From a virus, in IMG/VR virus record IMGVR_UViG_3300025115_000011, positions 1 through 61,355 of that record: DNA of 61,355 bases; one strand, 5' to 3'. Position numbers and translations under genes: made by a program. Positions 1 to 61,355 of the stretch are shown here, piece by piece; the stretch's first letter is position 1, and each line of letters opens with the position of its first letter. Below the pieces are notes generated by a model that worked only from the letters and a program-made list of their open reading frames with translations, was not told the DNA's origin and searched no databases.

Positions 1-333
1 AAGCACTGCAAGCGCACCTATTATTTCTTTTTCAAACAACATTGGTTCGCCGCCTACTATCTCGAGGTGCTCTATTTCGGGTAGTAAGTGCATTAACTCA
101 GCTAACAAGTTATTATTTCTAATAGATGTATTCGGAGTAGTTGAGGTAGCAATCTTTTTAGCAAGAGAGTTCCACTTACTCGACCATACCGGAGAACAGG
201 AAGCGCACTGCAAATTACAGGTATTTCCGAAAGCCAGAGTTAACATTTTTAACTTGTTGTTGACCCTGAATTTAGGAAATATTTGAGTAGAATCGTTAAC
301 CCGTTTACTTAATAATCCAGCGTCTTCGTCTTT
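1..333 (-). pseudogene. Radical SAM protein, core part in shifted frame, truncated by window edge
   Basis: Open in the frame -1 to the preceding fragment, with no start codon before an internal ATG at 246. It contains TLAFGNTCNLQCASC, the CxxxCxxC site that holds the [4Fe-4S] cluster and SAM, and later EIVGGEPML, the GGE motif of radical SAM enzymes. The two pieces together make a normal enzyme start. The C-terminus lies outside the window. Whether this is a pseudogene, a sequencing error or programmed -1 frameshifting cannot be decided from the sequence. Confidence 0.6.
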
Positions 334-521
334 TTACACCTAATACACTCATCCGGTAAAACTCCAGACATTAGTATGTCCATTGTGTTTCTTAGTAGAT
401 CAGACGAATTATATTCAGCGATGCTACCAACGAACGGCTTAGTGAATTTACAGCAAGGTTTTAGTGTTAGTTGTGGGCTGATGTCTAAGCTAACCCACGG
501 GTGTAGACACAACGGTTTCAT
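309..521 (-). CDS. Radical SAM protein, N-terminal part (frameshifted)
   Basis: Encodes 70 residues with several Cys (LKPCCKF, ECIRCKK), like the N-terminal segment of phage radical-SAM proteins that use a SPASM/twitch-like Cys set. The frame stops at TAA 309-311 just after ECIRCKK. The continuation (CxxxCxxC radical SAM site) lies in the -1 frame immediately downstream, so either one A is missing from the AAAAAG run near 329-333 or ribosomes slip there. The T-AAA-AAG context is close to, but not, the classical A-AAA-AAG slippery site. The substrate cannot be told. Confidence 0.55.
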   Translation of the reverse strand: MKPLCLHPWVSLDISPQLTLKPCCKFTKPFVGSIAEYNSSDLLRNTMDILMSGVLPDECIRCKKTKTLDY

Positions 522-568
522 ATAGTGTACAATTTAATAAATATATTTAACCTTAAAGGTAAAGCATC

Positions 569-814
569 TTGCAAAAAAAAACTAAGAGCATACTCGACGA
601 AATTGATAATCTTTTTGTACAAAGAGACAAAGAACACATCATTGAAAGTCGGGTAACTCACGTGATCCAGGGTGCAATCAATCTGATTAATCTAATTAGA
701 GAAGAGTATGATGCAGAAACCGCTTCGGAGTTAGAGAGAAGAATTATTAACAGTATTAAAGGGCAAGATTCCTCTAAATTTGCTAGAGGAATAAAGAGGG
801 TTAAAGGACAATAA
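569..814 (+). CDS. Small conserved phage protein, helical
   Basis: An 81-residue charged, helix-rich protein starting with TTG, preceded by a weak AAAGG-like site. Its stop is followed directly by the ATG of the next gene (TAAATG), so the two are co-translated. I do not recognise a domain. Position at the head of the packaged-protein/structural block suggests a virion or assembly role, which is inference only. Confidence 0.6.
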   Translation: MQKKTKSILDEIDNLFVQRDKEHIIESRVTHVIQGAINLINLIREEYDAETASELERRIINSIKGQDSSKFARGIKRVKGQ

Positions 815-1459
815 ATGAGCACACGACCGGACTTATTACGAAAGTATTCAGATTTACTTGAATCGAGCGAAACCGAAGTTGAAGAAGGGGTACTAGATTT
901 TCTAAAACACCCGTTAAACACGCAGGCCAGAAATGCATCTTCTGCTCAACGAGGACAAAACGAAAAAATTAAAAATACAGCTGATACTGCATTCACTAAG
1001 TGGAATCAAAAAGCTGCAAGCATTAATCACACCGGCACACCTCCTACTCCTGAGCAATTCGAGCAGTGGGTACAGAAATATTTTAAGTTAACTGTTCCGG
1101 TTGACCAAATGAACTTAAACTTAGATGACCCTAAATCAGTGTACAAAGCAATTACCCAGATGGCCGGTCATTACTATGCAGGCACAACACCAGCACCAGC
1201 ACCAGGTGGCACAACTCCCGCAGCTGGTGGCACAACACCAGCAGCAGCAGGAGGCACACCGCCAGCAGCAGCAGCAGGAGGCACACCGCCAGCGACAGCA
1301 TTTAACCCTGCAGACTTAACATCTGCAATCAACACTGCTCTTAACGATCCGAATCTAAAATGGAACAGAGAATTAAAAGCAGCAGTTAAAAACTTGTGGG
1401 TGCGTATGGGCGGAATTAAAGCAGAGTCTAAGACCACTAACAGAAAGATGGTAACGTGA
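815..1459 (+). CDS. Protein with Pro/Ala/Gly/Thr-rich linker
   Basis: 214 residues. The N-terminal half is helical and acidic (LLESSETEVEEG). Residues about 121-165 are a low-complexity linker of repeated GGTTPAA/GGTPPAAA units, and the C-terminus is a short basic domain (ELKAAVKNLWVRMGG). Such linkers join virion domains in T4-like phages. The linker is encoded by near-identical trinucleotide repeats, so it is prone to length change. The end overlaps the GTG of the next gene by 4 bp. No enzymatic motif seen. Confidence 0.65.
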   Translation: MSTRPDLLRKYSDLLESSETEVEEGVLDFLKHPLNTQARNASSAQRGQNEKIKNTADTAFTKWNQKAASINHTGTPPTPEQFEQWVQKYFKLTVPVDQMNLNLDDPKSVYKAITQMAGHYYAGTTPAPAPGGTTPAAGGTTPAAAGGTPPAAAAGGTPPATAFNPADLTSAINTALNDPNLKWNRELKAAVKNLWVRMGGIKAESKTTNRKMVT

Positions 1460-2229
1460 TCCTAAGTGAAGGCGGTAATGCAATTCCGGATTCTATTCCT
1501 GTACTTAAACAGTATATAGGACCTGTTGTCCGTAAAGCTATTTCCCTATTACCACCCGAACTGCAAGGAGCAGTACAAACTGACATTGGGTCGGCGGGAT
1601 ATAAAGCAGAGTCCGGTGACATCGATGTGTTCATTGACGCACAAGCAGTAATTGATCATTTTAAAACAGGCAACGACAAAAAGTCACCAGAGACCGCAGC
1701 AAAGAAAGCGTTGGAAGCACACTTCCTTTCTAAAGGGGTGCAAGCAAACGTTAAGGGCAGGAACGTTCACGTCGGTGTACCGTTTCCATCTGGTATTGCA
1801 CAAATTGACTTCATGGTTATTCCTGATTCCAAAGAAGTTGCACCGTGGCATCAGCATGGCCCTCGTGGTATGTACAACGAGCCGAACTTTAAAGGTAACG
1901 CAATATTCATTCTGATGAACAGCCTCGGTAAACCTTTGGGATTAAAGTTCGATGCATTTGGAGCAAAGTTATTACGACGAGATAACAACGAGATAGTAGC
2001 TCGTTCACGTGATGACGTTGCTAAGTTGTTACTGAATCCGCAAGCAACAGGCAATGACTTAAATTCAGTTAAGTCTATTTTAAATGCATTACGTAATGAT
2101 CCTCGTAAAGAAGAAAAGCTTGCACAAGCAAAAGATGATGCAGCCAAAGGATTGATTACGTTACCAGAGTCTATTCAAGAAGGCTCGGTAGCCTGGTTTA
2201 GTGCAGTAAAAGCATTACTAGTAAAATGA
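1456..2229 (+). CDS. Nucleotidyltransferase-fold protein
   Basis: 257 residues, GTG start overlapping the previous stop (GTGA). GSAGYKAESGDIDVFID (about residues 45-61) matches the G[GS]-x(n)-DxD signature of Pol-beta/MNT-type nucleotidyltransferases, with D55 and D57 as metal ligands. IAQIDFMV supplies the third acidic residue (about D118). It overlaps the tagged ADP-ribosyltransferase-like gene downstream by 4 bp. A second nucleotidyltransferase-like protein occurs at 53109. It could modify nucleotides, RNA or protein (AMPylation); the substrate is unknown. The N-terminus MILSE contains an L-x-E site but not the full MRAxEF tag. Confidence 0.65.
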   Translation: MILSEGGNAIPDSIPVLKQYIGPVVRKAISLLPPELQGAVQTDIGSAGYKAESGDIDVFIDAQAVIDHFKTGNDKKSPETAAKKALEAHFLSKGVQANVKGRNVHVGVPFPSGIAQIDFMVIPDSKEVAPWHQHGPRGMYNEPNFKGNAIFILMNSLGKPLGLKFDAFGAKLLRRDNNEIVARSRDDVAKLLLNPQATGNDLNSVKSILNALRNDPRKEEKLAQAKDDAAKGLITLPESIQEGSVAWFSAVKALLVK

Positions 2230-2873
2230 GAGCTAACGAGTTTTTAGCAGAGATGTATGCTGACGAGACGCCTGACCAAAAATGGGATCGATTGCAAATC
2301 GATAAATTAATAGATGCCTTGCGTACTAATTGTGCGCCGTACTTTAAAGAAACAAACCGTATTATGTATCGCGGCATAAATGCAGCAAGGATGCCAGACT
2401 TAGTATCAGTTGCATCTACTTCTAAAGAGAGATTTCCTAGGGATACCCCAAACATCCTTAATCAGTTTATTGTTGAATGGTTTGAGCAAAACGTTGGGAT
2501 TCCGTACCGCAAAGAACATACATTATTTGCTACTGGTTCACGATTGGAAGCCGACGGGTACGGAGCAGCATTTATGGTATTTCCAATCGGCGAGTTTGAG
2601 TATTGCTGGTCGCCAGTACACTCAGATTTGACTGACGCATTAGCCAGCATGTCGGGTAATAGTTTGCGTATGGATGAGATTAAAACTTCGGTGTACAAAG
2701 TGATGAATCGAGGGCAGTATGAATTTAACTTTGATTTAACTAGTGCAATTGATTCTAAGAATGAGATTATGATATATTGTAAACAATACTATGCTATAAA
2801 CTTTCATTCATTGACTGTTGATTATCGAACAAAGATCGATTTTAACCTATTTAAAGCTGAACTGTTTCGGTAA
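2226..2873 (+). CDS. ADP-ribosyltransferase-like protein with capsid-targeting-type tag
   Basis: 215 residues beginning MRANEFLAE, the tag shared by about 15 proteins here. It has the order expected of R-S-E ADP-ribosyltransferases: an Arg in IMYRGI (NAD binding), a LFATGSRLEADGYG segment like the Ser strand, then SKNEIMIYCKQYYAI with the catalytic Glu on a strand. It is clearly paralogous to 47398, 48464, 49075 and 49739, sharing YRG, FPIG.F.YCWS and E(I/V)MI. T4 Alt is a packaged ADP-ribosyltransferase with a comparable N-terminal targeting peptide. Family assignment is by eye. Confidence 0.6.
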   Translation: MRANEFLAEMYADETPDQKWDRLQIDKLIDALRTNCAPYFKETNRIMYRGINAARMPDLVSVASTSKERFPRDTPNILNQFIVEWFEQNVGIPYRKEHTLFATGSRLEADGYGAAFMVFPIGEFEYCWSPVHSDLTDALASMSGNSLRMDEIKTSVYKVMNRGQYEFNFDLTSAIDSKNEIMIYCKQYYAINFHSLTVDYRTKIDFNLFKAELFR

Positions 2874-2897
2874 ATATAGTAAAGGTAAGGTATTGAC

Positions 2898-3773
2898 ATG
2901 AGAGCAAAAGATTTTATTACAGAAAAAGCTGACTACAGCACAAGGATGGAAGCATACTCCCAACTTGAGTCTTTATACAGAAGAGTGTATGCCCCTCAAT
3001 TTAAAAAAGAAAAAGTTAAACCACTTAAACCAGAAGAGTTAGAGCCAACACTTAACCAAGCGGCACAGTTGTTAAAAATAACCGGTCGAGGCACTAAGAA
3101 TTGGGGCAGTGATTTTTCAGCCGGTTATCTATATGATAACATTGTTGTTGAGATCAGAAAGATACTAGCAAAGTCTGGCAATAACATTTTCCCGAACGCT
3201 AAAACAACTATTGGGTTCGCAAAAGAGTTAGCAGCATATTACGGCGGTAGATATACCTGGAGAAATCCAACAGTCTGGTCTCGCAGTACCGGCGGCAAAT
3301 ATGCCGATCCATCTACTCACATTGCGTTTGACTCTAAAGAAAAAGCAAATGACGTGTGGGCAGATTTAGAGAAACACGGTAAACGAGTTTATATTAAAGA
3401 CAGCCCATCCTCTGCTCCTCGTACCTACATTAAAATTGGTGGCTTACTTATTACCTGGTCAAGCAGAACCCGTGGAGCATTTAGCGATAACCCAGAGACT
3501 GAACACAGTTTCTCGGTTCAAACTACAAAGATTTTAAACAACTATTTAAGAACAAAGCAGGACATCACTGACCAACAGGCAGCAGCATTACAAGATATCG
3601 CAAACACTAAAAATGCTAATGCAATGGAAATGATTAAGGCCATTGTAGCAGTGTTTAAAGGCGAAGAAGAAGTTAAACAAGTTATTGCACAAAGTCAAAA
3701 AATTGCTCCTCAAGATAAGGCAAAACTTGATGCTATTATTGCTGGTGCACAGAACTTTAAGGAACCTGAGTGA
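2898..3773 (+). CDS. Putative packaged protein (MRAKDFITE tag), unknown function
   Basis: 291 residues beginning MRAKDFITE, followed by a Lys. The ITE ending fits the (L/I)-x-E cleavage rule of T4 prohead protease. The body is basic with an aromatic-rich middle (WRNPTVWSRSTGGKYADP) and an Ala/Gln-rich C-terminus. I recognise no catalytic motif. It follows the ADP-ribosyltransferase-like gene after a 24-bp gap holding a TAAATATA box, and overlaps the next gene by 4 bp. Confidence 0.55.
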   Translation: MRAKDFITEKADYSTRMEAYSQLESLYRRVYAPQFKKEKVKPLKPEELEPTLNQAAQLLKITGRGTKNWGSDFSAGYLYDNIVVEIRKILAKSGNNIFPNAKTTIGFAKELAAYYGGRYTWRNPTVWSRSTGGKYADPSTHIAFDSKEKANDVWADLEKHGKRVYIKDSPSSAPRTYIKIGGLLITWSSRTRGAFSDNPETEHSFSVQTTKILNNYLRTKQDITDQQAAALQDIANTKNANAMEMIKAIVAVFKGEEEVKQVIAQSQKIAPQDKAKLDAIIAGAQNFKEPE

Positions 3774-4906
3774 GAGCAAGTGAGTTTATAACAGAATCTA
3801 AGAAAACATTCCGTCTGAACGAAGTTGGGATGGCTCATGCTGAGGATATTATTTTCTACGAAGGTAGTAACGGAGCACTACGAGTAATTAATTCGTTTGC
3901 TAACTTACCAAAGAACAGAGATGAAGTGCTCACTATTAAGTGGGACGGGCAGGTTGCATTATTTGCAGGCCGTGAGAACGGGCAGTTTATTATGACTGAC
4001 ATGGCTGGTTGGACAGCTAAAGGATACAATGGCCTTTATACATCTGCAAAAGAGTTTTTAACACAAAAACGTAGCAAAGGCGGGAATGAAGAGTTTCTTG
4101 CAAAAATAGAAGCACTATGGCCAATTATGGAATCAGCAGTGCCACTAAACTACAAAGGTTTTGTTAAGGGCGATGTTATGTGGTGGCCTGGTAACCTTAA
4201 AGAAAACAACAACCGTTGGGTGTTTGGTGAAGGAACAACCACGTACGAAATCGATAAAGACTCAACCTTAGGACACCGTGTCGGCCAAGGCGAAGCAGGT
4301 TTTGCGGTACATGGTTACACTCCGTCTACTCAAGATAAAACGCCAACTCCTATTAAGAATATGGCAGGGTTAAACCCTAACGGCCGTTTGTGTATTCTCG
4401 GACCTGAGATTAAAGTTGAAGGGGATATTCAACTTAACAAAGGTAAGATCAAGGAAGCAAAAGATTATGTTAGAAAGAATGCAAAAGCAATCGACTCGTT
4501 CTTAGACGAAGCAACGCTTAAAGCAAACAAAATGTCAGGACTTCCTGACATGTTATATACCTTCGTTAACCAACAAGTAAAAACACGAGACTTATCTGGT
4601 TTAGCAACAAAGTTCTTACCATGGGTAGCACAGAATCCTAAATTATCTAAACCAATGATACAGAAGGTAACCGAATACGTGACTGCAAACAGTGCGGGCC
4701 TGCAAGCAATCTTTAATGTGTTCGATGCTGTGACTTATCTAAAGCATGATATTATTAATCAGCTTGACTCACACGAAGGGCCTATCCATGCACATATTAA
4801 AGGTGCACGAGGCGGCGAAGGTTATGTAGTGTCATCCACGGAAGGTCCGATTAAAGCAGTAAACCGCACACACTTCTCAGCAGCTAACTTTGCTAATCAC
4901 GAATAA
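3770..4906 (+). CDS. DNA/RNA ligase-like protein with capsid-targeting-type tag
   Basis: 378 residues from a GTG start, N-terminus MRASEFITE. TIKWDGQVALFAG (K57) resembles motif I (KxDG) of ATP-dependent nucleotidyltransferases such as ligases, GFVKGDVMWW resembles motif III/IIIa, and GEGYVVSS...IKAVNR near the C-terminus resembles motifs IV (EG-hydrophobic) and V. A lysyl-AMP ligase/capping-like role is plausible. Stop and next start overlap (TAATG). If the tag works as proposed, the enzyme would be injected with the DNA. Confidence 0.6.
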   Translation: MRASEFITESKKTFRLNEVGMAHAEDIIFYEGSNGALRVINSFANLPKNRDEVLTIKWDGQVALFAGRENGQFIMTDMAGWTAKGYNGLYTSAKEFLTQKRSKGGNEEFLAKIEALWPIMESAVPLNYKGFVKGDVMWWPGNLKENNNRWVFGEGTTTYEIDKDSTLGHRVGQGEAGFAVHGYTPSTQDKTPTPIKNMAGLNPNGRLCILGPEIKVEGDIQLNKGKIKEAKDYVRKNAKAIDSFLDEATLKANKMSGLPDMLYTFVNQQVKTRDLSGLATKFLPWVAQNPKLSKPMIQKVTEYVTANSAGLQAIFNVFDAVTYLKHDIINQLDSHEGPIHAHIKGARGGEGYVVSSTEGPIKAVNRTHFSAANFANHE

Positions 4907-5976
4907 TGTTTGACTTTGATGGGTTAGTATTAAAACCTACTACTAATTTATCAGAAATAACATCATTGAGTCAAGACCCTGTTTTAGTTAATGATCATAT
5001 TTCTACTTTCACTTTAAGTGACGGTGAAAAGAGCAAAGCACATAATTCATCTTTTGATAATGTTGTATCTTTAAATCCTTCTTCTACTTTTATATTTGAC
5101 CATTATATACATTTAGATAACATACCGAATGCAATTTTCTTAAATTACTTTTTTCTTATTACTGTTCGAGAATTCATTCCAACATACATCTTTTTGCCTA
5201 AAGAAAGAGAAGTTACGAATCATTTTACTACATTAATAAACCGTATGCGCCCAACCAGGGCATTAGTTAGTTGTTGGGTTGCAAACAAATGCAGAACTAT
5301 ACCATTCGAATATAGTTTGCATAAAAATAGTGAATTACTTGGGCAAATATTACTTGCAACAGATTCGTACGGGTTAAGGACTAATAGGTTATTACAGCCG
5401 AATTTTTACGACACCGATTGTATTGCAAGTAAGGATCAGAAAGTAGTTAAGTTTACGTCTAACCTAGATAACTTTTTAAGCATTAGGAAGCAATTCTACA
5501 ATCAGTCAGTGTTAAGTTTAGTTACCGAGCCACCATTTAACGAACTTGGTATTATGTTTACTGAAAAAACAATACAGGCTTGGTATGCAGGGCATTTTGT
5601 AATCTGGGTAGGAGGTTATAAAGCAGCCGAGTATGCAAAAAAACTTGGATTCGACACGTTTGACGATATTATCGACCATAGTTACCAATATATCGAAGAT
5701 CCAGTTAACAGAAGCATAATGTCTTTAGTGTTAAACAAAGATTTAATCTTTAACTTAACCAGGCAGAAAGAATTGTATGTTAACCATTACGATAGAATTG
5801 AACAGAATGTTTTGTTACTTAAAGACATTAACCGATTAAAGCAAAATACAATAAATATAAATGATGCAGTAATGTGGGATAAGTTTTCCAACAATCCGCA
5901 CAACACGCTATATCAACAATGGGAAAAGAATCTATTTGTCAATGAAGAATACACCGTTTATACAAGAATTAGTTGA
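4906..5976 (+). CDS. Glycosyltransferase-like protein (weak)
   Basis: 356 residues, very AT-rich. The C-terminal part has TEPPFNELGIMFTEKTIQAW followed by an AGHFVIWVG strand and LGFDTFDDIIDHSY. This order (acidic residue, TEKT, retained hydrophobic strand, GFxTF) matches the C-terminal region of phage glycosyltransferase-like proteins, including the one at 30418-31575. The N-terminal region is not recognised. The sugar and acceptor are unknown. Overlaps the next gene. Confidence 0.5.
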   Translation: MFDFDGLVLKPTTNLSEITSLSQDPVLVNDHISTFTLSDGEKSKAHNSSFDNVVSLNPSSTFIFDHYIHLDNIPNAIFLNYFFLITVREFIPTYIFLPKEREVTNHFTTLINRMRPTRALVSCWVANKCRTIPFEYSLHKNSELLGQILLATDSYGLRTNRLLQPNFYDTDCIASKDQKVVKFTSNLDNFLSIRKQFYNQSVLSLVTEPPFNELGIMFTEKTIQAWYAGHFVIWVGGYKAAEYAKKLGFDTFDDIIDHSYQYIEDPVNRSIMSLVLNKDLIFNLTRQKELYVNHYDRIEQNVLLLKDINRLKQNTININDAVMWDKFSNNPHNTLYQQWEKNLFVNEEYTVYTRIS

Positions 5977-6514
5977 GGCACGTTTATATAAAGGTGAAAG
6001 TACCCTTAAAGGTAAAACCGCCAAAGAGATCGCGTCTATTGTATTTTTAATGATTATGACTTTAGAAATACTTCGGCACGAAAGCCCGTCGTATGCTAAA
6101 AAGTATGTTGAGAACACTTTCCAGTTTGGTGAGTTCAACTCAATGAGATCAGTTATGTCTGACTTAGGTAATTTACTTGCAGTACTGTCTAACCAAAAAG
6201 ATTATGACAACACTATTAAAGCTGACTTCGGGATTAATATTCCGTTCTTGCAGTTAAAACGGTACTTAATGGATATGAAGAACGGGAACAAAACCTCGTC
6301 GGTAGATAAAACTTTCTTCTTAAAGTTAGAAGACTTCCTTAAGGTTAACGAGAGTTTGCATAAAACAATTCGCCGTTATGTAACTAACTGGGATACTACC
6401 CAAGCAGCAGAGAAGAAGAACGTAGTAGAGATTATTAAGCGAGAGTTTAACACCAGATCAAACTACAACGACATATACCTACATTTAAAGTCTGAATCTC
6501 TTACATTCAAATAG
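5942..6514 (+). CDS. Conserved phage protein, helical
   Basis: 190 residues from ATG 5942; an in-frame TTG at 5936 is an alternative start. The N-terminus MKNTPFIQELVEARLYKGES looks like an internal-head protein start, with hydrophobic and acidic residues spaced as in targeting peptides but without the MRAxEF pattern. The remainder is alpha-helical and Lys-rich. It overlaps the preceding gene by 35 bp. Function not recognised; head core or assembly factor is a guess. Confidence 0.55.
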   Translation: MKNTPFIQELVEARLYKGESTLKGKTAKEIASIVFLMIMTLEILRHESPSYAKKYVENTFQFGEFNSMRSVMSDLGNLLAVLSNQKDYDNTIKADFGINIPFLQLKRYLMDMKNGNKTSSVDKTFFLKLEDFLKVNESLHKTIRRYVTNWDTTQAAEKKNVVEIIKREFNTRSNYNDIYLHLKSESLTFK

Positions 6515-6535
6515 ACGCCAATTTTTGTCGCAAAT

Positions 6536-6543
6536 GATAAATA
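6536..6543 (+). promoter_or_regulatory. Putative T4-type late promoter (GATAAATA)
   Basis: GATAAATA differs from the T4 late -10 consensus TATAAATA at the first base. It lies 45 bp before the gene at 6588, leaving a leader with a good AGGAG site, and the unit ends in a strong terminator. Confidence 0.5.
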
Positions 6544-6587
6544 TCTATATGCAAAAATAATTTGCAAATATATTTAGGAGATTTATT

Positions 6588-6920
6588 ATGCCAACAGTAC
6601 AGAGAGTAAGCGGCGACGCAAAACACGTAGTATACACAGATATGGGTTCAATGGTTGCACCAGGTATCGGTAAGTACCCAGTTGCAGTTAAAGTAACTTT
6701 AGCAGCAGCAGCAGGAGGCAACTTAGCTTTAGGCGGCAACGTTGAATCAGCATTACGCATTTTACAAGTTAAAGGTACAACATTAGTTTACCAAGTTAAC
6801 GGTACAAAGTTAAGCGTTTTAATGGAAGCAAGCGGTTGGGTTGACGATGCAGAGATGTTAGCAGCATTAGGTGCTTTAGCATCAGCAGTTAGCACAGCAG
6901 GTGGTTTCGAGCTTGCTTAA
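6588..6920 (+). CDS. Small structural-type protein, monocistronic
   Basis: 110 residues, Ala/Gly/Val-rich and beta-strand-like, with no enzymatic motif. It has its own late promoter box, a strong AGGAG ribosome site 7 nt before ATG, and a rho-independent terminator 20 bp after its stop. That arrangement is typical of a highly expressed virion component such as a capsid decoration or small tail protein. Identity is inferred from context only. Confidence 0.6.
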   Translation: MPTVQRVSGDAKHVVYTDMGSMVAPGIGKYPVAVKVTLAAAAGGNLALGGNVESALRILQVKGTTLVYQVNGTKLSVLMEASGWVDDAEMLAALGALASAVSTAGGFELA

Positions 6921-6940
6921 TTAAAAGTTAAGTACAAAGA

Positions 6941-6968
6941 AAAGGCAGTTTTATAACTGCCTTTTTTT
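6941..6968 (+). terminator. Rho-independent terminator
   Basis: AAAGGCAGTT-TTAT-AACTGCCTTT forms a perfect 10-bp stem that runs into seven T. It closes the transcription unit of the 110-residue protein. Confidence 0.9.
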
Positions 6969-6991
6969 ACGGCCATAAATATTGGCATCGT

Positions 6992-7459
6992 ATGAATTTT
7001 AGTGACTCTGATCCGTTGTTGCAGTTATACATGGGGTTTACCCTTGTTGACATCACGCAGACAAAAATTACTAACGTTAAAGATTCGGCCGCTAACCCTA
7101 AGGGCAGAAACCAGCAGAGAAACTGGGAAGCATTAGTGCAAGTTCTAGGATTACGTGCTCAACCAATCATTCTTGAATACTTAGGAGTCGAAACAGAAAC
7201 GTTATCAAGTTACGAGTTTGGTAAATTATACACTGGAACCCATAAAGTGTGGGGGTTTAAATTTGGAGTAGAACACGCAGGTGTTTATGACGGTGCATAT
7301 CCTTTTAGTGTGTTAAATTCAGATTGCAACAAAGTTCCGGTGGTTGCAAACTTAGATGAAACCATACAACTATCTAACTCTATTTTCTCAACCGAAGGCG
7401 AAACTAAGAACATATATTTTAGTGTTTTACAAAACATAAATACACAATGCGAATTGTAG
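6992..7459 (+). CDS. Conserved phage protein, unknown
   Basis: 155 residues. A CATAAATA box ends only 10 bp before ATG, so a late transcript from it would be nearly leaderless. The sequence includes PKGRNQQRNWEALVQVLGLRAQP and a beta-rich second half. It lies in the structural-gene run and overlaps the next gene by 13 bp. Not recognised; a small virion or assembly protein is possible. Confidence 0.55.
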   Translation: MNFSDSDPLLQLYMGFTLVDITQTKITNVKDSAANPKGRNQQRNWEALVQVLGLRAQPIILEYLGVETETLSSYEFGKLYTGTHKVWGFKFGVEHAGVYDGAYPFSVLNSDCNKVPVVANLDETIQLSNSIFSTEGETKNIYFSVLQNINTQCEL

Positions 7460-7659
7460 AACTATTGAATAATTTATCGGTTCCTTTAACAAATGAGGAA
7501 TCGGAGATATTAGATAAGTTTGCTAACCTAACAGAGATTAGCAAGTCGTCTCTTGATCCTAGAGAGCAGTTACTAGCTAATCAGCTAGTAAACAAAGAAG
7601 TCTTAACTAGAAAAAATAATGGCCAGCAAATCATCTACAAAAAGAAAATCCGCTCCTAA
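7447..7659 (+). CDS. Small phage protein
   Basis: 70 residues (MRIVELLNNL...), helical with a basic C-terminus YKKKIRS. Its start overlaps the previous gene's end and its end overlaps the next gene by 41 bp, showing tight translational coupling. An ATAAATAC box sits directly before the ATG. The N-terminus resembles but does not match the MRAxEF tag. No known domain. Confidence 0.55.
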   Translation: MRIVELLNNLSVPLTNEESEILDKFANLTEISKSSLDPREQLLANQLVNKEVLTRKNNGQQIIYKKKIRS

Positions 7660-8110
7660 AAAGAAAAGCGTCTCGGCTGATGTAGTAATTGAGAAAGCTA
7701 GGTCTCTATTAGAAACCGAACGAGACACTTTTATTGTTACAAAGATCTCTGACTCTCAATATAAAGTAGGTAACTTTTTAGTTACTGAAGATAACGGGTG
7801 CTGGTGTGTTAATAATAAAAAATTTAACTTTCGTATAAATGCGGTAGCATACTGTGCATTAGTTCATGTAGGGTATGGAAATAACGCAAACACCGTTTTT
7901 GACCTAGACAGCAAAGTGTCTCGGTTACTCAATGAAAAACTACTATTCGAACAACGGTTAGTTAACTCGATTCGAGTTAAAGATGACTGGAAAATGCAGG
8001 TATACAGTGCAAGGTATGCTGATGTTAAAGCTCATCTGAGTAAGCATCAAATCGAATTGCAGAAAACTTTAAACCTTGCTAAATACATTAAATTATGGTC
8101 TGACCAATAA
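7619..8110 (+). CDS. Basic phage protein, unknown
   Basis: 163 residues with a very basic Ser/Lys N-terminus (SSTKRKSAPKKKS), then a globular part with two neighbouring Cys/Trp (NGCWCVNNKKF) and a helical C-terminus. The basic tail could bind nucleic acid or head core components. It overlaps the previous gene and is followed 9 bp later by the core-like gene. Function not recognised. Confidence 0.55.
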   Translation: MASKSSTKRKSAPKKKSVSADVVIEKARSLLETERDTFIVTKISDSQYKVGNFLVTEDNGCWCVNNKKFNFRINAVAYCALVHVGYGNNANTVFDLDSKVSRLLNEKLLFEQRLVNSIRVKDDWKMQVYSARYADVKAHLSKHQIELQKTLNLAKYIKLWSDQ

Positions 8111-8119
8111 GGAACAAAC

Positions 8120-8827
8120 ATGAAAATTACAGATATGAGCTTAGACTCAATTAAGAAAATTAACAAAGTAACTGAAAGTCGTTTCGGCTACAAGATCGAC
8201 TATAGCAAAATGACTGGCGCAAAAGCAAGAAAGATGCTTGCAACAGTTAACGAAACTATTAATTCAGTTCGTCGTAGTCACAGCATTCACAGTGCAGAGA
8301 AGAATCCAAAGTACATGGAATTGTTAATGATTCGCGAAGGTTTAACATCGTGGGTTAAAGCTAACAGCCGTAAGATTATGGAGAGCGAAGTTGGTCAAGC
8401 AGAAGCTATTCTTGCTGCGAAAGACATGGTTGATTCGTTACAAGACATGCTTGAGAAAATTGGTAAAATGTCGATTGAACAATTACCAGCATTAACCGAT
8501 ACTATCCGTGACCAAATCGGTAGCGAACAAGCAGTTCAGTTTAAAACTACAGTAGGGCAAACATTAGCAGGACTAATGGAGCAGTTAAATCAAGCACGTG
8601 ACGGCATGGACAATGCTGCTCGTGCATTAGCCGGCGAAAACGCTGATATGTCGATGGGCATGCCAGGCGCAGAAGCAGGTAATGAACTTGACTTAGGTAT
8701 GGGTGCAGATCCGATGGCAGCAGGCGGTGAGATGGGTGCAGATCCAATGGCAGGTGTTGAAGACGAATTTGCAGCAACAGATGCAGCAGCAGGCGGTCCA
8801 GAAGACATCGGAAGAGAGATGCGCTAA
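8120..8827 (+). CDS. Virion/prohead-core-like helical protein
   Basis: 235 residues. The middle (SEVGQAEAILAAKDMVDSLQ, then KIGKMSIEQLPALTDTIR) is a helical pattern I associate with a conserved structural protein of marine T4-like phages. The C-terminal 60 residues are Met/Gly/Ala/Asp-rich with the repeat MGADPMA. Several (L/I)-x-E sites are present, as in T4 core proteins cut by the prohead protease. It overlaps the next gene (TAATG). Confidence 0.55.
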   Translation: MKITDMSLDSIKKINKVTESRFGYKIDYSKMTGAKARKMLATVNETINSVRRSHSIHSAEKNPKYMELLMIREGLTSWVKANSRKIMESEVGQAEAILAAKDMVDSLQDMLEKIGKMSIEQLPALTDTIRDQIGSEQAVQFKTTVGQTLAGLMEQLNQARDGMDNAARALAGENADMSMGMPGAEAGNELDLGMGADPMAAGGEMGADPMAGVEDEFAATDAAAGGPEDIGREMR

Positions 8828-9309
8828 TGCGAGTTAAAGACGTAATTTTCGAAGCAGTATGGGACGAACCGATAAACGAAGCTGGATATGCTCGTGATTC
8901 AATGCGGCCAACTGGCGCTCCCTTAGATCCATATGCAGACACAGAGTCTGGTATCTTAGATGCAGAACCAGAAATGGAACTTTCGTCTAACGCAGATCAG
9001 AAGATGATTAACGCAGTTCGCAAGGTATGTGACCAGTATAAAGGACAAGGTCATGCTCAAGTCGAGTTACTACCATTCCTTACTAAGGTTATGGAGTATG
9101 TTAAGAAGCCAGTTAACCTCGCTGACTTAATTGCTATCAACAAGAAATCGCCAGAGATTCAAGCGTTAGTCGACACGATCGACGAAAAGAAAGTTAAGTT
9201 TAAGAACATGTCGGTTAAGAACGAAGATCCTGCTAAAGAACGTGCTAACGCACAAGCAAAACAAGCATCAACAGTGTCAGGTATGGCTTCAAGAGCATTA
9301 GGAAAATAA
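8827..9309 (+). CDS. Putative internal-head protein (degenerate tag MRVKDVIFE)
   Basis: 160 residues starting MRVKDVIFEA. Relative to MRAxEFLxE, the Arg, an acidic residue at position 5 and the (I)-F-E end are kept. The body is acidic, then Lys-rich, without enzymatic motifs. Its position between core-like proteins supports a head-internal role. Start overlaps the previous stop and the next gene begins immediately after its stop. Confidence 0.5.
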   Translation: MRVKDVIFEAVWDEPINEAGYARDSMRPTGAPLDPYADTESGILDAEPEMELSSNADQKMINAVRKVCDQYKGQGHAQVELLPFLTKVMEYVKKPVNLADLIAINKKSPEIQALVDTIDEKKVKFKNMSVKNEDPAKERANAQAKQASTVSGMASRALGK

Positions 9310-9705
9310 ATGCGGTTTAACGAGTTTGCAGTTAAAGAAGAATACCTCAAAGTAAAAGAGGACGACGACCAAAGTGCTCAATTAGCAGCAGTGTTGGTAT
9401 CAGTCCTTCAATTTATTAAAGGAAGAGCAGAAGACCAAAACGCTCCTGCTAAAATCAACACACAAAGTTTAATTAACTTAGTTAAAAACGTTGGTCATCC
9501 AAATTTTGGATATGCTGATTTAGTTGATGCTCACGAGCAAATGGATACCGTTAAAAATATGATCAAGTCTTTTAACAAAGATGAAGTTATATTACGCTCT
9601 GACGATGACGAAGAAGATGAAGAGCAAGTAGCAGATACCCCTGCCCAAAGTCCAGAAGATACAGTTGACTCTATGGCAAAAAGTGCATTAAACAAACGCC
9701 AATAA
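9310..9705 (+). CDS. Putative internal-head protein (degenerate tag MRFNEF)
   Basis: 131 residues starting MRFNEFAVKE, close to the MRANEF tag but lacking the (L/I)-x-E end. The C-terminal region is strongly acidic (SDDDEEDEEQ) and ends SMAKSALNKRQ, similar to the end of the preceding protein (SGMASRALGK), suggesting the two are related or co-assembling. Function not known. Confidence 0.5.
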   Translation: MRFNEFAVKEEYLKVKEDDDQSAQLAAVLVSVLQFIKGRAEDQNAPAKINTQSLINLVKNVGHPNFGYADLVDAHEQMDTVKNMIKSFNKDEVILRSDDDEEDEEQVADTPAQSPEDTVDSMAKSALNKRQ

Positions 9706-9743
9706 ATTTGTTTAATGGAGTGTAATATACTATAATTAATAGT

Positions 9744-10427
9744 ATGTTTACTCCAAAATTTAATTACACAAAACTAACAAGAGAGACAGTAGATGGTAAA
9801 CGCCACTACTGTACTCCTGATGGGAGAAAGCTCCCATCAGTAACTACTATTCTTGACAAAACAAAACCGGAAGAAAAAGTAAAAGCACTACAGGAATGGC
9901 GTGATAGAGTTGGGCATCAAAAAGCTCAACAAATCACTACAGAGGCGGCCTCTCGTGGCACCAGTATGCACTCGCATTTAGAGAATTACCTAAAAAATGG
10001 AGAGCATAAACGTATTGGAACAAACTTAGTGCATGATCAAGGTTACAAAATGGCTGACATCATTATTAACAATGCACTAGTTAATATTGATGAAGTGTGG
10101 GGTATGGAAGTTCCAGTTTACTTTCCGGGTTTATATGCTGGATCAACTGACTTAGCCTGCGTATTTAAAGGAAAGCCGTCAATTTGTGACCACAAACAAT
10201 CGAATCGACTTAAGAAAAAGGAGTATATCGAAGATTACCTACTACAGTTGGTTGCGTATGCATTGGCTCATAATGAAGTGCATGGAACTGACATTAAAGA
10301 GGGACATATTTTCATGTGTACTAAAGACTTACAATATCAACAATTTGATTTAACACCCAACATGTTTGATGAATATTTAGAAAAATGGCTTACTCGTGTG
10401 GAGCAATTTTACAAAATTACCGGTTAA
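9744..10427 (+). CDS. PD-(D/E)XK exonuclease-like protein
   Basis: 227 residues. LPSVTTILDKT near the N-terminus, TEAASRGTSMHSHLE, YAGSTDLACVFKGKPSICDHKQ and the following YLLQLVAYALAH follow the RecB/Cas4/MGME1-type nuclease order: the H in the helix, D of the GxTD strand, D-x-K of the core and QLxxY. D in STDLA and D-H-K in ICDHKQ are the likely metal-binding/catalytic residues. Probable role is DNA processing in recombination or replication. Confidence 0.75.
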   Translation: MFTPKFNYTKLTRETVDGKRHYCTPDGRKLPSVTTILDKTKPEEKVKALQEWRDRVGHQKAQQITTEAASRGTSMHSHLENYLKNGEHKRIGTNLVHDQGYKMADIIINNALVNIDEVWGMEVPVYFPGLYAGSTDLACVFKGKPSICDHKQSNRLKKKEYIEDYLLQLVAYALAHNEVHGTDIKEGHIFMCTKDLQYQQFDLTPNMFDEYLEKWLTRVEQFYKITG

Positions 10428-10544
10428 ATGCCTGGACCAATTATTGATAAAAGAAAAATAGGTCATCCTAATGTAGCATGTAAAGGTAAAACATGGAAGT
10501 TGATTGACGGGAAGCGTGTTTGGTTCGATAAAATCGATAAATAA
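10428..10544 (+). CDS. Very small basic phage protein (38 aa)
   Basis: ATG overlaps no gene but follows the nuclease stop directly (TAAATG). It encodes MPGPIIDKRKIGHPNV... ending GKRVWFDKIDK, basic with one Cys. The ending K-R-V-W-F/Y resembles small T4-like hypothetical proteins. The GATAAATA late box at 10536 overlaps its last codons. Function not known. Confidence 0.55.
   Translation: MPGPIIDKRKIGHPNVACKGKTWKLIDGKRVWFDKIDK
10536..10543 (+). promoter_or_regulatory. Putative late promoter for tailspike (GATAAATA)
   Basis: The late-type box lies 27 bp before the tailspike ATG, leaving room for a leader with an AAAAGG ribosome site. Confidence 0.5.
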
Positions 10545-10570
10545 CAGGTAGAAGGCAAAAGGAAAACAAA

Positions 10571-12139
10571 ATGGCAATAACGCAGATCAGCCGAATAATG
10601 CACCGTCATGGTTACCATGAAAATTTACCTCAATTAGCAACTGCTGAGTTAGGTTGGTGCTTAGATACCAAACAACTTTTTATCGGCAACGGAACAATTG
10701 AAGAAGGTGCACCTAATTTAGGTAACACTGAGATCCTAACTGAGTATAGCGACATCTTTGCACTTCGCGGTACATATACATACAAGGGCGAACGCGGCAC
10801 ATACACCGTTCAAACAGGAGCAACTGCTCTTTCTTCTATTTCGAGAGCATTAGGTGACAAATTAGACGACTATGTGTCGGTTAGAGACTTTGGTGCAGTC
10901 GGTGACGGTATCACAGACGACACCGCAGCAATTAATCGTGCAATTGCTAATCTATATAAGTCAAATTTAATTGGGTCACAACCTTTAGTTCGCCGCACCT
11001 TGTTTTTCCCAACAGGGCATTATATTACTTCTGGTGTTATTAATTTATTACCATTTGTTACAATCAGAGGCGAAGGGAAAGATGCTACAATAATTCGTGC
11101 AACTAGCCCATTAGCTCAATCAGTTATGCGAAACGTTGACGCCAATGGCCAGTTCGGAATCAACAACGGTATTAACGGCACTACATCGTCTCAGTACAAC
11201 GAAGTAACGGATTTAACTATGATTCATATGAGTGAGAGAGATATTTTAAGTATCGACTCACTTAACAGCATTCTATTAAGACGAGTTGGCTTTGTTGGTC
11301 CTCTTGTAATGCCGTTAGTTGCAGGGTCAGCAATTGCAGGTATTAGACTTAAATCGTCGGCGTTTACTACTAAAAACGTAGTAATCGACGAATGTGTATT
11401 TTCTAATTTAGCATATGGTGCAATAGTCGAGGATAACTCAACATCAATTACTATTAACAAAGCAAAACTAACTGAGTTATATCAGGGCGTTCGTATTACT
11501 AACGGATCGCATATTAGCGTAACCCAAAGTTATTTCGACTTAGTATCAGCACACGGCATCATTGGAGTAGGCAACTCAACAAGTGTTGTTAGTTCACATA
11601 ACTATTTCGCAGACGTTGGTAATACAATGACTGGTACCCAAGCAGACCCGTTACTTGGTGTAGTACCTGCAACAGCAGCGGTGGATTTTGCAAACAGCAA
11701 TTGTTTTAGTATTGCTGATGGTTTTGCAAGAACCGACGTTGCTGAAGAAGTAGTCCCATCTATTAACCTAAATAGAAAACAAAGTGCTTCTTTAGGTAAG
11801 AATGCTGAGTTAGTGTTAGGAACAAAAACACAGTATGCAGGAACTGAAGTAACGTTAGACGATAATGTTCTTTCTATGCTGTATATCGATACTCCTAAGG
11901 TATCAACCAATGCGGTGTTCCAGTATACCATTACAAGAGGTAATACGTCGAGGGTTGGTACGTTAAGAATTACTAAGGTCGGCTTTGATGTAGTATACGA
12001 TGACGAGTACACCGAAATGTCTGATGTAGGGGTTACCCTTATTCCGATCGAAGACGGCGGATATGTATCATTGAACTACACTTCAACATTAACCAACGAA
12101 GCACCTGTTTTTAACTATACATTGCACATTTTAAAGTAA
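10571..12139 (+). CDS. Tailspike/tail fibre with pectate-lyase-type beta-helix
   Basis: 522 residues. Residues 1-80 form a virion-attachment-type head (ATAELGWCLDTKQLFIGNGT). SVRDFGAVGDGITDDTAAIN (about 96-115) is the hallmark of the pectate-lyase superfamily beta-helix found in phage spikes and depolymerases. A long repeat-like beta region follows, then a C-terminal domain ending FNYTLHILK. Likely recognises or degrades a host surface polysaccharide. A late promoter box precedes it and the next gene starts 1 bp after its stop. Confidence 0.85.
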   Translation: MAITQISRIMHRHGYHENLPQLATAELGWCLDTKQLFIGNGTIEEGAPNLGNTEILTEYSDIFALRGTYTYKGERGTYTVQTGATALSSISRALGDKLDDYVSVRDFGAVGDGITDDTAAINRAIANLYKSNLIGSQPLVRRTLFFPTGHYITSGVINLLPFVTIRGEGKDATIIRATSPLAQSVMRNVDANGQFGINNGINGTTSSQYNEVTDLTMIHMSERDILSIDSLNSILLRRVGFVGPLVMPLVAGSAIAGIRLKSSAFTTKNVVIDECVFSNLAYGAIVEDNSTSITINKAKLTELYQGVRITNGSHISVTQSYFDLVSAHGIIGVGNSTSVVSSHNYFADVGNTMTGTQADPLLGVVPATAAVDFANSNCFSIADGFARTDVAEEVVPSINLNRKQSASLGKNAELVLGTKTQYAGTEVTLDDNVLSMLYIDTPKVSTNAVFQYTITRGNTSRVGTLRITKVGFDVVYDDEYTEMSDVGVTLIPIEDGGYVSLNYTSTLTNEAPVFNYTLHILK

Positions 12140-12140
12140 T

Positions 12141-12578
12141 ATGTGGGCTGGACAGCCAGAAGAACGCTTAACTGCGTGGAAGGCTTTTAGAAAAAGCCTG
12201 TCGGGTAACAATGTCGTTGATGTACTAGATGACGTTGCACAGAAATGGGCAGATGTTCCATTTGTTCCTTACTATTTGGATATTAATGACATTAGTTCCT
12301 GGCCTGACCCATGGACATTAATCCACGAAAATCAGTATTGCAATCTTGCAAAAGGGTTAGGGATGTTTTATACTCTATATTACAGTGATTTTAAAAATAG
12401 CAATACCGTTTCCTTCTCAGTATACAAAGATGATATTGGATATGAGTACGGATTAGTTATTGTTAATAACGAACACATTTTAAATCACACCGATCGTGAG
12501 ATTGTAAATACACAACGCATAGAGCAATCGCTAAAGTTAGTAAAAGAATTTTCCAAGCAAGACTTAAAAATCGAATAA
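12141..12578 (+). CDS. Tailspike-linked conserved protein, unknown
   Basis: 145 residues, Trp/Asp-rich (WPDPWTLIHENQYC). It starts immediately after the tailspike stop, so it is co-expressed with it. It could be a spike chaperone or baseplate accessory, but no motif supports either. Confidence 0.5.
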   Translation: MWAGQPEERLTAWKAFRKSLSGNNVVDVLDDVAQKWADVPFVPYYLDINDISSWPDPWTLIHENQYCNLAKGLGMFYTLYYSDFKNSNTVSFSVYKDDIGYEYGLVIVNNEHILNHTDREIVNTQRIEQSLKLVKEFSKQDLKIE

Positions 12579-12590
12579 TAAGAGGTATTA

Positions 12591-14114
12591 ATGAGTAACA
12601 TTCAAGTTATCAAGAGGGACGGTGTACACGCACCTCTTGACTTAGTTAAGTGGCAAGCCCAAGTTGCAAAAGTGTGTAAGGGGATCGCCGACGTCAGTCA
12701 GTCAATGATTGAAATTAAAGCGCAACCACACTTCTTTAACGGTATCACTACTAAAGAAATCGACGAAATTACATTACGGGCTATAGTAGACTTAATAGAC
12801 GTTGAGTCTAATCCAGAATTAGGCCATGTAAATTATCAGTTTGTAGCAGGGAAGCAACGATTATCTATGTTGCGTAAGGATGTTTACGGTGATTACAAAC
12901 CGCCTCGTTTATACGAGATCATTAAAAAGAATGTTGCTACTGGTTTATATACCCCAGAGCTTCTTACTTGGTACACAGAAGAAGAATGGGATAAGATGGA
13001 AACCTTTGTTGAACACGACAAAGACGAAAACTACACTTATGCAGCCATTGAACAATTAATTGAAAAGTATCTTGTTCGAAATCGTGCAACTAAAGAAATC
13101 TACGAAACTCCTCAAGTTCGATATATTGTAGCAGCAGCAACGGTATTCCATATGGAAGAGCCACAGTCGGCTCGCATGAAGTATATTAAAGATTACTATC
13201 AATGTGCGTCGGACGGTATGTTTACCTTAGCAACACCTGTTCTCGCTGGATTAGGCACACCGACAAAGCAGTTCAGTTCTTGCGTTTTAATTAAGGCAGA
13301 TGATAATCTGGACTCTATATTCGCAGCAGGTGAAATGATGGCCAAATATGCCTCGAAACGAGCCGGAATCGGCCTTGAAATTGGTCGTTTACGACCCTTA
13401 GGTGCCTCGATTCGAGGCGGTGAAGTCATGCATACAGGTATGATACCTTTTTTAAAGAAATGGTTCGGAGATTTACGGTCTTGTTCGCAAGGCGGAATTC
13501 GTAACGCAAGTGCTACAGTTTTTTACCCAATTTGGCATTATCAATTTGACGACTTAATTGTCCTTAAGAATAACCAAGGCACAGAAGAGACCCGAGTCCG
13601 GCACATGGATTACGGGGTTGTGCTTAACGCAATGTTCTGGCGAAGATTTAAAAATAAAGAAAACATTACTTTCTTTGACCCGAACGAGGTTCCAGATTTG
13701 TATGAAGCATTTTATCAGAATACAGCATTGTTTGAAGAGTTGTATGTTCGTTATGAGAAACGCAAGGACCTACGCACAAAAACTATGCCAGCTGAGGAGG
13801 TGTTTAAGAGCGGCATTTTAAAGGAACGGTCCGACACGGGACGCATATATCTAACCTTTATCGACAATGCGATGAACCAAGGTCCTTTCGATCCTACAGT
13901 TCATACAATTTACCAGAGCAATCTGTGTGAAGAGATCTTGCTTCCTACAAAGCCATTTAGATCGCTAGATGACGAAGGCGAGTTTACCTTGTTATTAGAC
14001 GACGGCCAAGAAATTGTATTGCCTGGCCAGCATAAAGTTTTACTTTTTAACGGAGAAAAAAAGAAAGTTAGGGAATTAACAGAAGACGACGATATTAAGG
14101 ATTTGCTGGTTTGA
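12591..14114 (+). CDS. nrdA: Ribonucleoside-diphosphate reductase large subunit, N-terminal piece (nrdA-a) with intein-like tail
   Basis: 507 residues. Residues 1 to about 465 are class Ia NrdA: ATP-cone start (VIKRDGVHAPLDLVKWQ), FSSCVLI with the first active-site Cys, and NLCEEILLPTKPF with the thiyl-radical Cys. After DDEGEF the protein leaves the NrdA family for 42 residues, TLLLDDGQEIVLPGQHKVLLF and on to TEDDDIKDLLV. That pattern (L-x-DG-x-EI, then H, then x-x-DDxI) resembles the block-B part of Hint-domain split inteins. Block A and the initiating Cys are missing, so splicing is not expected. The remainder of NrdA is at 15234. The two pieces add up to about 776 extein residues, a full-length NrdA. 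Confidence 0.9.
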   Translation: MSNIQVIKRDGVHAPLDLVKWQAQVAKVCKGIADVSQSMIEIKAQPHFFNGITTKEIDEITLRAIVDLIDVESNPELGHVNYQFVAGKQRLSMLRKDVYGDYKPPRLYEIIKKNVATGLYTPELLTWYTEEEWDKMETFVEHDKDENYTYAAIEQLIEKYLVRNRATKEIYETPQVRYIVAAATVFHMEEPQSARMKYIKDYYQCASDGMFTLATPVLAGLGTPTKQFSSCVLIKADDNLDSIFAAGEMMAKYASKRAGIGLEIGRLRPLGASIRGGEVMHTGMIPFLKKWFGDLRSCSQGGIRNASATVFYPIWHYQFDDLIVLKNNQGTEETRVRHMDYGVVLNAMFWRRFKNKENITFFDPNEVPDLYEAFYQNTALFEELYVRYEKRKDLRTKTMPAEEVFKSGILKERSDTGRIYLTFIDNAMNQGPFDPTVHTIYQSNLCEEILLPTKPFRSLDDEGEFTLLLDDGQEIVLPGQHKVLLFNGEKKKVRELTEDDDIKDLLV

Positions 14115-15186
14115 CTACTCGAATTTTGCCCGGAGTTAAATTTAAAGTTCTTCCTTCGGATTCAGGTAACCTATAATTTTTTATGCCATCATTGAACCAC
14201 TTTTTACCTGTGATGTATGAAACATCCTTGTGTCCAGAGCAGAATGATAATTGCGATTTGCCTTCGGGAGAGAGTATAACACCAGGATGTAATGATAGTT
14301 TATTAATCAAAGGATCATTGGGTAATAGTGTAAAGTTTCTTACCCCGTCGTTGAATCTCAGTTTTCCTTTTTGTCTCGATGAATTTTTTATGTTATCTTC
14401 TAAGGATCTAGCCCAAGAAGCACCGTTTTTTATCCTAGATAAGCTATCAGCGGACAATAACCGCCCTGGAACTAACTTTAGGTCATTTATTTTTGAATCA
14501 GTCGGTTTGAGTTTAAACGATCTAATGCCGTTGTTAAACCATAATCGCCCTGCTCGGTTTTCTGATAATGATTTTAGTGATTCGGGTGAATATTGTTTTG
14601 ACCTATTTTTTCCTGGACTGCCCGGAGTTAACCCCAACGAGGAAATAATGGGGTCAGATTCGTACAGCATAAAAAATTTAATGCCATCTGTAAACCATTT
14701 CTTTCCCTTTGCCGGCGACTCTAAGGTCAAATTGAATTCTTTTACTCTAGGGGATGTTTGATGACACCTATATCTAGTGCCGTCCTCGTCGACATACCAG
14801 GATGTTCCTTTAACTTTAGAAGAAACGAGCGAGTTCCATTGCACCAACGTCTCTTTTCTAACCTTTTTAGATTGTTCAAATTGTGTCGAGGTAAGAAGTT
14901 TTCTGTAAGAGTTAGACTGACTAGAAACACTCATACAGCCAAATGCAAACCTGAGTTTATACCAAACATCGTTAAGGCCAACTTTAGACAACATCCAGTG
15001 TGCAATAAAATGTTCACGAACGGTAAGTTCGATCAAATTAGTTGCAGAATTGTCGCCACCGGCACATTTAGGGATAATATGATGAATTTCTATAATAGAA
15101 TTTGTTGGAACGATTCTATTAGACCGAGACTGTATAAATTTAATGTAGCGTCGCCAGTAAACAGAACCAGTATTAATTTTATGCAT
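14095..15186 (-). CDS. HNH homing endonuclease with tandem W-(F/Y)-N-D-G repeats
   Basis: 363 residues, antisense, sitting inside broken nrdA. The N-terminus has EIHHIIPKCAGGDNSATNLI...HFIAHWMLSK, an HNH nuclease core (HH, N, H). Downstream are at least four tandem units of about 40-45 residues built on KWFxDGI..F.L...D..I..L.L.PG, likely DNA-recognition modules. Its 3' end overlaps the nrdA-a tail by 20 bp. A late-type box in the minus direction lies at 15211-15218. It is presumed to cut intact nrdA alleles and promote its own spread. Confidence 0.85.
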   Translation of the reverse strand: MHKINTGSVYWRRYIKFIQSRSNRIVPTNSIIEIHHIIPKCAGGDNSATNLIELTVREHFIAHWMLSKVGLNDVWYKLRFAFGCMSVSSQSNSYRKLLTSTQFEQSKKVRKETLVQWNSLVSSKVKGTSWYVDEDGTRYRCHQTSPRVKEFNLTLESPAKGKKWFTDGIKFFMLYESDPIISSLGLTPGSPGKNRSKQYSPESLKSLSENRAGRLWFNNGIRSFKLKPTDSKINDLKLVPGRLLSADSLSRIKNGASWARSLEDNIKNSSRQKGKLRFNDGVRNFTLLPNDPLINKLSLHPGVILSPEGKSQLSFCSGHKDVSYITGKKWFNDGIKNYRLPESEGRTLNLTPGKIRVVKPANP

Positions 15187-15202
15187 TGTGCACCCTAAGA
15201 TG

Positions 15203-15218
15203 TATAAATATATTTATA
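15203..15218. promoter_or_regulatory. Palindromic divergent late promoter
   Basis: TATAAATATATTTATA is a perfect palindrome carrying TATAAATA on both strands. It sits between the antisense endonuclease (start 15186) and nrdA-b (start 15234), at the right distance to drive both. Confidence 0.65.
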
Positions 15219-15233
15219 TGAAATGGTACAAGA

Positions 15234-16208
15234 ATGAAGATAATTAAAAAAGAATGCACTCGTGATGTGCCAAAAATAGCGTTATGCACCTTAGGTAGTA
15301 TTAATTGGGGGATGTTCAGACACCCAGACGACATGCGTCGTGTTTGCCGTGTGCTACATCGCAGTTTGAATAACATATTAGACTACCAAGACTTCCTTAG
15401 CATTCAATCTAAGTTAAGTAATGATGAAATCCGTCCGTTAGGTATCGGGGTTACTAACCTTGCATACTGGCACGCTAAACGTAATTTGAAGTACGGTGAG
15501 AAAGAAGCACTTGCTGAAGTAAAGACATGGATGGAACATCAAGCGTTTTACTTAACTGAAGCTAACGTAGAACTTGCTAAAGAACGAGGTGCTTGCTTAG
15601 ATAGCAGCAAAACACGGTACGGACAAGGGATTTTCCCATGGGAGCGTAGAGCTAAAGGGGTTAACGACTTAGTAGACTTTACTACAGACTCAGATTTGGA
15701 TTGGGAAGGTCTTCGTGAGAAGATGAAAGAGTTTGGAGTTCGCAATGCGACTACGATGGCAATTGCCCCAGTTGAATCGAGTTCAGTTGTTATTAACTCA
15801 ACAAACGGTATTGAGATGCCAATGTCCTTAATTTCGGTTAAAGAATCGAAAGCAGGGTCACTGGTACAAGTGGTTCCAGAATACCAAAAATTAAAGAACA
15901 AGTACCAATTGATGTGGGACCAAAAAGACTGTGCAGAGTATCTTAAAACTGCTGCGGTGTTAGCAGCATACGTAGACCAATCTATTTCGACTAATACGTT
16001 TTACAATCCGGTGTTCTTTCCAGAGAAAAAAATACCATCAACATTAATTGCAAAAAACTTAATGCTTTTCCATTATTGGGGAGGAAAAACGATTTATTAC
16101 TCACTCATAAATAAAAAAGGTGCTAAAGTAGTAAGCGAAGAGTCGACGGTTAGTTCAACTAACATTGAGCAGATGGATAATGACTCCTGCGAATCGTGCA
16201 AGTTATGA
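15234..16208 (+). CDS. nrdA: Ribonucleoside-diphosphate reductase large subunit, C-terminal piece (nrdA-b)
   Basis: 324 residues. The first 13 (MKIIKKECTRDVP) are foreign to NrdA and resemble the start of C-terminal split-intein halves (KIIKRES...). The HN at the intein end is missing. From KIALCTLGSINWG the NrdA sequence resumes with the third active-site Cys. KTIYYSLINKKGA has the tandem Tyr of the radical path, and DSCESCKL is the C-terminal Cys pair that accepts electrons from glutaredoxin. All catalytic residues are present across the two pieces, so a non-covalently assembled active enzyme is likely. Confidence 0.9.
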   Translation: MKIIKKECTRDVPKIALCTLGSINWGMFRHPDDMRRVCRVLHRSLNNILDYQDFLSIQSKLSNDEIRPLGIGVTNLAYWHAKRNLKYGEKEALAEVKTWMEHQAFYLTEANVELAKERGACLDSSKTRYGQGIFPWERRAKGVNDLVDFTTDSDLDWEGLREKMKEFGVRNATTMAIAPVESSSVVINSTNGIEMPMSLISVKESKAGSLVQVVPEYQKLKNKYQLMWDQKDCAEYLKTAAVLAAYVDQSISTNTFYNPVFFPEKKIPSTLIAKNLMLFHYWGGKTIYYSLINKKGAKVVSEESTVSSTNIEQMDNDSCESCKL

Positions 16209-16215
16209 TTAATAA

Positions 16216-16256
16216 ATAGTAATACTATTGTTTATTATATAAATAATATTACTATG
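16216..16256 (+). promoter_or_regulatory. Hairpin burying a start codon and containing a late promoter
   Basis: ATAGTAATA (16216-16224) pairs perfectly with TATTACTAT (16247-16255), whose end is part of the ATG at 16254; four more inner pairs follow a mismatch. TATAAATA (16238-16245) lies between the arms. Read-through mRNA would hide the start codon, while late mRNA starting near 16251 would lack the 5' arm. The same logic is established for T4 I-TevI. Confidence 0.65.
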
Positions 16257-17006
16257 GATTACAAGAAACATTACACGTTACTAATTGAGAGAAGTAAAAC
16301 TAGGGTACTCTCGGGGTATACAGAAAAACACCATATTATACCGAGATGCTTAGGTGGAACAAACGATTTAAGTAACATTGCGCTTTTAACTCCGGAAGAA
16401 CATTTTTTAGCACATCAACTGTTAGTGAAAATGTATCCAACTAGTCCTCCTCTAGCAAATGCGGTTGCAATAATGACAACCCATAATTCGTTAAACCGAG
16501 TTAACAACAAGCTCTTTGGATGGTTAAGAAGAAGATGTTCAGAGTATAGAAAACAGTGGTTAGAAGAAAATGGTCATCCGAAAGGGATGTTAGGTAAAAA
16601 ACACACAGAAGAGAAGAAAAAACAAATATCTGAGTCAGCAAAAAAGGCAATGGTTGACGCAGTAGGAGTAAAAGTGTATGCTTATAACTTAGATGGGTCA
16701 TTTTTTAAAGAGTATTCTACATTAACAGAGTGCGCCTTAGAGTTAAAAACTAATCCATCTAATGTTAAATACACCGCTGAAGGCAAATTTGGGTTTTGCA
16801 AAGGGAAGCAGCTTCGGCATACATTTAGTGAAAGAATTTCTCCTTATGTAAAACCGGTGCATCCTTTAAAAGGAAAGAAAAAAACAAAAGAACATATTGA
16901 AAACTTAAAAAAATCGATGGCGCATCGACCAAAAAGAACACCCGAACAGAATGCACAGCACAGTTTAAAAATGAAAGAATATCACGCAAGAAATAAATTA
17001 AAATGA
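16254..17006 (+). CDS. HNH homing endonuclease (NUMOD-type)
   Basis: 250 residues. EKHHIIPRCLGGTNDLSNIALLTPEEHFLAH (in parts) is an HNH core. GMLGKKHTEEKKKQISESAKK is a NUMOD3-type DNA-binding unit, and VKVYAYNLDGSFFKEYSTLTE matches a NUMOD1 helix-turn-helix module. It lies on the sense strand between nrdA-b and a small gene preceding nrdB, and overlaps that gene by 4 bp. Its start codon is in a regulatory hairpin. Confidence 0.88.
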   Translation: MDYKKHYTLLIERSKTRVLSGYTEKHHIIPRCLGGTNDLSNIALLTPEEHFLAHQLLVKMYPTSPPLANAVAIMTTHNSLNRVNNKLFGWLRRRCSEYRKQWLEENGHPKGMLGKKHTEEKKKQISESAKKAMVDAVGVKVYAYNLDGSFFKEYSTLTECALELKTNPSNVKYTAEGKFGFCKGKQLRHTFSERISPYVKPVHPLKGKKKTKEHIENLKKSMAHRPKRTPEQNAQHSLKMKEYHARNKLK

Positions 17007-17227
17007 ACACTTTACCCGAAACAGAATTTGTATTAGTTAGAAACAAAAGAGAAGAAAATGCAGTTGATGCATTTGGTCAAAATTATTCTTGTCATGTTCA
17101 AATCGTCAGGAACAATGGAAAATTTGACTTTAGCGACTTTCGTTATTTAAGGATGAGCAATAAGGGAAGTTATGAAGAATGGGTGCATAAGGACGAATTA
17201 GACATGTATCAGAAGGCGGCACTATGA
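17003..17227 (+). CDS. Small protein upstream of nrdB
   Basis: 74 residues, charged, with no motif known to me. It overlaps the endonuclease by 4 bp and nrdB by 4 bp (ATGA junctions), hence is co-translated with nrdB. Its position within the reductase operon suggests, but does not show, a link to dNTP synthesis. Confidence 0.55.
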   Translation: MNTLPETEFVLVRNKREENAVDAFGQNYSCHVQIVRNNGKFDFSDFRYLRMSNKGSYEEWVHKDELDMYQKAAL

Positions 17228-18324
17228 GTTTATCACAATACGATTTTAAGAAGCCAACAAACTACCTAAAGCGTAGGATGTTCCTGGACCCAGAAGGTCC
17301 TGTAACAGTTCAACGGTTTGAAGAATTTCGTCATCCTAAGTTGTCAGCAATGGAGACTACTGCACGAGGGTTCTTTTGGCAACCAGAGGAAATCAACCTT
17401 ACAAAAGATGCAGCAGATTTTAAAGAAGCAAGCGATGCAGTAAAGCACATCTTTACTAGCAACCTGTTACGACAGACAGCACTAGACTCGTTGCAAGGTC
17501 GAGCACCAACACAAATTTTCTTGCCTGTAGTAAGTCTACCAGAACTCGAAGCACTTGTTTTAACATGGGGCTTTTTCGAATCATGCATACACAGCCGTTC
17601 TTATAGTCACATCATCCGTAATATCTATAATGTACCTAAGGACGAGTTTAACAAAATCCACGACAATGAAGCCATTGTTAAAATGGCGTCAACAGTTGGG
17701 AAATACTACGACAATTTGTATGTGCTAAATTGTAAACGAGAGGTTGGGATTGATGTTCCTATCTACGAACATAAGAAAGCAATTTGGATGGCAATGCATG
17801 CCAGCTATGCACTAGAAGCATTACGTTTTATGGTATCGTTTGCTACTTCTCTTGCAATGGTAGAGAACAAAATCTTTATGGGCAATGGTAATATCATTAG
17901 TCTTATTTTACAAGATGAGTTACTGCACACTGAATGGACTGCGTATATCCTTAACAATATGGTTAAGGAAGATCCGGACTATGGGATTATAAAAGAAGAA
18001 ACAAAAGACGAAGTGTATGGATTATACATGGACGTTATCCGTGAGGAAAAAGAATGGGCAGACTACCTGTTCCAAAAAGGGCCGGTTATTGGTCTTAACG
18101 CAAACATCCTGCGAGATTTTGTTGATTACATGGCGTTAACCAAATTGAAGGAAATTGGTATTAAGTATATGGAACCTGCTCCAAAGACAACTCCGATTCC
18201 ATGGTTTAACAAGCATGTCTCAACAGATAAAAAGCAAACAGCATTACAAGAATCAGAGTCAACATCGTATGTTATTGGGGTTATGACATCTGAAATTAGT
18301 TACGAAGATTTACCGGAGATTTAA
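17224..18324 (+). CDS. nrdB: Ribonucleoside-diphosphate reductase small subunit
   Basis: 366 residues, class Ia NrdB, generating the tyrosyl radical used by NrdA. ESCIHSRSYSHIIRNIYNVP keeps the iron-ligand Glu and His and the radical Tyr in their family spacing. QDELLHTEW carries the second Glu/His iron-ligand pair. The acidic C-terminus (SEISYEDLPEI) is the tail that docks on NrdA. Length matches T4/E. coli NrdB. Followed 1 bp later by glutaredoxin. Confidence 0.95.
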   Translation: MSLSQYDFKKPTNYLKRRMFLDPEGPVTVQRFEEFRHPKLSAMETTARGFFWQPEEINLTKDAADFKEASDAVKHIFTSNLLRQTALDSLQGRAPTQIFLPVVSLPELEALVLTWGFFESCIHSRSYSHIIRNIYNVPKDEFNKIHDNEAIVKMASTVGKYYDNLYVLNCKREVGIDVPIYEHKKAIWMAMHASYALEALRFMVSFATSLAMVENKIFMGNGNIISLILQDELLHTEWTAYILNNMVKEDPDYGIIKEETKDEVYGLYMDVIREEKEWADYLFQKGPVIGLNANILRDFVDYMALTKLKEIGIKYMEPAPKTTPIPWFNKHVSTDKKQTALQESESTSYVIGVMTSEISYEDLPEI

Positions 18325-18325
18325 A

Positions 18326-18580
18326 ATGATTAGGATTTTTAGCAAGGCAAACTGCCCTTTTTGTGATAAAGCAAAAGCGTACTTAAAGATGAAGGGCCTC
18401 CAGTTTGAAGAAGTGCGAGTAGACTTAGATCTTGCTGCTAAAGAGTTCCTAGTAGCACAAGGTCATAGATCTGTACCACAATTGTATATAGGAGAAACTT
18501 TGTTGGTCGAGGGTGGCTATCAAGGGTTAGCAAAATTAACAGAAGACGAACTTAAAGGAAAATTACATGCTGTTGAATAA
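18326..18580 (+). CDS. grx: Glutaredoxin
   Basis: 84 residues with the dithiol site CPFC at the start of helix 1 (SKANCPFCDKAK), the cis-Pro loop SVPQLYI, and the GG motif EGGYQGL. It reduces the C-terminal Cys pair of NrdA. Starts directly after nrdB, as in many phage reductase operons. Confidence 0.93.
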   Translation: MIRIFSKANCPFCDKAKAYLKMKGLQFEEVRVDLDLAAKEFLVAQGHRSVPQLYIGETLLVEGGYQGLAKLTEDELKGKLHAVE

Positions 18581-18866
18581 ATCAACGACAATTGATATTG
18601 AGGCCGTGATGTGTTTTAAGTTAGTAAACGGCGATGAAATGATTGCTAAGGTAGTAGATGTAAATGCCGATGAGGTAACGGTTTCTAAGCCGTTAACTCT
18701 TATACCAAGCCCACAAGGTATGGCAATGGTGCAATCGTTATTTGCTGCCAATTTAGACAAACCCATTCCTATTCGTAGATCTAACATTATGATGTATGGT
18801 TATCCCCGAGAAGATGTTGAGAAAGGATACCTCGAAACAACATCTGGTATTCAACTAGTTAGGTAA
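18567..18866 (+). CDS. LSm/Sm-like small phage protein
   Basis: 99 residues. VMCFKLVNGDEMIAKVVDVN followed by ADEVTVSKPLTLI matches the first strands of an Sm fold (hydrophobic-x-x-G-x-E-x-I, then V-x-V-x-x-P), as in small Hfq/LSm-like proteins of T4-like cyanophages. Overlaps glutaredoxin by 14 bp with a GGAAA site upstream. RNA binding is inferred. Confidence 0.5.
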   Translation: MLLNKSTTIDIEAVMCFKLVNGDEMIAKVVDVNADEVTVSKPLTLIPSPQGMAMVQSLFAANLDKPIPIRRSNIMMYGYPREDVEKGYLETTSGIQLVR

Positions 18867-18870
18867 AATA

Positions 18871-19353
18871 GTGGGGATAACATTTTCTCCAGAATCTGGC
18901 ACTATCACAGTAAATGAGTCACAAGATTTTACTCAGACAGTAGTTTGCACAGACGACACCGATACTGCGCCGCCAGATCTGTTGCCGGAAGAAGGATGGG
19001 AATCACCTACTGTTCTTCCGGTTATTATTGTTTCTGTACAGACTAATTTTGCAGAGGTTGTTTTTTCGGACAACACGTTTACTATTAACGGTCCGATCAC
19101 CGGTGTATTTGAAAAAATGTTGGAATATCTGGATGCGACTAACAGTCCCCAGATGGTGCTTGAATTTGAAGATATAGCAGAGGATTTTAACTCGTTGTTT
19201 AAATATGTTGCTCCGTCTATAACTACTAAAAGTGTGTTTATTACTATAAATTTTAGGCATCATGGAACACATCAGTATGAAATTATTGTTAACTTTGATC
19301 GTGACATAGCTAACACCAAACTAGTTGAAAACGTAAAGAAAGGCAAATTTTAA
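18871..19353 (+). CDS. Baseplate/spike-associated beta-rich protein
   Basis: 160 residues from a GTG start. The N-terminal part is beta-rich (SPESGTITVNESQDFTQTVVC) and includes a DDTDTAPPDLLPEEG loop. It immediately precedes and overlaps (TAATG) the PAAR spike-tip gene. A baseplate or adaptor role is inferred from context only. Confidence 0.55.
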   Translation: MGITFSPESGTITVNESQDFTQTVVCTDDTDTAPPDLLPEEGWESPTVLPVIIVSVQTNFAEVVFSDNTFTINGPITGVFEKMLEYLDATNSPQMVLEFEDIAEDFNSLFKYVAPSITTKSVFITINFRHHGTHQYEIIVNFDRDIANTKLVENVKKGKF

Positions 19354-20327
19354 TGCCGGCAGCAACAAGAAAAGGGGTAGATGCAACTGGCGGGCATTCG
19401 TGCTTTCCACCACAACTTCCAACACAAGGTTCGCCGGACGTAATTACTAACGGTCAACCGCAGGTTCGTGTTGGCGACACTTATGCAAACCATGCTTGCC
19501 CATCGTCGCCGGAACATATCGAAACTCCAAAAGCATCTATTGGCTCGTCGACGGTTATAGTTAATGGCCAACCGTTGCATCGAATTGGCGATGCAATTTC
19601 GTGCGGTGACGTATCCGCTGCCGGTTCCCCAAACGTTTTTGTTGGGGACTTTGTTGGGGTGTTACCTCCAGAATACTCAGAAGAAGCCACTTTTGAGATA
19701 CGAAAAGAAGCTGGTCGCGAAGCACCGTTAGATGACCCCGAAACAATTATCTATGTCCCGTCAACCTTCCCCCCGGATAATGCGCCTGCACCATCTCCGG
19801 TACCAGTCGAAGAACCAGTGGTTGAGACTGAAAAAACAACAATTTCTACAACTTGCTTCGGCGGTGAAATTGTTATATCAGACTCACTAATCCTAACCCC
19901 GAACTTTACATTGGGGTCATTAAGTTCGCAAACCTTATTCAAACACAAGGTTCGTGACCAAGCTGGTTTTACGCTGCCTGATATTGTGTGTAACTTGAAA
20001 GCAGTTGCAGAAAATATTTTAGAACCATTATTACTTAAATACCCTAACATTCGTATCAACTCTGGTTTCCGTACAGTTACCTCTGGAAAGTCACAACACG
20101 AAAAAGGGATGGCAGTCGATTTGCAATGGCCTGGCTTGGCACCTTCTGGATATATGCCGATTGCAAAATGGTGCGTTGACCATCTACCCTTCGACCAAAT
20201 TATTTTTGAACACGGAAACACTATTTGGTTGCATATCAGTTATAACAGAATTGCAGCAAACCAACGTGGCAAAGTAATGACTATGTTCCGCGGTGGATAC
20301 GAGCCAGGATTAAAGTTATACTATTAA
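19353..20327 (+). CDS. PAAR-repeat spike tip fused to peptidase M15-type lytic domain
   Basis: 324 residues. Residues 1-105 contain the PAAR pattern (GVDATGGHSCFPP, VITNGQPQVRVGD, VIVNGQPLHRIGDAISCG), which sharpens the needle of contractile tails by zinc binding. A Pro-rich linker (about 130-165) follows. The C-terminal part, RINSGFRT...SQHEKGMAVDLQ...IWLHISYN, has the S-x-H-x-x-G-x-A-x-D and W-x-H-x-S zinc motifs of peptidase M15 (D-Ala-D-Ala carboxypeptidase/endolysin type). It likely pierces the outer membrane and opens peptidoglycan during injection. Confidence 0.85.
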   Translation: MPAATRKGVDATGGHSCFPPQLPTQGSPDVITNGQPQVRVGDTYANHACPSSPEHIETPKASIGSSTVIVNGQPLHRIGDAISCGDVSAAGSPNVFVGDFVGVLPPEYSEEATFEIRKEAGREAPLDDPETIIYVPSTFPPDNAPAPSPVPVEEPVVETEKTTISTTCFGGEIVISDSLILTPNFTLGSLSSQTLFKHKVRDQAGFTLPDIVCNLKAVAENILEPLLLKYPNIRINSGFRTVTSGKSQHEKGMAVDLQWPGLAPSGYMPIAKWCVDHLPFDQIIFEHGNTIWLHISYNRIAANQRGKVMTMFRGGYEPGLKLYY

Positions 20328-20328
20328 G

Positions 20329-20973
20329 ATGACCTTTTCCCCTTTAAATAAAAACATGAGTGTCCGTGGGCAATTTATGTTGTTAAAGGAGAAAGTCGAA
20401 GCAGTTCCTCGCTTCCCAAATCCTGCATCTTTTACTAAATTTATATCTATACTACTCTCAGATTTTGATTTGAAGTTTAAGACTGTTCGATCATCGAAAG
20501 TTGACGACAATATGATTGTGTTTAGCGGAGCATATGATCCAGAAGATGATAAACAAATGTTTCCGTGCATCGACATCGATGTAGTTTACTCACTTAACCA
20601 AAAGATAATTGAGACCAGGAATTTAGACATTGAGCTTGTTCTGCTTGATTTATACGAAACAGTATATCACGAAAAGACGCATCAACATCAGTATCGAAAT
20701 AGGAAATTTAGACGTCCTCCAGTTTTTAAAGGAGACACGAGTGAGCAAGTATATCTTGGCTGTTGTGACGAAATAGAAGCACACGCAATTGAGATTGCAG
20801 TTGACTTATACATTAAAGACTTGCATAATTTAAACAAAGAAATTTGCGATAATTCAGTATATAAGCATTATGCAAGAACGTTTGGGTATGATCATAAAAT
20901 ACTAAACGAATTATTTGAGCATTCGAGTAAATACTTTAATAAACTACAGGAGCACGATCATGTCTTACGTTGA
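20329..20973 (+). CDS. Zinc metalloprotease-like protein (HEKTH)
   Basis: 214 residues. YETVYHEKTHQHQ contains an HExxH zinc motif, and DEIEAHAIEIA about 35 residues later could provide a third ligand. It follows the spike-tip gene by one base and overlaps the next gene. A virion-processing or peptidase role is possible; no family name can be given with confidence. Confidence 0.55.
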   Translation: MTFSPLNKNMSVRGQFMLLKEKVEAVPRFPNPASFTKFISILLSDFDLKFKTVRSSKVDDNMIVFSGAYDPEDDKQMFPCIDIDVVYSLNQKIIETRNLDIELVLLDLYETVYHEKTHQHQYRNRKFRRPPVFKGDTSEQVYLGCCDEIEAHAIEIAVDLYIKDLHNLNKEICDNSVYKHYARTFGYDHKILNELFEHSSKYFNKLQEHDHVLR

Positions 20974-21178
20974 AGAGCAAGAAGATTTCGATTTACATGA
21001 TGCTTACGAGGATGAGCTAACTGACCAAGATTACGGGTTTGTTCTTAGTCCAGATGGCGAGTTAAAATCGGTATTTGTCCCGCATGATATGATGGACATT
21101 CCTGATAAAGTTAAAAGTATATTTTCGATGTTTGGTATAGAAGACCCGCACATGGTAAAGGTTCACTCCGTACACTAA
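20960..21178 (+). CDS. Small acidic phage protein
   Basis: 72 residues starting MSYVEEQEDF, overlapping the metalloprotease-like gene by 14 bp. A GGAGC ribosome site precedes this ATG; a longer frame exists upstream but has no ribosome site. Strongly acidic N-terminus, no known domain. Confidence 0.6.
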   Translation: MSYVEEQEDFDLHDAYEDELTDQDYGFVLSPDGELKSVFVPHDMMDIPDKVKSIFSMFGIEDPHMVKVHSVH

Positions 21179-21209
21179 TCGATAACACTGCTAATAAACG
21201 TAAGAGCGG

Positions 21210-21241
21210 AGCACTGTACAATATGACCTAGAGTCAGTGCT
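21210..21241. terminator. Hairpin between convergent genes
   Basis: AGCACTG (21210-21216) and CAGTGCT (21235-21241) form a 7-bp stem with an 18-nt loop, between genes converging from both strands. No strong T-run, so terminator function is tentative. Confidence 0.35.
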
Positions 21242-21252
21242 TATTTGGCAGT

Positions 21253-21714
21253 CTAATTAGAAACTATTTTAGATTCGTCTGCGTATTGTTTTAATTGCTC
21301 AAAATTCTCTCTTGCTCTTAGATTAGAAGAGAGAATTTTGTCAGCTTCTACGTTATGTCCACCTGCATCAACACGACGTTGCACCTGTTGAGCCGCTTGC
21401 TCTGGATTAGTATCAATTAGGATAAGATGGATACGGTAGTTGTACTTTTTTGCTAAAGCAATTTTGTTTATTTGACCTTTTAAGTTGCTGCCTGTTGTTG
21501 GATGTGCAACATTAATGCCAGATTGGAAGGCCTCCTCTAGCATCGGTTTGATCATTTTTATAGCACTATCTAAGTCAGTGCCAATCTTTACGGCATCCAC
21601 ATCCACGAGCCAGGCACTTGACAAACCAGGTGTGTTTTCGATATAATAGTTCTTCCCAGATCCTGCTCCGCCCATAACAAGGGTAAATGTTGGTGTAAAG
21701 TCTTTTAATCGCAT
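21253..21714 (-). CDS. P-loop kinase (zeta-toxin-like)
   Basis: 153 residues. TLVMGGAGSGKNYYIE is a Walker A loop, followed by WLVDVDAVK in the position of the substrate/Walker B strand. HLILIDTNPEQAAQQVQRR is typical of small zeta-toxin/polynucleotide-kinase-type proteins, with Arg in the lid. It is one of the few minus-strand non-endonuclease genes. The substrate is not evident. Its N-terminus MRLKDF resembles the capsid tag but has no cleavage motif. Confidence 0.7.
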   Translation of the reverse strand: MRLKDFTPTFTLVMGGAGSGKNYYIENTPGLSSAWLVDVDAVKIGTDLDSAIKMIKPMLEEAFQSGINVAHPTTGSNLKGQINKIALAKKYNYRIHLILIDTNPEQAAQQVQRRVDAGGHNVEADKILSSNLRARENFEQLKQYADESKIVSN

Positions 21715-21728
21715 AATATGTATTTATT

Positions 21729-21744
21729 AATCAATGGGTTACAA
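21729..21744 (+). repeat. Upstream element, variant copy (AATCAATGGGTTACAA)
   Basis: Two mismatches to the 16-mer AATCAATGACTTACAA found before several early promoters. It ends 6 bp before the -35 of the next promoter. Confidence 0.5.
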
Positions 21745-21750
21745 AAACTC

Positions 21751-21780
21751 TTGACAAGTAAACCTTTTTGGTAATACAAT
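21751..21780 (+). promoter_or_regulatory. Sigma70-like early promoter
   Basis: TTGACA, 18 bp, TACAAT. A following 5'-UTR carries AAGGAGAAG before the ATG at 21813. Confidence 0.75.
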
Positions 21781-21812
21781 AACGTTATTATTTAACTATT
21801 AAGGAGAAGTAA

Positions 21813-22955
21813 ATGGCTGCTCGTTCTACTGCATTCAAATTCAAATACAAACCTGTAGTTAAAGTTCCGAACCCGATGGTCAAAATTAACCCACTGAAAC
21901 GGGGCAGCGGTAAGACTGTTACTTTGCAAGATCGAGTAAATACTCTGAATAAAAGTGCAGCCTGGCTCAAAACTGTAAAAGCCTGGCGAGACGGCGGCCT
22001 GCTGGTGGATTTGCTTCGTTTACCAAAAGTAGCCATGGTGAAACTTGGAGACATTTTGATCGACGAGGACATCCAACGTATCTTAGATGACAAACATTGT
22101 GCTACTAAAATTGCACACCCAACCCATTTTGACCCTGCGTTGCTGCAAACCTTGCAATGCATTAAGACCTCTCAAGGAAATTACGTTAGCATAGATGGCC
22201 AACACACTGCGTCTACTATTGCGGCGCTGATTGATGCAGGCCTGTTTCCTGCTAACACGTCGTGGAAAGATTTTGAGTTTCCGGTCCAGTACATCGAAAC
22301 AGACAATCTAGCTTTTGCCCGGCGTGCGTTTAGTATTCTAAATGGTCGCGGCAAGAAAAAGCAAAGTCAATACCAACAACTGCGTAACTCAGTGTTTATT
22401 GTTCGCATTGACAACGACACAACCGACGCAGACGACGTTGAAGTTGAAAAGAAAGTTAAAATTGCTGAAAAGTACGAGTGCTTCCCGATCGAAGAAAAGT
22501 CAGCACTGGCTAAGTATCCCGGGACGTTTAGTAACATTGCTACATTTAACTCTCTGTCACCTAACGAAATTAAAGAAGCGTGTGCCTGGCATCACAAGTA
22601 TTTCCATTATGAGAGTGTCCATGTGTCGCTGTTCTTTATTTTCCGTGATCTGTGCCGTGAGTTTAAGTCTGCTAAGATTGATGTAACTCCTGTATTCCTT
22701 GAAGAGCTTGCAGGATTGGTGCAAAGCCTGTTTGGTAACCTGCATCAATTCCAGGAAAGTGTAACTGAAGCCCACCGAAACTGGCATAAAAAGCAGTATG
22801 GTTATGTTGGTGCTTGGAATGACGATGCTTATGCCTGTTCGCTTGTGCAACTGTACCAACTGTTTGGCGGAAAAGAAAAAGTTGCTCCGACTCTTGTGGA
22901 TCGGTTTGGTGACTTGACTAAGTTTTTCGACACCGACATTCTTGCATTGGCATAA
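21813..22955 (+). CDS. ParB/DGQHR-type nuclease-domain protein
   Basis: 380 residues. GNYVSIDGQHTASTIAAL (about 124-141) matches the DGxHR-type motif of ParB/DndB-like domains. LGDILIDEDIQRIL upstream resembles the first strand and helix of that fold. The rest is helical. It has its own strong promoter and ribosome site and is followed 2 bp later by a GIY-YIG-like gene, suggesting a two-gene early DNA-acting unit. Confidence 0.55.
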   Translation: MAARSTAFKFKYKPVVKVPNPMVKINPLKRGSGKTVTLQDRVNTLNKSAAWLKTVKAWRDGGLLVDLLRLPKVAMVKLGDILIDEDIQRILDDKHCATKIAHPTHFDPALLQTLQCIKTSQGNYVSIDGQHTASTIAALIDAGLFPANTSWKDFEFPVQYIETDNLAFARRAFSILNGRGKKKQSQYQQLRNSVFIVRIDNDTTDADDVEVEKKVKIAEKYECFPIEEKSALAKYPGTFSNIATFNSLSPNEIKEACAWHHKYFHYESVHVSLFFIFRDLCREFKSAKIDVTPVFLEELAGLVQSLFGNLHQFQESVTEAHRNWHKKQYGYVGAWNDDAYACSLVQLYQLFGGKEKVAPTLVDRFGDLTKFFDTDILALA

Positions 22956-22957
22956 TC

Positions 22958-23323
22958 ATGTATTACTTGTACCTCATCGAATCACTAGGTGGCCGCGCAG
23001 GATTTGGAATTACTCAACACCCGTGGGAACGTAATAAACAGTATTGTTCTCATGCCGGCGGTATCGTTAAGTTTGTGTACCTGTTTGGCGGTTTGCGAAC
23101 TCATGCTAAAGCGGTTGAACGCACAATTAAGCAGCAATACGTTGATAACCTGTGGTTCGTTGGGGACTGGAAAACCGAATGGTTAAACGAGAATGTAAGC
23201 ATAGAAACGTTGTATGAGTATGTTCAAACCTTAATCAATCAGCGACATTACTCCTTAAAGGTAGTTGCTAAGGACTTTGACTTTAGACATCCTATTCAAA
23301 ATCAACAACTTACAGCGGCCTAA
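22958..23323 (+). CDS. Small GIY-YIG-like protein
   Basis: 121 residues. YYLYLIESLGG...GFGITQHPWERNKQY matches the GIY-YIG core: the first Y-hydrophobic-Y strand, the second strand ending G-I-T, then W/R helix. The catalytic Glu could be in AVERTIKQQY. No extra DNA-binding domain is visible. It lies 2 bp after the DGQHT protein. The end of the gene overlaps a degenerate copy of the upstream promoter element. Confidence 0.55.
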   Translation: MYYLYLIESLGGRAGFGITQHPWERNKQYCSHAGGIVKFVYLFGGLRTHAKAVERTIKQQYVDNLWFVGDWKTEWLNENVSIETLYEYVQTLINQRHYSLKVVAKDFDFRHPIQNQQLTAA

Positions 23324-23330
23324 ATTTTGG

Positions 23331-23358
23331 TTGACTTTTAACCAAAAAAGCGTATAAT
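23331..23358 (+). promoter_or_regulatory. Early promoter with inverted repeat around -35
   Basis: TTGACT, 16 bp, TATAAT. The -35 is enclosed by TTTTGGTT-GACTTTT-AACCAAAA, a perfect 8-bp inverted repeat. AATCAACAACTTACA, a degenerate upstream element, lies at 23300-23314. Confidence 0.88.
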
Positions 23359-23390
23359 ACTAACTATCGTAAATGCATTAGGAGTTAGTT

Positions 23391-23786
23391 ATGTTTAAGA
23401 CTTGGAATGGACTGAGCCGCAACGAGCAACTCCACTGCGAGTATTACGACTTCTACAAAGAAGTGCATGGCATCCGCCCGCGTTGGATTTACGCTGAAGG
23501 CGGCGAGCCAGGTTACCCTGAAGCCGAAATGGAGCAGATGCTTGAATCCCTTGGCCGCGAAGCCGAGCAAGTGTTTGCTGCCGAGGCCGCAACTGAGCAG
23601 GAAAACATCGCCAAGTTCGAAGAGACGGTTGCTGCTCTGTGCAAGAGCATGAACAAGTCCCGCGAAACGATAGTGCGTTGGATGTTCGACGGTTCTGACA
23701 GCAACGGCGACTGGGATTACTACTGCTTCAACCTGGGCGTTCCGTATGGTTACTTCAAGGACTTCTACGAGAAGGAGGCTGCATAA
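23391..23786 (+). CDS. Early phage protein, unknown
   Basis: 131 residues, Glu- and aromatic-rich. The C-terminal half (SRETIVRWMFDG...YYCFNLGVPYGYFKDFY) is conserved-looking but unassigned. Codon use is GC-rich compared with late genes, as in other early genes here. First gene of a five-gene overlapping operon. Confidence 0.65.
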   Translation: MFKTWNGLSRNEQLHCEYYDFYKEVHGIRPRWIYAEGGEPGYPEAEMEQMLESLGREAEQVFAAEAATEQENIAKFEETVAALCKSMNKSRETIVRWMFDGSDSNGDWDYYCFNLGVPYGYFKDFYEKEAA

Positions 23787-24016
23787 TGAAAACCGAATAT
23801 CGCAATAATGGCAACATGAATGCAACGACTGGTGCTGGTTGGTTGTTTGGCATCGATATGGATCGTGGCTTCTACGTGTCTGATACGATTGGTTCCATCG
23901 ATGCACCGGGATACATCGTTACTGGTAGCACTGTGGAGAATATTTTCGAGCCCGGTGAGAATTTCAAACCGAATGGTGCTCGCTTCGTGATCAACAATAT
24001 TGTGCCCAGGGAGTAA
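23786..24016 (+). CDS. Small early protein
   Basis: 76 residues, ATG overlapping the previous stop (TAATG). Gly/aromatic-rich, no motif recognised. In the early operon under the promoter at 23331. Confidence 0.6.
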   Translation: MKTEYRNNGNMNATTGAGWLFGIDMDRGFYVSDTIGSIDAPGYIVTGSTVENIFEPGENFKPNGARFVINNIVPRE

Positions 24017-24018
24017 TA

Positions 24019-24246
24019 ATGTCAGTCAATGTGTTGTTGGGTGTTCGCACTGGAACCAATGGTAAGCGATTCTATGCAATGACATACTTCTTCGGTGCTG
24101 ACATGACCGAAGATGAGGTGTTGGATACAATCATCAACAAAACGACCTTCACCTACAATGCCGGTCGCAAGGTATATGGTGTGAATCATCGTGCAAAGAA
24201 ATACATCGAAGCACGTGATTATGAAATTGTTCGGGAGACTGCATAA
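24019..24246 (+). CDS. Small early protein
   Basis: 75 residues, 2 bp after the previous stop with a GGAG site. Sequence VLLGVRTGTNGKRFYAMTYF is not assignable. Overlaps the next gene at TAATG. Confidence 0.6.
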   Translation: MSVNVLLGVRTGTNGKRFYAMTYFFGADMTEDEVLDTIINKTTFTYNAGRKVYGVNHRAKKYIEARDYEIVRETA

Positions 24247-24473
24247 TGAAACAAATTTATTGGCTATCGCCGCTCGGTAGATTTGATGATTTTGATGACC
24301 CGTATGATCTGTCCGTTGGCGGTGTAATGTATGATGCCAAGACCAAGATGGGTCCGTGGGCAAACATGACTGAAAAGTCGTTCTGTGAGCACGGTGTTGG
24401 CAAACTCGGCACCGGTCTCGGACAAAAGTATGAAATGCAAGAGAACGGCAAATGGATGAAAGTCGCAGGTTGA
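24246..24473 (+). CDS. Small early protein
   Basis: 75 residues (MKQIYWLSPLGRFDDFDDPY), acidic then Gly/Lys-rich. Stop/start coupled to the gene before. No known domain. Confidence 0.6.
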   Translation: MKQIYWLSPLGRFDDFDDPYDLSVGGVMYDAKTKMGPWANMTEKSFCEHGVGKLGTGLGQKYEMQENGKWMKVAG

Positions 24474-24475
24474 AA

Positions 24476-24655
24476 ATGGGCAGATCAGAATGCGAAGTTA
24501 TTAGCATAGCCGAAGCTCGTGTAAAACGGGCTATTGCCGAATCTAAAAACGTTGTTTCTATCAAACAGCCCACAGTGATTAAGCGGAAAGAGATCGATAT
24601 GTTTCGCAAGTTGCTTGAAGATGTTAAGGAAGGTAAGGTGTGGGTTGACAAATAA
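24476..24655 (+). CDS. Small early protein
   Basis: 59 residues from ATG 24476; upstream in-frame ATGs fall inside the previous gene without a ribosome site. Helical, Lys/Glu-rich, ending VKEGKVWVDK. Function unknown. Confidence 0.5.
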   Translation: MGRSECEVISIAEARVKRAIAESKNVVSIKQPTVIKRKEIDMFRKLLEDVKEGKVWVDK

Positions 24656-25067
24656 AAATCTATTCACGTGCAGGACTGACGGTAAAGGGTTGTGGAGCCG
24701 CAAAAAGAAAACGGTTCCGGTAATTGACCTTAAAGTAGCTATTACACGGTGGGGCGAAGATACTTGGGGAGAGCTCAAAGCATACTTTCCGATGACAACC
24801 TGGAATACCCAGAAAGACGGGCTTATCTATACCGATAAACTTTGGATGGAAGAATTTCGGGTAAATCTTTGCCTTAACGGCCTTTCAAAAGAAGCTGCTG
24901 ACGATTTGGACTATTCAGAGCAAGGGATGCAAGGACATGACTACGTTAGTATGGATGTAGGCCATACTTTTATTAAAGAATTAGATGAGTTGTACCGTTT
25001 CTCTAACGGACAAAATCCTAGACGTGTTAATATTACAGTTGAAGATTTTTACGTTGAGGATGATTAA
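24645..25067 (+). CDS. Early phage protein, unknown
   Basis: About 140 residues, probably from TTG 24645 (M/L-TNKNLFTC) with AAGG upstream; an ATG at 24615 in frame is the alternative. It has a Trp-rich centre (RWGEDTWGELKAYF) and an acidic C-terminus. No motif recognised. Confidence 0.5.
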   Translation: MTNKNLFTCRTDGKGLWSRKKKTVPVIDLKVAITRWGEDTWGELKAYFPMTTWNTQKDGLIYTDKLWMEEFRVNLCLNGLSKEAADDLDYSEQGMQGHDYVSMDVGHTFIKELDELYRFSNGQNPRRVNITVEDFYVEDD

Positions 25068-25448
25068 ATGACAGATGTAAAAGACAATCTAGTGTATCAC
25101 CTGTTGGCCTACTGTAATATGCTAGATGAGAAGATAAACGAACTTGAAACAGAAATAAACAGGTTAACTACGCAAAAAAGTCAGATTGATGATTCTGGGT
25201 GTTTGTTGCACGAAGATAATGACGGAACTCTTGGTGGCCACGTTATAACCGGTGTGTCTGGTGGAGCAGATTATGTAGGGGATTTTGAAACTGGATTCCC
25301 ACGTGAGCTAACTATGGCCAGGTATGAAAATTTTAAGTTAACCGCAGCATACTATCACGAATCGGTTGTATCTGATTTAAAGGTAAAGCTTGATTCTGCC
25401 AGAAATAGTGCAGCATTGCTAAAAAGCGCAATCGAGGATAGATTCTAA
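25068..25448 (+). CDS. Coiled-coil early protein
   Basis: 126 residues. An N-terminal coiled coil (NMLDEKINELETEINRLTTQ) and a second helical segment near the C-terminus flank a Gly/Asp-rich loop. ATG abuts the previous stop. Function unknown. Confidence 0.55.
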   Translation: MTDVKDNLVYHLLAYCNMLDEKINELETEINRLTTQKSQIDDSGCLLHEDNDGTLGGHVITGVSGGADYVGDFETGFPRELTMARYENFKLTAAYYHESVVSDLKVKLDSARNSAALLKSAIEDRF

Positions 25449-25486
25449 ATACAGAAAACTAGGAGATGAACAGCGGTAAATAAACG

Positions 25487-27145
25487 ATGTTCTTAGGTAT
25501 AATCACTCTTTTAGTAGCACTCACTATTTCTGGTATTGCTGCTTACTATAGCATTGTTGGTTTAACTGCGATTTTCGCAGCATCTTTCTGGCCCATTGTT
25601 ATAATGGGTTCTGCCTTAGAAGCAGGTAAAATTTGTGCAACTGTGTGGCTGCACTACCACTGGAAAGAAGCTACTATTGCAATTAAATGGTATCTTATCG
25701 GTGCAGTAGGGGTCCTCATGTTTATTACTAGCATGGGGATTTTTGGATTTTTGTCGAAGAGTCACGCTGACCAAACATTAGTGTCTGGTGATGTACAATC
25801 TAAGATTCAATTGTACGACGAAAAGATCCAAACCCAACGAGATAACATCGAAACTGCAAGAAAAGCATTAACACAAATGGATGCGTCTGTTGACCAGCTC
25901 ATGTCCCGTACAACAGACGAGAAAGGTGCAACAAAAGCGTCTGACCTAAGAAGAAGTCAAGCACGTGAGCGATCAAGATTGCAGGACGACATCAATCAAG
26001 CTCAGAAAATAATTGTACAAATACAAGAAGAACGAGCACCTATTGCTGCACAAGTAAGGCAAGTAGAAGCAGAAGTTGGACCAATTAAGTATATCGCTGC
26101 ATTAATTTATGGCGAGTCTGCTGACCACACGTTACTCGATTCAGCAGTTAGATGGGTAATTATCATTATTGTTTCTGTGTTTGATCCTCTTGCTATCGTG
26201 CTAATCCTAGCAGCAATCTACTCATTTGACTGGGCTAAGGAAGCAAAAGCAAAGCGAGTAGTCCATCAGAAAAAAGAAGAGGACATTGCCCAGAAAAATC
26301 GAATTCTTGAATTAGAGAAAGAGGTAGCGTTGCTAGAAAAACAAGCACAAGAAGCTATTGTTCCCGAATTACCGCTCATTGAGCAAGATGGGCAGGATAT
26401 CGATTTACTAGAAGAAGAACTTAAAGATATGGTTGCAAATTTAAATGCAGCCGACCAAGAACACGACCAGTTACAAGTACAGTTAAGAAACATAGAAACA
26501 GAACTTGCACAACTAATACAAGAAGAAAAAGATTCTTTAGAAATTAACAACAGATTACTGTTTGACCTTGACGAAGTACAGAGTGCATACTTCCAAGCAG
26601 TTAGAGACAGAAATCTATTAGTAAACGAAGTGGCTACGTTAACAGATCAAATCGAGACTATTAAATCAACACCACCGGTTGAAGTAATTAAAGAAGTTGA
26701 GAAGGTAGTTGAAGTCCCTGTGTATATTTCTAAAGAAGAACAAGACTACGTAGAAAAAGCAATAGCTGACTTAGATGCACTTAACGACAAGTTTGATGAA
26801 ATCTTTGCAGAAGAGCCAGACGCAGTACCACTCGAAAGACCAGGTGACTATGTAATAGACGAACTGCCAAGTAAACCGTCGTCAAATTTTGGTACTGAAT
26901 TTCCGATTAACCCAACAATCGGTGACTTGTTCTTAAGGACAGATTTTTATCCTTCTAAGTTATATAAATGGAATGGCGATAAGTGGATTGAGGTTGATAA
27001 AGAGAACACAACCAGCTACACTTATAATGAACAGTATATACAAATGTTAATAGAAAAGATATCAACTGGCGAGTACGATATTGACGAGCTAAGTGATCTT
27101 GAAAGAGAAGAGATCCAAACATTCCTTAGTAAAACCAATGGCTGA
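25487..27145 (+). CDS. Large membrane protein with coiled coils
   Basis: 552 residues. Hydrophobic segments lie at about 1-30, 32-50, 63-85 and 221-247. A long charged coiled coil (about 100-190) separates the third from the fourth, and another (about 250-420) follows. The C-terminal 80 residues include FPINPTIGDLFLRTDFYPSKLYKWNG, a small domain common on phage fibres and membrane proteins. The pattern matches a conserved membrane protein of marine T4-like phages with unknown role. Overlaps the next gene by 8 bp. Confidence 0.65.
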   Translation: MFLGIITLLVALTISGIAAYYSIVGLTAIFAASFWPIVIMGSALEAGKICATVWLHYHWKEATIAIKWYLIGAVGVLMFITSMGIFGFLSKSHADQTLVSGDVQSKIQLYDEKIQTQRDNIETARKALTQMDASVDQLMSRTTDEKGATKASDLRRSQARERSRLQDDINQAQKIIVQIQEERAPIAAQVRQVEAEVGPIKYIAALIYGESADHTLLDSAVRWVIIIIVSVFDPLAIVLILAAIYSFDWAKEAKAKRVVHQKKEEDIAQKNRILELEKEVALLEKQAQEAIVPELPLIEQDGQDIDLLEEELKDMVANLNAADQEHDQLQVQLRNIETELAQLIQEEKDSLEINNRLLFDLDEVQSAYFQAVRDRNLLVNEVATLTDQIETIKSTPPVEVIKEVEKVVEVPVYISKEEQDYVEKAIADLDALNDKFDEIFAEEPDAVPLERPGDYVIDELPSKPSSNFGTEFPINPTIGDLFLRTDFYPSKLYKWNGDKWIEVDKENTTSYTYNEQYIQMLIEKISTGEYDIDELSDLEREEIQTFLSKTNG

Positions 27146-27512
27146 TCACTCAAATTTTATTACACCTCCTGATTTTATTTCGTCTGACTCAGAAGATATT
27201 AATAACGCAACTGTTTTGGTTATTGATGCTGACTGGATTGATGTAGAGCATGTTGCTGCGTTTTGTAAAACGAGCGACAAAGCATATAATGTGTATTTGT
27301 ACAGTTCAGAGATGGACAACCTTCCTTGGCTGCACGATGCAGAACGTCGTGCAACTGCAATAATTATCAACACTGCATCTACGGTTATTTCTTCCATTAA
27401 AGACAAGTGGGCAGAAAAAGATAAAGCATTCTTTTACGGGCCAAAATCCTCTTTAAAGAATCAAAAGAATCAACTTAGAAAATTAACAGATTACTTTATC
27501 AACGATAAATAA
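27138..27512 (+). CDS. Conserved phage protein, NYN/PIN-like appearance (weak)
   Basis: 124 residues starting MADHSNFITPPDF. ATVLVIDADWIDVEHVAAFC resembles an acidic-strand start of a Rossmann-like or NYN/PIN domain. YNVYLYSSEMDNLPWL and a later strand alternate with helices. The nuclease suggestion is weak. Confidence 0.45.
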   Translation: MADHSNFITPPDFISSDSEDINNATVLVIDADWIDVEHVAAFCKTSDKAYNVYLYSSEMDNLPWLHDAERRATAIIINTASTVISSIKDKWAEKDKAFFYGPKSSLKNQKNQLRKLTDYFINDK

Positions 27513-27516
27513 ACTT

Positions 27517-27753
27517 ATGAAAAACGTATATTCTCCTGCTGGATCAACTGTTTGGGTCGGTAACGACGGCAACGTAGGAAAAGCACTCCGTAACTTTAAG
27601 AAAAAGATTATGGAATCGGGTAAGCTTCAAGAGCTACGTGATAGAGAGTGCTATACAAAACCGACTACTGAGCGCAAGAAGAAGGCTGCTGCTGCAAAGA
27701 AGCGTTGGCAGAAGCAACTTGCTGAACAGTCGTTTCCAAAAAAACTTTATTAA
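27517..27753 (+). CDS. Small basic phage protein
   Basis: 78 residues, highly Lys/Arg-rich (ERKKKAAAAKKRWQKQ), likely nucleic-acid-binding by composition. A GATAAATA box sits about 15 bp before the start. No family recognised. Confidence 0.55.
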   Translation: MKNVYSPAGSTVWVGNDGNVGKALRNFKKKIMESGKLQELRDRECYTKPTTERKKKAAAAKKRWQKQLAEQSFPKKLY

Positions 27754-27785
27754 CCAAAACATTTGTAATTTTCTAAGAATTCAAG

Positions 27786-27793
27786 TATAAATA
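27786..27793 (+). promoter_or_regulatory. Perfect T4-type late promoter (TATAAATA)
   Basis: Matches the T4 late consensus exactly. Expected transcription start is near 27799, the first base of the conserved hairpin before hsp20. Confidence 0.75.
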
Positions 27794-27798
27794 TTATT

Positions 27799-27827
27799 GT
27801 AATGACGCTGCATAGGGCGGGTCTTAC
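27799..27827 (+). ncRNA. 5'-terminal leader hairpin with conserved loop
   Basis: GTAA(T)GAC pairs with GTCTTAC around the 14-nt loop GCTGCATAGGGCGG. The same loop is found at 34979-34992 on a stem of different sequence, which indicates a maintained RNA structure. It precedes a T-rich stretch and AAGGAGA. Likely an mRNA stability or translation-control element. Confidence 0.65.
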
Positions 27828-27856
27828 ATAACTTGCTTATTTTAAGGAGAAAACAA

Positions 27857-28306
27857 ATGAGAGCATTTTCAATTGATTTACCATCGCTTCACCGTGTAGC
27901 AATCGGTTTTGATCGTCAGTTTGACGAACTAATGCGTTATGCAAATAGCGTAACATCAGAACAAAAATATCCCCCACACAACGTAGTTAAGTACAACGAC
28001 ACCGATTATGCAATTGAGTTTGCAGTCGCTGGTTTTGACGAGTCCGAACTAGACGTTGAGATTGTTAAAGGGGTTCTAACTGTTACTGGGCAGCATACCG
28101 TTACTGAAGCAAAAGAGGATGACGAGACCGGAGAGTACTTGTACAAAGGAATTGGGCTGCGTAATTTCGTTCGTAACATCCCACTTGCAGAAAATTTCGA
28201 AGTGCAAGGTGCTACAGTTAAAAACGGTATCCTCACAGTTAATATCAAGCACATTATTCCGGACGAAGAAAAGCCACGCAAGGTTGCTATTAGCTTCTTA
28301 AAGTGA
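27857..28306 (+). CDS. hsp20: Small heat-shock protein Hsp20/IbpA-like
   Basis: 149 residues from ATG 27857 behind AAGGAGA. NVVKYNDTDYAIEFAVAGFDESELDVEI and GVLTVTGQHT make the alpha-crystallin domain, and IGLRNFVRNIPLAENFEV followed by NGILTVNIKHI is its conserved second half. It holds unfolded proteins during late virion production or stress. Related genes are common in cyanophages. A perfect late promoter and structured leader suggest strong late expression. Confidence 0.93.
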   Translation: MRAFSIDLPSLHRVAIGFDRQFDELMRYANSVTSEQKYPPHNVVKYNDTDYAIEFAVAGFDESELDVEIVKGVLTVTGQHTVTEAKEDDETGEYLYKGIGLRNFVRNIPLAENFEVQGATVKNGILTVNIKHIIPDEEKPRKVAISFLK

Positions 28307-28319
28307 TATAATGTAGTAC

Positions 28320-28352
28320 ATGTGCTAGGGCAGTGTGCTCTAGCACATTTTT
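28320..28352 (+). terminator. Rho-independent terminator after hsp20
   Basis: ATGTGCTAG and CTAGCACAT form a 9-bp stem (loop 11 nt) followed by TTTTT. Isolates the hsp20 transcript from clpS. Confidence 0.88.
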
Positions 28353-28364
28353 AAAGGACATATA

Positions 28365-28676
28365 ATGCCTCACGCTGAACCAATCGAAAAAGTAAAAATT
28401 CAACAAAATATTAATGTCAAGCCGCCTTCGATGTACAAGGTAATCTATGTTAACGACAACGTAACTACTATGGAATTTGTGGTCGAGTCGTTAGTGGCAG
28501 TGTTTGAGTTGTCTCGAGCAGAAGCTGAAGAGATTATGATGATCATCCATGAGGAAGGGTCTGCTGTTGTTGCAGTTTTGCCTTACGAAATTGCTGAACA
28601 AAAAGGCGTCGAAGTTACAGTTCTTGCTAGGAATAACGGGTTTCCGCTAACCGTCCGATTGGAAATCGCCGAGTAG
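28365..28676 (+). CDS. clpS: ATP-dependent Clp protease adaptor ClpS
   Basis: 103 residues. MYKVIYVNDNVTTMEFVVE, IMMIIHEEGSAVVAVLPYE and a C-terminal PLTVRLE follow the ClpS fold. The pocket residues Asn-Asp before TTMEF and the His of IHEEG are retained. ClpS hands N-degron substrates (Leu, Phe, Tyr, Trp N-termini) to ClpAP. A phage copy, together with clpP at 46077, would let the phage steer host proteolysis. Confidence 0.93.
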   Translation: MPHAEPIEKVKIQQNINVKPPSMYKVIYVNDNVTTMEFVVESLVAVFELSRAEAEEIMMIIHEEGSAVVAVLPYEIAEQKGVEVTVLARNNGFPLTVRLEIAE

Positions 28677-28699
28677 TAATTTTCTGATATCGAGAAAAA

Positions 28700-29248
28700 A
28701 TGACATCGTGCATGTTAGACATCGAAACTGCTGGTACAGGCACCGACGCCGTTCTTTTAACATTTGGTGCAATTAAGTTTGACCCATACTCAGACGACGA
28801 ACCGGGGCCAGGGATTTATTTCCGTATTAATGTTGATGAGCAAACAGTACTTGGCCGTAACATTGATCAAGGTACAATGGATTGGTGGTTAACTCAACCA
28901 GCAGAGACACGTGAAGAAGCATTTGCGGAAGACAATCGAATTTCGATTCTCGATTTTACTAAAGAGGTAAATCGTTTCGTTGTTGGAGTGAAAGATATTT
29001 GGGCGCAAGGTCCTGTGTTTGACATTCCGATCATTGAGAGTCTATACAGACAATTAGGAATTCCTGCACCGTGGCAATATTGGCAGATTAGCGACTCACG
29101 CACCTTGTTTAAACTAAAACCTGATCTTAGGATTCGAGACAAAGGAGCCCATAATGCGTTAGTTGACGCATACACTCAGGCTAAGTCGGTGCAGGCAATT
29201 TATAAACACTTTAATATCACAAAACAAGTATACGAGCCAACATCATGA
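28700..29248 (+). CDS. DEDDh-type 3'-5' exonuclease
   Basis: 182 residues. CMLDIETAGTG carries the D-x-E of Exo I, VFDIPIIESLY the second acidic motif, and DKGAHNALVDAYTQA the H-x5-D of DEDDh exonucleases. The arrangement and length match the Rv2179c/phage exoribonuclease type. Probably RNA or DNA end processing. Confidence 0.85.
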   Translation: MTSCMLDIETAGTGTDAVLLTFGAIKFDPYSDDEPGPGIYFRINVDEQTVLGRNIDQGTMDWWLTQPAETREEAFAEDNRISILDFTKEVNRFVVGVKDIWAQGPVFDIPIIESLYRQLGIPAPWQYWQISDSRTLFKLKPDLRIRDKGAHNALVDAYTQAKSVQAIYKHFNITKQVYEPTS

Positions 29249-29264
29249 GAAACATCCAACCTTG

Positions 29265-29462
29265 TCATGCAGCATGGTCGCTTGAGACTAAATTGCCTTT
29301 ATCGTTAAACACCCATAGATTAAATATCCACCCTTGATCTTTACATGCTTGTTCTTTTAACTGTAAATTTTTGTCGATAGTTACAGTAAATGTAGACTTA
29401 ACTTCAATTATTCTTTTTTCATGAGGTATAACAATGTCTGGGTTAGAGATTAAATACTTATA
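29265..29462 (-). pseudogene. Relic of Vsr-like homing endonuclease
   Basis: An open minus-strand frame without a start encodes NPDIVIPHEKRIIEVKSTFT followed by KEQACKDQGWIFNLWVF. That is the C-terminal core of the Vsr/EDxHD-type homing endonucleases: PD strand, E-V-K catalytic strand and the K-x-x-A-C-x-x-x-G helix. The N-terminal two-thirds is missing. It fills the gap between the exonuclease and the HD hydrolase. Confidence 0.65.
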
Positions 29463-29464
29463 TT

Positions 29465-30127
29465 ATGAATACTATACTTGAAACTGTTACTGGAAAACTT
29501 GTGGATTTATCAAACCCACAAGTTGATCAAATCGATATTGAAGATATTGCATGGGCACTTTCTCGAATGCCTAGGTTTTGCGGACATACTATAACTATCA
29601 CGGCATATAATGTAGCACAACATTCTGTGTTTGTTGCAAAAAAAGTTGAAGAACTTCTTCATAGTGGTGCAGATACACTTGACAAGATTAATATATCTTA
29701 CCAGGCTTGGGATATGTGGATGGTAGATCCAGACAGTCGGGACCGAATTGTTCTTAAGGCATTGCTGCATGATGCTGCGGAGATTTATATCGGTGACTTA
29801 CCATCACCGATTAAGAGGATACCTGAACTTAGACCTATCATTAAGCAAATCGAAGATAGGTTATCAACTACTGTGCTAAGTGCATTTAACTTATACTCAG
29901 TCGACGACCAAGAAGAAAAGCTAATTAAATATGCTGACAAACTAGCTCAGAAAATTGAAGCCCATGCATTTATGCAATCAAGGGGGAAACACTGGGAAGG
30001 GCTTCCGGATGTATCACTAGAGGATTTGCAAAAATTCCAAACTCCTCTTCCAAGCCTTGATGCATACAAACTTTTTAAGAAAACATTTAACGAGTATTAC
30101 ACACGGGTGAAATCACTATGCAATTAA
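29465..30127 (+). CDS. HD-domain phosphohydrolase (YfbR-like)
   Basis: 220 residues. YNVAQHSVFVAKKVEE carries the first His, ALLHDAAEIYIGDLPSPIK the HD pair, and KLIKYADKLAQKIEAHAF the final Asp of HD-domain 5'-nucleotidases. Likely dNMP dephosphorylation or nucleotide-pool adjustment. Overlaps the next gene by 10 bp. Confidence 0.85.
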   Translation: MNTILETVTGKLVDLSNPQVDQIDIEDIAWALSRMPRFCGHTITITAYNVAQHSVFVAKKVEELLHSGADTLDKINISYQAWDMWMVDPDSRDRIVLKALLHDAAEIYIGDLPSPIKRIPELRPIIKQIEDRLSTTVLSAFNLYSVDDQEEKLIKYADKLAQKIEAHAFMQSRGKHWEGLPDVSLEDLQKFQTPLPSLDAYKLFKKTFNEYYTRVKSLCN

Positions 30128-30429
30128 TTTTTGGTAAAGATGCTGCTGAACAAATGAAGGACAGGTTTACTGTGCTAGAATTAGATACAATGGACTACAA
30201 AGGTACACCGGTTACTGTGTATTGTGTAGTTGCTGCTGAAGATATGTCGTTAGGGGAAATACAGTTCCTTGAAGAGAATAAGCGTATGCACGCCTACCTT
30301 ATCGAACAAATTGCAGCAGGTAACTCAGAGAAAATGCTAGAAGCTATCACACATTTACGAGGAAAATTTGGTGGTGCAGTAGATAGCTATTACGACGAAG
30401 TTATTAAACGAATGGCATTACTGAGTTAG
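30118..30429 (+). CDS. Small phage protein, unknown
   Basis: 103 residues, acidic, mixed strands then helices. Overlaps the HD hydrolase, and its end overlaps the convergent glycosyltransferase-like gene by 12 bp. No motif recognised. Confidence 0.55.
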   Translation: MQLIFGKDAAEQMKDRFTVLELDTMDYKGTPVTVYCVVAAEDMSLGEIQFLEENKRMHAYLIEQIAAGNSEKMLEAITHLRGKFGGAVDSYYDEVIKRMALLS

Positions 30430-31575
30430 TAATTTATAAATTGTTCTCCAGTTTAGGCTATCATGTGGAATGTCTAAATTGTCTAAACATGTTTTAAGAT
30501 TTTTGAGCATCTCGTCGACAATAATGTGCTTAAAGTCATAGTAAAACCAAGAATGATTAAAATGTACAATATCTTGTAAATCTAACATGATTTCTTGTTG
30601 GTGTTTTTTAGACATGTTACATATTTTTTCAACTTCGTCAACTATTAATCCTAACCGTTTTTCGTTATCTGATTCGGAATCATAGGTTTCGTTGATATAG
30701 TCTGAGAAAGTTTTAAACCCGTATGATTTTAAATAGTGTAAATTGTTGGCTGCTCCAGCTAAAATAAATGGGCGACCTGCAACAATCGGTTTAAAAATCT
30801 TTTCGGTTAAATGTAATTTTTCATAATAAAAAATTGTTTCGGGAACTATATTCCAGTCTGACTGGAATATAGAGTCAGAAATCGATGCACTTAACGTTCC
30901 TCTAGGTTCGACGTCGACTGTTAACGGAGTAGACATATTAGATAACACTTTTGATATTCTCTTCTTTTGATCCTCTGATAGTTTTGTTTTGTTGCGGTTT
31001 ATTTCGTCTTCCCATGTTACCCCGTTATTCATCAATGACATAGATACATGCCCGTGCGGGAGTAGTTTACGATCAATGAGATCAGACACTAATGCTAATC
31101 GATATGACCGATCAGCAGTAACTAAATGATTTAAGCATGAAAACGTTTTCCGATTTGCATACTGGAATGGTAGTGTGGGTTGGATATGTTGATACGACCT
31201 AAACCAGTCAAGCGATGCTATACCGTGAAAGAAGTAATACCAGTCCTGAAAATCGTAATACTTTACCAGGGAGTTTTTAAACGTCGAGTGTTCAGAGTTT
31301 GCGAATATTATATGTTTACTTAGATGAGAGGTTATATGCTTGGAAACAGAAGGTAAATCGTTATCAGGCAAAATAGGTTCTTGGTCGTAATACAATATTG
31401 ACGATGTGTACAACAAGTTGAAAACTTTTTTTAAAAGATGATGGTACCCATCATATGATTTGTATAAGTTTTCTTCTTTAGTTGTTCCAAATGGAGAAAA
31501 ATAACTATGTGGTATTCCTAATAAATCAGTAACATTTTTAGAAATAACACGGTATAATTCTTCGGTTTGTATCAT
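30418..31575 (-). CDS. Glycosyltransferase-like protein
   Basis: 385 residues. TIFYYEKLHLTEKIFKPIVA followed by GRPFILAGAANNLHYLKSYGFKTF is the C-terminal nucleotide-sugar-binding region typical of GT10/exostosin-like phage glycosyltransferases (E, TEK, KP, PF, GFxTF). It lies divergent from and next to a UDP-sugar dehydrogenase, consistent with a small sugar-modification cassette. Acceptor unknown. Confidence 0.65.
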   Translation of the reverse strand: MIQTEELYRVISKNVTDLLGIPHSYFSPFGTTKEENLYKSYDGYHHLLKKVFNLLYTSSILYYDQEPILPDNDLPSVSKHITSHLSKHIIFANSEHSTFKNSLVKYYDFQDWYYFFHGIASLDWFRSYQHIQPTLPFQYANRKTFSCLNHLVTADRSYRLALVSDLIDRKLLPHGHVSMSLMNNGVTWEDEINRNKTKLSEDQKKRISKVLSNMSTPLTVDVEPRGTLSASISDSIFQSDWNIVPETIFYYEKLHLTEKIFKPIVAGRPFILAGAANNLHYLKSYGFKTFSDYINETYDSESDNEKRLGLIVDEVEKICNMSKKHQQEIMLDLQDIVHFNHSWFYYDFKHIIVDEMLKNLKTCLDNLDIPHDSLNWRTIYKLLTQ

Positions 31576-31640
31576 AGTATAAATTAATTAAAGGTAGTAG
31601 GTGTAGCAATAAATATTCACAAGTTAACAAAAAGGAAGAT

Positions 31641-32873
31641 ATGACATATCAGATTGGGTTTATTGGGTTGGGAAAATTGGGTTTAGCTTGTGCTCAAGTT
31701 ATAGCAGAGAAGTACGAAGTATTTGGTTATGATGTTGCACCACGCGACAGTAATTCAGTAATTGTTAAGCCAACTGTGCAAGAAGCAGTTACTGGTCGTG
31801 ACTTGATATTTATAGCAGTACAGACACCCCATGATCCTAAATTTGACGGTAGTGCGCCTATCTCTCATTTAGAGAAAAAGGACTTTGACTACGCAATAGT
31901 TAAAGATTGTTTGACTGAAGTAAACAAGTATGTAACTAAAGATCAGTTAGTCGTGTTGATATCAACCGTGCTTCCTGGAACAACACGGGATCAACTACGA
32001 GATTGCATAACAAATGCAAGATTTATTTACAATCCGTATTTGATTGCGATGGGGTCGGTGGAATGGGATATGGTCAATCCAGAGATGGTAATTATTGGTA
32101 CCGAGGATGGCAATGAGACTGGTGATGCTAAGATACTTATAGATTTCTATAAACCAATTATGCAGAACAACCCACGTTATGTAGTTGGAACATGGGATGA
32201 GGCAGAGTCCATTAAGATCTTTTACAATACCTTTATATCAGCTAAGGTTGGCATTGTGAATATGATTCAAGACGTAGCAATGCGTAATGGGAATATCAAT
32301 GTTGATGTTGTGACTAACGCATTAGCAAATAGTGATATTCGTATTATGAGTCCGAAGTACATGGTCGCTGGAATGGGAGATGCTGGACCATGTCATCCAA
32401 GGGATAATATTGCATTACGTTACCTTGCAGAGAAATTAGATTTAGGGTATGATTTGTTTGACACTATTATTAATGCTCGTGAAATACAAGCTAAGAACTT
32501 AGCTGATTTCCTAGTAGAAAAATCAGATTTTTACAATCTACCTATCTATATTCACGGCAAGGCGTATAAACCGAATGTTAATTTCTTAGATGGGTCGTAC
32601 AGCACTTTAATTGGCTATTACGTTGAGGAATCAGGAAAGAATGTAACATACCTAGATCCATTAACTGAAAAAACAGTTCCCGTTTCTGTTAAAGGTGTGG
32701 TGTTGTTGGCGCACAATGCACAAATTACATACGGATACACAGGTGAACAAAAAGTAGAAATATACTCTGATATTTTACCCGGTAGTGTAGTGGTTGACCC
32801 GTGGCGCAGAAGTACACAAAATCAATTCCCAGGAGTGACCCTTGTTCATTACGGAAATACACGAGGTAAGTAA
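31641..32873 (+). CDS. UDP-glucose/GDP-mannose dehydrogenase-like
   Basis: 410 residues. GFIGLGKLGLACAQVIAE is the NAD-binding Rossmann loop. YNPYLIAMGS and the helix around EAESIKIFYNTFISAKVGIVN match the family core. GMGDAGPCHPRDNIAL holds the catalytic Cys, with R where K is common. HGKAYKPNVNFLDGS is the C-terminal substrate motif. Predicted to oxidise an NDP-sugar to the uronate for surface polysaccharide or DNA sugar modification. Overlaps the next gene. Confidence 0.85.
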   Translation: MTYQIGFIGLGKLGLACAQVIAEKYEVFGYDVAPRDSNSVIVKPTVQEAVTGRDLIFIAVQTPHDPKFDGSAPISHLEKKDFDYAIVKDCLTEVNKYVTKDQLVVLISTVLPGTTRDQLRDCITNARFIYNPYLIAMGSVEWDMVNPEMVIIGTEDGNETGDAKILIDFYKPIMQNNPRYVVGTWDEAESIKIFYNTFISAKVGIVNMIQDVAMRNGNINVDVVTNALANSDIRIMSPKYMVAGMGDAGPCHPRDNIALRYLAEKLDLGYDLFDTIINAREIQAKNLADFLVEKSDFYNLPIYIHGKAYKPNVNFLDGSYSTLIGYYVEESGKNVTYLDPLTEKTVPVSVKGVVLLAHNAQITYGYTGEQKVEIYSDILPGSVVVDPWRRSTQNQFPGVTLVHYGNTRGK

Positions 32874-33784
32874 TGTTATCTAGCAATAATGAATGGGGAA
32901 AGTTGAAAGAGATTGTAGTAGGGTCAGCCTCGTATGCAAATTGGCCCCGCTATGATAAAGTTTTTAAGAAAGAATCCGAAAAAACAAGCTGGAAAGAAAC
33001 TCCTGTTCCTTCTGGGCCGGTTCCACAGTACATAATAGACGAAGCTAACGAAGACCTCGAGATTTTAAGTAATACACTAAAGGAGTTGGATGTTATAGTT
33101 CATCGTCCGTGGCATCAAAATTATCAGAATCTGGACGGAATGTATAATTATTGTCCTCGAGATCGATTGCTAGTCGCCGGTGAAGATATTGTTGATGTTA
33201 GCATGATGTACCCGTGCCGTAATATGGAAATTACTTCTTTGTGCGACGTTGTAGATCGTGCGAAAAAAGTACACGAAATGCCTAAGTATGATGATATGGT
33301 ATTAGATGCTGCTAATATTTGCAGGTTAGGCGATACTTGGCTTTATCTGTTAAGCGATAGTGGAAATGCTAAAGCATTGTATTGGTTGCGGGATCAATTT
33401 CCACACATTAATATTGAGTCTTGTAATTTTTATTCTGGTGTACATATCGATAGCACTATTACTCCGTTAAGAGAAGGGTTAGTATTGCTCAATGGTAGTA
33501 GGGTCAATGAAGGTAATTGCCCAATGACTTTTAGAGATTGGGAAAAAATTTATATCAATGACGTTGTTGCACAGGATTTTTATCAGTATCCGTATGCAAG
33601 TAAGTGGATCGCCCTAAATATGTTAAGTGTCGATGAAGAAACAGTTATTATCGACAAAAAGCAAACTGACATTATTCGAATGTTAGAGAAAAGAGGGTTC
33701 CGGTGTATCCCTCTTGAACTACGACACTCAAGAACGCTAGGCGGTGGATTTCATTGTGTAACACTGGACTTAGTAAGAGAATAA
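32873..33784 (+). CDS. Amidinotransferase-like protein (glycine amidinotransferase type)
   Basis: 303 residues. NEWGKLKEIVVG opens the fold, NYCPRDRLLV carries the conserved C-P-R-D, GVHIDSTITPLREGLVLLN the catalytic His with its Asp partner, and RTLGGGFHCVTLDL the catalytic Cys. These are the landmarks of arginine:glycine/inosamine amidinotransferases. Placement after a sugar dehydrogenase suggests guanidino transfer onto an amine of a sugar or amino acid. Confidence 0.85.
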   Translation: MLSSNNEWGKLKEIVVGSASYANWPRYDKVFKKESEKTSWKETPVPSGPVPQYIIDEANEDLEILSNTLKELDVIVHRPWHQNYQNLDGMYNYCPRDRLLVAGEDIVDVSMMYPCRNMEITSLCDVVDRAKKVHEMPKYDDMVLDAANICRLGDTWLYLLSDSGNAKALYWLRDQFPHINIESCNFYSGVHIDSTITPLREGLVLLNGSRVNEGNCPMTFRDWEKIYINDVVAQDFYQYPYASKWIALNMLSVDEETVIIDKKQTDIIRMLEKRGFRCIPLELRHSRTLGGGFHCVTLDLVRE

Positions 33785-33804
33785 ATACTTAAACAGAGTA
33801 TATT

Positions 33805-34923
33805 ATGGACCAAAAACTTCAATCGCTGTCGGACTCTTTTTCTAAGAGTTTATCCAACACTTTTCTAACAATGTTAGAAGAAAAAATTACCGAGGAGGTA
33901 ATCTTTGCTATTTCTCAAGAATTGCAAAAGATAGACTTATTACAAACAATAAAATATCATATCTCTGAAAAAGTTCAACCGTTACTTAAAGATGCAATAT
34001 TACAGTCAATACAAAATCAAATTAAAGGTACACCAAATTTTGGTCACGGAACAATTAGTGGTGCTGCAATTGATTTAACAACATTTTTTATTAGCGGAGA
34101 TAATGTTAAAGGTGGGGTTCATAAGAATTTCCAAAGCGTTGGTATTCAAGATAGTGCAAAATCTTGCCAGTTGACTATTTTAGATAATGGAGTAGTAGTA
34201 GAAAACAAAATTATAGCAACAGAGTTAGAGATTAAAGGGCCTGTAACAATCGATGGTGACATTATTATTAAAGGACAAACAACTGCTGACACTCCATTCT
34301 TTAAGCAAATTACTGAATATGCAATCAGCGCAGTTACTAAAACTATAACTCCTGAGTTCTTTAATGCATACCGCAACGAGATGTTCGACAAGATTGAGCA
34401 AGAAGGTCTGCATGTTAAAGAGCTTACTGTTAACGGTAAAGAGATTGTTTCTGGCAACCGGTTAGGAATGTTTGTTACTGAGTCGAACTTACAAACAGTC
34501 GGCGAATTAAGACAACTGCAAGTCAAAGGCGAGACCTTACTATATAATACTGTGTACGTGGGCAACAAACGAGTCGGGATTAACACGTTAGAACCGAGTT
34601 CCGCTTTAACAATATGGGACGAAGAAGTAGAAATTTCCATTGGTAAAAGACGTCAAGATGTTGCTATTATTTCAGCCCCAAGGAAACAGTCGTTAGTGTT
34701 AAGTAGCGGTAATAAAGATAACATAGTTTTAGATTCTGACGGCGGCACCCTTATTAAAAAATTAACTGTTGGTAAAGTTGAGATAAGCAGTTCGGCTACC
34801 ATGCCAACAGAAAAGGCTAAAAAAGGTACATTAGTGTTTAATGAATCACCAGAAATCGGACAGTCTGTTGGATGGATTTCACTCGACGGTAACAGATGGG
34901 CGGAATTCGGGAAAATTGGTTAA
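33805..34923 (+). CDS. Fibre-like trimeric structural protein
   Basis: 372 residues. The N-terminus is helical, then comes a repetitive beta region (GVVVENKIIATELEIKGPVT, IDGDIIIKGQ). VGNKRVGINTLEPSSALTIWD is a typical tail-fibre/chaperoned adhesin motif, and the end resembles a fibre tip (KGTLVFNESPEIGQSVGWIS). Probably a short tail fibre or virion appendage. A TAAATA box precedes it. Confidence 0.7.
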   Translation: MDQKLQSLSDSFSKSLSNTFLTMLEEKITEEVIFAISQELQKIDLLQTIKYHISEKVQPLLKDAILQSIQNQIKGTPNFGHGTISGAAIDLTTFFISGDNVKGGVHKNFQSVGIQDSAKSCQLTILDNGVVVENKIIATELEIKGPVTIDGDIIIKGQTTADTPFFKQITEYAISAVTKTITPEFFNAYRNEMFDKIEQEGLHVKELTVNGKEIVSGNRLGMFVTESNLQTVGELRQLQVKGETLLYNTVYVGNKRVGINTLEPSSALTIWDEEVEISIGKRRQDVAIISAPRKQSLVLSSGNKDNIVLDSDGGTLIKKLTVGKVEISSSATMPTEKAKKGTLVFNESPEIGQSVGWISLDGNRWAEFGKIG

Positions 34924-34959
34924 GAAGAAGTTGAAAATGTTGCGGTGCACAAGTATAAT

Positions 34960-34967
34960 GATAAATA
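34960..34967 (+). promoter_or_regulatory. Late promoter (GATAAATA)
   Basis: One mismatch to TATAAATA. The expected start is near 34973, at the base of the conserved leader hairpin. Confidence 0.6.
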
Positions 34968-34971
34968 GAAA

Positions 34972-34999
34972 GTAAGGTGCTGCATAGGGCGGGCCTTAC
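34972..34999 (+). ncRNA. 5'-terminal leader hairpin, second copy
   Basis: GTAAGGT pairs with GCCTTAC around GCTGCATAGGGCGG, the loop identical to 27807-27820 while the inner stem pairs differ. Followed by TTTTAAGGAGA before ATG 35032. Confidence 0.65.
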
Positions 35000-35031
35000 A
35001 GAAATGTTCGCTTACTTTTAAGGAGACTATT

Positions 35032-35244
35032 ATGAACACAAATTTTAAATTCCCAACCGCAGTAGAAGTCGTTGAGCAGGCTCGTAAGACTGCAACCACA
35101 ATCAGCACAATGATTCCTCAAGTTGAAATTAAAGATGCATACTCAATTATGACCAATGCACAATTAAATATTGCAACCACTTTTGCTGAAAAGTTTGATG
35201 AGTCAGTTAGCCAGTTCAAAAAGCAGTGGAAAATTACCGCTTAA
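35032..35244 (+). CDS. Small helical protein with structured leader
   Basis: 70 residues (MNTNFKFPTAVEVVEQARKT...), amphipathic helical throughout. It shares promoter type, leader hairpin and ribosome site with hsp20, so it should be expressed strongly and late. No domain recognised; a phasin-like look is too weak to name. Confidence 0.65.
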   Translation: MNTNFKFPTAVEVVEQARKTATTISTMIPQVEIKDAYSIMTNAQLNIATTFAEKFDESVSQFKKQWKITA

Positions 35245-35251
35245 ATTTCGG

Positions 35252-35280
35252 TTGACATAAAACCCAAAATACGCTAATAT
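35252..35280 (+). promoter_or_regulatory. Early promoter
   Basis: TTGACA, 17 bp, TAATAT. The -35 is framed by TTTCGGTT and CCCAAAA, a partial copy of the shared inverted repeat. Confidence 0.7.
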
Positions 35281-35289
35281 ACTAGCACT

Positions 35290-35616
35290 ATGAAAAAGGT
35301 GCTTATATTAGCGTTTTTTATTGGCTATGCTCATGCGGCGCAACCGCTAAAGCAAGGTGTTTTTACTTGCGACATAGCAAAAAACTATAATCAGACTCAG
35401 CTGCTGGTTAAACAGCATCCCACCAAACCGCACAAAGTGGTGATAAACTGGGAAGGTCGTGATCGCATCTTGCACAACGAATTTACAACGTCCGGCGCAC
35501 TTCGGTATGAAGGTGCAGTGTCGAAACTCGTTTACATTCAAACACCTAAATATAGTTTTGTTCTAGATAACACTAGTATGAAACCAATCTTGACAAGATG
35601 TGTTAAGAATCAATGA
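35290..35616 (+). CDS. Secreted small protein
   Basis: 108 residues with a clear signal peptide (MKKVLILAFFIGYAHA-A). The mature part is about 92 residues with two Cys (FTCDIAK, LTRCVKNQ) that could form a disulphide in the periplasm. Expressed from an early promoter whose transcript start would lie very close to the ATG. A host-envelope target is likely but unknown. Confidence 0.65.
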   Translation: MKKVLILAFFIGYAHAAQPLKQGVFTCDIAKNYNQTQLLVKQHPTKPHKVVINWEGRDRILHNEFTTSGALRYEGAVSKLVYIQTPKYSFVLDNTSMKPILTRCVKNQ

Positions 35617-35623
35617 CTTACAA
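35608..35623 (+). repeat. Upstream element AATCAATGACTTACAA
   Basis: Reference copy of the recurrent 16-mer. It overlaps the stop of the secreted protein and ends 6 bp before the next -35. Confidence 0.7.
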
Positions 35624-35629
35624 TTTTGG

Positions 35630-35658
35630 TTGACATTTAATCCAACTTCAGGTATAAT
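35630..35658 (+). promoter_or_regulatory. Early promoter with inverted repeat around -35
   Basis: TTGACA, 17 bp, TATAAT, with TTTTGG upstream and TCCAA downstream of the -35. Confidence 0.88.
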
Positions 35659-35690
35659 CTGTTCATAGTTAAACAACCAGGAGCAAACAA

Positions 35691-36101
35691 ATGGCGTATA
35701 TGGATCAAACCAAAAAAGCTAAACTGGCCCCGAGCATTAAGGCTGTTCTCAAGAAGTACAAGATGAAAGGCTCTGTTGCGGTCAGCAACCACAGCACGTT
35801 GGTAGTCAATATCAAGTCCGGCGTCCTGGACATTATTGGCAACTATAACGCAACCGTTGCTCAACGCGACCCGACGGGCAATAAGCATATCAACAAGGCT
35901 ACAACCAGCCTGGATGTGAACCAGTATTGGATTAAAGACCATTACACTGGCAAGGTTCAGAAGTTCCTCACTGAACTGTACGATGCAATGTCGGTTGGTA
36001 ACTTTGATGATTCGGACTTGATGACTGATTACCACTCAGTTGGTTGGTATACTGACATTAATGTTGGGAAATGGAATCGCCCGTATGTTCTTGAGGCTTG
36101 A
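35691..36101 (+). CDS. Early phage protein, unknown
   Basis: 136 residues, basic, mixed alpha/beta (VLKKYKMKGSVAVSNHSTLV). The sequence VGWYTDINVGKWNRPY near the C-terminus looks conserved but unassigned. It has its own strong promoter and AGGAG site. The last 44 bp overlap an antisense HNH gene. Confidence 0.6.
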   Translation: MAYMDQTKKAKLAPSIKAVLKKYKMKGSVAVSNHSTLVVNIKSGVLDIIGNYNATVAQRDPTGNKHINKATTSLDVNQYWIKDHYTGKVQKFLTELYDAMSVGNFDDSDLMTDYHSVGWYTDINVGKWNRPYVLEA

Positions 36102-36726
36102 ACTTACACTTATCTAAATGCCAACGGTTCGCCATACCAACATCAAAATACCGTTGACAATAAGGACAAAACACTTTAGGGCGGGACTTATTATGTTCCG
36201 CTTTTCTTTTTCTAAATTCTTCGCTATGAGTTTTTCCGAAGAACGGATTGTTAGCGCCAGCGGTTAACCCTTTCCTGTTTTTACGCATCAGAGCTATTGA
36301 CTCTTCGGTATGGTTTTTCCCAAACATATTGTTCTTTTCGCCTTGCGCTCTCGCGCTCATCTTTTGGCGCCATTCTACATTAAAAGGAGCACGTTTCTGT
36401 CCAGTGTATGATTCTGATAGCTGGTGCCGCAGCATCTCATAAATGCGCCCTGTAACTTTAACCTCTTTATTTTTACTTGGGCGAGATTGCTGCCAAGCAG
36501 CATACACCATCTTATGTTTAACAGCATCATCGACTATCTTAATGAGTAAGAGGTGACAGATAAAATGCTCACGGGCAGTCAATGATACTATGTTATCCGC
36601 GTTGTTACTGCCGCCTAACGATTTTGGTATAATGTGGTGACGTTCGGTATAGCCGAAAATAGTTCTTGACTTTGCACGTTCGATGATGTTATAGTACCAA
36701 TTATGATATTTGTTTTGTTTGAACAT
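36058..36726 (-). CDS. HNH homing endonuclease with NUMOD3 repeats and zinc finger
   Basis: 222 residues. ERHHIIPKSLGGSNNADNIV...HFICH is the HNH core. GEKNNMFGKNHTEESI and GANNPFFGKTHSEEFR are two NUMOD3-type DNA-binding repeats. CPYCQRYFDVGMANRWHLDKC is a C2HC-type zinc finger. GATAAATA lies 5 bp before its ATG. It is antisense, with its 3' end over the end of the upstream early gene. Confidence 0.9.
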   Translation of the reverse strand: MFKQNKYHNWYYNIIERAKSRTIFGYTERHHIIPKSLGGSNNADNIVSLTAREHFICHLLLIKIVDDAVKHKMVYAAWQQSRPSKNKEVKVTGRIYEMLRHQLSESYTGQKRAPFNVEWRQKMSARAQGEKNNMFGKNHTEESIALMRKNRKGLTAGANNPFFGKTHSEEFRKRKAEHNKSRPKVFCPYCQRYFDVGMANRWHLDKCKFKPQEHTGDSISQH

Positions 36727-36764
36727 ATTTCTATTTATCCCACTTTGATGTAGGATGGTACAAA

Positions 36765-36926
36765 ATGAAAACAGTGATTTTGGTAGCAGTGGTTGCAGCC
36801 CTTAGCGGCTGTGCCACTGCGGTAGTTGATGTTGCAGCAAGCACTACAATCTACGCAACGAAAGCAGTGGTCACAACGACATACGACGTAGCAACATATC
36901 CGTTCCGAGATAAAGAAGAAAAATAA
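36765..36926 (+). CDS. Small lipoprotein
   Basis: 53 residues: MKTVILVAVVAALSGC, a signal peptide with lipobox LSGC, then 38 residues rich in Ala/Val/Thr. Likely lipid-anchored in the host envelope. Begins right after the endonuclease leader region; there is no clear promoter of its own. Confidence 0.65.
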   Translation: MKTVILVAVVAALSGCATAVVDVAASTTIYATKAVVTTTYDVATYPFRDKEEK

Positions 36927-36939
36927 TCACTAATTTTGG

Positions 36940-36968
36940 TTGACTTGCAACCTTTTTGGTTGTATAAT
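36940..36968 (+). promoter_or_regulatory. Early promoter with inverted repeat around -35
   Basis: TTGACT, 17 bp, TATAAT. TTTTGGTTGAC is followed by AACC and again by TTTTTGG, so a half-site is duplicated. Confidence 0.85.
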
Positions 36969-37000
36969 CTGCACATCATAAACAAGTAAGGCGACTTAAA

Positions 37001-39439
37001 ATGTCACGCAAAACTAAGTTCGTAAAAACCGCTATTAGCATGTCAGTTGCTGCAATGTTCTTGACAGGCTGTGTTGCAACTACCGGTCCAACTATACCAG
37101 CGACCGTGCAAGCTTCGCAGGCGCTTCGCGATGTTCCGTTCCATCGTCCGGTACGCGGCCCAGCATTTAACGCTACAGTAGACCAAATCCAAGCAGTACC
37201 GCAAAACACTACAGTTGGGTCAACGTGGCCGGTCGCAAAAGACCTAAACGGTGACGGCCTCGACGAAGTTATTGTTACTGGCAGACTTTGGCCAACGACC
37301 AAAGATTCTCTCGGGCGGTGGGGCGAATACTACCTTAACGTGTTCGGTTGGGAAAACGGCGTGCTCGTTAACAAAAACGCCGAATGGTTCCCTTTGGGTG
37401 ACAATAATGTCTACGGTAGCGAACAAGGTCCATACTTCGGCGACTTTACCGGTAACGGCAAGATTAGCGTCTTTATGCCTCCCTACTCAGATTACTCAGA
37501 TACTAACAACTCGACCAACTCAAAAGGTCAGATGTTCATTAGCAACGGAACCAGTTTTACTAAAGTTGAGATTCCGATCAACGCAGAAGTAGCAGGCGGT
37601 TTCGTCCGTGATATGAACAACGACGGCCTTGACGACATGTTTATGCAAACAAACATGAAGAGCATGATTATGTTTGGTAATGCTGCGTCTAATTTCCAAG
37701 TGTATTCGAGCAATGCAAATACAGCAGGCACATCAGCGATCGGCGCCGACTTTATGGGCAACGGCCAAACGTCGGTAATTATCACAGAAGTTGGCCATGC
37801 AAATACCCAAAGTATCTCTCGCCCAAATGCACTGTTTAGCTGGTCGGTCGACGGAAGCAACAATCTGGTAATGACTAAGATTACAGACCTTCCGACTCGC
37901 AGGTTTATGCTGCCGAAGTGGGCAAGTTATAACTTTACTGGCCCGCATGATGTTGCATCGCTTGCATATAACTTTGACAATGCAGGGCTAACCGACGCAA
38001 TTATTTTTAGCCGTCCAGAATTTACTAACAACGAGTGGCCGAAGCACAGTGAAATCCAGTTTTTGCGTAACGATGGCGGCGGCGTGTTTGTTGACGTAAC
38101 CGACACGACGTTGTTTAACTACAATACCTCTACGCTAACAACTATGCACCCAGTATTGGTTGACGTGAACAACGACGGACTGATGGACATTGTTGCGCCG
38201 ACTAGCGAAGGTACGCAGGTGCTGATTCACACTGCTGAACACAAGTACATGGCAAGCTACGCAGAAATTATCAAAGCTTTTCAGCAGCAAGTAGATATCA
38301 TCGAAAAAAAGATCCACAATCAGTTTGGTGGTTCAGACAATCAAGTTGCGTTCGTTCGCGGTCCAGATGACCAACTGTATATTGTTACAACTACACGAGG
38401 TGTTGAAAACGGAGACTTGCGTAAGACCTTGTACGTGTCGAAGCTTGGGGATACGGGTGTAGTAACTGCACAAGCCACCGTGGATGCACTCAAGCAGGCT
38501 TGGCCGTGGATGTCTCCTGCACAAGTCAACGAAACACTTGCGAAGTCGTCGATTGCTTGGCTTAACATGAGCAGCATCCAGATGCTTGACGTTGATAAGT
38601 TGTTTAAGCCGATTGGCGAGATGAAGATTATCACAATTGATGGCTCAGCCCAAACACTCACTGGTTCGATTAGCGGTGTTAATGTAGCTGGTGCAGTTAA
38701 GGACATGAAAGTGTTTGACCAAGTTGGTCGAGACTGGACGATGGACTTTGGCAGCACTAACCAAACGTCAACAAACTTCTGGGCATCACGGTTGTCTGAT
38801 GCGCCCACCGACGACACTCGCAGCATTGGCGATCTTAAGAACATTCGTAGCGCATACCTTGGTACTGATTACGGTGTGCTAAAGATTGCGTCCGACGACA
38901 AGCAAGAGGTTACCGGTTACGGGTTGACTAACATCAAGCTTAGTGACAGCGTCCGAGCTAACGTGCAGTTCTCTAACATGCCATACAGTCCGTTTATCAA
39001 CATGTCAGGTAGCTGGGGCGAAGTTAAGAAGTCGCAGATGTTTGAGGTGTCAGTAAGTGCCAAGCACGATGTATTTGAAGCTAAGGCAGGGTGGATTAAC
39101 TCAACTACTGAGATCCGCAAGGGTTTGGTTACTAACGTGTCACCGATCCAAAGTGTTTGGGCAGAAGCTGGTTACTCCGATAAGACTACTAAGGTGTTTG
39201 CAGGTGTGTTTCCTAAGGTGATTAGCGGTAAGGTGGACTTGTCGATCCCGACTTCGGTTGACGTCAACGGCAAGGCACAATACACTAATACAACTGCGTC
39301 TGTATCTAACCCGACTGTTGGTTATGTTCGTATGCAGCACACCGAAACTCTTGCAAAGCATAAGAAGCTGTCGTTTAATGCAATTGCAACTACGAACAAG
39401 GATTTTGCAGTTGGTGTAAAGTTTGAGATGCGGTTCTAA
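37001..39439 (+). CDS. Large outer-membrane-type lipoprotein with FG-GAP/VCBS repeats
   Basis: 812 residues. Signal peptide and lipobox (SVAAMFLTGC) are followed by a beta-propeller-type region with calcium-binding loops DLNGDGLDEV, DMNNDGLDDM and DVNNDGLMDI. A second half is rich in alternating beta strands and ends in an aromatic residue (VGVKFEMRF), as outer-membrane barrels do. Its GC-rich codon use differs from late genes. A phage-encoded envelope protein of this size, with an early promoter, suggests receptor masking or superinfection exclusion; acquisition from a bacterium is possible. Confidence 0.75.
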   Translation: MSRKTKFVKTAISMSVAAMFLTGCVATTGPTIPATVQASQALRDVPFHRPVRGPAFNATVDQIQAVPQNTTVGSTWPVAKDLNGDGLDEVIVTGRLWPTTKDSLGRWGEYYLNVFGWENGVLVNKNAEWFPLGDNNVYGSEQGPYFGDFTGNGKISVFMPPYSDYSDTNNSTNSKGQMFISNGTSFTKVEIPINAEVAGGFVRDMNNDGLDDMFMQTNMKSMIMFGNAASNFQVYSSNANTAGTSAIGADFMGNGQTSVIITEVGHANTQSISRPNALFSWSVDGSNNLVMTKITDLPTRRFMLPKWASYNFTGPHDVASLAYNFDNAGLTDAIIFSRPEFTNNEWPKHSEIQFLRNDGGGVFVDVTDTTLFNYNTSTLTTMHPVLVDVNNDGLMDIVAPTSEGTQVLIHTAEHKYMASYAEIIKAFQQQVDIIEKKIHNQFGGSDNQVAFVRGPDDQLYIVTTTRGVENGDLRKTLYVSKLGDTGVVTAQATVDALKQAWPWMSPAQVNETLAKSSIAWLNMSSIQMLDVDKLFKPIGEMKIITIDGSAQTLTGSISGVNVAGAVKDMKVFDQVGRDWTMDFGSTNQTSTNFWASRLSDAPTDDTRSIGDLKNIRSAYLGTDYGVLKIASDDKQEVTGYGLTNIKLSDSVRANVQFSNMPYSPFINMSGSWGEVKKSQMFEVSVSAKHDVFEAKAGWINSTTEIRKGLVTNVSPIQSVWAEAGYSDKTTKVFAGVFPKVISGKVDLSIPTSVDVNGKAQYTNTTASVSNPTVGYVRMQHTETLAKHKKLSFNAIATTNKDFAVGVKFEMRF

Positions 39440-39454
39440 ACAAAAGGAAATTGT

Positions 39455-39718
39455 ATGACAAGTAGAGCAAATGTAATGGAACTGGTTAAAGAAGTTTTAG
39501 AGGAGGCGGATCCAGTTCCATTCGAGAGGGTTAATCTAAACACAGACGATGCAGTCGAGTTTATTGGAAATTCGATTTGGGAAAAGTACAGCACAGAATG
39601 GTGTGTAGTTGACAAGAATAGTACCGAAGAAATTATGCTGGCAATTCTTATCAAAACACTCGCAGAAAACTTTTACCTACACACCAAGCTCATCATGCTA
39701 GGTGAAGCCGACCAATGA
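39455..39718 (+). CDS. Small early protein
   Basis: 87 residues, acidic, helical (MTSRANVMELVKEVLEEADP). GGAAATTG precedes the ATG. Overlaps the next gene by 4 bp. No known domain. Confidence 0.6.
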   Translation: MTSRANVMELVKEVLEEADPVPFERVNLNTDDAVEFIGNSIWEKYSTEWCVVDKNSTEEIMLAILIKTLAENFYLHTKLIMLGEADQ

Positions 39719-39990
39719 TTTACTACAAAATTCGCAGCAAGAAAAATCCAGAAATGTTTCGCCTAGCTGACGGTCGGTGGAACAAGTCGGGCAAAGTGTA
39801 TGACACGCTAGGGAAGCTGCGGACGCTTATTACAACTAAGATGAATTCTTATCACGACCACGAGCGTGCCGAAGTACAGTTTTGGGAGTTTGTTGAGTTC
39901 GAGGTAGTTGAGAAAAACGTTAAGCAACTGCACGAAGTTGTTGATCCCAAAAAGCTCTTTACTTTACTTTCGAAGCAGCAAAGAAGCTAA
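39715..39990 (+). CDS. Small early protein
   Basis: 91 residues, basic, starting MIYYKIRSKKNPEMFRLADG, a pattern seen in small phage proteins of unknown role. The stop codon forms part of the first TAAGTCATTGATT repeat. Confidence 0.6.
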   Translation: MIYYKIRSKKNPEMFRLADGRWNKSGKVYDTLGKLRTLITTKMNSYHDHERAEVQFWEFVEFEVVEKNVKQLHEVVDPKKLFTLLSKQQRS

Positions 39991-40156
39991 GTCATTGATT
40001 TATATAGGAATGCAGTAAAACACTATTCTGTTTAAAATCAATGACTTAGCAAAAACGATCCGTTTACAGCAATTTTAGGGGTGTTCCGAAGGTCAAAGCA
40101 CACAGCAAAAAAGCGTTGAAATGTAAGTCATTGATTTATATAGGCCTGCAGAAAAA
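39986..40156. repeat. Cluster of direct and inverted repeats in a non-coding gap
   Basis: TAAGTCATTGATTTATATAG occurs at 39988-40007 and 40124-40143, each followed by G, two variable bases and TGCAG. An inverted copy AATCAATGACTTA lies at 40036. GCTAAGTCATTGATTT (39986-40001) and AAATCAATGACTTAGC (40035-40050) form a perfect 16-bp stem. CGTTTACAGCAATT near 40060 recurs inverted near 42523. This is the reverse complement of the early-promoter upstream element. Confidence 0.7.
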
Positions 40157-40168
40157 TGTAGATTTCGG

Positions 40169-40197
40169 TTGACCTAAATGGTAATTTCCGGTATAAT
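40169..40197 (+). promoter_or_regulatory. Early promoter
   Basis: TTGACC, 17 bp, TATAAT with an upstream CGG (CGGTATAAT), as in several other early promoters here. The inverted repeat is weak at this copy. Confidence 0.8.
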
Positions 40198-40229
40198 AGC
40201 ATCATACGCTAACAACACAGGAGCAACAA

Positions 40230-40634
40230 ATGGCAAACGTTCTTAACGGTCAATTTATTAACTGGTCCGCTATGACGGGTTCGCAGATTCGCGCCAAGGT
40301 TAAGGAACTGCAAGCCCTGGCGAAGCTGCAAGAGAAGGCTCCGGAAAAGGCTGCTGCCAAGATCGCTAAGGCTGCTGCCAAGAATGCGGTGAAGTCTGCT
40401 GCTAAGACGCAGAAGGCGGTTGCCAAGCCGGTGAAGAAGGCTGCTGCTGTTAAGTCCGGTGGTCGCACTTCTACTACGGAAAAGCGTATCCGCGCAATGT
40501 CCTGGATTCCGCAGAACGGTTTGCTTGCTCTGGACAAGCTGGATGCGATCCGCAAGATTATGGCAGAGTTTGATGTTCCGAAGAACTACGCTGCGAACTG
40601 GCTGAAGTTGGCTGCTCCCCAACCCGCTGTTTAA
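40230..40634 (+). CDS. Histone H1-like Ala/Lys-rich protein
   Basis: 134 residues. The central segment (about 35-80) is almost only Ala and Lys in repeated KAAAK units, as in bacterial histone-H1-like proteins. It is flanked by an N-terminal helix and a C-terminal globular part (ALDKLDAIRKIMAEF). Likely binds nucleic acid. Strong promoter and AGGAG site; GC-rich codons. Confidence 0.65.
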   Translation: MANVLNGQFINWSAMTGSQIRAKVKELQALAKLQEKAPEKAAAKIAKAAAKNAVKSAAKTQKAVAKPVKKAAAVKSGGRTSTTEKRIRAMSWIPQNGLLALDKLDAIRKIMAEFDVPKNYAANWLKLAAPQPAV

Positions 40635-40644
40635 GGAGAATAGA

Positions 40645-40881
40645 ATGGTATCGTACATTTCTCAAGAAATTGCTCATCGTTGGTCTGGAGATGCATCTTT
40701 GTCTGGCGGCCGCACTTTGCAGTTGGCATACAAATTGCAAAAGAAAGGTTTGGTAACAGTGACCCTTGTATCGCGAATCGCGACTGGGCACAACCGAAGC
40801 AATACTGTTAAGTATGTCTATTCGGTTGTGCCGACTGATAAAGGGCTTGAATATTTTGTTTTTCCTGAGGCTGCTGTTTAA
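40645..40881 (+). CDS. Small early protein
   Basis: 78 residues, basic. LQLAYKLQKKGLVTVTLVSR followed by a beta hairpin resembles a winged-helix, but no family is certain. It has the same TTTAAGGAGAATAGAATG start context as the next gene. Confidence 0.55.
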   Translation: MVSYISQEIAHRWSGDASLSGGRTLQLAYKLQKKGLVTVTLVSRIATGHNRSNTVKYVYSVVPTDKGLEYFVFPEAAV

Positions 40882-40891
40882 GGAGAATAGA

Positions 40892-41101
40892 ATGAGTGAA
40901 ATTGTAGACCTGCTCAAAGCAAACAGTGAAGGCACGTTGGGCGAAGTAACAGATGAGCAACTGACTGCCTTAGCTACTTATTACTCCGTCCAAATCCGTA
41001 AGTTCGGACCGGACGGCGCAGAAGCCAGCAAGAAACTGTTAAACCTGTTCCGCAATGAATGGCCTAAGGACTTTACAAACGGTTCCAAACCTTTGTGCTA
41101 G
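40892..41101 (+). CDS. Small early protein, possibly C-terminally shifted
   Basis: 69 residues from ATG 40892 behind AAGGAGAATAG; longer in-frame starts lie inside the previous gene. Helical, ending NGSKPLC. A frame at 41095-41175 continues with a plausible C-terminus, so the gene may have suffered a small indel. Confidence 0.55.
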   Translation: MSEIVDLLKANSEGTLGEVTDEQLTALATYYSVQIRKFGPDGAEASKKLLNLFRNEWPKDFTNGSKPLC

Positions 41102-41175
41102 ACAGCGTTCAACATAACGACAATCCGCAGTGGCGCAAGAACCGTGACTTGATTGAGAAGATGGGAGTGATGTAA
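41095..41175 (+). pseudogene. Displaced C-terminal fragment
   Basis: The frame open from 41077 encodes LDSVQHNDNPQWRKNRDLI and a short end, which looks like a natural C-terminus of a small phage protein but has only a GTG (41095) as possible start and no ribosome site. Probably the original end of the 40892 gene. It overlaps the next start at TAATG. Confidence 0.4.
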
Positions 41176-41480
41176 TGTCTACGAATTGTGTAGTCCGTTT
41201 TGTCGAGAATGGCGAACCGCTTTGTGCTTTCTATAAACACTACGACGGCAACACGTTTGGTGAGAAGCTCAAAGCGTTCTACAGCGACAAGAAAATGGTC
41301 GGCGGACTCGGACTTGACTCTACTAACCAAGTGAACGGCGTAGGTGATCTTGCAGCTCAAACGATTGCTAACTTTAAGACCAGGCCAGGCGATCTGTATA
41401 TGACTGCTCCCAGTGATGAAGGTGACTACACTTATGATGTGTATGTTAAGGGTGGTAAGATTGTTGTAATGCCGCTGTAA
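41175..41480 (+). CDS. Early phage protein, unknown
   Basis: 101 residues starting MSTNCVVRFVENGEPLCAFYKHYDG. Alternating strands and acidic end; the opening resembles small phage proteins predicted to be beta-rich. No enzymatic motif. Confidence 0.6.
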   Translation: MSTNCVVRFVENGEPLCAFYKHYDGNTFGEKLKAFYSDKKMVGGLGLDSTNQVNGVGDLAAQTIANFKTRPGDLYMTAPSDEGDYTYDVYVKGGKIVVMPL

Positions 41481-41544
41481 GGAGAATATTGTAGCAACGA
41501 AACTTGAAAAACTTAAAGAGAAAATTTCTAAAAAGAAGGAAGAA

Positions 41545-41670
41545 ATGTCCCTTTATCTAAGAAAAGGGAAAAAAGAAAACGGTCCATGCGCTAATCACCT
41601 TTGTGCTGCACAAAGGCAACGGTGTATCACAAACACGAAAAGAGATTTATCTATTCTTGGAATTAGATGA
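41545..41670 (+). CDS. Tiny Cys-containing basic protein
   Basis: 41 residues: MSLYLRKGKKENGPCANHLC... with three Cys and many Lys/Arg, which may bind zinc. AAGGAAGAA precedes the ATG. Its stop overlaps the HNH gene start (ATGATGA). The frame extends upstream without a normal start. Confidence 0.4.
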   Translation: MSLYLRKGKKENGPCANHLCAAQRQRCITNTKRDLSILGIR

Positions 41671-41954
41671 TGATTTGTTTAGTTTGTGGTAGACCATTGG
41701 GATCAACTGGTATCTCTAAACATCATATCGTACCGAAATCGCGCGGGGGTAAAGAGGTAATTGAGTTACATAATATATGTCATGAAAAATTGCATCGTAC
41801 CTTTACAAACAAAGAATTAGAAAGTATAATATTTACGGCAGTACTTGAACACGAAGAAATCCAAAAGTTTATAAAGTGGGTGGCAAAAAAACCGATCGAC
41901 TACTATTCCGGTAGCGACGAGAGCAATGTAAGATACAACAAACGAAGGAGATAA
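41667..41954 (+). CDS. Small HNH endonuclease
   Basis: 95 residues. CLVCGRPLGSTGISKHHIVPKS followed by RGGKEVIELHNICHEKLHRTF has a CxxC zinc half-site, the HH pair, N and the final H-E-K-L-H. This is a minimal HNH nuclease without a visible DNA-binding domain. It could be a homing relic or a functional nicking enzyme. Confidence 0.8.
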   Translation: MMICLVCGRPLGSTGISKHHIVPKSRGGKEVIELHNICHEKLHRTFTNKELESIIFTAVLEHEEIQKFIKWVAKKPIDYYSGSDESNVRYNKRRR

Positions 41955-41955
41955 C

Positions 41956-42210
41956 ATGATCGATGAGCGTAAAGTAGCAAGGATTACCCCGTTTAGCGCA
42001 GGAGACTGTGTAAAGAATGTTCCTAGTCAGTTCGAGCTAGTTCTAATTGCGTCGAACCGTATGCGGGAACTGCAAAAAGGGGAGCAGCCGTTAGTTAATC
42101 CAGGCGGCGACCATAATATGACTATTGCCTTGCGTGAGATTGCAGCAGGCAAAGTTGGACGTGAATATCTTACTAAAGGAGCAAAGCGCGATGTTCGTAA
42201 AACTGTTTAA
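41956..42210 (+). CDS. RNA polymerase omega-like small protein
   Basis: 84 residues. KNVPSQFELVLIASNRMREL...NPGGDHNMTIALREIAAGK resembles RNA polymerase omega subunit (RpoZ): N-x-F-x-L-V-x-x-A-x-x-R-x-R-x-L, then a gap and a T/A-I-A-L-x-E-I-x-x-G-K helix. Phage omega-like proteins could join host RNA polymerase and change promoter choice. Recognition by eye, fairly specific. Confidence 0.6.
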   Translation: MIDERKVARITPFSAGDCVKNVPSQFELVLIASNRMRELQKGEQPLVNPGGDHNMTIALREIAAGKVGREYLTKGAKRDVRKTV

Positions 42211-42400
42211 AGAAGTTACTAGTAAAAAGAAGGCTAACGAGGATTGGATCGAAGCCGAAACTGCTCGTCTAAAGGCTGATTTGGAAACAAAGCGAAAAGC
42301 GGCAATCGAACGGATGGGCACTAAGTGGATTTTGCACCCGGATCACATGGTGCAAAAGAAGGACATTGAAGCAAACAGCCTTGGGTTTAAAACGGCTTAA
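42191..42400 (+). CDS. Small helical early protein
   Basis: 69 residues from ATG 42191 (MFVKLFKEVTSKKKANEDW), mostly one charged helix. It overlaps the omega-like gene by 20 bp. The longer frame upstream lies within that gene. Function unknown. Confidence 0.55.
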   Translation: MFVKLFKEVTSKKKANEDWIEAETARLKADLETKRKAAIERMGTKWILHPDHMVQKKDIEANSLGFKTA

Positions 42401-42409
42401 CTATAAAGG

Positions 42410-42540
42410 GGTGTTTAAAATCAATGACTTACAATCGTTACTGATTTAAACACCTTCTTTAGAATCAATGACTTACAAAATTCCTTTAATTTTAGCCCAG
42501 TTTTGTGCGTATTGATACGCAGAATTGCTGTAAACGACTG
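42410..42540. repeat. Non-coding gap with repeats, hairpin and palindrome
   Basis: GGTGTTTAAA (42410) and TTTAAACACC (42445) form a 10-bp stem followed by TTCTTT, a possible terminator. AATCAATGACTTACAA occurs twice (42419, 42463). TGCGTAT-TG-ATACGCA (42506-42521) is a 7-bp palindrome. AATTGCTGTAAACG near 42523 is the inverse of a segment near 40060. Confidence 0.6.
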
Positions 42541-42550
42541 TAAATTTTGG

Positions 42551-42579
42551 TTGACTTTTAATCCAAATTCTGGTATAAT
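42551..42579 (+). promoter_or_regulatory. Early promoter with inverted repeat around -35
   Basis: TTGACT, 17 bp, TATAAT. TTTTGGTTGACTTTT is followed by AATCCAAA. Confidence 0.9.
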
Positions 42580-42615
42580 TTGTTCATAGTAAGTAACTTA
42601 ACAAGGAGAAGCAAA

Positions 42616-42786
42616 ATGGCAAAAAGCACTATGTCCGCAGAACTCGAAGCCCTGGCAACTGAGGCTGTTTTCCACCTCCAGTTCCGCACTGCTCGGGCTG
42701 CTCGAATGATTGCTGCGACCTTGGGCGTCACCGAAGACGAAGCCCGTAAGGCGGTTGCTGCTGTTGCAAAGCCCCGCAAGGGTTAA
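42616..42786 (+). CDS. Small early protein, helical
   Basis: 56 residues, Ala-rich with two helices (FRTARAARMIAATLGVTEDE) like a small helix-turn-helix unit, and a basic end KPRKG. Possible DNA-binding protein. Strong promoter and AAGGAGAAG site. Confidence 0.6.
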   Translation: MAKSTMSAELEALATEAVFHLQFRTARAARMIAATLGVTEDEARKAVAAVAKPRKG

Positions 42787-42796
42787 GGAGTAAGTC

Positions 42797-43093
42797 ATGA
42801 AAAAGTCCATCCTCATCCTGATGCTCGCGGCCTTAGCTACCGGCTGTGCAACTACCAAGCGGATGGACTTCAATGACCTTAATTACTACAAGATTGACTG
42901 TGCAAACAAAGAAGCACAGATCCGGTTCCTTGAAGGTCAATTGTCAACTCAGCCTGATCGTATAGCTGCTGGGTTTAACGGTCTCCTTAACGTGCTCAAC
43001 GGAACGTATGCTGAGACCGAGCGTATTAAGAACCGAAGTCACGATGCAGTGGCCCGTTCCTTGCTGTGGGATATTAGGACTTACTGCCCATGA
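42797..43093 (+). CDS. Lipoprotein
   Basis: 98 residues. MKKSILILMLAALATGC has a typical lipobox (ATGC), then an acidic-to-helical mature part with a second and third Cys. Overlaps the following secreted-protein gene by 4 bp, so two envelope proteins are made together. Confidence 0.75.
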   Translation: MKKSILILMLAALATGCATTKRMDFNDLNYYKIDCANKEAQIRFLEGQLSTQPDRIAAGFNGLLNVLNGTYAETERIKNRSHDAVARSLLWDIRTYCP

Positions 43094-43668
43094 AAACCTC
43101 TACTCTAATCATTGCTGCAATGCTGGCAACATCAACGTCAGCTATGTCAGCTGAGTGCTTCTTCCGTTCAACCACAGGAAGCAAGGTTACTGGAACGTTG
43201 AGCCTGGTTAGTGATATTAAGTATTGGATCACTCCTACGCTTAACAAGCAGAAGAAGTGCATTGCTACATTTAAGGCACTTGACGACAAGAAGCAGTGGC
43301 ACAATGGTGTCGGCGAATATACGTTCTCTACATCGGTATCAGACGATGATGGATGCGCTCTTGCAATTGAGCAAGGCAAAGCAGAGCTAATAAATCGAGT
43401 GTACGGAAGCTTAGTTGACAGCACCAGCGAAATGGTGTGCAACGAAACTGAACCCCCGAAAACTCGCCCGGTGCAAATCGGCGAAGAGATTCAAATTTCG
43501 GATGTTAGTATCCACCCGAACAAGCAACCGTTCAAGTATAAGGGCACATTCTGCCAGTGGTTTGTTGAAACGAGCGTGTCCGACAAAGACTTGTATCAGT
43601 GGCAAGGAATTGTTTGCAAAACAGGTCGGCCTGGACTTGATACGTGGACGGTTGTAGATAAGTTCTAA
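43090..43668 (+). CDS. Secreted protein with multiple Cys
   Basis: 192 residues with a signal peptide (STLIIAAMLATSTSAMSA-E). The mature part carries paired Cys and beta-rich segments (ECFFRSTTGSKVTGTLSLV), suggesting disulphide bonds in the periplasm. Function unknown; coupled to the lipoprotein upstream. Confidence 0.65.
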   Translation: MKTSTLIIAAMLATSTSAMSAECFFRSTTGSKVTGTLSLVSDIKYWITPTLNKQKKCIATFKALDDKKQWHNGVGEYTFSTSVSDDDGCALAIEQGKAELINRVYGSLVDSTSEMVCNETEPPKTRPVQIGEEIQISDVSIHPNKQPFKYKGTFCQWFVETSVSDKDLYQWQGIVCKTGRPGLDTWTVVDKF

Positions 43669-43679
43669 GAAAATAATGG

Positions 43680-43708
43680 TTGACAAGATATTTAAATTAT
43701 CGTATAAT
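43680..43708 (+). promoter_or_regulatory. Early promoter
   Basis: TTGACA, 17 bp, TATAAT, with only the left arm (TGGTT) of the shared inverted repeat. Confidence 0.85.
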
Positions 43709-43742
43709 ACTAACATCGTAAAAAGGTCATAAGGAGACCAAA

Positions 43743-44411
43743 ATGAAAACCAAACTGATTGCTGTTGCTGTTGCTGCTGTTATGATGACTGCCTGCGCTT
43801 CTAATCCGGCGCCCAAGGTTGATCCGGTACAAGCAATGCGAACAGCAGAAGCCAAGGCAGTTCTTGATACTGCCCCGTCCTGGTACATGAATGGTACCCC
43901 GGCCACCGCAGACCATATGTTTACCGCAGGCACGGCTGTTAGCCGAGACCTGTCAATGGCTGTGAAAAAGGCCACAATGGATGCTCAAGCTAAGATTGCA
44001 GAGTACATCCGGGCAGACGTTGATGCTTACACCAAGGTTCACAAGCAAGATGTCAACGGAGCATACAACGAAAATACCGAAGTCCTTGTACGCAAGTTAG
44101 TAAACGAAATCCAACTGTCGCGGGGAACCGTGGTTCAAAAGGTTGCTTACTCTGAAGCCGGCAGTTTCCGTGTGTATGTGCAGATTCGTTACCCAGCTCC
44201 TAATATCGAGCGAGCTGTTGCTGCAACTAACACCTACGACGGCCCGACTGCTCGAGAGCGAAAGCTTGAGGCTGAACTAAACCAACGTAAGGAAGAAGCC
44301 CGTAAGGCGAAAGAAGTTGCACCGGTAGACGTAGGCGGCATTGTAATTAAGGGGATAGAAGCAAGTCCCGAATCTAAGCCTCTTAACTTGGATTCCAAGG
44401 AAGAGAACTAA
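43743..44411 (+). CDS. LPP20-like lipoprotein
   Basis: 222 residues. MKTKLIAVAVAAVMMTAC has the lipobox MTAC. The body (SRDLSMAVKKATMDAQAKIAEYI and RVYVQIRYP) matches the LPP20/LpoB-type fold in which an Ala-rich helix and a strand repeat. The C-terminus is a charged helix (ELNQRKEEARKAKE). Expressed early; an envelope role such as exclusion or cell-wall control is possible. Confidence 0.7.
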   Translation: MKTKLIAVAVAAVMMTACASNPAPKVDPVQAMRTAEAKAVLDTAPSWYMNGTPATADHMFTAGTAVSRDLSMAVKKATMDAQAKIAEYIRADVDAYTKVHKQDVNGAYNENTEVLVRKLVNEIQLSRGTVVQKVAYSEAGSFRVYVQIRYPAPNIERAVAATNTYDGPTARERKLEAELNQRKEEARKAKEVAPVDVGGIVIKGIEASPESKPLNLDSKEEN

Positions 44412-44419
44412 ATATTGCA

Positions 44420-44662
44420 ATGCAACAAGAACTTGAACAAGAAATACTACAAATAACCGCAGCTCTCGGAGAATCACAAAAAGAATATGAGGCTCTGCGG
44501 TTACGCTATTCGAACGAATGGAATCTCCGCACTCCCGATGCAAATAACGAGTTCGTGAAACAGTTAGGTGATCTCGCGGCTGAAATGACCCATTACCAAA
44601 AACTGTTTAAAGAGTTATCGATTAAGTATTCTACATTAGTTTTAGGTTCGGTGCCTGAATAA
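44420..44662 (+). CDS. Small coiled-coil protein
   Basis: 80 residues, almost wholly helical with heptad character (MQQELEQEILQITAALGESQ). A TAAATA box lies directly before it. No domain recognised. Confidence 0.6.
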   Translation: MQQELEQEILQITAALGESQKEYEALRLRYSNEWNLRTPDANNEFVKQLGDLAAEMTHYQKLFKELSIKYSTLVLGSVPE

Positions 44663-44692
44663 AACGTAACTGTAGCAGTCACTAAATACAGT

Positions 44693-45178
44693 GTGACTCT
44701 TACAGCGAAAGAACAACTCCTTGAAATCTTGGCAACCCCGTTACCAAGTAAAACTGTTCAACGCAGATTGTCGTATGTTCCAACTAAAGAATTTACATCT
44801 CATGTATTTGATTTATTAAACGAGTGCGTTTTTGGCGGACATCTAACTCGTCCATGTATTAACTTCCGTTCATTATTGCCAAAGCATTGGGGACTGTGTA
44901 TTGGGTTCGACGAAGATAACTTATACTGCAAACTTCGATTAAATCGGGGCTTTTATTGTGTGCAATGGTTTGTTATAGTATTAGCACATGAAATGGCACA
45001 TCAACATCAATGGGTGGTGCAGGGGCCGCATCGAAGAACACATAAAAAAGAACCATTACTAAGTCATGGTAAGACGTTTTACTTGTACAAAAATAAGTTA
45101 GCAGAAATAGGGATACCACTTAAAGTTTACTATGACGACGTTAAGTGGTTTAAGTATCAACAGATGTTAAAGATTTAG
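44693..45178 (+). CDS. SprT-like zinc metallopeptidase
   Basis: 161 residues from GTG 44693. VIVLAHEMAHQHQW holds HExxH, and a downstream His (LLSHGKTFY) can be the third zinc ligand. Spacing and surrounding strands resemble SprT/SPRTN-type domains. Role may be cleavage of DNA-bound or virion proteins. Its last bases overlap the antisense GIY-YIG gene. Confidence 0.7.
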   Translation: MTLTAKEQLLEILATPLPSKTVQRRLSYVPTKEFTSHVFDLLNECVFGGHLTRPCINFRSLLPKHWGLCIGFDEDNLYCKLRLNRGFYCVQWFVIVLAHEMAHQHQWVVQGPHRRTHKKEPLLSHGKTFYLYKNKLAEIGIPLKVYYDDVKWFKYQQMLKI

Positions 45179-46017
45179 AGCCTCTTAGCTAACCATCCTT
45201 TTTTATACGGTTTTCCGGTTGTTGCAGTTCCGATTAAATTAGTATATTGGAACCCTTTTTCTTTACAAAATTGTTTTAATTCTCTACTGTATATTTGAAA
45301 TACTTCTCCTTCAGGAGAAGTAATTTCGTATAGTTTTCTTTGTGCTAGATAAAATTTTTCTTTTGCTTCCGGTGTTCGTGTTTTATTTTTTTGTTGAGCG
45401 AGTTTCATATTTGCTTTTGCTTCGTCGGAGTAAGTTTTGCCCTTTCTTTGGGCAGAGTGTCTCTTTACCCTTTCTACGTCGTTCTTCCAAGTTCTTCCGG
45501 TATTTGCTTTGGAAATTTTTTCTCTAACCTCTTTTCTTTTTGCTGGATTTTTATCTCCGGATACCTTTTCGCTAAGTTGTTGGTAATATTCTTCTCCCCT
45601 GTTTTTATGCCAATTTAAAGACATGTTCCTTTTGTGTTCTTCTGTTTTCGGAACCCCAAGCATTGTCTTACTCTGTTTTTCTCGAGCTTCAACTGATCGA
45701 ATTATTCCTTTATTCGACTTTGCTATTTTTCTAACATTAAATCCATTGCCTTCGTCGGCAAAAGGTCGTATGGTGTCTAAATAATGCTGTTCTCTCTCGA
45801 TTAGTGTTTCTTTAGAACAATATTCTAACACCTTCCAGTCGAAATTTTCTAACCCGTGTTTCCTAAGTGCTCGGGAAACAACTTGTTTCACTTTTAATTT
45901 TTCGTTTAATGCATTATTTTTGTGTGCTTGCCATCTTGCTAGGATATCAACTGCACTCCCAATATATGACCGCCCGTCTTCTCTAAGAATTATTTGGTAA
46001 ACACCTGACTTGCACAT
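45175..46017 (-). CDS. GIY-YIG homing endonuclease (Seg-like)
   Basis: 280 residues. SGVYQIILREDGRSYIGSAVDILARWQAH is the GIY-YIG core (split here over several strands) with the Arg of RW, and LIEREQHYLDTI the catalytic Glu helix. Several NUMOD3-like units (GVPKTEEHKRNMS, GKTYSDEAKANMK) follow. A late-type CATAAATA box and GGGGG ribosome site precede it. It lies antisense directly upstream of clpP. Confidence 0.88.
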   Translation of the reverse strand: MCKSGVYQIILREDGRSYIGSAVDILARWQAHKNNALNEKLKVKQVVSRALRKHGLENFDWKVLEYCSKETLIEREQHYLDTIRPFADEGNGFNVRKIAKSNKGIIRSVEAREKQSKTMLGVPKTEEHKRNMSLNWHKNRGEEYYQQLSEKVSGDKNPAKRKEVREKISKANTGRTWKNDVERVKRHSAQRKGKTYSDEAKANMKLAQQKNKTRTPEAKEKFYLAQRKLYEITSPEGEVFQIYSRELKQFCKEKGFQYTNLIGTATTGKPYKKGWLAKRL

Positions 46018-46076
46018 TTAATACCCCCTTGTTATAATTATTTATGCAATCCACTCATTTAAAGGACGGAAGAAAA

Positions 46077-46658
46077 ATGACTTTAGTACCGATGATAATC
46101 GAAAAAACACAAAATGGTGAAAGAGCAATGGATGTTTGGTCTCGTTTGCTTAAAGACCGCATTGTTATGCTAACTACAGATGTTAATGAAGTGTCTGCCA
46201 ATCTTGTTATTGCTCAACTTCTATTCCTTGAGTCAGAAGATCCTGATAAGGAAGTGTTCTTTTACATTAACTCCCCTGGTGGAGAAGTAACCGCAGGATT
46301 GGCGATTCTCGACACTATGAATTTTATTAAGTGCGATATTCGAACTATTGTAATGGGGCAGGCCTGTTCAATGGGTAGTTTGCTTGCTAGTTCGGGAACT
46401 AAAGGTAAGAGAATGATTTTACCCAATGCGAGGCATATGATTCACCAGGTGTCATCGGGGGCAAAAGGCACAGCAATCGACATGAAAATTCAGCTCGAAG
46501 AAACACTAAAACTAAATCGATTGTTAACAGAAATATATGTTAAGAATACAGGAAAAACATACGAACAACTCGAAAAAGATATGTCTCGTGATTGTTTTAT
46601 GTCAGCGATCGAATCGGTCGAATATGGCCTAGCCGACAAAGTTATCACAACCAGATAA
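46077..46658 (+). CDS. clpP: ATP-dependent Clp protease proteolytic subunit ClpP
   Basis: 193 residues from ATG 46077 behind AAAGGACGGAAG; the in-frame ATG at 46044 has no ribosome site. FYINSPGGEVTAGLAI, GQACSMGSLLASSG (catalytic Ser) and ARHMIHQVSSG (catalytic His) are canonical, and a later Asp (EKDMSRDCFMS) completes the triad. It assembles with host or phage ATPase partners to degrade proteins. The last 30 bp overlap an antisense endonuclease gene. Confidence 0.95.
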   Translation: MTLVPMIIEKTQNGERAMDVWSRLLKDRIVMLTTDVNEVSANLVIAQLLFLESEDPDKEVFFYINSPGGEVTAGLAILDTMNFIKCDIRTIVMGQACSMGSLLASSGTKGKRMILPNARHMIHQVSSGAKGTAIDMKIQLEETLKLNRLLTEIYVKNTGKTYEQLEKDMSRDCFMSAIESVEYGLADKVITTR

Positions 46659-47285
46659 CTTGCAGTTTGTGCCATGAAATCTAGACAGGATATGTGGAGC
46701 TACAACTTTTCCGCAATGCGGACACGGCTGCTTCGGAGTTAACAACCTAGAAGCAGACATTTTCTGTCTAGTTTCTAAGCTAACTTGGCCGATATTGCCT
46801 TTATTCCACGCTTCTTGTCCTTTTCTTCCGCCAACAAACCCTGACGCAACTGCTCGTTCTTTGGCTTGTACACGTTTTTCATCAGACCATCGTTTACCGT
46901 AATTTGCATTGTTTTCTCCTGAGACGTCGTGGGTAGAGTGCCATTCTTTTTTCGATTTAGCTATTCGAGCCCTTGCGTCTGGCATTAATATTTTTCCAGA
47001 GGTTCCGTCACCTCCGTCTGTTAAGTTAAGCAATATCCCGGTACCCAAATCTTTTCGGCCCCACCATTTAATAAGGCGACGCTCTAAAGCCAGCGCCCCG
47101 ATTTCAGACAACTTTGTCTCGAGTTTTATAATCAATGATTGGTTCTTAGGAACAGAGACGTTATGTTTTTTTAATAGCCTGCTGCCTTTTCCTTTACCGA
47201 TATAGTAAGGAGTTCCTGCTTTTGCTGTTATACTATCTTTACTGCGTAAGTACGCATAGACATAATAAATATTATCGCTGGACAT
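46629..47285 (-). CDS. GIY-YIG-like homing endonuclease with zinc finger
   Basis: 218 residues. IYYVYAYLRSKD...TPYYIGKGKGSRLL is a GIY-YIG variant, and ALERRLIKWWGRKDLGTG carries the Glu/Arg helix. A NUMOD3-like segment (ENNANYGKRWSDEKRVQ) and a terminal C2HC finger (CPHCGKVVAPHILSRFHGTNC in part) follow. AAGGAGG sits before its ATG. Its 3' end overlaps clpP. Confidence 0.85.
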   Translation of the reverse strand: MSSDNIYYVYAYLRSKDSITAKAGTPYYIGKGKGSRLLKKHNVSVPKNQSLIIKLETKLSEIGALALERRLIKWWGRKDLGTGILLNLTDGGDGTSGKILMPDARARIAKSKKEWHSTHDVSGENNANYGKRWSDEKRVQAKERAVASGFVGGRKGQEAWNKGNIGQVSLETRQKMSASRLLTPKQPCPHCGKVVAPHILSRFHGTNCKLSGCDNFVG

Positions 47286-47304
47286 ATAAACCTCCTTGGT
47301 TGTC

Positions 47305-47342
47305 TAGTGCTAGTGGATGCGTCAACATCGCGACTAGCACTA
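47305..47342 (-). promoter_or_regulatory. Leader hairpin of the antisense endonuclease
   Basis: TAGTGCTAGT and ACTAGCACTA form a 10-bp stem with an 18-nt loop. In the minus direction it begins 1-2 bases after a GATAAATA box (plus 47344-47351), so it would sit at the 5' end of the late transcript, before AAGGAGG. Confidence 0.5.
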
Positions 47343-47351
47343 ATATTTATC

Positions 47352-47378
47352 AAAAGGCAGACTTGTTCTGCCTTTTTT
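47352..47378 (+). terminator. Rho-independent terminator
   Basis: AAAAGGCAGA-CTTGT-TCTGCC-TTTTTT. It separates the clpP region from the tagged-effector array. Confidence 0.9.
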
Positions 47379-47397
47379 ATTATGCAATAAATACAAG

Positions 47398-48075
47398 ATG
47401 CGTCTTTTTGAACTACAACAAACTGTTAGTAAACCACAAGCTATTGATAATATCATATCAGTTATCCTTAGGGATTGCCAACCGTATCTACAGTTGATAG
47501 GTGGGTTAACTGATCCATCCAGATATTTGCTCAGAGGTATGGTAGAGATACCGTCGAAAGATCAATGGCACAAGTATACACAACCTTACACTACACACCC
47601 AGACCGTAAGTTCAGAGACACAAATGCACGGGTTGGGCAATTAGCAGATGACTGGTTTTTAAAAACAATCGGATGGCGTGCCAGAACTAACAATGCGCTA
47701 TTCTGTGCCGGCTTTGCTAGTGCAACACACGACTATGGTGAGACCTGCGCGATATTTCCAATTGGTAATATTGAGTATCTGTGGAGTGAAAAGGTACTCG
47801 ACTTAACGTTTGATTTACACCAGCTTGTTTATTTTGGCGACGAGGGGACTCCAGATAAACTAAAACCACAACAAGATACTGAATCGTTAGCAAAGAAAGT
47901 TAATGCGTTACTCAGTAAAGGTGCATGGCACTTTAATGAAGGATTCGACTTATACTGGAAAAAGCATAGACGTAAAGAAATGATTATCCGTTGCCAAAAA
48001 TACTACGCTATTCCGCTAGAGAGAAATATGGATAACATTAGTTTTGACGAAGTATTGATGAGAGCAAGTCAATGA
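47398..48075 (+). CDS. ADP-ribosyltransferase-like protein (first of array)
   Basis: 225 residues starting MRLFELQQ, only loosely like the array tag. It keeps the paralogue landmarks: RYLLRGM (NAD-binding Arg), NNALFCAGFASATHDYG, FPIGNIEYLWS, and RRKEMIIRCQKYYAI with the putative catalytic Glu. It lies 3-5 bp after an AATAAATA box without ribosome site and overlaps the next tagged gene by 4 bp. Confidence 0.58.
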   Translation: MRLFELQQTVSKPQAIDNIISVILRDCQPYLQLIGGLTDPSRYLLRGMVEIPSKDQWHKYTQPYTTHPDRKFRDTNARVGQLADDWFLKTIGWRARTNNALFCAGFASATHDYGETCAIFPIGNIEYLWSEKVLDLTFDLHQLVYFGDEGTPDKLKPQQDTESLAKKVNALLSKGAWHFNEGFDLYWKKHRRKEMIIRCQKYYAIPLERNMDNISFDEVLMRASQ

Positions 48076-48467
48076 GAGCAACTGAATTTTTAACCGAATC
48101 TATCATTAAAACTAATAAAGGGTGGCAGCATTCCGGGTTTGGATATAAAAATAATCCAGTTTATCCATTGCCTCGGTGGAGTGTATTTAATAGTGGGTCA
48201 AGGAATAAAGAAGGGTCGTGGGAGGATATATTACACTACTTTCGATTCTTAGACGACAATTATGCAACTGCAATGCTTGATATAACAGGTGATGAGATAG
48301 CAACTGTTTTGTGTTTGCAAGGACACACTGACAAAAAACAAGAATTAGAAAAAATGAAAATTGAACTTAAACTTAAGAACTCTAATTTTCAAACATGGTC
48401 TGAAGTCTTTAACAAGTTCAAAGAAAATAGTAAAAAAGAACGAGCAACTAGATTGGGCGGAATATGA
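48072..48467 (+). CDS. Putative packaged protein (MRATEFLTE tag)
   Basis: 131 residues. The tag MRATEFLTE is followed by SIIKTNKGWQHSGFGYKNN. The remaining sequence is aromatic-rich then strongly Lys/Glu helical, with no catalytic motif seen. Overlaps both neighbours by 4 bp. Part of the coupled array. Confidence 0.55.
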   Translation: MRATEFLTESIIKTNKGWQHSGFGYKNNPVYPLPRWSVFNSGSRNKEGSWEDILHYFRFLDDNYATAMLDITGDEIATVLCLQGHTDKKQELEKMKIELKLKNSNFQTWSEVFNKFKENSKKERATRLGGI

Positions 48468-49078
48468 GAGCAACTGAATTTTTAAGAGAAGACATCGAAG
48501 ACCAGCAAAAAGTTTGGTCAATGATACAACAAAATTGCCAACCGTTCATAAATGAGATCGGCGGGGTTGAGAAATTATTTTCTTTGCCTATATATCGAGG
48601 AAGTTTTGATTCTCAAAACAACACTAGCATAAGAGAAATTCCAGTATTGCCAAATCGTAAACCACGAAATACACAGGCAGAGTGGCACAAAGCTGCCGAC
48701 GAATGGTTTGCATCTACTACTGGTGTCCTTTTCCGCAGTCACGCAATTTTTGCAGATGGAAACAAGGAAGTAGGCGATAGTTACGGCCGTGGATACAGTG
48801 AAATAGTTATCCCAATCAGACAATTTAACTATTGCTGGTCTGATATTATCCGTGATATGACTCTCACATTAGAACGCACACCTCGTGAAGACGATGAAAG
48901 TGAAGGTGATTTTGTGTGGAATATCTTAGACGAAGGTGGTTACAGGTTTAATAGTGGTTTGGCTGACGCTGCACAATCTGAATGTGAAATTATGATCAAC
49001 TGTGAAAAAGTATATCTCATTAATCCGGGCTTCTTCTATATGATAAAAAACAGATTGCAGGACGGGTCAATTAAATGA
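48464..49078 (+). CDS. ADP-ribosyltransferase-like protein (MRATEFLRE tag)
   Basis: 204 residues. Tag MRATEFLRE, then IYRGSFD with the Arg, FADGNKEVGDSYGRGYSEIV as the Ser/Gly segment, IRQFNYCWSD, and AQSECEIMINCEKVYLI, where E-x-E precedes the strand as in arginine-specific ADP-ribosyltransferases. Paralogue of 2226 and 49075. Target in the host unknown. Confidence 0.6.
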   Translation: MRATEFLREDIEDQQKVWSMIQQNCQPFINEIGGVEKLFSLPIYRGSFDSQNNTSIREIPVLPNRKPRNTQAEWHKAADEWFASTTGVLFRSHAIFADGNKEVGDSYGRGYSEIVIPIRQFNYCWSDIIRDMTLTLERTPREDDESEGDFVWNILDEGGYRFNSGLADAAQSECEIMINCEKVYLINPGFFYMIKNRLQDGSIK

Positions 49079-49752
49079 GAGCAAAAGAATTTTTAAAAGA
49101 AGAATACACACCAAAGGATATTGAGGATTTCTTTACTAACTGCTCGGAGTATTTTTCTTATAATAAAAATCCTTTAGTTAATATGCTATACCGCGGTGAC
49201 TACGGTAACATTCGCAAGGACAATTTTTGGATGAACCAACGCAATGTGTTACAAGGCCGCAAACCAGTTGACACTGACGAGTTTGTACATACCATCTTAA
49301 ATGATTTGTTTTCTACCGCGTTTAATTTTCCGTTCCGCAGCGGGATGATGTGTTCTGGATCCCCTGGAGAAGCAAGTCAATACGGCCGCGTGTCTATTGT
49401 TATTCCGTGCAATGGGTACACACTTTGTTACTCACCGAAGTATGAGGATTTATTCAAATCAATACCATCTACGGTGTACGATTACTTAGAGTACACTCAT
49501 TATGAAGTACACGACGGTACTCCAGAGCAAGCTAACGCAGAGAAAAGGATACGCTCAATTATTACCAGATTGTTTAAAGAAGGCAACTATGTAGCTGGAC
49601 CACAGCATACAAACGATGCTGCGATGTCAACCAACGAAGTAATGATATACCCAACTGATTACTCAGAATTGCAATACTACGCATTCTCCGAACAGTTTTG
49701 GAGCGCAACAGTAGTGCCGATGATTAGAGAGAGATTTTATGCGAGCAAGTGA
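49075..49752 (+). CDS. ADP-ribosyltransferase-like protein (MRAKEFLKE tag)
   Basis: 225 residues. Tag MRAKEFLKE, MLYRGDYG with the NAD-binding Arg, MMCSGSPGEASQYGRVSIVI as the Ser strand, and MSTNEVMIYPTDYSELQYYA with the STxxE-like catalytic region. Overlaps the next gene by 14 bp. Confidence 0.62.
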   Translation: MRAKEFLKEEYTPKDIEDFFTNCSEYFSYNKNPLVNMLYRGDYGNIRKDNFWMNQRNVLQGRKPVDTDEFVHTILNDLFSTAFNFPFRSGMMCSGSPGEASQYGRVSIVIPCNGYTLCYSPKYEDLFKSIPSTVYDYLEYTHYEVHDGTPEQANAEKRIRSIITRLFKEGNYVAGPQHTNDAAMSTNEVMIYPTDYSELQYYAFSEQFWSATVVPMIRERFYASK

Positions 49753-50533
49753 TTTTTTAACTGAACTCGAAGTTACTCCTTATCAGTATAGAGACTTAGG
49801 GATTAATAAAGCAATGGACTTTCTCAATGGACATTGCAGGCAAGCATTGGCTACTATTAAAAATCCAATTTGGCGTGGAATGAAAAATCACAAAGAGGAC
49901 ATTGTCTTCGCTGACCCGTCAACCGGTAAACGTATGTCTCAGAATACTACAAATCAGTATACAGCATTAATCGATTCTTCTCCGTATTTCAAGGGTTGGC
50001 CAAAACGTAGTAGTAGTTTTGTATGTTCAAGTAACCGAAGTTATGCCTCACAGTTTTCTAAAGGGTATGATGCAAGTTCTACTCTGTATGCTATTTTCCC
50101 GTTTGATGGAGTTAAGATTGCAGTATGCCCAACTAGAGATATGTGGCAAGTTCCAATTAGTATCCCTGCGTTTAACAAAAAGTTCAACCATGGCGGCTGG
50201 GGAGACGACTTGGATATGTTTAACGGTTGGCTAACAAACGAAGTTGGCATTACTGCTGACTCTGAAGGTAACCTTAAATTTGACGGGTATCAGTTAGGGT
50301 TATTTGCAAAAGATCACAACTTGCAAAAACACGAGATTGTTCCGATATTACAGAAAGCATTGTCACCTCAGAGAGCAGGGTTTAAGTTAGTTACCATTGG
50401 TGAGTTTGCGTCTGGACAGTTTAACGATAACGAGCTGTGGATTGGCGGCCCGGTAATTTGTATTCGCGAACCTCTATACAAACAGTTTTTAAATGCTTAT
50501 GAAAAACAAGGACAAATAAATGCGAGCAAGTGA
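49739..50533 (+). CDS. ADP-ribosyltransferase-like protein (MRASDFLTE tag)
   Basis: 264 residues, the most divergent paralogue. Tag MRASDFLTE, PIWRGMKNH (Arg), SSFVCSSNRSYASQFSKGY (Ser segment), and NDNELWIGGPVICI (Glu strand). An insertion between Ser and Glu regions makes it longer. Cleavage after the tag would expose Leu, a ClpS-type N-degron. Overlaps the next gene by 14 bp. Confidence 0.58.
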   Translation: MRASDFLTELEVTPYQYRDLGINKAMDFLNGHCRQALATIKNPIWRGMKNHKEDIVFADPSTGKRMSQNTTNQYTALIDSSPYFKGWPKRSSSFVCSSNRSYASQFSKGYDASSTLYAIFPFDGVKIAVCPTRDMWQVPISIPAFNKKFNHGGWGDDLDMFNGWLTNEVGITADSEGNLKFDGYQLGLFAKDHNLQKHEIVPILQKALSPQRAGFKLVTIGEFASGQFNDNELWIGGPVICIREPLYKQFLNAYEKQGQINASK

Positions 50534-51164
50534 TTTTACTAACGAAGAGCAATTAACTGAGATACCATCGTCGTTTGTTAATAAGGTAGTAGACAAAACA
50601 CAATGGGGAGCACCTGGCACAGGTCACAAGACTCCTCCAAAAGGACAAACTGCATCAGTTTGGCAACACATGTCCGACCCAACAACTGTAGTTAAGCTTG
50701 TTGGCGGCGGTGCTATGAAAAACCTTAAAGATAAACATAAGCAGGCAGCAATTGCATTTGTGGATTTTCTTGTACATCACGGTAAAGAAAGCCAGCATCT
50801 TCCGATTGTGCACGGTATTAACGTAGATGATCCTGAGGTAGTGCAAATCAAAGTCGAAGCACTAAAACCTTTTAAAGGCTATCGATATGAGCAGCTCGCA
50901 GGTTCGTTAGCAGATTTAGCTGATGTTCCGACTAGTCCTCGGTATCAAGACTTGGTTAACGAACATCTTAAAGGGCTAGGATTACACAAGAAAAATTCAG
51001 CAGCTGGTATAGTAAAATGTGTGATGTTGTTAAACAAGTATGCAAAAGAGTATTCAGATAAGTATAATTTAGACAAGTTTGTACTGGATTTGCATGAAGG
51101 TAATTGGATGGTAACAAACGACGGAGTTATTGTTGCCGTTGATCCGTGGTTTGCAGGGTGGTGA
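50520..51164 (+). CDS. Kinase-fold-like protein (MRASDF tag)
   Basis: 214 residues. N-terminus MRASDFTNEEQLTE carries the tag with the L-T-E site five residues later. TTVVKLVGGG could hold the ATP-binding Lys. VLDLHEGNWMVTNDGVIVAV followed by DPWF resembles the kinase catalytic loop (D-L-H-x-x-N) and the metal-binding Asp (DFG-like DPW) of small phosphotransferases. A packaged protein or small-molecule kinase is the best reading. Confidence 0.52.
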   Translation: MRASDFTNEEQLTEIPSSFVNKVVDKTQWGAPGTGHKTPPKGQTASVWQHMSDPTTVVKLVGGGAMKNLKDKHKQAAIAFVDFLVHHGKESQHLPIVHGINVDDPEVVQIKVEALKPFKGYRYEQLAGSLADLADVPTSPRYQDLVNEHLKGLGLHKKNSAAGIVKCVMLLNKYAKEYSDKYNLDKFVLDLHEGNWMVTNDGVIVAVDPWFAGW

Positions 51165-51165
51165 T

Positions 51166-51600
51166 ATGAAAGCCTCTGAATTTATTACTGAAGACGATGT
51201 TATTAAAATTAAATTGCCAGACGAGAGCATAGCAAAGGCGTGGATCGAGAAAGTATACAAGATGTATCCATACACCTGGGAGAATAACCACGTTATGGTA
51301 TGGGGAGAAGGCGAAGCACAGCAGTTAGCAATGTTTGAACTTGTACCAAGTAAATCTAAGAAAAATGCAGTAGAAGTAAAATGGTTTAGTGCATACCCAA
51401 TGAGAGCAGGTGTGGGATCACGTGCGATGGGTGAGTTGCAAAAAATAGCAAGAGAAGATGGTATTGCCTTAACATTATTTCCCTGGGACCATGGACAAGT
51501 TAGCCAAAGTAAGTTAATGAAGTTTTACAAAGGTGTTGGGTTTAAGCCAACTACAAAAGCATCTAAGAATATGTATTGGGATCCAAATGAGATTTCTTGA
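51166..51600 (+). CDS. GNAT acetyltransferase (MKASEFITE tag)
   Basis: 144 residues from ATG 51166, directly after the previous stop; the longer frame starting at 51130 lies in the previous gene. Tag MKASEFITE. PMRAGVGSRAMGELQKIA is the acetyl-CoA pyrophosphate loop (R/Q-x-x-G-x-G/S), and KLMKFYKGVGFKP the C-terminal GNAT motif. May acetylate host proteins after injection. Confidence 0.75.
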   Translation: MKASEFITEDDVIKIKLPDESIAKAWIEKVYKMYPYTWENNHVMVWGEGEAQQLAMFELVPSKSKKNAVEVKWFSAYPMRAGVGSRAMGELQKIAREDGIALTLFPWDHGQVSQSKLMKFYKGVGFKPTTKASKNMYWDPNEIS

Positions 51601-52054
51601 GATCATGCAAAACACTAGAAATCTGCGAATTGAGAAATTAGTAGAGTGGGCTAAGGAAAGAAAGCAGTTAACAGAATCTGATGACTTCTCAGTTGAGGTC
51701 AATGAGTATAGACAATTTATAGAGAAGTTCTTGACTGATGTTTGTGATCTTAAAGTAGGTAACGAGTATTATCCTGTGATGTTGTTCACCCAACCATCAG
51801 CTAAAATAATAGAAGTTAATGTTCCGGCAAACTCGATAACCCTTGTGGGAATAGACAAACAAGGAGATTTCGGTTTTTTGTTTAAAGGTCGAAGAGTTAA
51901 GTTTCCTAAGTACTACGAAGAGCAAGACGATCAACTTCCTTATTTTATGTCTACTACCGTGTTTGTTGGGCCAAGTGAAGTAAATCAATTTTTTACTATG
52001 CTTAATTTACAATTTGCAGGTCGATGGAAGCTAATACAGAAGGAAGTTAAATGA
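51587..52054 (+). CDS. Putative packaged protein, unknown
   Basis: 155 residues from ATG 51587 (MRFLEIMQNTRNLRI), a degenerate tag. An in-frame ATG at 51533 lies deep in the GNAT gene. Beta-rich middle (VGIDKQGDFGFLFKGRRVKF), helical end. No known domain. Overlaps neighbours by 14 and 4 bp. Confidence 0.5.
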   Translation: MRFLEIMQNTRNLRIEKLVEWAKERKQLTESDDFSVEVNEYRQFIEKFLTDVCDLKVGNEYYPVMLFTQPSAKIIEVNVPANSITLVGIDKQGDFGFLFKGRRVKFPKYYEEQDDQLPYFMSTTVFVGPSEVNQFFTMLNLQFAGRWKLIQKEVK

Positions 52055-52716
52055 GAGCAGACGAATTTTTAACTGAAGGACGAGGGCATCCTGTTATTGT
52101 GGTCGACGTCCAGCCCGAGTACTCTGGTATGAACGACGGTGAAGAAAGTTCGGTGTTCCCAGAAATCATAAAATTCGTAGCAATCAACCAAACCGGACCT
52201 GTGCTAATGTTTGTTAATGCTGAGGACCAAGGAATGTCGGGCGACACAGTATTTGATGTACAACGATACTGGGAAGACACTCTGCTTGAAATGGGTTACG
52301 GTAAACCAGAAGAAGAATATTGGGACGAAGATGATGAATATCATTATACTGAAGCAGAGAGTCCAATTGATTGGCGCCGTTATGAGATTGTTGATAAAGG
52401 ATATGGATTCTTCAGAAGTTTCATGGATCAAGGGGTAGACGACGCTACAATTATTAAAATGATCCGCTACCTGTATCAACATAAATTAAACGATGCAAGG
52501 CAGCTAGATTATGATGATTATGTTGCAATAATGGGCAGTGACAGATTGCAGGATGAAAACTTTACCATTAACTGGACAAGCGTTGCACAATTAAAACGAT
52601 TTAACGGTGCTTATATTGTTGGTGGTGGTAGAAACGAATGTTTGCGTGAAGTTGAGTTGCTAATGAATGCGTTTAACATTAAATATCGTCGCATCGACTC
52701 TTTAGTCTACGGGTAA
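52051..52716 (+). CDS. Isochorismatase-like hydrolase (MRADEFLTE tag)
   Basis: 221 residues. Tag MRADEFLTE, then HPVIVVDVQPEYSG with the first-strand Asp of cysteine hydrolases, and YIVGGGRNECLREVELLMNA followed by FNIKYRRID matching the G-x5-C-V-x-x-T-A helix with the catalytic Cys. An acidic insertion (EEEYWDEDDEYHYTE) is unusual. May hydrolyse a host metabolite such as isochorismate, nicotinamide or a signalling compound. Confidence 0.65.
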   Translation: MRADEFLTEGRGHPVIVVDVQPEYSGMNDGEESSVFPEIIKFVAINQTGPVLMFVNAEDQGMSGDTVFDVQRYWEDTLLEMGYGKPEEEYWDEDDEYHYTEAESPIDWRRYEIVDKGYGFFRSFMDQGVDDATIIKMIRYLYQHKLNDARQLDYDDYVAIMGSDRLQDENFTINWTSVAQLKRFNGAYIVGGGRNECLREVELLMNAFNIKYRRIDSLVYG

Positions 52717-52725
52717 ATACATATT

Positions 52726-53112
52726 ATGAGAGCAAATGAATTTTTAATAGAGTATGTAACAAAAGAAGACCTTAGGGCTCTAACGATTTACTTAGATCGT
52801 TTTTATAGTACACTTGGGTTAGATATCGAGTTTACCAGACATTTCTTGGACCGAGTAAACGATCCAAGGAACGGTAAGGATATCACAGTCCAAGAACTAG
52901 CAGATTTATTCAAGAAAGAATATGAGAAGTACGGTCCTGTAATAGCAAAGCTTCCAGACGACTCTCAAGCGGTACTAAAGGATTTATCTACTAAAATTAA
53001 TGTACCGTTTGCTATAGACGATAATCCGAAGTCAAAAGATAAAGACATTGTGCCAGTTACAGTAATGCGTAAAAAAGATTTTAGAACGTCGAATCGAGAG
53101 TTTAAGGTATGA
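52726..53112 (+). CDS. Putative packaged protein (MRANEFLIE tag)
   Basis: 128 residues. Tag MRANEFLIE followed by Tyr, which would be an N-degron after cleavage. EFTRHFLDRVNDPRN and VTVMRKKDFRTSNREF flank a Lys-rich helix. The H-F-x-x-R-V pattern is reminiscent of RelE/ParE-like small nucleases, but this is weak. A TAAATA box lies before the start. Confidence 0.5.
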   Translation: MRANEFLIEYVTKEDLRALTIYLDRFYSTLGLDIEFTRHFLDRVNDPRNGKDITVQELADLFKKEYEKYGPVIAKLPDDSQAVLKDLSTKINVPFAIDDNPKSKDKDIVPVTVMRKKDFRTSNREFKV

Positions 53113-54239
53113 GAGCAAAAGAATTTTACATTGAACACACACTCCTTGAGGCCGCATACCAAGGCAACATCGGTATGATGGAGATGTTTAAGTTTAAACA
53201 GAAAGCCTCGCCGGAACAATGGGCAGAGCTACAAAAACTAATCAGTAAAAAACTGTTTAAAGCAGCATGGACGTTAATACAAAGTGTTACAGGTGTAACG
53301 TTGCATCAAAAAGGGCTTACAGAAGGCGGCTGGGCAAGCACACTAACGCAAGGTACAAAGATTACGCCGCAGTTAGTTCAGTATGTAATGAAACTCTTAC
53401 AGCAAGAATTTGTGCCATTACTTAACACCTTCTTAAAGCGTAATGGGTTAGGTGAAACTGAAGTTTCTGCCCCAGGCGGTAGTGCTACTTATTACGAACG
53501 AGATTTAGAAAAGCAACCCAACAAAGAATACGGCGATGTTGATGTTCAGTTTCATATCCCACGCATTGAAGGAACAACTAACAATGCAAACATGAACATC
53601 TACAAAAAAGCAATTAAAGAGTTTTGCGACGGCACAAACAATTACTCAACTGATAACGGCACTAATATTATTTTGCGTGTTGGACAAGACTATGTCCAGG
53701 TTGATCTGGTTTATTCATATTATGAAAACAAAGAATGGACAAATGCATTGCGCCCGGAGTGGAATTTAAAAGGGGTTTTGGCGAACTCACTATATAGTTC
53801 ATTCGGGGAAGCATTAAGTATTAGTTTTGGTGGCGGCCATGGTGTCCAAGTTAAAACCCAAAATGGCCAAGTTGTTCCGTTTAGAACAGTTAAAGATGTT
53901 AAACTACATACAATCACTAATAATCCGAAAACGTGGGCAGTTGATATTGCAAAATACTTTGGTGGTAAGATGAACTCGCAACTACAAAAGTATCCGGGAC
54001 TACTAGATGAAGTTCGTGTTAGCGACATTGTTAATTCGTTTAAGGGCATTGCACAAAGTTTAAATAGGCCAGAGCTACTACAACAAACAAAAGACATCTA
54101 TCTTGCTAAAATAGAAAAGGCTGCAAGTAGTTCTAAGTTCGATAAAGCGGCTACACCGGAGATGCAAGCAAAAGCAGAAAAAACAAAGCATATGCTCTTA
54201 ACTAAGTCGCAAGAAATTGCACAACTATTTGGAGTTTAA
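53109..54239 (+). CDS. Nucleotidyltransferase-fold protein (MRAKEFYIE tag)
   Basis: 376 residues. Tag MRAKEFYIE with L-L-E shortly after. EYGDVDVQFHIP holds the D-x-D pair of Pol-beta-type nucleotidyltransferases, and YVQVDLVYSYY the third Asp. The C-terminal part is helical. It is one of two such proteins here (other at 1456). Could modify RNA ends, tRNA or proteins; ligand unknown. Confidence 0.62.
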   Translation: MRAKEFYIEHTLLEAAYQGNIGMMEMFKFKQKASPEQWAELQKLISKKLFKAAWTLIQSVTGVTLHQKGLTEGGWASTLTQGTKITPQLVQYVMKLLQQEFVPLLNTFLKRNGLGETEVSAPGGSATYYERDLEKQPNKEYGDVDVQFHIPRIEGTTNNANMNIYKKAIKEFCDGTNNYSTDNGTNIILRVGQDYVQVDLVYSYYENKEWTNALRPEWNLKGVLANSLYSSFGEALSISFGGGHGVQVKTQNGQVVPFRTVKDVKLHTITNNPKTWAVDIAKYFGGKMNSQLQKYPGLLDEVRVSDIVNSFKGIAQSLNRPELLQQTKDIYLAKIEKAASSSKFDKAATPEMQAKAEKTKHMLLTKSQEIAQLFGV

Positions 54240-54240
54240 A

Positions 54241-54654
54241 ATGAAAGAACTATTAGTAATATTTTTCTTAGTGCTATCAGGGCAGGTGCAGGCAGAACCG
54301 TGGACATTACCTATCGCGGCAGTAGTTGACGGTGACACAATTAAAACACAATTACCTCTTCCTACTCCATTAGATAAAGTGTCAATTCGTATCTTAGGTA
54401 TTGATACTCCTGAAAAAGGTAGTAGAGCAAAGTGCGAAAAAGAAGCAGCATTAGCATTGAAGGCATCAGCTAAAATCAAGCAACTTGCAAAAGGTCATAA
54501 GACCATGACAGTTACTGAGTACAAGTGGGATAAATTTGGTGGCAGGATTGACGCCGTAGTTGTAATTAATGGAGTTAATGTTGGCGATGCTCTAATTAAA
54601 GATGGATTAGCAAGACCTTACTTCGGTGAGAAGAAACAAAGTTGGTGCGAATAA
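54241..54654 (+). CDS. Thermonuclease-like secreted nuclease
   Basis: 137 residues from ATG 54241. A signal peptide (KELLVIFFLVLSGQVQA) is followed by AAVVDGDTIKTQ, IRILGIDTPEKG and KWDKFGGRIDAVVVING, the staphylococcal-nuclease landmarks including Arg, Asp and Glu of the active site. It lacks the capsid tag and is instead predicted to be exported, within an otherwise tagged array. May degrade DNA in the periplasm, for example from competing phages. Overlaps the next gene at TAATG. Confidence 0.85.
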   Translation: MKELLVIFFLVLSGQVQAEPWTLPIAAVVDGDTIKTQLPLPTPLDKVSIRILGIDTPEKGSRAKCEKEAALALKASAKIKQLAKGHKTMTVTEYKWDKFGGRIDAVVVINGVNVGDALIKDGLARPYFGEKKQSWCE

Positions 54655-55160
54655 TGAGAGCAAATGAATTTATCAACGAAATAAACATCGATAATCATGA
54701 TGGTTGGGGACAAACTCCAAACAATGCCAGCGTTGATTACATGGGATTAAAGGTTTTAATGAAGCCGTCTATCTTTCTGAGGTTGGCTGCAGAACTGCCA
54801 CTTGACGACGAAGCTAGAGAAAAAATTGCAGTAATGGTAGCACACGCTAAAAAAGGTGGCTCGTTTGGTGCACCAACGTTGTACGTGTCTGTTCCTGAAG
54901 AGTGGGAAGATAATGTGTTTAAACCGCACACTATAGGTAGAGTAAAAAGTCACGAAGGTCGGCACCGAATGAACGCACAGTTAGAACTAGAAGGCGACGT
55001 GCCAGTTGAAACCCACATCTTTATCCCTTACTTTAAAACAAAGAACTGGGCAAAAGATTATCAGAACGATTACACCCCCGAGATTGTTAGCAGATTGCAA
55101 CAGCAAATGGAATCAGAAGACGGGTATATAATTGTTACTAACCCGCTATTTACAATCTAA
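54654..55160 (+). CDS. ParB/sulfiredoxin-like protein (MRANEFINE tag)
   Basis: 168 residues from ATG 54654 (an in-frame start at 54642 lies in the nuclease gene). Tag MRANEFINE. GRVKSHEGRHRMNAQLELEG has the E-G-R-H-R motif of ParB/Srx-type folds, which bind nucleotide. DNA-binding, nuclease or phosphotransfer roles are all possible. Confidence 0.52.
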   Translation: MRANEFINEINIDNHDGWGQTPNNASVDYMGLKVLMKPSIFLRLAAELPLDDEAREKIAVMVAHAKKGGSFGAPTLYVSVPEEWEDNVFKPHTIGRVKSHEGRHRMNAQLELEGDVPVETHIFIPYFKTKNWAKDYQNDYTPEIVSRLQQQMESEDGYIIVTNPLFTI

Positions 55161-55171
55161 TAAATATAGCT

Positions 55172-55561
55172 ATGAGAGCAAATGAATTTTTAACTGAAGA
55201 ACAACTTGATGAACTAAACTGGAAGAATGCATTGATAACTGGAGCATTGGCCGCAACAACTGCTCTGGGATCTATGTCACCTGCCCATGCAGGATCTGGT
55301 GATATGGATTTGTATAACGCAATATATAATCGAGTATACCAAGAGCAATTAGTTAAACACAAAGACCCAGATGGTCAACTTAGATTAGACCGTCGGGATC
55401 AAAATAGAATTAAAGCAATAGCTCAAGATAAAGCTCAAGCAGAATTCCAACAACGGGTATCACAATTAGATATCCGAGGGTCTCAGGTAAAGCAAACTCA
55501 AAGCAATTTTCCATCTCAACGATCCGAAGTTCGCCGAGCAGCAGATTTTGATAAATTCTAA
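55172..55561 (+). CDS. Tagged protein with internal hydrophobic segment
   Basis: 129 residues. Tag MRANEFLTE, then an acidic stretch and ALITGALAATTALGSMSPAHA, a hydrophobic segment ending in a signal-peptidase-like AHA. Cleavage at the tag would leave a protein starting close to a signal-peptide-like region, so export after injection is conceivable. The rest is basic and helical. A TAAATATA box precedes it. Confidence 0.52.
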   Translation: MRANEFLTEEQLDELNWKNALITGALAATTALGSMSPAHAGSGDMDLYNAIYNRVYQEQLVKHKDPDGQLRLDRRDQNRIKAIAQDKAQAEFQQRVSQLDIRGSQVKQTQSNFPSQRSEVRRAADFDKF

Positions 55562-55564
55562 ATA

Positions 55565-57469
55565 ATGAGAGCAAAAGAATTTTTCTTCGAGTCGATACTA
55601 ACTGAGCTTAATATGAGCCCGTCGTATCTGCAACGATTTGCAGATAAGATACAAGGTGCTAAAGCAGGTATCGAATTCGAAATGATTGTACCTGGACAGT
55701 TTGGGGACAGTAATAATCAGGATATGGAATTAGATTGGGATCAGGATCGCCCCGCCGACGATATACAAGAGATCATTGATTTCTTTAGTGAAGATACTGG
55801 GTACCAATCATCCGACAGAGATCTAGCACAATTAGAAGAAAAACTGAGACAGCAGCATTGGGAGTGGTTAGAAGATAAGATCAACGAAGGATGGTACCAT
55901 TCAGATGATGGCCCTGAATTCTTTAAGGAGTACTTCAGAGAAAACTGGTACGACGAAGAATCCGACGGCGACTTTGATAAAGCAGCAGACGACGCATGGG
56001 ACTTACGTGGGCGAGCATTTGATGATGCATACGATGCGTTTAGAGAGCAGTACGACCAGGATTTTACTGATGCAGACTGGTGTAAAGAGCAACGGATTAC
56101 TATGTCAGAAATACACAACAATTATGGTGTGTATTGGCCGCATGTAACTTTTACCGGCGGCGATGATTTAGATGATATAGCGGATAGTTTCCGTAACGGC
56201 ATTAAGCGAAGTGTAGAAACAAGTAGCACATACCACAGCGGAACGAAATCAACAACCGCATACACAATCGAACCAGATGCAAGTTTAGAGCCAGACGACG
56301 ATTATTCACATTCTGGTTTAGAATTTGTTAGTCCCCCTTTACCATTACCGGAAATAGCAAAAGACCTAAAGAATGTAATGCAATGGGCTAAAAACAACAA
56401 TTGCTACACAAATGAGTCATGCGGTCTGCATATGAATGTGTCTGTGCCAAATTTCCATATAGCAGCATTAGACTATGTTAAATTTGCGCTGTTTATCGGT
56501 GATAACTACATATTAGAACAGTTTGGTAGAACTGCGAACTCATATTGCAAATCTGCGATTATAAAAATTAAAGACAAAGCCATTAAACGCCCTGACTTAG
56601 CAGCACAGGCCATGAATATGTTAAAAGGTCAATTAAACAGTATAGCCGGAAGTATAATACACGAGAACCACACCGACAAATATACATCTCTCCATATACA
56701 TGACAACTATGTAGAAGTAAGAAGTCCTGGCGGCGATTGGTTAAGCGAACCAGTTGACAAATTGGTAACATTGTTGTATCGTATTACTGTGGCGTTAGAT
56801 GCAGCTTGTGATCCAGAAAAGTATAAAGATGAGTATGCTAAAAAGTTTTACAAATTAATATCATCACAAAGCAATGACGATATTACCCAGTTATTTGCAC
56901 AGTATGCGTCTGGACAAATTAACAAAGATGCACTTAAAGTAGCATGGGCAGATAAAGTAATGAACAGTCCTGCACCAACAAATAAATCAGCTAGAGCAAT
57001 GCCGTTAGCAAATAAAATTATGCGAGGAAATACTAGTAAGAGTTGGTGGAGTGTGGGGTTCTTTAACCCAAATCGTGGAGAAATTATTAGGACTGAAAAG
57101 TTTGCTGCTAAGACCGAAGCAGAAGCAATTAGTTATGCTCGAACACAGTGGCAAATTCCGTCGGGCAGTTTCCCGGACCAATATTTTGAAGTTAAAAGAC
57201 TCGGACCATATGCAGAACCAACACTTGCTGGAAAGAGTAAACAGGAAACCGGCCAAGCAATTCAAGCAGCAAGAAATGTAGTTAATTCAACTGGTAATGT
57301 TCGGTGGGCAATTCGAGATGAAAATACAGGCGATGTATTGCATACTTTTTGGAACCGGGCAAGTCAGAACGACGCTAACCAATATGCAAGAGATTGGTTA
57401 ACAAGGAACAATAACGGGGTAACCAGAGTAGAAGTTTCTCCAATCCCCTTAGAACCAGGAGAATTTTAA
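55565..57469 (+). CDS. Amidoligase-like protein (MRAKEFFFE tag)
   Basis: 634 residues. The tag MRAKEFFFE is followed by SILTE. GAKAGIEFEMIVPG (about residues 36-49) matches the G-x-E-F-E motif, TNESCGLHMNVSVPN the C-G-x-H-x-N motif, and YVEVRSPGGDWL the E-x-R motif of Amidoligase_2 (glutamine-synthetase-like COOH-NH2 ligases). Residues about 50-200 are a strongly acidic insertion, and two small repeats lie at the C-terminus (WWSVGFFNPNRGEIIRTEKF and WAIRDENTGDVL). It overlaps a gamma-glutamylcyclotransferase-like gene, a pairing known for this family. Confidence 0.68.
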   Translation: MRAKEFFFESILTELNMSPSYLQRFADKIQGAKAGIEFEMIVPGQFGDSNNQDMELDWDQDRPADDIQEIIDFFSEDTGYQSSDRDLAQLEEKLRQQHWEWLEDKINEGWYHSDDGPEFFKEYFRENWYDEESDGDFDKAADDAWDLRGRAFDDAYDAFREQYDQDFTDADWCKEQRITMSEIHNNYGVYWPHVTFTGGDDLDDIADSFRNGIKRSVETSSTYHSGTKSTTAYTIEPDASLEPDDDYSHSGLEFVSPPLPLPEIAKDLKNVMQWAKNNNCYTNESCGLHMNVSVPNFHIAALDYVKFALFIGDNYILEQFGRTANSYCKSAIIKIKDKAIKRPDLAAQAMNMLKGQLNSIAGSIIHENHTDKYTSLHIHDNYVEVRSPGGDWLSEPVDKLVTLLYRITVALDAACDPEKYKDEYAKKFYKLISSQSNDDITQLFAQYASGQINKDALKVAWADKVMNSPAPTNKSARAMPLANKIMRGNTSKSWWSVGFFNPNRGEIIRTEKFAAKTEAEAISYARTQWQIPSGSFPDQYFEVKRLGPYAEPTLAGKSKQETGQAIQAARNVVNSTGNVRWAIRDENTGDVLHTFWNRASQNDANQYARDWLTRNNNGVTRVEVSPIPLEPGEF

Positions 57470-57894
57470 TGTACCTATTTACATATGGCTTACTCACTCA
57501 CCCAAGTTACATGGTTGGATTTACAGGAAAGCGGGCGCACATTGAAAACGCAAAATTTGACATCCATCATTTCGCTAATGTAACTACCGGAACAGATAAC
57601 GTGTACGGAGTGCTGTGGGAAGTAAACGAAAACAAGATTGAATTACTTGACATGACCGAAGGTGCTCCGGATTTTTACAAGAGAATTACAGTACCAGTGG
57701 TATGCAATGGCAGTATAGTAGAAGCATTTATGTATGCCATGACCGACGACACTGTTGCAAAACATTTAAACGAATCTCCAACGTCGCAATATTTGCGTAT
57801 CTTAGAATTTGGGTATATGCACTTTAATCTCGAGCGGGGCCAGTTTTTAAATTTACCTAGTTTATATGAATCCACAATTAACCAACCCCACTGA
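57469..57894 (+). CDS. Gamma-glutamylcyclotransferase (AIG2/GGACT)-like
   Basis: 141 residues. MYLFTYGLLTHPSYM is the Y-G-x-L-x loop at the start of the fold, GVLWEVNENKIELLDMTEGA holds the catalytic Glu region, and FYKRITVPV the following strand. Would cleave gamma-glutamyl amides, complementing or reversing the amidoligase, whose gene overlaps its ATG. Not tagged. Confidence 0.78.
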   Translation: MYLFTYGLLTHPSYMVGFTGKRAHIENAKFDIHHFANVTTGTDNVYGVLWEVNENKIELLDMTEGAPDFYKRITVPVVCNGSIVEAFMYAMTDDTVAKHLNESPTSQYLRILEFGYMHFNLERGQFLNLPSLYESTINQPH

Positions 57895-58252
57895 ATTAAT
57901 TGACAGGTTTAACAAAACGTTAGACATACTAATTCCTACTTTGAATTATGTAGATACATTAGATGAGGCTGAACGAGATTTTTGCGAAGAAACTTTCTAT
58001 CAGATTGCTCCATGTTATTTGTTTATGTACTCAGTAGTAGTTAAAGATAAACTGCCGGATGCTTACCAAAAAACAGAAGCACAGTTAGAAATATTCGAAC
58101 AAATTAAATTGGTTGCCCAAATTAGTGCAGCTACTTATAAATCGATGCGCTCTACGATAGACAATGCAGACCAATACAAAAAAGGATTCTATGCATTGTT
58201 AGAGACATATTTGTTGCTGTATTATGCGTACCTAAACGGTTTACCAAAATAG
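57866..58252 (+). CDS. Small helical phage protein
   Basis: 128 residues, all-helical (LNYVDTLDEAERDFCEETFY), overlapping the cyclotransferase gene by 29 bp. No domain recognised. Confidence 0.55.
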   Translation: MNPQLTNPTELIDRFNKTLDILIPTLNYVDTLDEAERDFCEETFYQIAPCYLFMYSVVVKDKLPDAYQKTEAQLEIFEQIKLVAQISAATYKSMRSTIDNADQYKKGFYALLETYLLLYYAYLNGLPK

Positions 58253-58281
58253 TTGACATTTGGGCAAAGGTGCAGTATCAT
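58253..58281 (+). promoter_or_regulatory. Sigma70-like promoter
   Basis: TTGACA, 17 bp, TATCAT with TG two bases before; the shared inverted repeat is absent. The transcript start would fall only a few bases before ATG 58288. Confidence 0.6.
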
Positions 58282-58287
58282 AACACC

Positions 58288-58830
58288 ATGTCTACATACT
58301 TTACAAGCGATCAGCACTACGGGCACAGAAATGTTATAAAATATTGTAATCGACCGTTTGCAGATGAGCATGAAATGGACGAAGAGCTCATATCTCGCCA
58401 TAACAATACAGTAAAGCACGGCGACACCGTTTACATGCTCGGCGACTTTACATTTAAAGATCCAAGCAACTATCTGCGTAGACTTAACGGAAATCTGATT
58501 CTTATCCCAGGCAATCACGACAATCTAAATAAGTGGATGCACAATTCGTCTGGTAAAGTAGTACACATTGCACCACAACTGCACGAAGTAAGTGTAAACG
58601 GGCAGTTAATTGTTCTATGCCACTATGCAATGCGGGTATGGAACCAATCACACTACAATGCATGGATGCTATACGGGCACTCACATGGTAGTTTGCCAGA
58701 TGACCCAAATGCACTTTCGGTGGATGTAGGAGTTGACAAGTGGAACTATACTCCTGTATCATTCGAACAACTTAAAGAAGTAATGAAAAAGAAAACCCAT
58801 AAACCAATTGATCATCACGGAGCACAATAA
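58288..58830 (+). CDS. Calcineurin-like metallophosphoesterase
   Basis: 180 residues from ATG 58288; the in-frame ATG at 58270 lies within the promoter. TSDQHYGHRN (D-x-H), VYMLGDFTF (GD), LIPGNHDN (GNHD) and YGHSHGS (GH-x-H) are the metal ligands. Typical phage phosphoesterase, perhaps on nucleotides, cyclic dinucleotides or RNA ends. Followed directly by an AAA ATPase gene. Confidence 0.9.
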   Translation: MSTYFTSDQHYGHRNVIKYCNRPFADEHEMDEELISRHNNTVKHGDTVYMLGDFTFKDPSNYLRRLNGNLILIPGNHDNLNKWMHNSSGKVVHIAPQLHEVSVNGQLIVLCHYAMRVWNQSHYNAWMLYGHSHGSLPDDPNALSVDVGVDKWNYTPVSFEQLKEVMKKKTHKPIDHHGAQ

Positions 58831-59883
58831 ATGACTTTTTATCTTAAGAACGGCGCAAATTTTAAACCAGCAGACGAAGAGGCTCTTAACCTACACGAAC
58901 ATCTACCTGCTGGTAACTACGTCATTAAAGTAGATCCGTTTGAAAATCTATACTTTGAGCAAATCGACGACTTTGATCTTCCATCCCGAATCTACGGCGA
59001 CACTATTCGAAATGCAGAGCGCATTATCAACACTTTCCAAGATCGCCCTGCAACAACTGGCGTTCTTTTAAGCGGCGAAAAAGGCAGCGGTAAAACTATG
59101 CTGGCAAAAATGCTTTCTGCACGTTGCGCTGAAGCAGGTATGCCGACTATCGTTATTAACTCTGCTTGGGTTGGTGACAAATTTAACACCCTTATGCAAA
59201 ACATTGAGCAGCCTTGCGTTGTCCTGTTTGACGAGTTTGAAAAAACATACGACCGCGATGAACAAACTCAAATTCTTACGTTGCTTGATGGTGTATTTCC
59301 AAGTAAGAAACTGTTTATTCTAACTTGCAATGATCAATGGCGAATTGACAATCATATGCGTAATCGTCCAGGTCGCATTTACTACGCACTTGACTTTGTT
59401 GGTCTCGACCAAGACTTCATTACTGAATACTGCAACGAAAATCTGATCAACAAACAGCATACTTCGTCTGTCTGTAAACTTGCAACACTGTTTGCTGAAT
59501 TTAACTTTGATATGCTAAAAGCACTGGTTGAAGAAATGAATCGTTACGGCGAGTCTCCGCAAGACGCCCTTGAGATGCTTAACGCTAAACCAACTACTGA
59601 CAAGAGTGGCAAGTATCATGTTACTCTTACTCGTAACGGAACTTCTGTAAAAGTTGAAAGCGACAGCGAGTTTTGGCACGGTAACCCAATTGCACACAAA
59701 GATGGCATTACTGTGTATGAGGACGAACCACCGGAAGGTGAAGATTACACCCACGTCTTCAGTCTGAACGACATCACCGAAGTTAATCCAGTTGAAGGCT
59801 CGTTTATCTTTAAGAACAAAAAAGGCATGATTGTAAAGTTTACCAAAGTAGTTAACAAAGAATTTAATTATTGGGCTTTTTAA
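58831..59883 (+). CDS. AAA+ ATPase
   Basis: 350 residues. LLSGEKGSGKTMLAKML is Walker A, CVVLFDEFEKTYDR Walker B, LFILTCNDQ sensor 1, and RPGRIYY the arginine-finger region, as in FtsH/proteasomal-type AAA ATPases. The C-terminal domain (from about 250) is beta-rich. Role may be remodelling of replication or host complexes; coupled to the phosphoesterase. Confidence 0.85.
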   Translation: MTFYLKNGANFKPADEEALNLHEHLPAGNYVIKVDPFENLYFEQIDDFDLPSRIYGDTIRNAERIINTFQDRPATTGVLLSGEKGSGKTMLAKMLSARCAEAGMPTIVINSAWVGDKFNTLMQNIEQPCVVLFDEFEKTYDRDEQTQILTLLDGVFPSKKLFILTCNDQWRIDNHMRNRPGRIYYALDFVGLDQDFITEYCNENLINKQHTSSVCKLATLFAEFNFDMLKALVEEMNRYGESPQDALEMLNAKPTTDKSGKYHVTLTRNGTSVKVESDSEFWHGNPIAHKDGITVYEDEPPEGEDYTHVFSLNDITEVNPVEGSFIFKNKKGMIVKFTKVVNKEFNYWAF

Positions 59884-59895
59884 TCAATGACTTAC
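59882..59895 (+). repeat. Upstream element AATCAATGACTTAC
   Basis: Copy of the recurrent element overlapping the AAA ATPase stop, 16 bp before the next -35. Confidence 0.65.
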
Positions 59896-59911
59896 TTGTA
59901 CTAAAATTTGG

Positions 59912-59940
59912 TTGACTTTTACCCCAAATTCCGGTATAAT
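59912..59940 (+). promoter_or_regulatory. Early promoter with inverted repeat around -35
   Basis: TTGACT, 17 bp, TATAAT. TTTGGTTGACTTTT is followed by ACCCCAAA and CCGG before -10. Confidence 0.9.
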
Positions 59941-59970
59941 ACATACATCATAAACAAGCAGGAGTAGAAA

Positions 59971-60102
59971 ATGATCAAGTTTGTTGCTGGTTTTGTTACT
60001 GGTCTTGTTATTGCTACCGTTGGCTTCAGCGGTGTTGCTAAGTTGGGCGATCAAGTAGTTAGTGAAGCTAAGGTGCAGCTCGAACAGCAAGTTAAGAAGT
60101 GA
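59971..60102 (+). CDS. Small membrane protein (43 aa)
   Basis: Starts MIKFVAGFVTGLVIATVGFS, one hydrophobic helix, then a polar helix ending QLEQQVKK. It has its own promoter, GGAG site and terminator, so a dedicated single-gene unit for a tiny membrane protein. Could affect host membrane or lysis timing; not determinable. Confidence 0.7.
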   Translation: MIKFVAGFVTGLVIATVGFSGVAKLGDQVVSEAKVQLEQQVKK

Positions 60103-60118
60103 AAGTTAAACAGTTAAA

Positions 60119-60145
60119 ATCTCGATTCTGAATCGAGATTTTTCC
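60119..60145 (+). terminator. Rho-independent terminator
   Basis: ATCTCGAT-TCTGA-ATCGAGAT followed by TTTT. Confidence 0.85.
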
Positions 60146-60374
60146 GCCAAGCGGTTCTTACTGGCGAAAAAGAGATGCTGTTAGGGTCTTAGCCAGAGAA
60201 TTTTGCAAGGAAAAATTCGGTAAAACATTATATATCCGGCCGATTGAAGAATTGCGGTGGTATGTTCCGTTTAATCGGCAAGGAGTCTACGTTTACTTTA
60301 GGAACGAAGCTGATGCTACTTACTTTCTCATGGCATTTAACCTCAATGAAATCAATGACTTACAACAGTCATAA
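60132..60374 (+). pseudogene. Start-less open frame, possible gene remnant
   Basis: 81 codons open from a TGA inside the terminator to TAA 60372. It encodes a protein-like sequence (VLAREFCKEKFGKTLYIRPI, RQGVYVYFRNEADATYFLMA) but has no ATG, GTG or TTG near its beginning and no ribosome site. Probably the 3' remnant of a deleted gene. It occupies the otherwise empty 339-bp gap 60103-60441 and includes an AATCAATGACTTACAA copy. Confidence 0.4.
60350..60365 (+). repeat. Upstream element AATCAATGACTTACAA
   Basis: Exact copy, 15 bp before the next -35. Confidence 0.7.
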
Positions 60375-60380
60375 TTTTGG

Positions 60381-60409
60381 TTGACAAATAGGCCAAATTC
60401 CGGTATAAT
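60381..60409 (+). promoter_or_regulatory. Early promoter with inverted repeat around -35
   Basis: TTGACA, 17 bp, TATAAT. TTTTGG upstream and GGCCAAA downstream of -35. Confidence 0.9.
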
Positions 60410-60441
60410 AACATCATACGCTAACAAAACAGGAGCAGCAA

Positions 60442-60600
60442 ATGGGCACTTACCAAGTTCGTTTCCAATACGTTACAACTGGACATACATTTTTCCGTAA
60501 CTTGTGGGCTGCTAGTTTGGACCACCTGTACGAACAGTTTAATGACTATGCGCCTTACTGCCGTGTGGTCGGTGCTGATGCAATCACTCGCATTGCTTAA
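60442..60600 (+). CDS. Small early protein (52 aa)
   Basis: MGTYQVRFQYVTTGHTFFRN and a helical end. It has its own promoter and AGGAGCAGC site, with a leader (CATACGCTAACAA) very similar to that of the 40230 gene. Unknown function. Confidence 0.65.
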   Translation: MGTYQVRFQYVTTGHTFFRNLWAASLDHLYEQFNDYAPYCRVVGADAITRIA

Positions 60601-60614
60601 TAAGGAGAACAACA

Positions 60615-61013
60615 ATGCTCGACAAAAACACCGTTGCCCAAATCCGTAAGGATGTTGATGCTGCCCTTGCTGCTGTTGCTGCCAAGCATGGGATCACTTT
60701 TAACATGGGCACCATCCGTTTTAATAGCGAGTCTATGCGCGGCACGTTGACTGCAACTGCTAACAATGCTTCTACTGGCCTTGCTGAACCGTTGGAGCTT
60801 AAGGAACTCAAGATCAAAGGCATCCGCATCCTGGGCATCGTCGAAAACGATCTGACACTGACTTACACTTCGCCCACGCTGGGCAAGGTCAAGTTCGTTG
60901 GCTACCACGCTCGCAAGCCGAAGTATCCGTTCATTATTGAAAAGGTTGGTAGCAAGAAGCGGTTTAAAATTTCGACCACTGCTGCAATGTCGATGATGAA
61001 GACGGGGGTTTAA
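60615..61013 (+). CDS. Early phage protein, unknown
   Basis: 132 residues. Ala-rich N-terminal helix (VDAALAAVAAKHGITFNMG), then a beta-rich part with a basic end (YPFIIEKVGSKKRFKIS). This architecture is common in phage early proteins but its role is unknown. GC-rich codons. Confidence 0.65.
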   Translation: MLDKNTVAQIRKDVDAALAAVAAKHGITFNMGTIRFNSESMRGTLTATANNASTGLAEPLELKELKIKGIRILGIVENDLTLTYTSPTLGKVKFVGYHARKPKYPFIIEKVGSKKRFKISTTAAMSMMKTGV

Positions 61014-61234
61014 TGATGAAAACTTATCGGGAAACTGTAGAGCATCTAGGTATGCAAGTTTGGCATTCGTACATGAGCGGGAGCCTCAAATACTGGGATT
61101 GCGTGGATCTGGAGCTGGTTGCCTTCATTTATGAACGCAATTCCGATGACGTTTTTGATGATGTTGATGCTGCATTTAAAAAGCAGATCGAAATCAGTTA
61201 CGACAAGACCAAGGAAGTTGGTAAGGAGGGTTAA
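61013..61234 (+). CDS. Small early protein
   Basis: 73 residues, ATG overlapping the previous stop (TAATG). Aromatic/acidic (MMKTYRETVEHLGMQVWHSY), no known domain. Confidence 0.6.
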   Translation: MMKTYRETVEHLGMQVWHSYMSGSLKYWDCVDLELVAFIYERNSDDVFDDVDAAFKKQIEISYDKTKEVGKEG

Positions 61235-61355
61235 ATGATGAAATTTAACGCAATCTTTGCAACATTTATTCCATGGATAGTGTTGTTTGTTGGGTATGTG
61301 TCTGATCGGTTCTACGATGCTGCATTGGTTATGGCTGCGTTTGCTCCGGTGTTGA
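61235..61355 (+). CDS. Small membrane protein, truncated by window end
   Basis: First 40 residues visible: NAIFATFIPWIVLFVGYVSD and then a second hydrophobic stretch. Likely two membrane segments. Begins directly after the previous stop with AAGGAGG upstream. Confidence 0.6.
   Translation, partial: MMKFNAIFATFIPWIVLFVGYVSDRFYDAALVMAAFAPVL

Follow-up and report, generated by a model that had tools for sequence, protein, structure and literature searches.

The 61,355-nucleotide stretch of viral DNA analysed here (the window) is a genome fragment from a jumbo phage whose relatives include PA5oct, RaK2, and Atu_ph07, and in it a set of proteins shares an N-terminus consisting of M(R/K)Ax(E/D)F and a closely following (L/I)xE motif; this start, typically nine residues long, is very probably a label with which proteins are loaded into the virus head and which is then cut off. 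The T4-type capsid-targeting reading had been put forward in a preliminary description made from the letters alone, and is favoured by the sequence-level tests described below (S77 protease, other tags, PA5oct gp333, and second sites); we consider it highly likely that the shared start serves as a capsid-targeting sequence like that of T4, carried by a large, exchangeable set of cargo. The approximately 15 starts reported there are all present: M[RK]A.[ED]F matches 15 of the 94 called genes of the window, against ~0.01 expected (0.004 from amino-acid composition and 0.011 from how often this string occurs within the window proteins), and the full pattern M[RK]A.[ED]F[LI].E was observed 12 times against ~4e-5 expected. 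As had also been claimed, (L/I)xE comes soon after the start, ending exactly at residue 9 in 12 of the 15 proteins and at residue 14 in the other three. Among the 15 N-termini, relative entropy is high in columns 1–3, 5, 6, and 9 (3.3–4.8 bits), moderate in columns 4, 7, and 8 (1.7–2.1 bits), and at the random level (~1 bit) from column 10 on; conservation of the tag thus stops after residue 9, behind which different protein families are found.

Twelve of the tagged genes lie within a single, tightly packed 15-gene operon (47398..57469), whose genes overlap by 4 or 14 bases (all genes given here are on the plus strand; a slash follows the glutamate of the (L/I)xE site). The interval delimited previously opens with a gene devoid of the exact tag (47398..48075, start MRLFELQQT), which is nevertheless a homolog of a tagged, ART-like family. 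It is followed by a 131-aa protein of no known family (48072..48467, MRATEFLTE/S) and by three further ART-like proteins at 48464..49078 (MRATEFLRE/D; phrog_11975/15932), 49075..49752 (MRAKEFLKE/E), and 49739..50533 (MRASDFLTE/L; group B of the family, phrog_12810). The next tagged genes are 50520..51164 (MRASDFTNEEQLTE/I, with the site displaced to residue 14), which has kinase-fold motifs, and 51166..51600 (MKASEFITE/D, beginning with MKA, not MRA), which is GNAT-like below the Pfam cut-off; 51587..52054 (MRFLEIMQN) is without the exact tag. The remainder of the operon comprises 52051..52716 (MRADEFLTE/G), 52726..53112 (MRANEFLIE/Y; phrog_23027, phrog_14518), 53109..54239 (MRAKEFYIEHTLLE/A, again with the site displaced to residue 14; by eye it resembles a nucleotidyltransferase, with GDVDVQ), an untagged gene for an SNase-domain protein with a signal-peptide-like start (54241..54654; PF00565), 54654..55160 (MRANEFINE/I), 55172..55561 (MRANEFLTE/E), and an amidoligase gene (55565..57469, MRAKEFFFESILTE/L, site displaced to residue 14; PF12224). 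Megablast of the operon against phage records gave no match, and no relatives emerged when viral contigs were scanned with the individual proteins 55565, 53109, and 48464.

The 55565 protein contains an Amidoligase_2 domain (PF12224; 44.3 bits versus a cut-off of 22). The tagged proteins had been called otherwise unrelated, which is correct for most of them; 47398, 48464, 49075, and 2226, however, belong to a single family, with 49739 as a more distant member. In the alignment of this family, YRG, SxSxxC(T/S)(T/S), and E(I/V)(M/W) are conserved, in an R – S/T-rich – E order judged by eye. Neither Pfam nor PDB profile searches gave ART similarity for 2226, 48464, 49075, or 49739, and hhalign against Alt/ModA/ModB returned a probability of 7.7%. 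Because the predicted fold of 48464 is a poor model (pLDDT 57) for which Foldseek gave no meaningful PDB match, the ART reading of its family is kept at the motif level; some of the cargo is ART-like in this sense, an identity left unconfirmed by the profile and fold searches. The 50520 protein has a glycine loop, DxHxxN, and D(P/F), and Foldseek retrieved kinases at a probability of up to 0.99, with E >0.001 and from a model with pLDDT 59.

The other three tagged genes are located in a cluster (569–10427) that is syntenic with PA5oct virion genes, where a nucleotidyltransferase-like gene (by eye) with the conserved start MxLxE/GGN (1456..2229) precedes the tagged ART-like gene at 2226..2873 (MRANEFLAE/M), 2898..3773 (MRAKDFITE/K), and the DUF6267 gene at 3770..4906 (MRASEFITE/S; orthologs in L001 and L003 begin with MKISEIIVE and MKISEIITE), which has a GTG start. 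The same cluster contains a variant of the tag at 8827..9309 (MRVKDVIFE/A; orthologs, MKINEIIVE and MKIKEIISE) and a possible one at 9310..9705 (MRFNEFAVK; relatives include MKISEIICE). PA5oct gp246, which takes the same place as 9310, starts with MKIKDILVE and is marked as a virion protein by mass spectrometry (MS). Likewise marked as MS-detected in virions is PA5oct gp333, which starts with MKINDIITE, is encoded directly after the portal gene, and lies where T4 has its core protein gp67. Small acidic proteins encoded in the virion cluster show the tag design as well. Genome-wide in PA5oct, an N-terminal (L/I)xE did not significantly predict virion detection (p 0.076 to 0.41). The array of Atu_ph07, with M(R/K)WxQLxE starts in gp053–gp062, is located in an MS-rich block, information that applies at the level of the block (PMC6102473).

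Homologous cargo in other genomes bears tags that differ in sequence but follow the same hydrophobic/(L/I)-x-E design, such as MRWxQLTE in Atu_ph07 and MKSSEFITE and MKINEIIxE in the 155-kb fragment G001. Tagged orthologs of 52051 occur in L264 and L323 (54–59% identity) and those of 54654 in G001, L091, and L317, and the G001 ortholog of 53109 (68%) carries the tag MKINEIILE. The tag goes with the genome and the mature part with the family: the mature part of 49739 is closest to proteins of Atu_ph07 and LR756508, and its tag pairs with those of its own neighbours. At the sequence level, the tag is modular, being shared by unrelated cargo within a lineage and replaced on homologous cargo elsewhere by the tag of that lineage. 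Since different labels of the same design occur in related giant phages, the arrangement looks like a general cargo-delivery system.

The three deviant proteins 50520, 53109, and 55565 were said in the preliminary description to retain an L-x-E where the first site deviates, and each indeed has (L/I)xE ending at residue 14, as found in only one of the 12 canonical tagged proteins (Fisher p ~0.009). Back-up (L/I)xE sites are also commoner in deviants across 199 tagged ORFs; where the first site has been lost, a second one tends to be present.

A search for a gp21-like protease had been proposed as a check of the capsid-targeting reading. A gp21-type (S77) prohead protease was detected in each of the four annotated relatives searched, T4 serving as the positive control. 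It was likewise detected in all seven tag-bearing records with a length of at least 147 kb, a figure that has no size-matched background; these seven belong to 14 records chosen by the DNA pattern of the tag. The window itself, like G001, gave no match to the protease (PF03420) or to head genes, which we do not take as evidence of absence because both are fragments. The major capsid protein of the seven large records has (L/I)xE at 42–43, corresponding in position to LTE-65 of T4 gp23. A head module of portal, small core protein, protease, scaffold, and gp23-like capsid protein with this maturation site is present in PA5oct, Atu_ph07, and tag-bearing records, outside the window.

By analogy with T4, we infer that the tagged proteins bind the scaffold, are cleaved, are present in virions, are injected, and have targets in the host. 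During head assembly, the first residues (MRAxEF) would bind the inner scaffold core, and each tagged protein would therefore be built into the prohead. The gp21-family protease would then cleave behind the (L/I)xE glutamate, at residue 9 or, in three cases, residue 14, to free the mature protein inside the head, and on infection the cargo would enter the cell with the DNA and act early on the host. A wider proposal, for and against which we see the case as evenly balanced, is that jumbo phages of the T4 superfamily use an open cargo-loading code, in which each lineage has a private nine-residue address that is read by the scaffold and the protease of that lineage, so that a gene gaining the address becomes head-delivered. 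If so, N-termini alone could suffice to list the packaged effectors of each genome, and every tag would be specific to its lineage and could not be exchanged for that of another.

The tag might alternatively direct proteins into the head and be removed there from cargo with a structural or scaffold-like role, which would fill or organise the head and would not consist of injected effectors. The same design on gp333, at the place of gp67, and on the small acidic proteins of the virion cluster speaks for such a role, but amidoligase, kinase-motif, GNAT-like, and ART-like proteins have no evident structural function, and T4 Alt and internal proteins with leaders of this kind are ejected (PMC9026906); we regard structural cargo as rather unlikely. 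A signal for protein localisation or degradation that has nothing to do with heads, read for instance by the ClpS/ClpP proteins of the phage itself, is conceivable inasmuch as both proteins are encoded in the window and N-termini can hold such signals. It is nevertheless very unlikely, given that the (L/I)xE rule and the back-up sites suit a gp21-type cut, that tags adjoin the portal gene and occur in the virion clusters of relatives, and that every large tag-bearing record has S77.

It is also possible to regard the shared start as a translation-initiation or recombination sequence acting at the DNA or RNA level and copied between genes, with which the gene overlaps would agree; codon choice in the tag is narrow (AGA in 12, GCA in 13, and TTT for Phe in all 15 of the 15), consistent with recent spread by copying. 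We judge this highly improbable, because the bases upstream of the tagged starts are not conserved in the window, because Glu5, Leu/Ile7, and Glu9 are preserved with differing codons (variation at several positions of the tag: AGA/CGA/AAA, GCA/GCT/GCC, GAA/GAG/GAT, and TTA/ATT/ATC/ATA), and because the design of the peptide persists in other genomes even where codons and residues are quite different. Mere common ancestry of duplicated genes could account for the one family that holds five operon and cluster genes, but the remaining tagged proteins have nothing in common past residue 9, and 49739 pairs in its mature part with proteins of other phages and not with tagged paralogs. Simple duplication was rejected for these reasons, its probability being almost negligible.

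If the capsid-targeting reading is right, a short N-terminal motif would become a direct route to injected early effectors, including anti-defence proteins, among the genes of unknown function that dominate jumbo phage genomes, and the co-evolution of scaffold, protease, and cargo tags would become testable. The full-text literature searched, a scope outside which most subscription papers fall, contained no report of such arrays in these phages, and capsid targeting was not mentioned in a 2026 jumbo-phage review searched by term.

The head-loading leader of T4 is known from Alt and a few internal proteins. The leader MKTYQEFIAE, given in the preliminary description for both, is indeed found on two T4 genes, but that of Alt differs (MELITE, cut at ITE-6; PMC5694885). 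In the gp21-cut leader of the internal proteins, Phe7, Ile8, and Glu10 are important for targeting and cutting (PMC9026906), and the window tag has these same residues. Both it and the window leader are short, have Phe followed by (I/L)xE, and are common to otherwise unrelated proteins, and in both cases a gp21-family protease exists in the same phage group and the cargo genes are clustered and variable (PMC9026906). The window leader is one residue shorter and different in sequence (MRAxEF); ~15 genes carry it in 61 kb, compared with a few in T4, the cargo is enzyme-like, and there are several lineage-specific tags. Nor is the window tag the leader of Alt, a head-packaged ADP-ribosyltransferase with which the ART-like cargo may be compared by motif, although the start of a G001 cargo protein (MFLTELFDTE) resembles that of Alt (MELITELFDED). 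Ejection proteins of the phiKZ/SPN3US type are likewise numerous head proteins from which an S77-family protease removes propeptides (PMC5694885), but those propeptides mostly exceed 100 residues, whereas the present ones have 9 to 14, as in T4. Enzymatic domains, ARTs among them, also occur in polyvalent proteins and MuF-fused head effectors, and their packaging into heads has been inferred (PMC9503650) to come about by fusion to a head protein or within giant multidomain proteins, in contrast to the separate small proteins with a detachable tag described here. Altogether, the logic appears to be that of T4, with exchangeable cargo on the scale of an operon and several dialects in a large, mostly uncultured group of phages.

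The tag itself is real. All 15 starts listed in the preliminary description were located in the sequence, and M[RK]A.[ED]F opens 15 of the 94 genes that we called in the window, where 0.004 such starts are expected from composition and 0.011 from the frequency of this string at internal protein positions. An (L/I)xE ends at residue 9 in 12 of the 15 tagged ORFs, and the deviants 50520 (LTE), 53109 (LLE), and 55565 (LTE) do carry the downstream L-x-E ascribed to them, each ending at residue 14. Conservation stops after residue 9, and no likeness was seen among the bases upstream of the tagged genes in the window. Twelve tagged genes lie within a single series of 15 plus-strand genes (47398-57469), most neighbours in which share 4 or 14 bases at their ends. 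Of these 15, 47398, 51587, and 54241 (a secreted-looking nuclease) are untagged. The tagged 2226, 2898, and 3770 fall within the leftmost part of the window (569-10427), which has the gene order of PA5oct gp259-gp244, most of whose proteins are marked ESI-MS/MS; homologs of the 81-residue ORF at 569 and of the ORF at 8120 occur in PA5oct-, RaK2-, Atu_ph07-, and Phosso-like jumbo phages. Elsewhere, the window encodes ClpP (46044-46658; PF00574, 1.8e-73), ClpS (28365-28676; PF02617, 2.2e-28), and, at 31641-33784, a UDP-glucose/GDP-mannose dehydrogenase (PF03721) followed by a gene that is amidinotransferase-like by eye, with no Pfam match.

Five ORFs (2226, 47398, 48464, 49075, and 49739; phrog_11975/15932/12810) form one family, in which G, R, and E columns are invariant and an R before the G nearly so (20 members from five phages). 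By eye the family looks like ADP-ribosyltransferases (ART-like); none of the statistical tests of this identity was positive. Other tagged products include an amidoligase (55565; PF12224), a DUF6267 protein (3770), a GNAT-like protein (51166; match below the cut-off), and 50520, which has kinase motifs and whose low-confidence model matches protein kinases; for the remaining tagged products no firm assignment was obtained. In the ART-like family, tag similarity tracks the genome (permutation p 5e-5). The clearest case of a tag following its genome and not its cargo family is 49739, whose mature part scores on average 172 against group-B members (its own group within the family) of other phages and 39.5 against its own paralogs, whereas its tag scores 1.7 and 19.5, respectively; the tag thus behaves independently of the cargo. 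Adjoining the operon is an endonuclease-like ORF (46629-47285, minus strand; GIY-YIG type by eye), with several homologs across the 155-kb relative G001, one beside the G001 array; it is a possible driver of cassette exchange.

The gp21-type protease that the preliminary description required was found neither in the window nor in G001, both fragments, but the expectation held in relatives and in large tag-bearing records. The S77 (gp21-type) protease was detected in all four annotated relatives (Phosso, PA5oct, Vibrio phage 2.275.O, and Atu_ph07; E <1e-21), as in the T4 control. Further records were chosen by the DNA pattern of the tag, favouring large ones and those with several matches; 14 of these hold 41 tag matches in total (reversed pattern, 0), and S77 was present in 7/7 of at least 147 kb and 0/7 shorter ones. 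Three large contigs retrieved for unrelated purposes (337, 215, and 154 kb), which do not amount to a size-matched background, were also checked; only the 337-kb one has S77. One of the seven large tag-bearing records, G013 (345 kb), combines S77 with a tagged ortholog of 52051 (54% identical). Moreover, in these seven records and in one additional relative, the conserved part of the major capsid protein is immediately preceded by an (L/I)xE site at residue 42-43, corresponding in position to LTE-65 of T4 gp23. From the protease and this site together, a protease cutting at (L/I)xE is a fair inference for this phage group. In the huge phage LR756508 (W06:156507-158102), the S77 match is split in two pieces, each within a 576-residue open frame, which suggests a protease with an insertion or an enlarged form.

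Among 199 distinct tagged ORFs, a back-up site at residues 10-17 occurs in 7 of 37 without (L/I)xE at residue 9 versus 7 of 162 with it (p 0.006), a comparison confined to back-up sites because the pattern requiring residue 9 partly selected the canonical set. With V/M/F-x-E cases, possibly still cuttable at residue 9, set aside, the former becomes 7/15 (p 1.7e-5; grouping chosen post hoc). This excess shows signs of selection for cleavage.

Virion data from relatives bear on packaging. PA5oct gp333 (MKINDIITE), whose gene immediately follows that of the portal, as the gp67 gene does in T4, and gp246 (MKIKDILVE) carry the MS-detected mark, which the scaffold-like gp330 (ILNE at 11) lacks. A broad PA5oct test of an N-terminal (L/I)xE against virion detection was not significant; a stricter motif, one of three tried, gave 5/7 (p 0.008). 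The Atu_ph07 tag array falls inside the block CDS 31-76, which contributes 29 identified virion proteins (PMC6102473).

Tags differ among genomes. Orthologous cargo in G001 starts with MRAKEFTVE, MRAQEFINE, or MRANEFIVE, and also MKSSEFITE, MKINEIILE, or MFLTELFDTE; Atu_ph07 has M(R/K)WxxLxE on the tandem ART-like gp053-gp062 and a few distant genes (13 sites in the genome; reversed pattern, 0), LR756508 has M(K/R)(L/F)Kx(L/I)LxE, and LR756502 has starts such as MKLHRYNSFINES. In Atu_ph07 gp053 (L027:24485-26821, minus strand), an ART-like domain is fused to a P-loop kinase and to a gp483-like domain present twice, each copy preceded by LTELFDT or LNELFDT (cf. MLLSELFDT starting gp483); gp053 is possibly a polyprotein cut internally by the head protease. 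A small tagged gene pair (MRAxEFITE...; ~125-140 aa) near an ssDNA-binding-like gene recurs in L319, L320, L321, L322, and L326, and is kept across tag-bearing records. Window 1456-2229 and its homologs in many viral contigs form a family that by eye is nucleotidyltransferase-like and whose conserved start is MxLxE directly followed by GGN; the homologs in Atu_ph07 and Phosso start directly with MGG, as if without a leader.

The T4 leader MKTYQEFIAE is close to MKTFAQYLTES (G013 and another viral record, G021) and MKTLKDYLTEA (G013). Ten leader residues suffice for packaging in T4, where targeting depends most on residues 4 and 7 and cutting on residues 8 and 10 (PMC9026906); T4 Alt is cut at ITE-6 (PMC5694885). 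Aligned at the cut, Phe7, Ile8, and Glu10 of T4 are the counterparts of Phe6, Leu/Ile7, and Glu9 of the window tag. Based on these roles and this alignment, we take the tag as a putative capsid-targeting sequence, which would be cleaved after residue 9 or 14. Packaging and trimming are well supported by sequence comparison, and injection of the cargo is likely by analogy. The mechanism would be that already known from T4; what is new is the larger scale, the more enzyme-like cargo, and the lineage-specific tags.
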